Part shown: positions 1 to 24,401 of the stretch, in pieces | Numbering within the stretch: position 1 is the stretch's first letter | Layout of the letters: each line of letters starts with the position of its first letter | Virus record (IMG/VR): IMGVR_UViG_3300026209_000259 | Span: 1 to 24,401 of that record | Reading direction: 5' to 3' (one strand) | DNA length: 24,401 nt | Source: a virus | Notes under the pieces: generated by a model | Told to the model about the DNA's origin: nothing | What the model saw: only the letters and a program-made list of their open reading frames with translations | The model's database searches: none | Made by a program: the position numbers and the translations under genes

Positions 1-258
1 ACGAACCAATGGTAATGCTACACCACTCCACTCTTCCGAGCTTGCTGCGGTACCAGTTCTTGAAGCTTCATCAATTAATTGACGAGCTTGGTTTTCCAAT
101 AGAACTGCCATTCCATTTACTTCATGATCTGCTTTCAAACCTTCTAAAAGGCCTGTAGGCTCCCATTTCTTGACTAACTTACGAGTTTGTTCTAATAGTT
201 GTCTTTGTGGATTATATCCATCCATCAAAGATTCTATTGTTGAAGTTCTTTTACTCAT
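1..258 (-). CDS. 23: Major capsid protein, gp23-like, N-terminal 86 residues (runs off the window)
   Basis: This is the start of the T4-type major capsid protein, which forms the hexamers of the icosahedral head. The first 86 codons are visible and the gene continues past base 1. Residues 48-65 (NGMAVLLENQARQLIDEA) and 76-86 (EWSGVALPLVR) match the conserved gp23 N-terminal region of marine T4-like phages as I know it. LIDE|A at residues 61-65 has the (I/L)-x-E form cut by gp21-type proteases and lies almost exactly where T4 gp23 is cut (after residue 65), so residues 1-64 are probably removed during head maturation. The ATG at 258 is preceded by a strong AGGAG (about 265-269). It follows the scaffold gene by 25 bases with no promoter motif between them, so the two are probably co-transcribed. 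Confidence 0.93.
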   Translation of the reverse strand, partial: MSKRTSTIESLMDGYNPQRQLLEQTRKLVKKWEPTGLLEGLKADHEVNGMAVLLENQARQLIDEASRTGTAASSEEWSGVALPLVR

Positions 259-283
259 TATAGTCTCCTAATAGTAAAATTTG

Positions 284-1540
284 TTAAATTATGTTAGCTA
301 ACTTCTTAAAGCGTGCTTTCACATCAGAACCTTCAGAAATTACTTTCTTAGATACTGGTTTTGTAGAAGCAACTGCTTTCGAACTTGAACCTTTCGATTC
401 TTTAATAGGCTTACGACCTTTGAAAGACTCAGCAAGTGTAGAATACACGAGTTTAATCTCTCTAATGTTTTTAGTTCTATCAAATGTTTCAACTACTTTC
501 ATTTTCTGTTCATTAGATAAACCGAAAACTCTAAATAGTTTGTTTGAAAACAATAGTTTTGCGTTTAATAGGTTAACTTCATTTAGTTTAGCACGCAGAT
601 ATTTTACAACATCTCTATGCTCTTTAATTTCTGCTTTAAGGGCATCCACCGCGTCTTCATCTTCATCAGAAACTTCATCTTCTTCAGAAAGTGCTTTCAA
701 CACTTCTTCTAAATCGATGTCGTCTTCATCAGAGATTTCATCTTCTTCTTTGACTACTTCGTCTTCAGAGTTTTCCTTACCAGCTTCGGAATCACTTCCT
801 TCGCCTTCAGGACCCTGAGCACCAGTCTTAGAAGAGTCAGCTGCATCAGCAGCGACTTTGTTGTCAGCTTTACCAATATCAGAAGATACATCGTTTTCTG
901 CTACATTTGCATCAGGTTGTTCTTCAGCTGGAGCTTCTTCAGCACCATCTTCAACATCCTCATCCTCATATTCTTCAGAAACTTCTGCTTCATCATCTTC
1001 ATCTTCTAACTCACGAAGTATTGCTTCAAGGTCGAGTTCTTCTTCGTCTTCATCAGACATTTCATCTTCCTCAGCAATTTCTTCTTCGTCATCTTCATCA
1101 GATATTTCATCTTCTTCAGCAACTGGTTCAACATCATCCTCATCTGCTAATTCATCTTGTTCGTTAGCTGCGTTACCAGGTTCATCTACAGATTCACCTG
1201 CTTCGCCGCCAGCTGGATCTTCAGCAGCTTCTGAATCAGGGTCTACTTCTGCTTCTTCGACTGCGCCATCTTCATCAGATGCCTCGTCTTCTTCAGATAC
1301 AGGACCACCTGCTTCATCACTTGCAGGATCAACTACATCATCTTCATCAGATAATTCGTCTTGTTCTGCTACTTCTGCTTCTTCTCCATCTTCGTCTTCG
1401 ATTTCAGATTGGATTTTCTTAGCCAACATTGATTTTAACTTTGGTGTAAATGCTTCCTCAAGCGCCATTTTAGCATTTGCTAGAGCTGTTTCACGAACTG
1501 CTTTTGCGTCTGCAATGGCTTCTTTTAGTAAATCATCCAT
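284..1540 (-). CDS. 22: Prohead core scaffold protein, gp22-like, with acidic repeats
   Basis: The 418-residue product most likely forms the internal scaffold around which the capsid assembles and which the prohead protease later destroys. Residues 1-45 are a helical, charged N-terminus. Residues 46-298 are extremely acidic, with seven imperfect copies of a unit like EEDEISDEDD (near 59, 83, 127, 142, 157, 265 and 286). Residues 299-372 are a predicted helical domain containing LNEVNLLNAKLLFSNKLF, which resembles the C-terminal scaffold domain of marine T4-like phages. Residues 373-418 form a basic Lys/Ser-rich tail. Position directly before the capsid gene matches gp22 in T4. LLKE|A at residues 4-8 fits a gp21-type site. 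The acidic middle makes long Ser-rich open frames on the opposite strand, which are not genes. GGAG about nine bases upstream supports the ATG at 1540. Confidence 0.85.
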   Translation of the reverse strand: MDDLLKEAIADAKAVRETALANAKMALEEAFTPKLKSMLAKKIQSEIEDEDGEEAEVAEQDELSDEDDVVDPASDEAGGPVSEEDEASDEDGAVEEAEVDPDSEAAEDPAGGEAGESVDEPGNAANEQDELADEDDVEPVAEEDEISDEDDEEEIAEEDEMSDEDEEELDLEAILRELEDEDDEAEVSEEYEDEDVEDGAEEAPAEEQPDANVAENDVSSDIGKADNKVAADAADSSKTGAQGPEGEGSDSEAGKENSEDEVVKEEDEISDEDDIDLEEVLKALSEEDEVSDEDEDAVDALKAEIKEHRDVVKYLRAKLNEVNLLNAKLLFSNKLFRVFGLSNEQKMKVVETFDRTKNIREIKLVYSTLAESFKGRKPIKESKGSSSKAVASTKPVSKKVISEGSDVKARFKKLANII

Positions 1541-1701
1541 TGTTATTCTCCGTTTGGATTCAGTATTGTTATTAGGAACAATAATTAAGATTAATTATTT
1601 AATCGGTTACACTTTATGAGTGGCGGAAATGCCGAAAGTGTATTTCATTTTATATAAATAGTATAAAATGTAAAAAAACGAACACGAAGTGTGTATTTTT
1701 T
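1541..1701 (-). promoter_or_regulatory. Structured 5' leader of the scaffold/capsid transcript
   Basis: This is the largest non-coding gap in the window. From the promoter-like motif (1660-1653) to the scaffold ATG there are about 110 bases with three inverted repeats: 8 bp arms at 1608-1615 and 1635-1642 enclosing an inner GGC/GCC stem (1622-1624 with 1631-1633); perfect 8 bp arms at 1580-1587 and 1592-1599 with a 4-base loop; and perfect 7 bp arms at 1564-1570 and 1577-1583 with a 6-base loop. The last two overlap at 1580-1583 and so exclude each other. None is followed by a U-run on the minus strand, so they do not look like terminators. A role in mRNA stability or translation of the scaffold is inference. 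Confidence 0.5.
1653..1660 (-). promoter_or_regulatory. Putative late promoter upstream of scaffold/capsid genes
   Basis: TATTTATA is read on the minus strand, and its complement TATAAATA is the T4 late-promoter box. It lies just after the terminator behind bS21 and about 110 bases before the scaffold ATG. Three more exact copies and one near-copy sit in the other intergenic gaps. The orientation is opposite to the T4 box, so the promoter role is inferred from position and recurrence only. Confidence 0.45.
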
Positions 1702-1703
1702 TT
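1672..1703 (-). terminator. Rho-independent terminator after bS21
   Basis: On the minus strand an A-run (1703-1696) is followed by a short stem ACAC/GTGT (1692-1689 pairing with 1685-1682) with loop TTC, then a run of seven T (1678-1672). The A- and T-runs can extend the stem, so the element could work in both directions. It overlaps the bS21 stop codon and separates the small-protein cassette from the scaffold/capsid genes. The GC content of the stem is low, so it may be leaky. Confidence 0.55.
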
Positions 1704-1899
1704 AATCTTTTTCTTTTAGTACTTTGTACTTATTTCTTAAAATAGCTTTCTTTTTCTTCTCTCGAAGTAAATCAGACTTTTTTCTGTAGAATGATCGTTC
1801 TCTTAATTCCAACATCAGTCCACTTTGTTTGACTTTCCTCTTAAAAATTGAAAGTGCTTTTTCTATCGATTGTCCTTTTCGGACTTCTACTTTAATCAA
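1702..1899 (-). CDS. rpsU: Ribosomal protein bS21 (phage-encoded)
   Basis: This 65-residue basic protein matches bacterial bS21, the small protein of the 30S platform near the anti-Shine-Dalgarno end of 16S rRNA. MIKVEVRKGQSIEKAL, FKRKVKQSG and ELRERSFYRKKSDLLREKKKK follow the whole bS21 length and pattern (beta start, FKR, R-R-x-F/Y, then a long basic helix). Phage-encoded bS21 is known from marine viruses. The start codon is TTG at 1899-1897, preceded by AGAGG at about 1905-1909; there is no in-frame ATG near. The gene lies 12 bases after the upstream stop and is followed at once by a terminator. A role in steering host ribosomes to phage mRNA is a common proposal, not shown here. Confidence 0.88.
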   Translation of the reverse strand: MIKVEVRKGQSIEKALSIFKRKVKQSGLMLELRERSFYRKKSDLLREKKKKAILRNKYKVLKEKD

Positions 1900-1911
1900 T
1901 ATAACCTCTAC

Positions 1912-2355
1912 TTATTTTTTCTTATTTGTTTCTGGATCATATCCATATTGTTTGTCGAAAAATAAATCTTCATTAGACCATTTTCTTAACAATTTTGCAA
2001 TTTTATTAATGTTCTTCAAATTACCAGCTTTAGTCTTCCTTGAATCACCTTTAGCTTGGAACACTACCTCATACTTTTTATCCATCATAAAATACAACCA
2101 ATCTCTATGTAGACCAGAATGTGGATTTCTTCTTGCTACCTGATACTTAATAGCATAATAAATAGGATGGGGAAACATTTCCTCTGTACCGACCTCAATA
2201 TGTCCACCACCATCTTTTTGAAATTTTTTCCAAATCTTATCTAAAAATTTGTGAATTTCTGCCTTTGTTTTTTTAGGCACTCCTGATCCTGACTTTGTTC
2301 TAAATCTATATAATCGAGTAGGATTTTCTTCTAATAATTCTTTCAGTTTAATCAT
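1912..2355 (-). CDS. Putative capsid-targeted internal protein (147 aa), unknown function
   Basis: I do not recognise the body of this protein. It opens with MIKLKELLEEN, the leader shared by the neighbouring genes, ending in L-E-E before Asn as a possible prohead-protease site. The rest is basic and mixed alpha/beta, with aromatic stretches such as DWLYFMMDKKYEVVF (about residues 85-99) and a Lys-rich tail. The start overlaps the preceding stop as ATGA, implying translational coupling. From leader and location between protease and scaffold I infer a protein packed in the capsid. Confidence 0.75.
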   Translation of the reverse strand: MIKLKELLEENPTRLYRFRTKSGSGVPKKTKAEIHKFLDKIWKKFQKDGGGHIEVGTEEMFPHPIYYAIKYQVARRNPHSGLHRDWLYFMMDKKYEVVFQAKGDSRKTKAGNLKNINKIAKLLRKWSNEDLFFDKQYGYDPETNKKK

Positions 2356-2996
2356 TAGTCTGTTTCGTTATCTGCTTTATAATTAGCGTCTACATAATTG
2401 AAAAGTTCTTTTTTCTTCTCATCATCTAATTCATCTGGTGAACTTACACCAAACTTTGCTAATGCTTTCTGAAAGAATGCTTCGTAATCACCTTCTTCAA
2501 TTGAATTACCTTTAACTCCAACATCTTCTGCATCTTCTGCTGAATCATCCCCATCCATTTCAAAATATCTACCAAGTACATGGCCCATATCTTCATACAA
2601 TCCACCTAATCTTTGTTGTAAGGAATTAGATTCTTTTGCAATTTTACCAAATGATTTTGATAGATTTGTTAATTCTTTCATATTACGATTTACAGTAACT
2701 TTATCAAACCAATCATTTGTTTCACCTAAAGTGTATGATTTTGCTTGTTCAGCAATTCTTGATAAGTTTTCAGCAACATCTTTAATATTATTATCATTTG
2801 AAAATGTTTCACCGAAACTTGAAAATTGCCCCATTGCTTCTTTAATTTCTTTTGCAGAAACTTTCTCTTGTGTACCATAAATATCTTCTACAATATCACT
2901 TAAGCCTGTATTTGTTCCGCCTCCAATTGCTGGTGTACTAACTACTCCACCTACTACTGAAAAGCCTTCATTTATTATATCTTTTAATTTTGCCAT
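2355..2996 (-). CDS. Putative prohead core/internal virion protein (213 aa)
   Basis: The protein starts MAKLKDIINEGFSVVGG, a variant of the cassette leader with I-N-E|G as a likely cleavage site. The body is helical and acidic. The C-terminal motif (about residues 172-208: FFQKALAKFGVSSPDELDD and then LFNYVDANYKA) resembles a domain I know from internal virion proteins of marine T4-like phages. It is the only cassette gene with its own promoter-like motif (3017-3024) and has AGGAG about 8 bases before its ATG, which suggests strong separate expression, as for an abundant core protein. The function is inferred. Confidence 0.72.
   Translation of the reverse strand: MAKLKDIINEGFSVVGGVVSTPAIGGGTNTGLSDIVEDIYGTQEKVSAKEIKEAMGQFSSFGETFSNDNNIKDVAENLSRIAEQAKSYTLGETNDWFDKVTVNRNMKELTNLSKSFGKIAKESNSLQQRLGGLYEDMGHVLGRYFEMDGDDSAEDAEDVGVKGNSIEEGDYEAFFQKALAKFGVSSPDELDDEKKKELFNYVDANYKADNETD
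2971..2990 (-). repeat. DNA copy of the leader sequence in the 213-aa gene
   Basis: These 20 bases are identical to 6056-6075 in the 151-residue gene and encode the core K-L-K-D-I-I of the leader. Identity at the DNA level beyond the protein need points to spread by duplication or recombination. Confidence 0.55.
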
Positions 2997-3016
2997 TTTG
3001 AATCTCCTAATTCATT

Positions 3017-3024
3017 TATAAATA
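3017..3024 (-). promoter_or_regulatory. Putative late promoter before the 213-aa core protein
   Basis: TATTTATA is read on the minus strand in the 31-base gap between two genes, 20 bases before the ATG at 2996, with an AGGAG between. It matches the motif in the other intergenic gaps. Confidence 0.45.
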
Positions 3025-3027
3025 TCA

Positions 3028-3426
3028 TTAACGGCGTTTTTTACCACCCAAATACTTACGAAATCTATTTTCTACTTTACTCCATAATACTTTTAACATA
3101 TCACCAACACCATGACTTGTATTAGAAGCCTTACCTGAATCTAATCCTCGAATCAAATCCATCGCATCATATTTGTTATTCTTTACACCACTTAACATTA
3201 TTGCAATTGCTCTTTGTGATGATTTATTAAAAATTTTTCCCATTTCTTTAATGTCTGTTTCTACATGCTTTTGAGCTTCTTTATTTGAATAAGGTAACTT
3301 ATGGGCTGTCATCTCATCAACACCTTGTTTAACAAATTCTGTAATTAATTGTTCTAAAACATCTGGTTCATCGTAATCTTCACCAAGTCTAAAATCTTTC
3401 CATTGTGCCCACATTTTTGGATTCAT
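3028..3426 (-). CDS. Hypothetical protein (132 aa), no leader
   Basis: I do not recognise this protein. It is largely helical, with an acidic N-terminal part (residues 1-50) and a strongly basic C-terminus ending KYLGGKKRR. It lacks the MIKLK leader of its neighbours, starting MNPKMWAQWKDFRLGED. Its start overlaps the stop of the 404-residue gene. The basic tail could bind nucleic acid or the acidic scaffold; that is inference from charge alone. Confidence 0.65.
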   Translation of the reverse strand: MNPKMWAQWKDFRLGEDYDEPDVLEQLITEFVKQGVDEMTAHKLPYSNKEAQKHVETDIKEMGKIFNKSSQRAIAIMLSGVKNNKYDAMDLIRGLDSGKASNTSHGVGDMLKVLWSKVENRFRKYLGGKKRR

Positions 3427-4640
3427 TATCTTTTCCTCTTATACATAGTAATTTTTCTTTTCATTGTTGAAGATGATAATTCTTTGTTTGCATTAACTAA
3501 CGCTTCAACAAATCCCATAAGAACTCCATTCTTTTTCAATATGTATTCTATATTTTCAACATCACCCTTTTTAGCTCTTTTAGCCAATTCTGTAAATTTT
3601 CGTGATAAACTATCTTGTAAGGTTTTTAAATTTACTACACCATATCCTTGAATATGTACTTGTGGATTCTTTGGATCAAACTTTCCGTCTTTCATATCTT
3701 TATCTACATAGATAAGATTTTCTTTTAAATGTCTATCTTCTGGACCTGTTCCACCTGATGATTTTAATTTTTTGTGTGGTGGTTCTGCTGACATTGTATA
3801 ACCACAACTCTCTAACTTATCAATCTTTCTTTTTCTATCCCATATATTCTTTTTTCGTTTATCACCAATCCATACATTTTTATTTTGATCTAATTTTTTT
3901 AACAACAAAGGTAATTTAGTTACTTCTGAACTATTCAATCTAAATTTAATAGTATCCATTCCTACTGCATCTACTTTACCACCCCAAAGTTTAATTGCTC
4001 TTTCTAATCTATTTTTTAATTTACTATCACCTACATTACCTAAATGATATTTTTCAAATTCTAAAATTACTGAAGATTCTTTTATTTCAGCAAAATATCC
4101 TATTTTTTCATATTCCCTTTTTACATTTGGTTTATCTATAATAATCAATTCTTTTCCAGATTTCTTATGTGTAACTTTTACTGTTTTACCTCTTTTATAT
4201 GTAAGTCCTAAATCTGATTCCTTTACTTCAACTGGCTCATATCCTCTTTTCTTTTTATTTTTCTTTGTTTGGTGTCCAGGTGTGTTAGATTTATTTCCAC
4301 TATCATCCCAATCATAAGTGTCTGGTTCTGCTATTCTACCCATATCTCCTGAACCCATTGAACCTGCGTGATGCTTACTAAAAGTAGATGTTGAATCAGA
4401 AGTTCCCTTTTGTGAATCTGGTTCATCTTTTACTTTTTTAATTTTTCTGAAATCTTTTTCTTTATTGGGTAGTGAACCACCTTGAAGGGATTCTTCAAAA
4501 TTTTCTTTCTTGAATGCAAAACCATGACCAGTAAAAATCTTACCTAACTCCATACCTTTAGATTCATTTACAGAACAACAATCACCACCACATTCACAGT
4601 CATCTTTCTTAACTTCTATTAAATTTTTTAACTTAATCAT
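3426..4640 (-). CDS. Putative capsid-targeted internal protein (404 aa) with N-terminal Cys cluster
   Basis: This is the largest cassette protein, of unknown function. It begins MIKLKNLIEVKKDD, a form of the shared leader, and is followed by a Cys cluster C15-x-C17-x3-C21-C22 that could bind a metal. A second gp21-like site, SVNE|S, follows at residues 23-27. Residues 30-135 are low complexity and polar, rich in Ser, Gly, Asp and Lys. Residues 136-404 are basic with alternating strands and helices, including a Lys/Arg-rich stretch near 258-275. High positive charge would suit a protein packed with DNA. Start and stop overlap the neighbouring genes. Confidence 0.7.
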   Translation of the reverse strand: MIKLKNLIEVKKDDCECGGDCCSVNESKGMELGKIFTGHGFAFKKENFEESLQGGSLPNKEKDFRKIKKVKDEPDSQKGTSDSTSTFSKHHAGSMGSGDMGRIAEPDTYDWDDSGNKSNTPGHQTKKNKKKRGYEPVEVKESDLGLTYKRGKTVKVTHKKSGKELIIIDKPNVKREYEKIGYFAEIKESSVILEFEKYHLGNVGDSKLKNRLERAIKLWGGKVDAVGMDTIKFRLNSSEVTKLPLLLKKLDQNKNVWIGDKRKKNIWDRKRKIDKLESCGYTMSAEPPHKKLKSSGGTGPEDRHLKENLIYVDKDMKDGKFDPKNPQVHIQGYGVVNLKTLQDSLSRKFTELAKRAKKGDVENIEYILKKNGVLMGFVEALVNANKELSSSTMKRKITMYKRKR

Positions 4641-4957
4641 TAGAATTCAAATCCTGGTGGTGTTCCATATTCACTTTTCTTAATTGCATTCCACACACCT
4701 TTAAGTTCATAATACCAAAACTTCTTAGTATCCAATACCCAAAACTTACCTCTTGGTACTTTTGATGTTTTCTTTGGTCCAAATTTATTTGTCATTGGTG
4801 CTCCATCATCCCAAGTCTTATTAGTTTGTTGAGCCTTTACTGAAGTTTTACCATCACCAACTGCTTGATAAACTTTTGAACCAGGATAATCTCCCTTTAA
4901 AGATACGATAGCTTTTTTACTATCTACTTCATTTAATATGTCGGTTAACTTAATCAT
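4640..4957 (-). CDS. Putative capsid-targeted small protein (105 aa)
   Basis: The function is unknown. The leader MIKLTDILNEV gives an L-N-E|V site. The remaining 95 residues are basic and strand-rich, with a C-terminal block (about 68-87: RGKFWVLDTKKFWYYELKG) that resembles blocks in the next two upstream proteins, suggesting a shared small fold. The ATG overlaps the preceding stop by 4 bases. Confidence 0.7.
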   Translation of the reverse strand: MIKLTDILNEVDSKKAIVSLKGDYPGSKVYQAVGDGKTSVKAQQTNKTWDDGAPMTNKFGPKKTSKVPRGKFWVLDTKKFWYYELKGVWNAIKKSEYGTPPGFEF

Positions 4958-5334
4958 TTTTTATATTTCAACCACTTTTTCCATAATGTATAATCAATAA
5001 TTTTTGAACTTCTTGGTTCTAAATCTTTTGGTTTACCAGTAGCTCTTTTTCTGTATGAAATTTCACCAGCCCATTTTTCTTTATAATCCACAATAAAAAC
5101 ACCACCTGGTATATTACTAATTTGTTGTCCTTTTCTAAGTCTATACTTAACTAATTCTTTAGTGTAAATCATTTTATTTCCACCAGGACCTGCTGTTGAC
5201 CATTGACCTGTTGGTATATCTTTATCACCATAAACATAAACATCGAATGGTTTTTTCACAGTCCAATGTGATGTATCATCACCATACAGATAATGTTTGT
5301 AAGCTTCTGGTATTAAAGTTTTTAACTTAATCAT
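4954..5334 (-). CDS. Putative capsid-targeted small protein (126 aa)
   Basis: The function is unknown. The leader MIKLKTLIPEA gives an I-P-E|A site. The body is rich in aromatic residues and beta-prone (DVYVYGDKD, then IPGGVFIVDYKEKW at about 80-93) with a basic C-terminus. The pattern of a G-D turn, a Gly before F-x-V-x-D, and a Trp parallels the 105- and 151-residue neighbours. It starts one base after the stop of the preceding gene. Confidence 0.7.
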   Translation of the reverse strand: MIKLKTLIPEAYKHYLYGDDTSHWTVKKPFDVYVYGDKDIPTGQWSTAGPGGNKMIYTKELVKYRLRKGQQISNIPGGVFIVDYKEKWAGEISYRKRATGKPKDLEPRSSKIIDYTLWKKWLKYKK

Positions 5335-5335
5335 T

Positions 5336-5629
5336 TTACTTCCAGGCTTTCACATAATCTTTCATAAGACTATCTAATGTTTTCTTAACTTTCTTTTCCC
5401 ATTGACCTAATTTTTTATCTCTACCTTTTAACAATTTACTATTGTTATTCCATCTATCATCTTCATATTCTATACTATCTGAATCAAATGAACCACCTCT
5501 TTTTTGATCTATGTTTTTCTTAAATTCAGCCAAATGACCTTCAACATTACGGACATGAGAGTATAAATCACCCCATTCATTTAATTGTTCTTTTGCTGAT
5601 TCGTTTAATATTTTTTTTAACTTAATCAT
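5336..5629 (-). CDS. Putative capsid-targeted small protein (97 aa)
   Basis: The function is unknown. I place the start at the ATG at 5629, giving MIKLKKILNES, because this aligns with the leader of the neighbours and overlaps the preceding stop as ATGA; an ATG at 5644 would add only five residues (MDTFK). L-N-E|S and a nearby second L-N-E (residues 15-17) are possible cleavage sites. The rest is charged and helical, likely coiled, with a basic C-terminus (KKTLDSLMKDYVKAWK). Confidence 0.68.
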   Translation of the reverse strand: MIKLKKILNESAKEQLNEWGDLYSHVRNVEGHLAEFKKNIDQKRGGSFDSDSIEYEDDRWNNNSKLLKGRDKKLGQWEKKVKKTLDSLMKDYVKAWK

Positions 5630-6081
5630 TTTAAAAGTGTCCAAGTAGTAGGTTTACCATATTTTGCTTTATAATACCATTTCTTATCTTTCATACTAAA
5701 AATATAAGCAAATTCTTCACCACTATGAAATTTTATTGCATCTCTATTTTTCCACTTACTTGTAGCATTACTTTTCTCTCCTCTATCTCTACCATAAAAT
5801 ACAGTTTCACCTTTTTTTGGACTTTCAAATGAATGGTCTTTTCCACCCTTCATACTTTTATCAATAGAAGAAATACCTTGTTGTCCAAGTTTTAATAGTT
5901 GTTTAACTTTCATTGGATTATTATAAAATCTTTTTAAATATTTTCCTGCCCATTCTGGATAACCATCCCAATGTCCGTAAGTACTTACTATTTGTCCATT
6001 AGGTGATTCAATACCAACTAACCATCTTGTACCTTCAGTAATTAATCCGCTCTCTTTTATTATATCTTTTAATTTAATCAT
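5626..6081 (-). CDS. Capsid-targeted protein with YGHWDGYP phage domain (151 aa)
   Basis: Residues 1-11 are the leader MIKLKDIIKES (I-K-E|S) and a second site, I-T-E|G, follows at 14-17. After it comes TRWLVGIESPNGQIVSTYG and HWDGYP (residues 18-42). I recognise this as the small phage domain that usually begins M-G-T-R-S and carries Y-x-H-W-D-G-Y-P; its biochemical role is unknown to me. The C-terminal FAYIFSMKDKKWYYK also fits that family. So a normally free-standing domain appears here behind a packaging leader, and cleavage after E16 would regenerate the usual GTR N-terminus. That is the best evidence in the window that the leader is a detachable module. Confidence 0.75.
   Translation of the reverse strand: MIKLKDIIKESGLITEGTRWLVGIESPNGQIVSTYGHWDGYPEWAGKYLKRFYNNPMKVKQLLKLGQQGISSIDKSMKGGKDHSFESPKKGETVFYGRDRGEKSNATSKWKNRDAIKFHSGEEFAYIFSMKDKKWYYKAKYGKPTTWTLLK
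6053..6081 (-). repeat. DNA copy of the leader sequence in the 151-aa gene
   Basis: This stretch encodes MIKLKDIIK, the closest copy to the consensus. It shares 19 identical bases with 16404-16422 and 20 with 2971-2990; looser copies open the genes starting at 2355, 4640, 4957, 5334, 5629, 19286 and 20822. Confidence 0.6.
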
Positions 6082-6090
6082 CGTATTTTC

Positions 6091-6873
6091 CTAAAAGTTC
6101 TTTTTACCTTGCCAATGAACACCATCATAGTATAGATTTCCTCTTCGTATTCCAGTATTCTTTGTGAAATGACTTACATAAAATCCTTTATCTCTTGGAT
6201 TCAATCCCATCACATTTAATTTATTACCTTTTAATTCATAACTACCTTTACCCGTTGGATGTGAACCACTCCATACTAAGGCTTTAATTTTATCCTCACC
6301 CTTTAATAATAATGGATTGAACTTTTTACCTTTAGCGGTATTTTTCACTCCTTTATGTGGGTCTTTCTTTATTTTAATTATTTTTTCCAATATTGGTTTG
6401 TATGGTCTCCAGTCTTCAGTTAAATTACTTTTTGCAATCTTTGAAACTGAACCTAATAATTTAGAAGATTGTTCTATAAAAGCCGTTTCAAATTTATATA
6501 ATTGTTTTTCTAATCTAAGAATTTCATTATTTGGTGATTCAGTTTTTAAAGTATTTAATTGTTTTCTAAGTTTACTATATCTTTCGATAAACTCATTACG
6601 AGCCTTATGAATATTATTATAAGCCTTTTGTGCTTTTAGACCTTCTCTTACAATTGGTTTAAGTACTTCACGAACTTTTCTAATTACTTCTTTTGCGACT
6701 TTTTCTGGTTTACCTTTATGTTTAGTAGATGCAAAATCTTCTGCATCTGAATCAGACATATTATCGGCTACATCTTTAACTTTATCAGAAACTTTAGATG
6801 GTGAGAGTTCACCTTTCTGTATCGCGTGAACCATTCCCATGAATCGTTGTTGGGCTTTTGATTTAGCAGGCAT
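6091..6873 (-). CDS. DUF3008-like N-terminal domain fused to unknown C-terminus (260 aa)
   Basis: Residues 1-58 (MPAKSKAQQRFMGMVHAI, then SDSDAEDFASTKHKGKPEKV) match the small family DUF3008, normally about 60-70 residues long and of unknown function, found in bacteria and phages. Here it is followed by a helical, probably coiled segment (about 59-160) and a basic, aromatic C-terminus (about 190-260) containing GNLYYDGVHWQGKKNF. NLTE|D near residue 150 could be a protease site. The gene follows the prohead protease by one base and heads the leader-bearing cassette, although it has no MIKLK leader itself. It is probably virion-associated by context. Confidence 0.7.
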   Translation of the reverse strand: MPAKSKAQQRFMGMVHAIQKGELSPSKVSDKVKDVADNMSDSDAEDFASTKHKGKPEKVAKEVIRKVREVLKPIVREGLKAQKAYNNIHKARNEFIERYSKLRKQLNTLKTESPNNEILRLEKQLYKFETAFIEQSSKLLGSVSKIAKSNLTEDWRPYKPILEKIIKIKKDPHKGVKNTAKGKKFNPLLLKGEDKIKALVWSGSHPTGKGSYELKGNKLNVMGLNPRDKGFYVSHFTKNTGIRRGNLYYDGVHWQGKKNF

Positions 6874-6874
6874 G

Positions 6875-7498
6875 TTATTCGCCTCGGATTATTTTATTTA
6901 TTATATCTTCCGCCTTACAATAAGAACCACAAGTTCTACCTTGTGTTTGTGTTTTATCAACATTCTCACTTAATGGATACATAAATGCACCATGTGTAGA
7001 TGGATTGGATACGAAATCAAATGCTATTAATTCAAAATCTTTACCTACCTTTAACATTGGTTGGTCATTATCATCTTCGTGTACTGCCTCTACAGAACCC
7101 ATTCCACGAGAACTGATTCCTAATTTTATTCCATTCTTAAATAATTCTCTTAAAATATTTCCACTTGGTGTGGTTAAAATTTCTACCGTACCTAAAAGAT
7201 TTTCACCTTCAAAATGCATTTCAGTAATATTATGAGATACATTTTGTAAATTCACTACTGAACTATCTGGATGGTCTAATTCACCAAGTGCTCTTTTTTG
7301 TTTAACATATCCCTCAGAATAATTCTTTGCTTCTCTTTGTAATATTTCCATCGGATACACTCGACCATTTTGATTCTTTGCATCTGCTCTTTGTAATACA
7401 CCTTTAACAACTAACTTACCATCATTTTCTTTTAATGATTCATTAACTTGATGTTTAGTTATCTCAAAAGGTATATAATCTACTAATAGTTCTCTCAT
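6875..7498 (-). CDS. 21: Prohead core protease, gp21-like
   Basis: This is the maturation protease of T4-type proheads: a serine protease of the herpesvirus-assemblin-like fold that digests the scaffold and trims capsid and internal proteins after (I/L)-x-E. The 207-residue length fits the family. GELDHP (H76), GISSRGMG (S129/S130) and FDFVSNPS (D161 and around) match the conserved blocks around the catalytic His and Ser. Residues 175-207 (after YPLSEN) are a poorly conserved tail with two Cys. It sits between the core candidates and the leader-bearing cassette, which fits it acting on both. The start is close to the preceding stop. Confidence 0.92.
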   Translation of the reverse strand: MRELLVDYIPFEITKHQVNESLKENDGKLVVKGVLQRADAKNQNGRVYPMEILQREAKNYSEGYVKQKRALGELDHPDSSVVNLQNVSHNITEMHFEGENLLGTVEILTTPSGNILRELFKNGIKLGISSRGMGSVEAVHEDDNDQPMLKVGKDFELIAFDFVSNPSTHGAFMYPLSENVDKTQTQGRTCGSYCKAEDIINKIIRGE

Positions 7499-7499
7499 T

Positions 7500-8276
7500 T
7501 TATTTCATCCTCTTAACCATTAAAACACTATCTCTCATAAATTTGGTTACACCTTCTTTATAAGACTTCTTTATATCTTTTGCCAACTTATCATTTCCTT
7601 TTGTTGGGTCTTGTAAAAATACTTGTTCTAATGCAAACATTTGTTTTCTAAATTTTTGTTCTTGTTTTACTACCATCGATAATGCCTTTCTAGCATCTTT
7701 TACATCGGAGGGTCCTTCTGTTATAGATTCACCAGTAAATTGTTTTTTATAATGTGCATCATCTTTAGTTTTTTGCATCATAGCTTTATATTGGTCAGCC
7801 TTAGATTGTTTTTTTGGTTCATCTTTTTTCTTTTTAAATTTGTCTACAATCTTTGCAAATATTCCTTTTGCTTTTTTATGTTGTGGGTGTGATTTATTAC
7901 TAAGAGCAGTAGTCATTTTATTTACACGACCAGTTTTTGGATTCTTAGCTTTCATTTGAACCATTGCTTGAGTTGCAGCTGCAACAGCTGCTGGATTCTC
8001 ATTTAGAAATGATTCAAACATATCATCATCACCAAATTCAGCTTCCATATCTTTCATTGCCTGTTCTTTAGCTTTATCTTCTAATTCTTTTTCTTTTTTA
8101 GCTTTTTCATCTGAAGAATCATTTGATGAACCATCTTTTGGTTTACCACTTCCTGGCCCACCTTCTTTTTTCAATTGATGAGCTTTCATCGTATCTTCAA
8201 GTGTAGGTAATGGTTGTCCAAATTCTCTATTTAGAATATCAAGACCTTCTGCTAAATATTTATCGTTCTGTTTCAT
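7500..8276 (-). CDS. Putative prohead core/head protein (258 aa)
   Basis: I do not recognise a named family. The protein is highly charged and helical: an N-terminus with YLAE|G (residues 7-11), a Gly/Ser/Lys linker (GGPGSGKPKDGSSND near 40-54), an acidic helix, FLNE|N (about 89-93), a basic middle and SITE|G (near 184-188). Several (I/L)-x-E sites and a place directly before gp21 fit a core protein that is cut during maturation, analogous in position to T4 gp67/gp68. The GGPGSGKP stretch is not a Walker A motif because Ser/Thr after Lys is missing. The ATG overlaps the previous stop as TAATG. Confidence 0.62.
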   Translation of the reverse strand: MKQNDKYLAEGLDILNREFGQPLPTLEDTMKAHQLKKEGGPGSGKPKDGSSNDSSDEKAKKEKELEDKAKEQAMKDMEAEFGDDDMFESFLNENPAAVAAATQAMVQMKAKNPKTGRVNKMTTALSNKSHPQHKKAKGIFAKIVDKFKKKKDEPKKQSKADQYKAMMQKTKDDAHYKKQFTGESITEGPSDVKDARKALSMVVKQEQKFRKQMFALEQVFLQDPTKGNDKLAKDIKKSYKEGVTKFMRDSVLMVKRMK

Positions 8277-8887
8277 TATTGAAGTTTCCCAACTTTATTA
8301 GCTAATTTAACCAATCGTTCTGAAATTTTGGTCATTGCTTTATGGGTGTTTTTCCAATAAGATTTTGAATCTATCTTTAACTCATTTTTCAATTTAACAT
8401 TCATATCGATTAACTTACTTAATTCAGTTAGTTTATCTCTAACTTCTCTCATTGATACACCAATCTTTTGTCTTGGTGTTAATGTATCATCGTTACGATA
8501 GTTTGTATAACGAGCTTCTTTTATTTCAGTTTTCTTATCAATTTGTTTACCGAATGCAGTTTGAACTCTTTTTACACTTGTTATACCCTTTAAACCTTTT
8601 TTCAATTGTCTACCAACCATCGTCTTTGCTTGTCCAGCACCTGATGCATCAACTATAATTTTACCAACACCATCAACACTAACTGCCCACTTAGCTTCTA
8701 CAACTTTAAAATCTGTTCCTGTCTTTGCAATTTTTTTTCTTTTCTCATTTCCTTTAGATTGAAATGCATTTGGAGTATCATATTCACCACCAGCTGTTGC
8801 AGTAGTGGAAACTTCTTTAATTTCTTTTTTGATTATTGTACGAAGTAATTCCGTAAACTTTTTTCTACTTATCTTTGTGGACATCAT
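8276..8887 (-). CDS. Putative head/core protein (203 aa)
   Basis: The function is unknown. The N-terminal 25 residues are basic and helical and end IKE|V, another possible gp21 site; they are followed by STTATAGGEYDTPNAF (about 28-43), a sequence I associate with conserved head-region proteins of marine T4-like phages. A small strand-rich segment follows (about 60-100), then a long basic helix pair (about 135-203). The gene overlaps the end of the preceding one by 23 bases. GGGGAG precedes two adjacent ATGs (8887 and 8884); the second has the better spacing, so the true start may be one codon later. Confidence 0.6.
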   Translation of the reverse strand: MMSTKISRKKFTELLRTIIKKEIKEVSTTATAGGEYDTPNAFQSKGNEKRKKIAKTGTDFKVVEAKWAVSVDGVGKIIVDASGAGQAKTMVGRQLKKGLKGITSVKRVQTAFGKQIDKKTEIKEARYTNYRNDDTLTPRQKIGVSMREVRDKLTELSKLIDMNVKLKNELKIDSKSYWKNTHKAMTKISERLVKLANKVGKLQ

Positions 8888-9737
8888 CTAACTCCCCTAC
8901 CAATTCATAATATCTCATCAATGAAACAACATTAGAATCTTTTACATGAAGTCCTTTTGTTGCAGTATCTGTATGAGTAATAGCTTCGGTTAATTTAATC
9001 TTAGTAATCCTATCATCAACTTTTCGTAAATGTGATTTTAAGGTTTTTTTAATTTTAATAACTTCAGCATCTATGAATTCTCGTAAAGAGTTAGTATTTG
9101 AAAGATTATTAATATACTCTTTCAATAGTGTTCTTTGATTTTCATTTAAAGTGCTGTATTTTTTATTGAACTTATCAACCAATAACTGATATGTTAACAA
9201 TCTTAAATCTTTATCTTGTTTATTTAAGTTCTCTTGAACACCACCTTTAGTTTTTTTGGAGCGCTTGACTTTAGTGATGTTTTCTATAATTGTTACTTTA
9301 CTATCAGTTTCTTCAACTGGAGTGATTTTTTCTTTTAAAGATTCACCTTCAAATACATTATAAATTGAAGCCAAAAGTTTATATCCTGGAATTCTTGTAT
9401 TAAAAAAATCTGAAGAATTATAAGATTCTTTAATTGTTTTAATTAAATTATATTTTTCATTTCGTAGTTTACGATTTGATAATTTTCTACGATTTTTAAT
9501 TACTGCAGAAAGCAAAATATTTGCTTGTTCATTAGTTTTATATGTTTTTTCCGTCAAAATCTTGTAAAGTTCATATTCTTTCCCAAGTTCTGAATTTAAT
9601 TTAAATGTTTCTTTTAAAATCTTAACTGCCTTACTATCTTCTGTACCATTAAGTACATCAACAGTGATTTGGCGAGTCAGCAATTCAAAAAGAATTCCAG
9701 TATTTTTTATTTTACTGTGCTTCTTGTTATAATTCAT
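8865..9737 (-). CDS. Conserved T4-like head-region protein (290 aa), unknown function
   Basis: This is a charged, nearly all-helical protein with a basic N-terminus (MNYNKKHSKIKNTGILFELL) and a short Lys-rich linker near residues 160-172. Position immediately after the portal suggests a head or core role, but I cannot name a family. I chose the ATG at 9737 over the one at 9749 because GGAG (9744-9747) lies at ideal distance before it and overlaps the alternative start codon. The gap before it (9738-9796) holds a near-match to the putative late promoter. Confidence 0.62.
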   Translation of the reverse strand: MNYNKKHSKIKNTGILFELLTRQITVDVLNGTEDSKAVKILKETFKLNSELGKEYELYKILTEKTYKTNEQANILLSAVIKNRRKLSNRKLRNEKYNLIKTIKESYNSSDFFNTRIPGYKLLASIYNVFEGESLKEKITPVEETDSKVTIIENITKVKRSKKTKGGVQENLNKQDKDLRLLTYQLLVDKFNKKYSTLNENQRTLLKEYINNLSNTNSLREFIDAEVIKIKKTLKSHLRKVDDRITKIKLTEAITHTDTATKGLHVKDSNVVSLMRYYELVGELDDVHKDK

Positions 9738-9768
9738 CAAACACTCCATTCATGATAAGTTTATACAT

Positions 9769-9778
9769 AAATAAATAT
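9769..9778 (-). promoter_or_regulatory. Putative late promoter (one mismatch) after the portal gene
   Basis: The minus strand reads ATATTTATTTATG here, with TATTTATT differing in one base from the TATTTATA found in the other gaps. It lies in the 59-base gap between the portal stop and the 290-residue gene, about 30 bases before that start. Confidence 0.3.
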
Positions 9779-9796
9779 AAAAACTTCAAATAATCG

Positions 9797-11641
9797 TTAT
9801 TTATCTTCCGTAAAATCTTTATATTCTTTATCTATTTCTTCACTTTCAATTGTTTCTTTTAATATTTCTCTCGCTTTACTCCCAAAAGATTTTTTTAATC
9901 TATCAAAATGAGCTAAAGCCATAGGTATTTTTGGTCTACCAAGTGGTTCTCTACCTCTTGCACTACCATCTTTACCATATTTAGTTACTTCTTTTGGTCT
10001 TCCTGCACCCTCAAATCCACCTTCAGGTGCTCCACCTTCGTCATCAAAGATAGAACCCGCTAAAGTTTCAGGTGGTTCTGCATCTTGGGCTCCCTCTGCA
10101 TCTTTCATCCCAATTGCTGCCATATCACTTGGTGTTCCAATTGAATCACCACTATCGGCAGGATCATTACCCTCAACAGCAATTTGTTCATATCTAAATT
10201 TTTGTTTCTGGTCTTCTATTAATTCTTTTTCAAGTTCATCTTGTTCTTTTGCTGTAAAATTGAAAATGTTTTTATACACCCAATCACTTGACATTAAACT
10301 ATTGTCTTTTACATCACGAGCTAAATTAACTTTATTACTCCACAATTCAATCTTCTCTTGTTCATAAATTGTAGATGGATTAGTTAATTTCAATTCAAAG
10401 TTTACAAGTTCTTCATCTGTATATCCTTGTGCATATAAATGAACAACTGCAATCTTTGTCAATTCACTTGTTACAATTCTTTGTATTCTTTCAATGGTAC
10501 GAGCAAATCTTACATCTTCTGCTGCAAGTGTTGCTTTACTTCCAAGACTTTCTTCATATCCTAAGAATGCTTTTGGTATTCTTAAAGCCGCTAACATACG
10601 ATTTTTTAAATACTCAATGTCTTCTGTGGTTTCATATTGCATTCCTGGTAATGATTCAACTTGTGTTCCACTATCTCCACCACGAACTGGCATAAAGAAA
10701 TCTTCTGTAAGATTCTGTATGTTAAATTTCAAATTATAATCACCCGTTGTGTCATCCATAAAAGGTGTCTTCTTCATTTTGTTGATTATTCGTTGCATAT
10801 AATTGTCAACTTCGTTTGGTGGAATATTTCCAATATCAACTTTAAAAACTCTCTTCTCAGGTGCTCTCATGATTCTATGAATCAACATCGCATCTTCCAT
10901 CAATGTAATTTGTTTCCATACTTTACGAGCACTTTCAACCATTGATTTACCATAAGGTAATAAATTACTATCGTTGGCTAATCTGAAATGTGCTATTTGG
11001 AAGTTCTCAAATTCAATCTTTTTATTTGTAGTTGAACGAGCAAAATAAGGATGAGCTTGTTCCATTGCTTCCAAATAAAATTTTGTATAATAAGGATTCT
11101 CTGGGTCTTCTCCCTCTGAACGAATTAGTTCATAAGCTGACATTGGAACTACATTATGAATTCCATACTTATCACTAATATCTAAGTACAAAAAGAAGTC
11201 TCCATACTTACACATATTTCTTACCCAAGGCCATAGATTAAATTCTATGTTCATAATGTCATAGAATAAGTTATGTAGTATTTGTTTTATTTGATCATTA
11301 TCACTTTGTATTTCTAACGATTCTCCATACGCACTTTTCATTGTTGATTCATCAGCGTATGTATCAAGTGCAGATGCAATTATTGAATCTGCCTCCATCG
11401 TTTCATAATCTTTAAATAACCCTAATCGTGCAGCCTGCATTTGTGCGTGTGTGGAATATCCACTATTCGCCATATCCAACCCACTATGTAATTTAGAATA
11501 CCTGTCAACCAAATGTGATTTCACTTGTGATTGAACTTGTTCTGTATCGGCTATTTTTAGTTTCCTACCACCAACATTTCTTACAATTACATTTGTACTA
11601 AATAATCGTTGTAATCGACTAAATAATGATTTATCTGCCAT
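9797..11641 (-). CDS. 20: Portal vertex protein, gp20-like
   Basis: This is the T4-type portal, a dodecamer at one capsid vertex through which DNA enters and leaves and from which head assembly starts. The length (614) is typical of the family. Conserved blocks include LWPWVRNMCKYGDFFLYLD (136-154), the NLTEDFFMPVR and GTQVESLPG segment (310-333) and ALRIPKAFLGYEE (352-364). The C-terminal 120 residues are acidic and Gly-rich (about 490-560), a variable tail. GAGGT lies about six bases before the ATG. The gene follows terminase by 12 bases with no tail sheath or tube gene between them, unlike T4. Confidence 0.95.
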   Translation of the reverse strand: MADKSLFSRLQRLFSTNVIVRNVGGRKLKIADTEQVQSQVKSHLVDRYSKLHSGLDMANSGYSTHAQMQAARLGLFKDYETMEADSIIASALDTYADESTMKSAYGESLEIQSDNDQIKQILHNLFYDIMNIEFNLWPWVRNMCKYGDFFLYLDISDKYGIHNVVPMSAYELIRSEGEDPENPYYTKFYLEAMEQAHPYFARSTTNKKIEFENFQIAHFRLANDSNLLPYGKSMVESARKVWKQITLMEDAMLIHRIMRAPEKRVFKVDIGNIPPNEVDNYMQRIINKMKKTPFMDDTTGDYNLKFNIQNLTEDFFMPVRGGDSGTQVESLPGMQYETTEDIEYLKNRMLAALRIPKAFLGYEESLGSKATLAAEDVRFARTIERIQRIVTSELTKIAVVHLYAQGYTDEELVNFELKLTNPSTIYEQEKIELWSNKVNLARDVKDNSLMSSDWVYKNIFNFTAKEQDELEKELIEDQKQKFRYEQIAVEGNDPADSGDSIGTPSDMAAIGMKDAEGAQDAEPPETLAGSIFDDEGGAPEGGFEGAGRPKEVTKYGKDGSARGREPLGRPKIPMALAHFDRLKKSFGSKAREILKETIESEEIDKEYKDFTEDK

Positions 11642-11653
11642 ATTTTACCTCAC

Positions 11654-13228
11654 TTATAAGAGCCACTTTAACGACTCTTTTTTTCTTTCGTGGCCTACTT
11701 CCCAATCCCATTCACCATTATCATTGTCTTCGGGAGTGTATAGTCCATCTATATCTTGAAATCTATCAAGTGTTTTCTTTGTTAATTCAATTCCTTCTGT
11801 TCGTAATCTTAAAGCAGTATCACGAACCCATAAACCAATAGCAAAAGACATGACTAAATCGTCATTGTATCCTCTCATTGCCTCTGCTCTATTGTTTAGA
11901 TAAATAAATGTAAATAATTCATCTATCAATCTATTGGAACGAACCGTTACTGATTCATCCCTAAAATATTCCTCTAACTTTGCAATAATCAAAGGTCGAG
12001 TTTTCATAGTGGTACTGAATCCAGCCACCATTTTCTTTTCTTCACTTCTAAATCGATTGTTCATTTGATGAGCAATATCGACATATCTTAAATCTTTACT
12101 TGTATAAAATAGATTAGGATAATCCCTATCTATTACTTGTTGGATGGTTGCCCAACCAATGTTATTGTTTTCTATAATTAGTAAAGCATCGTTATATTCT
12201 GTTGCAATACTGACTAACATATTCCCAAAATCTTTTGTAGGAATCCTACCTTTATACTCTGCCACTTGTTCTACTTTTTCTACATCCATAACATGAAATG
12301 CACTATAGTCTGCTGCATCACCTCTACCAACATCTGCCGTTACCACATAAGTTTTTGAATAATTAGGCGGTTCCCATATCCAACAATTACTATCAACACC
12401 TCGTTTTTCAATTGGTTCTTTAACTTGAGTGTCTCTACATTTCTCTAATAATACACCATCAATAACAGAAGTACCAGAAGTAATGAAATCACAATCACAC
12501 TCTTGAGCTGCACTTTGAATACCTAATAATGAATCTTGTTCCACTCTCCACTCTTGAGTTCTATCAGGATGTACCGTCCAATGTAATTTAATAAAATTAA
12601 ACATTCCACGACCTTCTTCTGCATCAACCCAATTTTTATGAAACCAATTACCAACTCCGTTAGGTGTAGAAAGTGCAATACAACTACCACCAGTAGTTAG
12701 TGTTTGTTGTGAAGCAGTCCATATATCATCAATCTTATCAATAAATGCTGCCTCATCAAGTATCAATAATGATAGAGCTTCAGAACGAGCTGCTTCAGGT
12801 CCTGAAGAAACTGCCTTAATCTGTGAACCATTCATATATCGAAGATTCAATTTGTTATCCTCAACACATTTTTGTTTCAACCAACTTGGTAAGTTTGAGT
12901 GCATCACTCTAACTTTTGTTACTAAGTTTTTAGCAACTTCTTGTTTTGTAGCAATAACCAACACATTCTTATCTTGATGAAATGTCATCATCCATAAAGA
13001 ATATCCAGCAGTTAATGTACTGATACCAAGTTGTCGTGCCTTCAAGATAATATTAAATCTATTTTCTTGAAACTCATTTACAGTTTTCTCTTGAAAATCA
13101 TATAAAGAAAATGGAATTTTACCCTGTATTGGATGTTGTATTACACAATACTTCTTCATAAAATATGCAGGATCTTGAGCACACTTTACATACTCTTGTT
13201 TAATTACTTCTTTTATCTGTGTTGCCAT
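11654..13228 (-). CDS. 17: Large terminase subunit, gp17-like
   Basis: This is the ATP-driven DNA packaging motor and headful nuclease. The ATPase part shows ARQLGIST (64-71, Walker A variant), LLILDEA (154-160, Walker B with E159) and ALSTPNG (185-191, coupling motif). The RNase H-like nuclease part has the expected three acids in VTADVGRGD (D299), IIENNN (E353) and YNDDLVMS (D456/D457). I chose the ATG at 13228, giving 524 residues, because it overlaps the preceding stop as TAATG and starts the family-typical N-terminus; the longer frame to 13303 would run through the previous gene. The product docks on the portal encoded next. Confidence 0.95.
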   Translation of the reverse strand: MATQIKEVIKQEYVKCAQDPAYFMKKYCVIQHPIQGKIPFSLYDFQEKTVNEFQENRFNIILKARQLGISTLTAGYSLWMMTFHQDKNVLVIATKQEVAKNLVTKVRVMHSNLPSWLKQKCVEDNKLNLRYMNGSQIKAVSSGPEAARSEALSLLILDEAAFIDKIDDIWTASQQTLTTGGSCIALSTPNGVGNWFHKNWVDAEEGRGMFNFIKLHWTVHPDRTQEWRVEQDSLLGIQSAAQECDCDFITSGTSVIDGVLLEKCRDTQVKEPIEKRGVDSNCWIWEPPNYSKTYVVTADVGRGDAADYSAFHVMDVEKVEQVAEYKGRIPTKDFGNMLVSIATEYNDALLIIENNNIGWATIQQVIDRDYPNLFYTSKDLRYVDIAHQMNNRFRSEEKKMVAGFSTTMKTRPLIIAKLEEYFRDESVTVRSNRLIDELFTFIYLNNRAEAMRGYNDDLVMSFAIGLWVRDTALRLRTEGIELTKKTLDRFQDIDGLYTPEDNDNGEWDWEVGHERKKESLKWLL

Positions 13229-13614
13229 TATTCGCCCACTAACTGACCTGTCAACCAAACTGATGTTGATGTGGCCACTACTCCATAAGTAAACCATAAC
13301 CACTTGTTCTCATGCCATTTCGGTTTGACAACTTTAATTTTTTCTTTATAAAGTTGATTAGTTTCTTTTAATAAATCAATTTGATGTAATCTCGTTGAAA
13401 TTATTAAAGAATCTAAAGCAGAATTTTCTTCTAACTTTTTAACTTGAAGTTCTAAATCTGAAATTAAACTTGTTTGTAAACTATCCGATGTTTCGTATTG
13501 TTTGAGTTTGTTTGCCCATTCAATTACATCCGATTTAGGTACAGATATAGTTTTTTCTTCAGTTTGTCCATAAAGAAACCCAACTAATAGTAATATGTAT
13601 ATAATATATCTCAT
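13228..13614 (-). CDS. Small membrane/coiled-coil protein (128 aa), spanin-like candidate
   Basis: Residues 1-16 (MRYIIYILLLVGFLYG) form a signal sequence or membrane anchor without a lipobox Cys. Residues 28-98 are a heptad-rich helix, and residues 104-123 (KWLWFTYGVVATSTSVWLTG) form a second membrane segment. A periplasmic coiled coil held at both ends resembles a spanin, and an endolysin lies about 6 kb upstream in the same direction, but the missing lipobox argues against a standard unimolecular spanin. There is no Shine-Dalgarno before the ATG; the putative promoter at 13618-13625 is so close that the message could be nearly leaderless. Function unassigned. Confidence 0.65.
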   Translation of the reverse strand: MRYIIYILLLVGFLYGQTEEKTISVPKSDVIEWANKLKQYETSDSLQTSLISDLELQVKKLEENSALDSLIISTRLHQIDLLKETNQLYKEKIKVVKPKWHENKWLWFTYGVVATSTSVWLTGQLVGE

Positions 13615-13617
13615 ATA

Positions 13618-13625
13618 TATAAATA
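13618..13625 (-). promoter_or_regulatory. Putative late promoter before the terminase operon
   Basis: TATTTATA on the minus strand lies in the short gap between 13614 and 13630, ending 4 bases before the ATG of the small membrane protein that is coupled to terminase. If it acts like a T4 late promoter, transcription would begin at or just inside the start codon. Confidence 0.38.
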
Positions 13626-13629
13626 TATA

Positions 13630-13911
13630 CTACTTAGAAAATTTCTTCAAATATTTTAAAGCTTCGTCGCTATCATCAAATTCAACAGCTTTCTTAGCTT
13701 CAACAATTTGTTTCTTAGTAGTAGTTACCTTTCGTTTAAGGGATGCTACCTCTTTTTTGTTAACTTTCTTCTTAGATTCGAGTGCAGTAACTTTCTTTTC
13801 AAGTTCTTTAGTTTCTGTCTCTTTTACCTTTATTGCCTTGTCTAACTTTTTGACTTCTTCTTTTTTCTTTCCGCCAAAAAGTAGTTCAAGAATCCAGTTT
13901 ATGATTCCCAT
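13630..13911 (-). CDS. Small coiled-coil protein with hydrophobic N-terminus (93 aa)
   Basis: I place the start at the ATG at 13911 because AGGAG (13918-13922) precedes it at good spacing. The N-terminus MGIINWILELLFGGKKKEEV is a short hydrophobic or amphipathic helix followed by Lys residues, and residues 17-75 are a Lys/Glu-rich coiled coil. It could be a membrane-associated lysis or scaffold-type protein; one short hydrophobic segment is too little to call a holin. It overlaps the preceding gene by 26 bases. Confidence 0.6.
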   Translation of the reverse strand: MGIINWILELLFGGKKKEEVKKLDKAIKVKETETKELEKKVTALESKKKVNKKEVASLKRKVTTTKKQIVEAKKAVEFDDSDEALKYLKKFSK

Positions 13912-14167
13912 TGTGTTCTCCTTTACTTGGTAAGTCAATACCAACTTCGTTACAAATCTCTTCTAATGATAAATATCCAGTTCTATCATGTTCGTCTAAA
14001 TCCATCAACTTTTCTATCATCATTCTATATACTCTCGTTACTTCTTCTGTATCACTATTATTAATTTTCATATGATACTCAGCAGCAACATTACCTAACT
14101 GGGAAACCATTCCCATTAATTCTATTATTACACTTTCAGGCAGTATCAAGTTCCTTTGATTCTTCAT
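13886..14167 (-). CDS. Hypothetical protein (93 aa) upstream of terminase
   Basis: This is a mostly helical, acidic protein with no recognised family. It overlaps the end of the zinc-ribbon gene by 32 bases and the start of the coiled-coil gene by 26. An AGAGG at about 14174-14178 supports the ATG at 14167. In T4 the small terminase gene lies just before gp17, so this and its neighbours are candidates by position only; the length is well below gp16 and no coiled-coil core is evident. Confidence 0.55.
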   Translation of the reverse strand: MKNQRNLILPESVIIELMGMVSQLGNVAAEYHMKINNSDTEEVTRVYRMMIEKLMDLDEHDRTGYLSLEEICNEVGIDLPSKGEHNGNHKLDS

Positions 14168-14699
14168 CTATAGCCTCTTCTAATTTAGTTATGTATTCTC
14201 GGGCCTCTTCAATTATTTTACTAAATTGAACCTCTCCCATTTCCCATTTTTCTTTTTCAAGTTCTGGGGTATTAACACCAACACTATTAAGAAATTCTGC
14301 CTTTCCCTCTGTTTGTTCAAATTCATCAATACTTTGTTTTAAATCCTTTAAGTATGACTTCTTATTATCATTAATTTTCTTTTTAGCATATTGTTCAAAT
14401 TCTCCGTTGATACGAAGTTTATTTTCCATCTCAATTTGACAATCAAAACAATGTCCATTTATTCTCCAAAACCTATCATCGAGTTTTTTCTTCATTGCTT
14501 TTTTACAAGATGGACAAAACCAAGGCATTCTTACTGCTGCCAAAACATCAGACAATTCTGATTTTCTTGTCTCTCCACCTCTATTTTCTGGTTTACCCTC
14601 GTATCCTACTTGTATATAATCTTTTGTATGTTCCTTACCAGATAATAAATCCTTTAATACCGCGTTCTGTCTTTCTGATTCTTTACTATATCCTGCCAT
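14136..14699 (-). CDS. Zinc-ribbon protein (187 aa), conserved in marine T4-like phages
   Basis: A C62-P-S-C65 ... C84-F-D-C87 pair with the surrounding MPWFCPSC and GHCFDC pattern forms a probable zinc ribbon. Residues 92-187 are charged and helical, probably coiled, with an acidic end. I recall similar MPWFCP...GHCFDCQ proteins in marine T4-like phages without a known function. The position upstream of terminase would allow a DNA-binding packaging role, but nothing in the sequence proves it. AGGAG at about 14705-14709 supports the ATG. Confidence 0.68.
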   Translation of the reverse strand: MAGYSKESERQNAVLKDLLSGKEHTKDYIQVGYEGKPENRGGETRKSELSDVLAAVRMPWFCPSCKKAMKKKLDDRFWRINGHCFDCQIEMENKLRINGEFEQYAKKKINDNKKSYLKDLKQSIDEFEQTEGKAEFLNSVGVNTPELEKEKWEMGEVQFSKIIEEAREYITKLEEAIDEESKELDTA

Positions 14700-14707
14700 T
14701 GTAACTC

Positions 14708-17700
14708 CTAACCAAATTTTAAACTACCCAATATCTGATTGATTGGTGCGAATGCTCCTGTGAACTTATATATCTTTCCTTTATATTTGAAAACGATACC
14801 CTCACTTGGAACAATTGCATCTAATCCACCAATTGCACTTAGTTTCTCAATTTGTATTTTTAACTTTTTTAATTTATCTATATTACCAGGTTTTTGTAAA
14901 TCTTTCATCGCACTGATAACTTCTTTTCTCATTTTCTGTACTGATTGTTTTGGTGATGCAGCCATATATCCTTGAATATTTTTTAATATTTCTGCACCTA
15001 CACCAAAGAACAATACTTCAAATGGTTTTATATTTTGTTTAAAAATCTTTTGATGATCCATTTTATCCGTACTTAATATCCAATCTAAAAATTTAGGATT
15101 ATCTTTATAATCTTTTTTAATATCTCTTACCTTATATGATTTATCAAAGAATGCCCATCTATTAACCAAACTAACAAATTGATTTGGTTTTAAACTAACT
15201 TTAAATTGTTTAGATGCATTGAATACATACTCTCTCCACCATGCTTCATGGTATTCACCTAATCTACTATTATCTTTCAGTCCATATTGAGATTGTAATT
15301 TTTTCAATTGTCCTAAAAATTTATTTTTCATCTTATTAAAATTTTGATGTTTAGGTACAGTTAAGAAATTTGGTTTTCCAATTTTAAACATTGATTGTAT
15401 ATGTTGATTCATTTGTTTAATCATACCTGCCAACATTCTAGCACTATCTTTTGGTTGTCCAATTGGTTTACCACTTTCATCATATTCTAATGTACCATGA
15501 AATACAATTTCTGCAATATCATAATCAACTACATTTGCTGTTTTAGGATACATAACCTCTAAGTTCATCCATTTACTACCATTTCCAAAAACTTTATCTT
15601 TTTGTTTATCACTTAAACTACCAATAGCCTTTTCTAAATTTTTCATAGCTCCTACAAAAGCCTTCTCTATATCACCTCTACCACTAAACATACTTTTTAT
15701 ACCACTCGTAGTTGGTGCAGTTTTACCATGATTTTTCAAGTGTCCTTTATTTCGGGCCGCTCTCAACTTCCCATCAACCCAACTTACCATTAGGTTTTGT
15801 CCGTCAAGTTTCTCTGTAACTCCATCTTCTCTATCAAGAGTTCCACCTAACCCATTAATAACTATCTGTTTCAAATCTGAAAATGTAAGATTATTGTCAT
15901 CAAATGGATGACTCATATGTCCATAGGCTCCGCCCATAAGTAGTAACTCCTTTGTATCTTTTGTTATATCTATTTGTTCCTGCATTTTTTTAATTTTATC
16001 CACACCCTTAGTGATATCTTTCATATCAAAAGTAGTGGAATCTTTAACTTTGGCTGTAGGTTTACCAAAGAATTTAACTATTTCCCAACCTAATTTATTT
16101 GCCATATTTGTCATATGTTTTCTATACTTTGGATATGGATTATCAACACTATCTTCATTTGATGTTTTTTGATTTATCGTTTTACCAAATGTAACTGTAT
16201 CAACTCTATCTGCTACATATTGAAAATCGTATGCAGGGTCTGTTGCTCTCTTATAGTTTACAATATCACCAATTACTTCCCATCCTAAAATTTCTGCATG
16301 TTTTGGTGATACTCTTTTATAATCATCAAATGAATTAAAGAAATCATACAATCCCTCATCATCCAATATACCCGCATCAAAGTGTGCTCCAAGTGCACTA
16401 GCTTCTTTTATTATATCTTTTACTGAAGGTTGACTATAAAATTCAAATAATTTTTTAAATTTATTAGTCAACATATTAAAGTTACCTTGATTAAAATATC
16501 CAAATAACTTTTTAAATAATTTCTCTCTTTGTTTATCATCAAGTTTTGGTGAACCTAAAACATTTCTCATAGTAGTACCTGAAATTTCTTTACCACCAAT
16601 GTTAATACTAACATGCGGTGCAGTTAGAAAATACCCATGTTCTTCATGTCCTTTAAGATTATTTTTATTCTTTTTAAAATCTTGAAAATATGATAATCCA
16701 CCACTCTTTTTCTTACCACCCTTTAATCTACCTGCGTCTTTTTTACCAAATATGTAAACAACTGCAGTAGTTTCTGGGTCAAATTTTTTGAGTAAGTTCT
16801 TTGCAACCAATGGTGATGGTTCAAGTATAATCTTATTTGCAGGTACACCCATTTTTGATATATGACGAACTTTTTCTTTATAGTTCATCGGGTGTCGTGG
16901 TAAAGATTTAAGATTAGATGTGGCTATATAAGCGTCATCTACTTTTGATTTTAACCATTTGTAGGTTTTCAAATGGTGGGGCCCAAACGGTTGAAACCGT
17001 CCACCGTATACACCTACGATTCTTTTAATTTTTGATTTCTTTTCGTTCACATATGCTGAATTGGTTGTAAAATCCCCTTTCTCACTAATAGAATATACAA
17101 CATTTTTACTATATAAGTCAAGCGTTTTTTTAAGATTTTCCATTTTTTTACTCGTATCAGTTTTCATAAATGGGCCTCTACGAAGTGTTCTAAATTTTAC
17201 TGGAACTTTTTGTCCAAAAAATTTTTTAGGTGCCAAGATTTTTAATGTAACCATATCTGTTTTATTATCAATTTTGACTAACTCAAAATCTATTTCTTTA
17301 TATTTTCTACCTTTATGTTTAAGATTAAATCCTGTTATATATCTATGAACCTTTCTACCTGATACTGCTTGTTTTGCTCTTTCATCCGTTCTTTGTTTTC
17401 TTAATTTCTTAGTCCACTTCTTTCTACCTTTTGCACTTGGTGATGGAATTACTCCAGCAGGTGCACCAAACTCTTCACCTAAAAATTTTTTCTTTTCTAA
17501 ATCTCTTATCTTATCACCAATCTCTTTACCCTTTAATCCAACGAATTGTTCTCCACCACCCTTTACAGATAAATTAAATGATGATAATTTTTTAAAATCT
17601 TTTCCAATCATCTTACCATACTCTATAATTTGTTTCGGTGATAAGGAAGTTTTCTCTTGTGCTTTTTTAACCATATAAATATTTTCTGGTTTAAAGTTAT

Positions 17701-18754
17701 TCAGATAAACTAAGAACTGAATGTTATTACTTTCTTTAGCACTATACTTTAATGAATTTAAAATTTTACCTAACTTAATTACATCATTCTTTCTTAAAAT
17801 AAATGATAAAAATAAAATATGATCTTTGACATTAGGATAAGGTTTTGTTATCTTTAAGTTTGGAAATATTTGTTTTGTAAATCCTAACTTATCACACATC
17901 GTCATAAATTGTGATGGTTTTTTACCTTTTTGAATAGCCTTTACAAACTCTTCTCTAATTCTTTCTGCACTAACACCCTTTAAATGTGGATTCTTTTTTA
18001 ATGCAATTTCAGTTTCTTTATCAAGTGTTCCACCAATAACTGCTTGAAATCGTAATGCTCTTAATTTTCTCAATGGGTCTTCATCAAATCTTCTATCTGG
18101 ATTTCCTACTGTTTTTACAAGTTTTGCTTTTAAATCTTTTAATCCACCTGTTAAATCTACAACTTGATTCTTTTCTATATCATAAAATAATGAATTGATT
18201 GTTAAGTCTCTTCGGTTAACATCACCCTGTATATCTGAAAAGTCTACTGCTGTGGGTCTTCTACCCTTACCAATGTCCTTTCTGAATGTAGCAATCTCAT
18301 GTCCACCCACAACCACAACTCCAAATGATTTACCAACTTCATAAGTTTTAAATCCACCTTGTTTTGCAATCTTCAATACTTCATCTGGTTTTGCATCTGT
18401 AGCCAAATCGAAATCTTTTGGACTTTTACCAAGAATCGCATCACGAACTGCACCACCCACAATATATAATTGTTTTTTGTTTTTCTTGAATAATCTGTAT
18501 AACCCTTTAATATCACCAGGAACTCTTATTGCAATTTTATTTTCGTTTATATTCTCTTGTTGTTTTTGAACCACTCTGAATTTTAATGCAGGTCTACCAT
18601 TGATAAGTAAATCACCTTTATCGTTCCAATCGATAGATTTAACAACTACTTTTTTGTTTTTGAATCTACCCATCTTAACGGTATCACCAATCTCAATTGG
18701 TAAATCTATACCTTCTAATAGTGGTTTGGTTAACCATTCTGTTAATTGGGTCAT
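14708..18754 (-). CDS. Giant multidomain nucleotidyltransferase: CCA/poly(A) polymerase head + NMNAT-like + polynucleotide ligase
   Basis: The 1348-residue protein has these parts. Residues 18-65 are a small beta domain (EIGDTVKMGRFKNKKVVVKS), perhaps nucleic-acid binding. Residues 75-270 are a tRNA CCA-adding/poly(A) polymerase head with GGAVRD (100-105), D114-x-D116 and RRDLTINSLF (181-190), and DEDPLRKLRALRF (224-236) beginning the following helices. Residues about 430-535 are basic and unassigned. Residues about 577-735 are an NMN-adenylyltransferase-like nucleotidylyltransferase, with GGRFQPFGPHH (584-594) and ISGTTMR (724-730). Residues 778-785, VKDIIKEA, match the cassette leader and include an I-K-E|A site. 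Residues about 935-1345 are a ligase-family domain: EKLDGQNL (981-988, K982 as nucleotidyl-accepting Lys) and EGIVF (1318-1322, motif IV) followed by a Lys-rich motif V. I infer RNA or tRNA repair; the substrate is unknown. It starts inside the preceding stop (ATGA). Confidence 0.85.
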   Translation of the reverse strand: MTQLTEWLTKPLLEGIDLPIEIGDTVKMGRFKNKKVVVKSIDWNDKGDLLINGRPALKFRVVQKQQENINENKIAIRVPGDIKGLYRLFKKNKKQLYIVGGAVRDAILGKSPKDFDLATDAKPDEVLKIAKQGGFKTYEVGKSFGVVVVGGHEIATFRKDIGKGRRPTAVDFSDIQGDVNRRDLTINSLFYDIEKNQVVDLTGGLKDLKAKLVKTVGNPDRRFDEDPLRKLRALRFQAVIGGTLDKETEIALKKNPHLKGVSAERIREEFVKAIQKGKKPSQFMTMCDKLGFTKQIFPNLKITKPYPNVKDHILFLSFILRKNDVIKLGKILNSLKYSAKESNNIQFLVYLNNFKPENIYMVKKAQEKTSLSPKQIIEYGKMIGKDFKKLSSFNLSVKGGGEQFVGLKGKEIGDKIRDLEKKKFLGEEFGAPAGVIPSPSAKGRKKWTKKLRKQRTDERAKQAVSGRKVHRYITGFNLKHKGRKYKEIDFELVKIDNKTDMVTLKILAPKKFFGQKVPVKFRTLRRGPFMKTDTSKKMENLKKTLDLYSKNVVYSISEKGDFTTNSAYVNEKKSKIKRIVGVYGGRFQPFGPHHLKTYKWLKSKVDDAYIATSNLKSLPRHPMNYKEKVRHISKMGVPANKIILEPSPLVAKNLLKKFDPETTAVVYIFGKKDAGRLKGGKKKSGGLSYFQDFKKNKNNLKGHEEHGYFLTAPHVSINIGGKEISGTTMRNVLGSPKLDDKQREKLFKKLFGYFNQGNFNMLTNKFKKLFEFYSQPSVKDIIKEASALGAHFDAGILDDEGLYDFFNSFDDYKRVSPKHAEILGWEVIGDIVNYKRATDPAYDFQYVADRVDTVTFGKTINQKTSNEDSVDNPYPKYRKHMTNMANKLGWEIVKFFGKPTAKVKDSTTFDMKDITKGVDKIKKMQEQIDITKDTKELLLMGGAYGHMSHPFDDNNLTFSDLKQIVINGLGGTLDREDGVTEKLDGQNLMVSWVDGKLRAARNKGHLKNHGKTAPTTSGIKSMFSGRGDIEKAFVGAMKNLEKAIGSLSDKQKDKVFGNGSKWMNLEVMYPKTANVVDYDIAEIVFHGTLEYDESGKPIGQPKDSARMLAGMIKQMNQHIQSMFKIGKPNFLTVPKHQNFNKMKNKFLGQLKKLQSQYGLKDNSRLGEYHEAWWREYVFNASKQFKVSLKPNQFVSLVNRWAFFDKSYKVRDIKKDYKDNPKFLDWILSTDKMDHQKIFKQNIKPFEVLFFGVGAEILKNIQGYMAASPKQSVQKMRKEVISAMKDLQKPGNIDKLKKLKIQIEKLSAIGGLDAIVPSEGIVFKYKGKIYKFTGAFAPINQILGSLKFG
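16404..16422 (-). repeat. DNA copy of the leader sequence inside the giant gene
   Basis: These 19 bases are identical to 6053-6071, the leader-coding stretch of the 151-residue gene, and 16 of them recur at 2971-2986 in the 213-residue gene. All three encode K-D-I-I-(K/N)-E in the same frame. The identity includes synonymous positions. Confidence 0.6.
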
Positions 18755-18903
18755 TTTTTTAACTCTTGTTTAATTATTTCTCTAATCTTCTTTACTACAA
18801 GTCTTTCAGTTAAATCATCTTTAAGTTCTGCTTTATCTCTTGAAGACATTCTTAATCTTTTCTTTCCGATTTCTCTCGGTTCGTCTATGTGAAATGTTTT
18901 CAT
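18751..18903 (-). CDS. Small basic protein (50 aa)
   Basis: The frame reads MKTFHIDEPREIGKKRLRMS and ends KKIREIIKQELKK. It is helical and basic, with no recognised family. Its ATG overlaps the stop of the 128-residue gene as ATGA and its own TGA overlaps the ATG of the giant gene as ATGA, so it fills the gap exactly. That tight fit is the main evidence that it is translated and that it couples translation into the giant gene. Confidence 0.6.
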   Translation of the reverse strand: MKTFHIDEPREIGKKRLRMSSRDKAELKDDLTERLVVKKIREIIKQELKK

Positions 18904-19286
18904 TTATACATCCTCAATAAATCTTCAAAATCAAAATCTGTTGAAAAATCTTTATCTCCATACTTATCCCAACTGCCAACATCGGATTGGAATCCCTCGT
19001 ACTTATCACCAGTATTTGTAATCTTTTTTATCACTTGAACAATTTGTGTCTTTTTATCCTTTGTATCATAAATTTGAGTTGATTTTGGAAAGTCCATTTG
19101 TTTATATCCACCCTTTTCATACCAAGGCTCAGGTTTATTTTTATTCACACCTAATTCTCTCTTCATTCCTTTTTTTGGTAGAAATCCTGTATCCTTTTCA
19201 CCTTCATCATTACTTGCCATAGCTCGAGATGAAATCTCATTCATAAAATTATTTCTATTTTTAAATATATCTTTTAATTTAACCAT
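18900..19286 (-). CDS. Putative capsid-targeted protein (128 aa), leader variant
   Basis: The function is unknown. It begins MVKLKDIFKNRNNFMNEISS: the first seven residues follow the shared leader but the usual Glu at position 9-10 is absent; the nearest Glu is in FMNE|I at residues 14-17. The rest is polar and charged, with Lys and Asp in patches (NKNKPEPWYEKGGYKQ) and an acidic end (DFSTDFDFEDLLRMYK). It sits 3 bases after the Cys/His/Asp protein gene. Confidence 0.62.
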   Translation of the reverse strand: MVKLKDIFKNRNNFMNEISSRAMASNDEGEKDTGFLPKKGMKRELGVNKNKPEPWYEKGGYKQMDFPKSTQIYDTKDKKTQIVQVIKKITNTGDKYEGFQSDVGSWDKYGDKDFSTDFDFEDLLRMYK

Positions 19287-19289
19287 AAT

Positions 19290-19604
19290 TTATCTCGGTG
19301 GTTTTGATTCCCAAGGCCCCCAATGTGCACTTTTAACCATTAATTTTGCTGCCTCTAAATATTTGTATTTATAAAGTGGATATCCTTTAACTGGTATTCC
19401 ACCCAATTCATAATACCTTTTTTTAGGTAATTTAATTTTATTATCATTACTAAAATCTAATACCGTATTTCCCTTTTCAATCCAACAATGTCCAAATGGT
19501 TTCCCATCTCTCGCCATAATAGCAACTCCATGAACCAATCGATAAGAATTATCCTTACCAATCATCCATCTACCATTTGCTGCGTAACAATCTCCTTTTG
19601 GCAT
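19290..19604 (-). CDS. Small Cys/His/Asp protein next to the endolysin (104 aa), possible cysteine-hydrolase fold
   Basis: I chose the ATG at 19604, which overlaps the endolysin stop as TAATG and gives MPKGDCYAANGRWMIG; an ATG at 19631 lies inside the endolysin gene. C6 in GDCYAANGRW, H39 in FGHCWIE and D50 in VLDFS are spaced like the Cys-His-Asp triad of papain-like and transglutaminase-like folds. I have seen similar GDCY...LVHG...GHxWIE proteins in phages without a known role. A hydrolase acting on peptide or cell wall is possible given its neighbour; catalytic activity is inference. Confidence 0.65.
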   Translation of the reverse strand: MPKGDCYAANGRWMIGKDNSYRLVHGVAIMARDGKPFGHCWIEKGNTVLDFSNDNKIKLPKKRYYELGGIPVKGYPLYKYKYLEAAKLMVKSAHWGPWESKPPR

Positions 19605-20086
19605 TATACTGACAACGCTCTCTTGAACCAACCAAACAAAAACTTCTCTTGTTCAGGTTTCTTATTTACTAAATCATAATAATGTTTCATTCTGTAACAT
19701 CTTACTCTATCTAATGATGGTTTATATGTATCGAGTGCACTTTTAGTACCTGGACCAAATCCACCATCAATTGCTAAATCAGCACCTTTACCATTACATG
19801 CTCGTTGTAAAATTCTTACGGCAGTTCCTCTACCTTGATTCACACACATATCAAAAAAGATATGTTTTAAATCATCAGATAAATCATCTACCTTATTCTT
19901 ATCCCAATAGTCTCTTTTGTAAATTTCTTTAGCACCTTCTTTAGTTAAATTCTTAATATCTACATCTGGGTAAAATCTACCCGCGATACCAAAATTAGTC
20001 TCCCCACCTAAATCTTTTGGGTCGTGAACATAACCGCCTTCGTGATGTAAAGTTACTTCTATAATTTCATCAAATGTAGTTAACAT
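19604..20086 (-). CDS. Endolysin, glycoside hydrolase family 108 (160 aa)
   Basis: This is a lysozyme-type muramidase predicted to cut peptidoglycan at the end of infection. HHEGGYVHDPKDLGGETNFGI (residues 14-34) is the hallmark of GH108, with E16 as catalytic Glu. Residues 75-160 match the usual C-terminal peptidoglycan-binding half, including DMCVNQGRGTAVRILQRA and IDGGFGPGTKSAL. No signal peptide is seen, so it would need a holin. The ATG at 20086 is preceded by AGGAG (20095-20099); a longer frame from 20239 would overlap the kinase gene. No holin is certain in this window. Confidence 0.88.
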   Translation of the reverse strand: MLTTFDEIIEVTLHHEGGYVHDPKDLGGETNFGIAGRFYPDVDIKNLTKEGAKEIYKRDYWDKNKVDDLSDDLKHIFFDMCVNQGRGTAVRILQRACNGKGADLAIDGGFGPGTKSALDTYKPSLDRVRCYRMKHYYDLVNKKPEQEKFLFGWFKRALSV

Positions 20087-20087
20087 T

Positions 20088-20822
20088 TTATTTTCTCCTA
20101 AGTAGTTTTTGTTTACTAACCCATAATCTTCCGAGTTGGTTTTTGATGGGTTGGTTAACAAACTTTCTAACAACTTTAGTAACCAATGGAACAAATTTTG
20201 CCTCCGCTTGTTTTTCGGATAAATGTTTTGAATTATCAATTATCACGAAATTGTTTTTAAATAATGATTGGAAAGCACCAAGATTCTTCTGTACATCTTT
20301 CCAACTCTTCTCTAATAAATCTTCTGGTAAAACTCTATCTCTCAACTTGTTTCTTTTTTGTGCTACCTCTAATGATGTATTTACCATACACATATAGGTA
20401 TCATATCCATCTGCTTCTAACTCTTTTTTCATAGTGTGTATCTTACCAAAATCGTGTCCTGTACCATCTATAACCATTCCTAACTTACCTTGTCGATATA
20501 ATTTCATTCTTTGTTTGGTAAGTGATTTTGAATACTTTCTCAATCCACTTGCATCTGGCCCATCACCTGTTAAGTTCTGAAATACTTCATCTGGCATCTT
20601 ATCTAACTCTGTACCAAATCCGTATTTGTTTAATAAGTGTTTTAACTCTTTATCAGAATTAACCATTTTCATACCACTCATCGCTATATTAAATTTATCT
20701 GGAATACCAAATAATTGTTTTGCTATGTAGGTTTTACCACTTCCTGGACCACCAGCAAGAAATACTGCTTTGAATATACCTTTGTCTTGTACACCCTCAA
20801 TAATATTTTGTAATTTAATCAT
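20088..20822 (-). CDS. P-loop kinase, zeta-toxin/polynucleotide-kinase-like, with leader (244 aa)
   Basis: AVFLAGGPGSGKT (19-31) is a textbook Walker A motif, and the layout (LGMVIDGTGHDFGKI near 115-129, Arg-rich lid about 155-170) fits the small P-loop kinases that include zeta toxins and polynucleotide kinases. The substrate cannot be told from sequence. The first ten residues MIKLQNIIEG are the shared leader with I-I-E|G, so the kinase could be packaged in the capsid and injected. It has its own promoter-like motif and a small hairpin in the 38-base gap upstream, and AGGA before the ATG. Confidence 0.78.
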   Translation of the reverse strand: MIKLQNIIEGVQDKGIFKAVFLAGGPGSGKTYIAKQLFGIPDKFNIAMSGMKMVNSDKELKHLLNKYGFGTELDKMPDEVFQNLTGDGPDASGLRKYSKSLTKQRMKLYRQGKLGMVIDGTGHDFGKIHTMKKELEADGYDTYMCMVNTSLEVAQKRNKLRDRVLPEDLLEKSWKDVQKNLGAFQSLFKNNFVIIDNSKHLSEKQAEAKFVPLVTKVVRKFVNQPIKNQLGRLWVSKQKLLRRK

Positions 20823-20831
20823 TTAAATTCC

Positions 20832-20845
20832 TGTGTAGTTTTACA
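20832..20845 (-). promoter_or_regulatory. Small perfect hairpin in the leader of the kinase gene
   Basis: The minus strand reads GTGTA-AAAC-TACAC, a 5 bp perfect stem with a 4-base loop, between the promoter-like motif and the AGGA ribosome site. It could protect the 5' end or tune translation; it has no T-run and is not a terminator. Confidence 0.3.
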
Positions 20846-20847
20846 CT

Positions 20848-20855
20848 TATAAATA
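20848..20855 (-). promoter_or_regulatory. Putative late promoter before the kinase/endolysin genes
   Basis: TATTTATA is read on the minus strand, about 25 bases before the kinase ATG in a 38-base gap. It is identical to the motif in three other gaps. Confidence 0.45.
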
Positions 20856-20860
20856 TGAAT

Positions 20861-21268
20861 TTACCAAGTTTTAAGTCTCAACCTTCGTTTTCCCTCAAGT
20901 CCGTTTTTCCAACAAAAACCATGATTTCTCCATAATTTATTACGATATATAGGAATTTCTTTTCTATTCAATAAATGATATGCCTGTATTCTATGATGTC
21001 CATCCATAACTTGATTCTTTGAATTAATAAAAATAGGTAATTCAATACCTTGATTTATAATTGATTGAAAATATAATACTAATGATTTATTGGTGTTCTC
21101 ACCAACACACTCACAAACTGGACCCTCTTCATCATTTCTTTCTTTATTTAACTCTTCTATATCACTTACAAATGAAAATGGATTTGTATTAAAATCTTTA
21201 AATTCTTTTACATCAAGAAGTTCATAATTGCTTGGAAATAAAGTTTTAAAAAATTCTTTTTCATTCAT
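20861..21268 (-). CDS. ParB-fold protein (135 aa)
   Basis: Residues 75-107 (IELPIFINSKNQVMDGHHRI and on to IPIY) match the ParB/Srx-like nuclease-fold core, with D89-G-H-H-R93 as the conserved G-H-R-R-type box. The domain binds or hydrolyses nucleotides in several families; here there is no helix-turn-helix part, so it is not a partition protein. Residues 45-65 are acidic with two Cys. The C-terminus is basic (GKRRLRLKTW). It overlaps the aminotransferase stop by 8 bases. Its real substrate is unknown. Confidence 0.7.
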   Translation of the reverse strand: MNEKEFFKTLFPSNYELLDVKEFKDFNTNPFSFVSDIEELNKERNDEEGPVCECVGENTNKSLVLYFQSIINQGIELPIFINSKNQVMDGHHRIQAYHLLNRKEIPIYRNKLWRNHGFCWKNGLEGKRRLRLKTW

Positions 21269-22292
21269 TTAATAATTCCTGTATAAATTTTTCTTTACAT
21301 ATATTTGGTTGTATCGTTAATCTACACCAATTTTTTCTATCATCGTGTGGAATTGAACAATATTTAATTAATACTTTATGTCTATCAAAAAGTTTAATTG
21401 TATCTATATTATCTACTTCATTATTAAAATGTATCCAATTGCAATCAGAATCTATAACATTAAAATCATTACTTAATAAAGATATAATTTTTTTCTTTTC
21501 TACTTTTACATTTTCTATATATTCATTCACAACTGAATAATTATCAAGTAAAAACTCACAATACTTCATTGATACACCAGTTATTTCATACATATGTCTG
21601 AACTTGGATATCAACTCAATATTTTCTTCATTAGAAAAAACCATTCCAACTCTACAACCTGCTGCCCCAAAACCTTTAGAAAAGGTTCTTGTAATAAGTA
21701 AATTAGAATAATTATTTATCTCATTTATTAGACTATCTCTATCACTAAACTCAATATATGCCTCATCAATCAATACTGGAACATCTTGTTCCAATAATAT
21801 TCGTATCTCATCAAAGGATTTATACTCACCCATTGGACTATTTGGATTTGCCAGTATAACTAAATCAGTATCATTTGTTATATTTGATAATATTTTTTCT
21901 GTTGAAACTGTATAATCTTCTTCGTGTGGTATTCCAAAATACTCACAATTATATAATTCAGAATAAACCTTATACATAGGAAATGATGGATGTGAAGTTA
22001 TAACTCTACCATTATCAGTAAAAGTTTCAAATATTGTTTTGATACCAACATCAGAACCAGCACATAAAAATAATTGATTAATTTCTACTCCATAAAATTC
22101 ACACAATCTTTCTTTAAATTTTTGTGTATTTGGGTAATAAAAAAAATCTTCTTGTTTTAAACTCTTCAAAAATTCTTGATATAAATCGTCAGGAAAATGT
22201 TGAGTTCGTTCACTTTGATTTAAAACATAATTGTATTGAGATTTATCATCTAAATCAAATTTTCGTTCTATATATTTCAAATACTTTTTCAT
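21261..22292 (-). CDS. PLP-dependent aminotransferase, HisC-like (class I/II)
   Basis: The 343-residue fold-type I aminotransferase is closest in pattern to histidinol-phosphate aminotransferases. LANPNSPMG (147-155), LIDEAYIEF (174-182) and RTFSKGFGAAGCRVG (202-216, K206 forming the PLP aldimine) are the conserved blocks. The length fits the family (about 340-360). Other HisC-like enzymes act on phosphonates, threonine phosphate or sugar-linked substrates, and with a glycosyltransferase-like gene upstream a surface or small-molecule pathway is as likely as histidine synthesis. Its ATG overlaps the stop of the 34-residue peptide. Confidence 0.85.
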   Translation of the reverse strand: MKKYLKYIERKFDLDDKSQYNYVLNQSERTQHFPDDLYQEFLKSLKQEDFFYYPNTQKFKERLCEFYGVEINQLFLCAGSDVGIKTIFETFTDNGRVITSHPSFPMYKVYSELYNCEYFGIPHEEDYTVSTEKILSNITNDTDLVILANPNSPMGEYKSFDEIRILLEQDVPVLIDEAYIEFSDRDSLINEINNYSNLLITRTFSKGFGAAGCRVGMVFSNEENIELISKFRHMYEITGVSMKYCEFLLDNYSVVNEYIENVKVEKKKIISLLSNDFNVIDSDCNWIHFNNEVDNIDTIKLFDRHKVLIKYCSIPHDDRKNWCRLTIQPNICKEKFIQELLNE

Positions 22293-22393
22293 TTATATAT
22301 AAACGGGTCTCGTTTTCTAATCTCTTTAAGTTTCTTTTTAAATAGTTTATCTTCTCTACGCTTTTTAAACCAATTTATTATTTTTTTAATCAC
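22289..22393 (-). CDS. 34-residue basic peptide with GTG start
   Basis: The frame reads (M)IKKIINWFKKRREDKLFKK and continues KLKEIRKRDPFIYK before TGA. GGAG lies 6 bases before GTG at 22393-22391, and the TGA overlaps the aminotransferase ATG as ATGA, so it is very probably translated. An amphipathic aromatic start and a Lys/Arg helix suggest membrane or nucleic-acid contact. I have an impression of similar short peptides ending RKRDPFIY in marine phages, but cannot check. Function unknown. Confidence 0.68.
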   Translation of the reverse strand: MIKKIINWFKKRREDKLFKKKLKEIRKRDPFIYK

Positions 22394-22436
22394 TGCTATC
22401 TCCTTTAAATATTTGTGGGTAAGAAAATCTGTTTTA

Positions 22437-23069
22437 TTAGTTTGCATAAATAAAAGTGAATCCTATTTTTCTGATATAATTAAAAAAGGTTAATTCTTCG
22501 CTTAAAAATTTAGAACGGAATTCTTTTTCAAATTCTCCTGGAAATGTGTGTTCCCATTTTTTTTTATTATTTAAAAATTGGTTTCCCTTATAGTATTTAG
22601 AAACAACACTAAATATAATAGAATTACTATACCAACAAGAAGTTGATACAATAGTAATATATTCCTTTTCGTTTGGACGGAATCTTCCACTATCTAATTT
22701 TTTAGAATCAAAAGTTACTATTGATCTATCATGTGGATAGATAAACTCTTTTGGGAAATCAAATTTATTAATATCATTTACATCAACAAAAAAACACAAA
22801 TCATATAATAAATTATTATATAATTCATACTTATCCTTTTTATGATTTGCATATTCAAGACATTTATATGAAAATATTTTATCATTATTACAATCATCTA
22901 TAACGGATACTTGTATTAAATTATTACACTTTAACCACTTAACATCTTGTTCTTTATCTGATGCAACAATAACATCACAATCTTTTAAATCAAATGGTAT
23001 ATATTCTATAAATGGTTTTAAATCTGTATTAGATAGCCACTTACCGCACAAAACTATTAAATTCTTCAT
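22437..23069 (-). CDS. Hypothetical protein (210 aa)
   Basis: I do not recognise this protein. It begins MKNLIVLCGKWLSNTDLKPF, a hydrophobic strand followed by a turn, and shows alternating strands and helices with several Asn- and Asp-rich stretches and a region VTFDSKKLDSGRFRPNEKEY (about 118-137). An alpha/beta fold such as a nucleotide-sugar-dependent transferase is possible given the neighbour. GAGGGAG directly before the ATG marks the start. No leader of the MIKLK type is present. Confidence 0.62.
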   Translation of the reverse strand: MKNLIVLCGKWLSNTDLKPFIEYIPFDLKDCDVIVASDKEQDVKWLKCNNLIQVSVIDDCNNDKIFSYKCLEYANHKKDKYELYNNLLYDLCFFVDVNDINKFDFPKEFIYPHDRSIVTFDSKKLDSGRFRPNEKEYITIVSTSCWYSNSIIFSVVSKYYKGNQFLNNKKKWEHTFPGEFEKEFRSKFLSEELTFFNYIRKIGFTFIYAN

Positions 23070-23083
23070 AACTCCCTCTTAGT

Positions 23084-24004
23084 TTATGGATGCCAATTTT
23101 CATGTTTATTTTCAATTCTATCGGCCCATGAATATTTTGTAATTTCTTCCCATCGAGTATTAACCCACTCACCATCATTAAGTTGTTGTTTATATGGTCT
23201 TAAACTTAATCTTGGAACAACTGGCAAACAAAAAAATCTTCCATCTGCTCTCGGTATTCGTAACTCCCACAGTCCTGTGTGTCTCATGTGAAATGGATTA
23301 ATAGAAGTGCCAGATGTTATCATATTATAATTTTTACTCATATAAGCATATCGATACATTCCAGTATAAATATCCATTGTGGATGACATACCAAAAGAAA
23401 AAACATCTCCTGCAGAATATACATAAGCTAAATTTCTATCATCACATGCCCTGATCTGTTTATCTAAAAATATTTCTAGCGTATCCTGATTAAAAATATT
23501 ATCATTTAAAAAATACTTTTTTAATATAAATAAAACTTCTGCCTTTATTAAAACATCTGGTCTTGTATTTATAACAGCATCATATATGAAATTATTTTCT
23601 AATTCATATTTAGATTTTAACAAATTAACATTCATTAATAAAAATGCATATTTCTTAGTATTCCAATGTATCTTAACACCTACCTCTCGTATATTTCTAA
23701 AATTATTCTTGTTAAGTTCAACTTCATCATTTTCATTTATTAGTTTAAACGATTTCAATTGACCATTATCAAAATCATCTACAAAATGGTTAGGTGTAAC
23801 AAGAGCAATCTCCTTTTTAACCTCTTTTGATTTTTTATCTTGGTTGAGATATTGTGTCTCGTCCCAGGTAGAAATAAAATATTCAAATGAAATATTTTTA
23901 TGTACCTTCTCCCAATAACGAAAACTTGCCCTACATAAATCCCAATTTCTAAACAAACCACTAAGACAAACTGCAACCCTATATTTTTTATCCATATCCA
24001 TCAT
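23084..24004 (-). CDS. Glycosyltransferase-like protein (306 aa)
   Basis: After MMDMDKKY comes RVAVCLSGLFRNWDLCRASF (9-28), then EYFISTWDETQ and later YDAVINTRPDVLIKAEVLF. A nucleotide-binding-type first strand, the F-I-S-T-W-D segment and the T-R-P-D motif occur in a set of viral and bacterial proteins usually annotated as putative glycosyltransferases. I place the start at the ATG at 24004, which overlaps the preceding stop as ATGA; the longer frame from 24049 would run inside the previous gene. The possible target (phage fibres, host surface or DNA) is unknown. Confidence 0.6.
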   Translation of the reverse strand: MMDMDKKYRVAVCLSGLFRNWDLCRASFRYWEKVHKNISFEYFISTWDETQYLNQDKKSKEVKKEIALVTPNHFVDDFDNGQLKSFKLINENDEVELNKNNFRNIREVGVKIHWNTKKYAFLLMNVNLLKSKYELENNFIYDAVINTRPDVLIKAEVLFILKKYFLNDNIFNQDTLEIFLDKQIRACDDRNLAYVYSAGDVFSFGMSSTMDIYTGMYRYAYMSKNYNMITSGTSINPFHMRHTGLWELRIPRADGRFFCLPVVPRLSLRPYKQQLNDGEWVNTRWEEITKYSWADRIENKHENWHP

Positions 24005-24401
24005 ACACCCAAATACTCTAACATTGGTGCTAATTCTTTGTATGAACAATTCTTACAATGTGATGTAGGTTTGTTTATATTACAACCTCTTTTAACATTT
24101 TGATAATCTTCCATTTCTCTTATTTCATCAATTGTGTTTTCAAATAAATTACCAAATGGTTCTGCGCCTGTATTCATACAACACATTTTAATGTGTCCTT
24201 CAACCGTAGTGTAGATTCCATTTTGAACCCAAAAACAATCTTCAAAATCCCAAACGGATTTACCCATTATTTTATTTTGATAATTATCTTTTAAGTATTT
24301 TAACCGTTCTTCAGAATAACCCGATGTGGATATATCATCCGACATAGAAATTTCTTCATCCCAAATTTGTGCCATATTTAAACGTATACCATCGAGATTA
24401 T
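24001..24401 (-). CDS. C-terminal part of a radical-SAM/SPASM-type protein (5' end outside window)
   Basis: The frame is open to the window edge; codons before the first internal Met read NLDGIRLN, so the ATG at 24375 is probably not the start. Numbering from that Met, HIKMCCMNTG (C65, C66), then FGNLFENTIDEIREME, C98, and C107-K-N-C110 follow the SPASM pattern that binds auxiliary iron-sulfur clusters in peptide- or sugar-modifying radical SAM enzymes. The radical SAM CxxxCxxC site itself would lie upstream and cannot be seen. Confidence 0.68.
   Translation of the reverse strand, partial: NLDGIRLNMAQIWDEEISMSDDISTSGYSEERLKYLKDNYQNKIMGKSVWDFEDCFWVQNGIYTTVEGHIKMCCMNTGAEPFGNLFENTIDEIREMEDYQNVKRGCNINKPTSHCKNCSYKELAPMLEYLGV

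Follow-up and report, generated by a model that had tools for sequence, protein, structure and literature searches.

What does it mean when a run of otherwise unrelated phage genes opens with the same ten residues? Nine genes lie between the prohead protease gene gp21 and bS21 in the window (the whole stretch of DNA analysed, 24,401 nucleotides from an uncultured T4-related phage), and seven of them, all on the minus strand, begin M-x-K-L-x-x-phi-phi-x-E. A first-pass annotation had proposed that this leader is a capsid-targeting sequence (CTS) like that of the T4 internal proteins (IPs). We consider it very likely that the leader is a T4-type CTS, cut by the neighbouring gp21 homologue and delivering mostly basic cargo into the head. 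The principle is a known one, greatly expanded in this phage and its relatives. A search of the open-access literature turned up no description of a leader of this kind among marine T4-like phages.

Results

The leader in the window

All seven starts were present (Table 1) and the bodies behind them formed seven separate, mutually unrelated BLAST families, which bears out the first-pass description of a shared leader on unrelated genes. One start, MIKLKKILNES, was read from the start at 5629; the ORF list has a TTG start at 5644. The leader was absent from the genes at 6873 (DUF3008) and 3426, although locus L055 encodes an apparent homologue of the latter's product, judged by eye, that starts MIKLKEILKE. 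The strict motif was matched by 8 of the 33 window genes, against an expectation of 0.012 when residues 2-16 were shuffled (20,000 runs, maximum 2). Nearly all leaders had been said to end in (I/L)-x-E, and eight of the nine window leaders do end in this gp21 cleavage motif. Of the two outlying variants proposed earlier, the one at 20822 (MIKLQNIIEGV) fits, while that at 19286 is weak and lacks (I/L)-x-E within 11 residues; relatives of the 19286 gene do end properly (MIKLMDIVKE↓ISANG).

Table 1. Features of the window; arrows mark predicted cuts, and charges are net.
Coordinates	Strand	Feature	N-terminus or site	Details
1..258	-	Major capsid protein gp23, N-terminus	LIDE↓ASRTG	Site ends the propeptide
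284..1540	-	Acidic gp22-like scaffold/core protein		Adjoins gp23; composition
1912..2355	-	Leader protein, 147 aa	MIKLKELLEE↓N	Basic body (+16)
2355..2996	-	Leader protein, 213 aa	MAKLKDIINE↓GFS	Acidic (-19), at least 7 L/I-x-E sites
3028..3426	-	Leaderless gene, 132 aa
3426..4640	-	Leader protein, 404 aa	MIKLKNLIE↓V (start MIKLKNLIEVK)	Basic body (+26)
4640..4957	-	Leader protein, 105 aa	MIKLTDILNE↓V	Basic body (+9)
4954..5334	-	Leader protein, 126 aa	MIKLKTLIPE↓A	Basic body (+12)
5336..5629	-	Leader protein, 97 aa	MIKLKKILNE↓S
5626..6081	-	Leader protein, 151 aa, predicted basic cargo		PHROG 1987 body; +12 after E10
6034-6036	-	Second predicted cut in 6081 protein	LITE16↓G17
6052..6081	-	Leader of 6081 protein	MIKLKDIIKE	Start MIKLKDIIKES
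6875..7498	-	gp21-type prohead protease		PHROG 207, E 4e-52
14708..18754	-	1348-aa modular protein, candidate packaged polyprotein	MTQLTEWLTKPLLE↓G
18900..19286	-	Weak leader variant	MVKLKDIFKNRNNFMNEIS
20088..20822	-	P-loop kinase (zeta toxin/AAA_33-like, Pfam)	MIKLQNIIE↓G

The window bodies were mostly basic, and most had few or no further L/I-x-E sites. The exception in charge was the 2996 product, whose leader is common to about 20 relatives; its acidity and its many L/I-x-E sites make it a probable core protein rather than cargo. In the 404-aa protein a Cys-rich stretch, CECGGDCC, follows the leader; a search among cultured phages gave no homologue. The 6081 protein gave no fold match in a PDB structure search, its other matches being uncharacterised phage proteins only, and we assigned it no function.

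The first-pass identification of a gp21 homologue just upstream proved sound. The PHROG 207 match is accompanied by 29% identity to T4 gp21, with the catalytic His and Ser aligned, and by a match to PDB 5jbl. Near residue 64, the gp23 of the family has the same kind of site (LIDE↓A or LIQE↓A); at this point T4 gp23 loses 65 residues. A Pfam search with the 284..1540 product gave no match.

The leader among relatives

Among 87 N-termini from 80 related loci, picked on M.KL alone with E10 ignored, position 10 was Glu in 66 (76%), against a background of 6.8%. The consensus across relatives was MIKLKD(I/L)(I/L)xE, with L4, L/I7, L/I8 and E10 as the conserved columns. Position 4 belonged to the selection; in one analysis free of it, position 4 was the most informative column. 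Position 8 was L, I or V in 84 of the 86 families with E10. The conserved positions 4, 7, 8 and 10 are those of T4 IPIII mutagenesis, where 4 and 7 control targeting and 8 and 10 processing. T4 gp21 itself has the specificity L/I-x-E (PMC9026906).

A profile of the marine leader placed T4 gp24 (MAKINELLRE), from which the prohead protease removes the first 10 residues, first of 1139 T4 ATG frames. The T4 IPs, Alt and gp22 ranked 54-211, and the likeness outside gp24 is therefore one of design and not of sequence; sequence homology of the leader to the T4 IPs is unsupported.

In partial scans, we collected 92 body families that carry the leader. The bodies were strongly basic, with a median net charge of +0.055 per residue against -0.016 in background ORFs (p=2e-17). 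Recognisable enzymes among them were Nudix, HD, exonuclease, GNAT, cell-wall hydrolase, ART and kinase proteins, and known domains begin behind the leader: Nudix from residue 16, ART-PolyVal from 29, and also RNase_T, GNAT and HD. The ART-PolyVal domain (E 4e-20) follows MIKLKVLLFE in a 369-kb relative. No ART domain was recognised in the window. ART likeness seen by eye in the A2/A3 family found no fold match in Foldseek, and we assigned no function; similar motifs seen by eye in L177, L186, L187 and L169 lacked Pfam support. A PADLOC search for a defence theme gave nothing clear.

Leader genes cluster by gp21. Between +0.6 and +7.5 kb from it, 41.5% of ORFs had the leader; the share was 10% at -20 to -9 kb and 0.3-2.8% elsewhere. 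In 82 of 82 cases the leader genes lay on its strand. In the 369-kb relative, nine leader-like genes were scattered. The first-pass annotation had held that a leader equally common on early genes would speak against packaging. The first ten long contigs lacked RecA, DNA_pol_A, DnaB and RNR, and this comparison rests on two longer genomes, G021 and G022, in which none of the leader genes (2 and 7) lay near RecA, DnaB or RNR. We did not see the leader as an early-gene feature there. The exception is a gp46/SbcC-like protein of three relatives: its N-terminus resembles the leader but mostly lacks the Glu, and no head location is expected for it.

Predicted cut sites and body borders

In the 6081 protein the PHROG 1987 match starts at residue 17, directly after the second predicted cut. 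Among its 81 homologues, 48 are leaderless and begin with Met at residue 16, and all 12 of the extended ones have [LIVFM]-x-E there. The AlphaFold model puts residues 1-16 below pLDDT 50, with the first strand at 17; in a second family residues 1-25 were disordered. In the models the leader forms a short helix spanning residues 4-7 or 4-8. The 20822-type kinase occurs in 23 distinct contexts, HTVC008M and Melnitz among them, and phi-x-E directly precedes its domain in all 23. Cultured phages keep Glu at the same domain border behind leaders of other sequence (MKTFAELQE↓G, MIPFILKE↓G, MRLLELLRE↓A). For isolates with this design, the predicted mature starts are GLYDPGIFKA in Pelagibacter phage HTVC008M, GVYDPNIFKA in Methylophilales phage Melnitz and AKEAIEDF in Flavobacterium phage immuto.

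Some observations bear on how such sites are read. The Glu that precedes the kinase may belong to that domain as one of its conserved residues. The motif alone is no proof of cleavage, since the cytidylyltransferase domain, too, has a conserved phi-phi-x-E in its interior. In a ligase-like module, Met replaces the Glu in 11 of 25 contexts.

The 1348-aa protein

Pfam recognised PolyA_pol (poly(A)-polymerase/CCA-type) and CTP_transf_like (cytidylyltransferase-like) domains in the 1348-aa protein, which has further, unassigned modules. phi-phi-x-E sites lie at its domain borders, with junctions at IIKE784↓A and FLGE427↓E, and its homology breakpoints are enriched for the site (16 of 100 against 4.9, p=2e-4). 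From its sequence it looks like a modular polyprotein with leader-type sites at domain borders. It has the disparate domains of polyvalent proteins, but we did not file it with them because the typical LPD, MPTase, ART and ParB domains were not found by Pfam in it or in four long homologues.

Discussion

The leader, its position, the protease match and the coincidence of cut sites with domain borders can be read directly from the sequences. Late in infection, leader residues 2-7 would bind the forming prohead core, so that any protein carrying the leader would be built into the prohead. The gp21-type protease would then cut behind the Glu of the (L/I)-x-E motif, at residue 9-10, with a second cut soon after in some cases, as at LITE16 of the 6081 protein. 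This would free the mature protein, in most cases basic, into the head interior alongside the DNA. Some products, such as that of 2996, would probably be core proteins and be digested; the rest would be cargo able to exit together with the DNA when the next cell is infected. We infer binding, cleavage and packaging from these features, and injection and the action of each protein with less certainty. A CTS with cleavage is highly probable; survival of the mature proteins as head cargo is probable, and injection of that cargo with the DNA is fairly likely.

The CTS proposal of the first-pass annotation thus finds support at the sequence level in the gp21 homologue, the agreement with T4 specificity and mutagenesis, the rank of gp24, the coincidence of cut sites with domain starts, the clustering by gp21, the lack of leader genes around the replication genes of two long genomes, and the basic bodies. 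Its claim of far more packaged proteins than in T4 holds in part: some 8-10 genes in the 24-kb fragment compare with four T4 CTS cargoes (IPI-III and Alt), though the 2996 product is more core-like than cargo.

The leader-bearing proteins might instead all be scaffolding, assembled into the core, then degraded and expelled by gp21 with nothing delivered. This would suit the 2996 product, which resembles T4 core proteins in being acidic and rich in L/I-x-E sites, and T4 gp22, gp67 and gp68 are cut to pieces. However, the basic charge and scarcity of further sites in most window bodies, and enzymes that would be useless to scaffolding, make it improbable. Paralogy, with one recently duplicated gene whose bodies diverged beyond recognition, is the least credible reading: some bodies do group, with one 43-member single-linkage cluster, but unrelated known domains each begin after the leader, which rules out paralogy of the bodies, and homologues exist without the leader or with different ones.

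The shared start might also be a translated DNA or RNA signal, such as a late promoter, a translation enhancer or a recombination seam for cassette shuffling. A common start would aid gene exchange, and codon use is more uniform in the leader than in the bodies (ATA at Ile7 in 89% against 37%), so the sharing is partly common descent. It is nevertheless the amino acids that are conserved: I and L swap at 7 and 8, K3 is AAA or AAG, and position 6 is D or E. Conservation ends at codon 10 with only the Shine-Dalgarno signal kept upstream, and the cultured phages retain the Glu behind entirely different leaders. Codon and upstream analysis thus ran contrary to a promoter, translation or recombination element, and we regard such a signal as very unlikely. 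Just as unlikely is another address, for membrane attachment, a host complex or a degron, with the Glu coincidental. The leader is short and amphipathic-looking, and the predicted helix would agree with this, but it leaves unexplained the gp21 link, the gp24 match and the coincidence of L/I-x-E with domain starts.

Should the leader serve to tag proteins for packaging, sequence alone would reveal the packaged proteome in a large group of uncultured aquatic phages. Proteins injected with phage DNA are known for few cultured phages only. Most of the 92 tagged families have no known function; the families are candidates for host takeover in the first minutes and for counter-defence. The leader gives direct predictions of mature N-termini, checkable in cultured phages.

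The closest known system is the CTS of T4 IPI-III, a peptide of about 10 residues on unrelated basic proteins that ends at a gp21 L/I-x-E site (Mullaney and Black; reviewed in PMC9026906 and PMC3012670), with the same key positions and a gp21-family protease in the genome. The marine leader differs from the T4 MKTYQEFIAE, being closer to gp24, and its genes form a cassette directly after gp21. T4 Alt, a packaged and injected ADP-ribosyltransferase, has a parallel in the ART-PolyVal protein of the 369-kb relative, which belongs to another ART family. In phiKZ and SPN3US, whose ejection proteins carry prohead-protease propeptides, many head proteins are matured after Glu by a gp21-related protease, and some have identical N-termini on diverged bodies, but their propeptides are mostly >100 residues, with an A-x-E or S/A/G-x-E motif and no uniform 10-residue tag (PMC5694885).

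The polyvalent proteins known from phages and plasmids (PMC5512222) and the packaged NAD/ADP-ribose enzymes of myoviruses (PMC9503650) are also multi-domain or enzymatic and predicted to be packaged and injected, and their domains overlap with those seen here (ART-PolyVal, PolyVal zincin, Nudix, nucleotidyltransferase). For those proteins, the case for packaging was made from context and from fusions to structural proteins, whereas in the marine phages the cargo is marked by a specific N-terminal tag and by protease sites, and the 1348-aa protein has the look of a chain that the prohead protease cuts into modules. The chances are about even that any gene can acquire this portable head-loading tag and that part of the cargo is polyprotein (about 930-1720 aa) whose enzyme modules the prohead protease separates within the head, and that a given effector can be tagged and stand-alone in one phage and a site-bounded module of the polyprotein in another.

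Gene order and the shared leader

The window is a complete IMG/VR record of 24,401 bases from a T4-related phage. Among cultured phages, its gp21 is most similar to that of Microcystis phage Mel-JY01 (56%), followed by those of the Flavobacterium immuto phages (49%). On the minus strand a 1348-aa ORF, terminase, portal, core-region genes and the gp21 protease are followed by a DUF3008 gene, the cassette, bS21, an acidic scaffold-like gene and gp23.

Minus-strand features of the window
Feature	Coordinates	Strand	Remarks
1348-aa modular ORF	14708-18754	-	poly(A)-polymerase/CCA-type and cytidylyltransferase-like domains
gp21 protease	7498-6875	-	
Leader cassette	6081-1912	-	
bS21	1899-1702	-	Pfam E 2e-12
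Acidic scaffold-like gene	1540-284	-	
gp23	from 258	-	

The cassette proteins share an N-terminal tag. The seven genes for which the first-pass annotation had described this leader are borne out, making seven of the nine genes of the cassette region; of the variants it had placed at 20822 and 19286, the first stands and the second is only a degenerate form. The motif M-x-K-L-x-x-phi-phi-(x)-E (phi, hydrophobic) fits 8 of the 33 window genes, residue shuffling gave a mean of 0.012 fits and never more than two in 20,000 runs, and the sharing is not due to chance.

When 80 relatives were collected by gp21 alone and their N-termini then chosen on M.KL only, glutamate occupied position 10 in 66 of 87 (background 6.8%) and positions 7 and 8 were aliphatic. 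Columns 4, 2 and 10 were the most informative in unselected ORFs downstream of gp21; an upstream control set gave no comparable column pattern. A degenerate DNA scan of IMG/VR made without gp21 had 80 loci among the matches listed, all but a few with leader ORFs. The two collections together hold at least 245 leader proteins with at least 92 families of body (the part behind the leader), 65 of them singletons, in a set itself chosen on the leader and including related phages, which are not independent events.

Across 19 long contigs, leader ORFs made up 44 of 106 between +0.6 and +7.5 kb from gp21, 18 of 179 between -20 and -9 kb (the kinase and its neighbours), and 1 of 370, 1 of 155 and 3 of 106 in the other intervals. 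All 82 profile matches scoring 12 or more lay on the same strand as gp21. Two long genomes with replication genes have two and seven leader genes, none in the surroundings of RecA, DnaB or RNR searched there, which argues against the leader being equally common on early genes. Clustering is not universal, as nine leader genes are scattered through a 369-kb relative. The gp46/SbcC-like proteins of three relatives (G001, G003 and G007; loci L089, L100 and L113) begin MIKIKDILKDLN or MIKVKKVLEEVN, resembling the leader without a clear cut site.

The predicted cut site as a domain border

The 6081 protein begins MIKLKDIIKE-SGLITE/GTRWLVG (slash, predicted cut). Its matches in IMG/VR relatives are leaderless in 48 of 81 cases, with the initiator Met precisely at residue 16 (MATRSRIG, MGTRSRIG), and cyanophage homologues such as that of P-SSM2 likewise start there. 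AlphaFold gives residues 1-16 a pLDDT below 50 and the first strand from 17. Homologues extending past the domain start show 13 distinct contexts; one is a TTG start, and all other 12 have [LIVFM]-x-E immediately before the domain, in varying sequences (QNIINE, QTVLTE, YQINE, SVVINE, KENIINE, GTVNE). [LIVFM]-x-E also precedes the 20822 kinase domain in all 23 of the distinct contexts. HTVC008M and Melnitz are among them and keep the phi-x-E border, with leaders that look quite unlike the marine leader. The border recurs in immuto MRLLELLRE/AKEAIEDF vs MIKLKDILSE/AKTKFEDF of the related locus L186. At locus L317 (1501-1968) a 6081-type domain lies in frame after an apparent homologue of the window 8276 gene (junction VLTE/GTRW), apparently a cargo domain fused to a core-region protein.

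Correspondence with T4

T4 gp21 cleaves after L/I-x-E (PMC9026906). The homologue noted upstream of the cassette on first reading is indeed there, is 29% identical to T4 gp21 over the domain and, as read from alignments, retains the His and Ser that are both Ala-mutated in the PDB 5jbl sequence. In the window's family gp23 has LIDE/A or LIQE/A near residue 64, corresponding to where T4 gp23 loses 65 residues (PMC9958956). Packaging of the T4 internal protein IPIII needs no more than the first 10 residues, of which 4 and 7 act chiefly in targeting, 8 and 10 in processing (PMC9026906); these are the conserved positions of the marine leader. Under a profile trained on marine leaders alone, T4 gp24 (MAKINELLRE/S), whose initial 10 residues are cut off (PMC9958956), ranked first of 1139 T4 ATG frames. 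The remaining known T4 substrates ranked 54-267, except gp23 at 719.

Probable cargo and a possible polyprotein

Leader bodies are basic, as are T4 internal proteins, with a median net charge of +0.055 per residue vs -0.016 for a background of ORFs of at least 150 aa from two relatives, some of them spurious. The domains recognised are zeta-toxin/AAA_33 kinase, Nudix, RNase_T exonuclease, HD, GNAT, cell-wall hydrolase and ART-PolyVal, with weak matches to PolyVal zincin and HAD-like phosphatase; most bodies have no recognised domain. The ART-PolyVal protein, behind MIKLKVLLFE on a 369-kb phage contig (L295:11341-11877), may be functionally analogous to T4 Alt. The 2996 product, acidic and with numerous L/I-x-E sites, has conserved counterparts in some 20 relatives and is therefore read as a core protein. 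The 3426-4640 product and proteins of several relatives (for example at L008, L013, L016 and L067) have a Cys-rich CECGGDCCS-type stretch, possibly a metal site, right behind the leader and otherwise differ.

Homologues of the 1348-aa protein range in length from about 930 to 1720 aa. They have a common N-terminal part (MxxLTEWLTKPLxxE...), a conserved C-terminal part and swapped middle modules. Of 100 homology breakpoints, 16 are no more than six residues away from phi-phi-x-E vs 4.9 expected (p=0.0002, from related and so not independent proteins), and five control residues showed no enrichment there. In some phages one module family exists as a leader protein of its own; in others it is part of the putative polyprotein, bounded by phi-x-E, the embedded copy reading GVINE/AEPKFQSVH ... 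FRKWYNERGGIINE/. The breakpoints, and this module found both tagged and embedded, suggest that the large protein is a polyprotein which is packaged and then cleaved by the prohead protease.

Proposed route and novelty

By analogy with T4, the leader would be a capsid-targeting sequence that binds the prohead core. The (L/I)-x-E sequences and domain borders argue strongly that the gp21 homologue cuts after the leader Glu, and the T4 precedent and basic charge suggest that the cargo remains with the DNA. It may then be injected and act early in the host; the enzyme types behind the leader agree with published predictions for packaged phage effectors (PMC5512222, PMC9503650), and T4 IPI and IPIII are tested precedents for internal protein function in particular hosts (PMC3012670, PMC9391042).

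Capsid-targeting sequences as such are known, and it has been proposed that T4-like phages may use them as a general means of loading a variety of proteins (PMC9026906). New, within the open-access literature searched, are the uniformity of the tag across an uncultured lineage, the scale of its use, the cassette adjoining gp21, the domain-border evidence and the putative polyprotein.

The phage-encoded ribosomal protein bS21 lacks the leader motif and shares its strand with the structural genes; in the phages of PMC9723584, where it was speculated that bS21 could be packaged, it is on the opposite strand. Elsewhere on the minus strand, 19604-20239 encodes a Glyco_hydro_108 lysozyme with a peptidoglycan-binding domain, and 21261-24375 a class I/II aminotransferase and an iron-sulphur domain of the SPASM type among neighbours of no known function, a cluster that may serve surface modification or metabolism.
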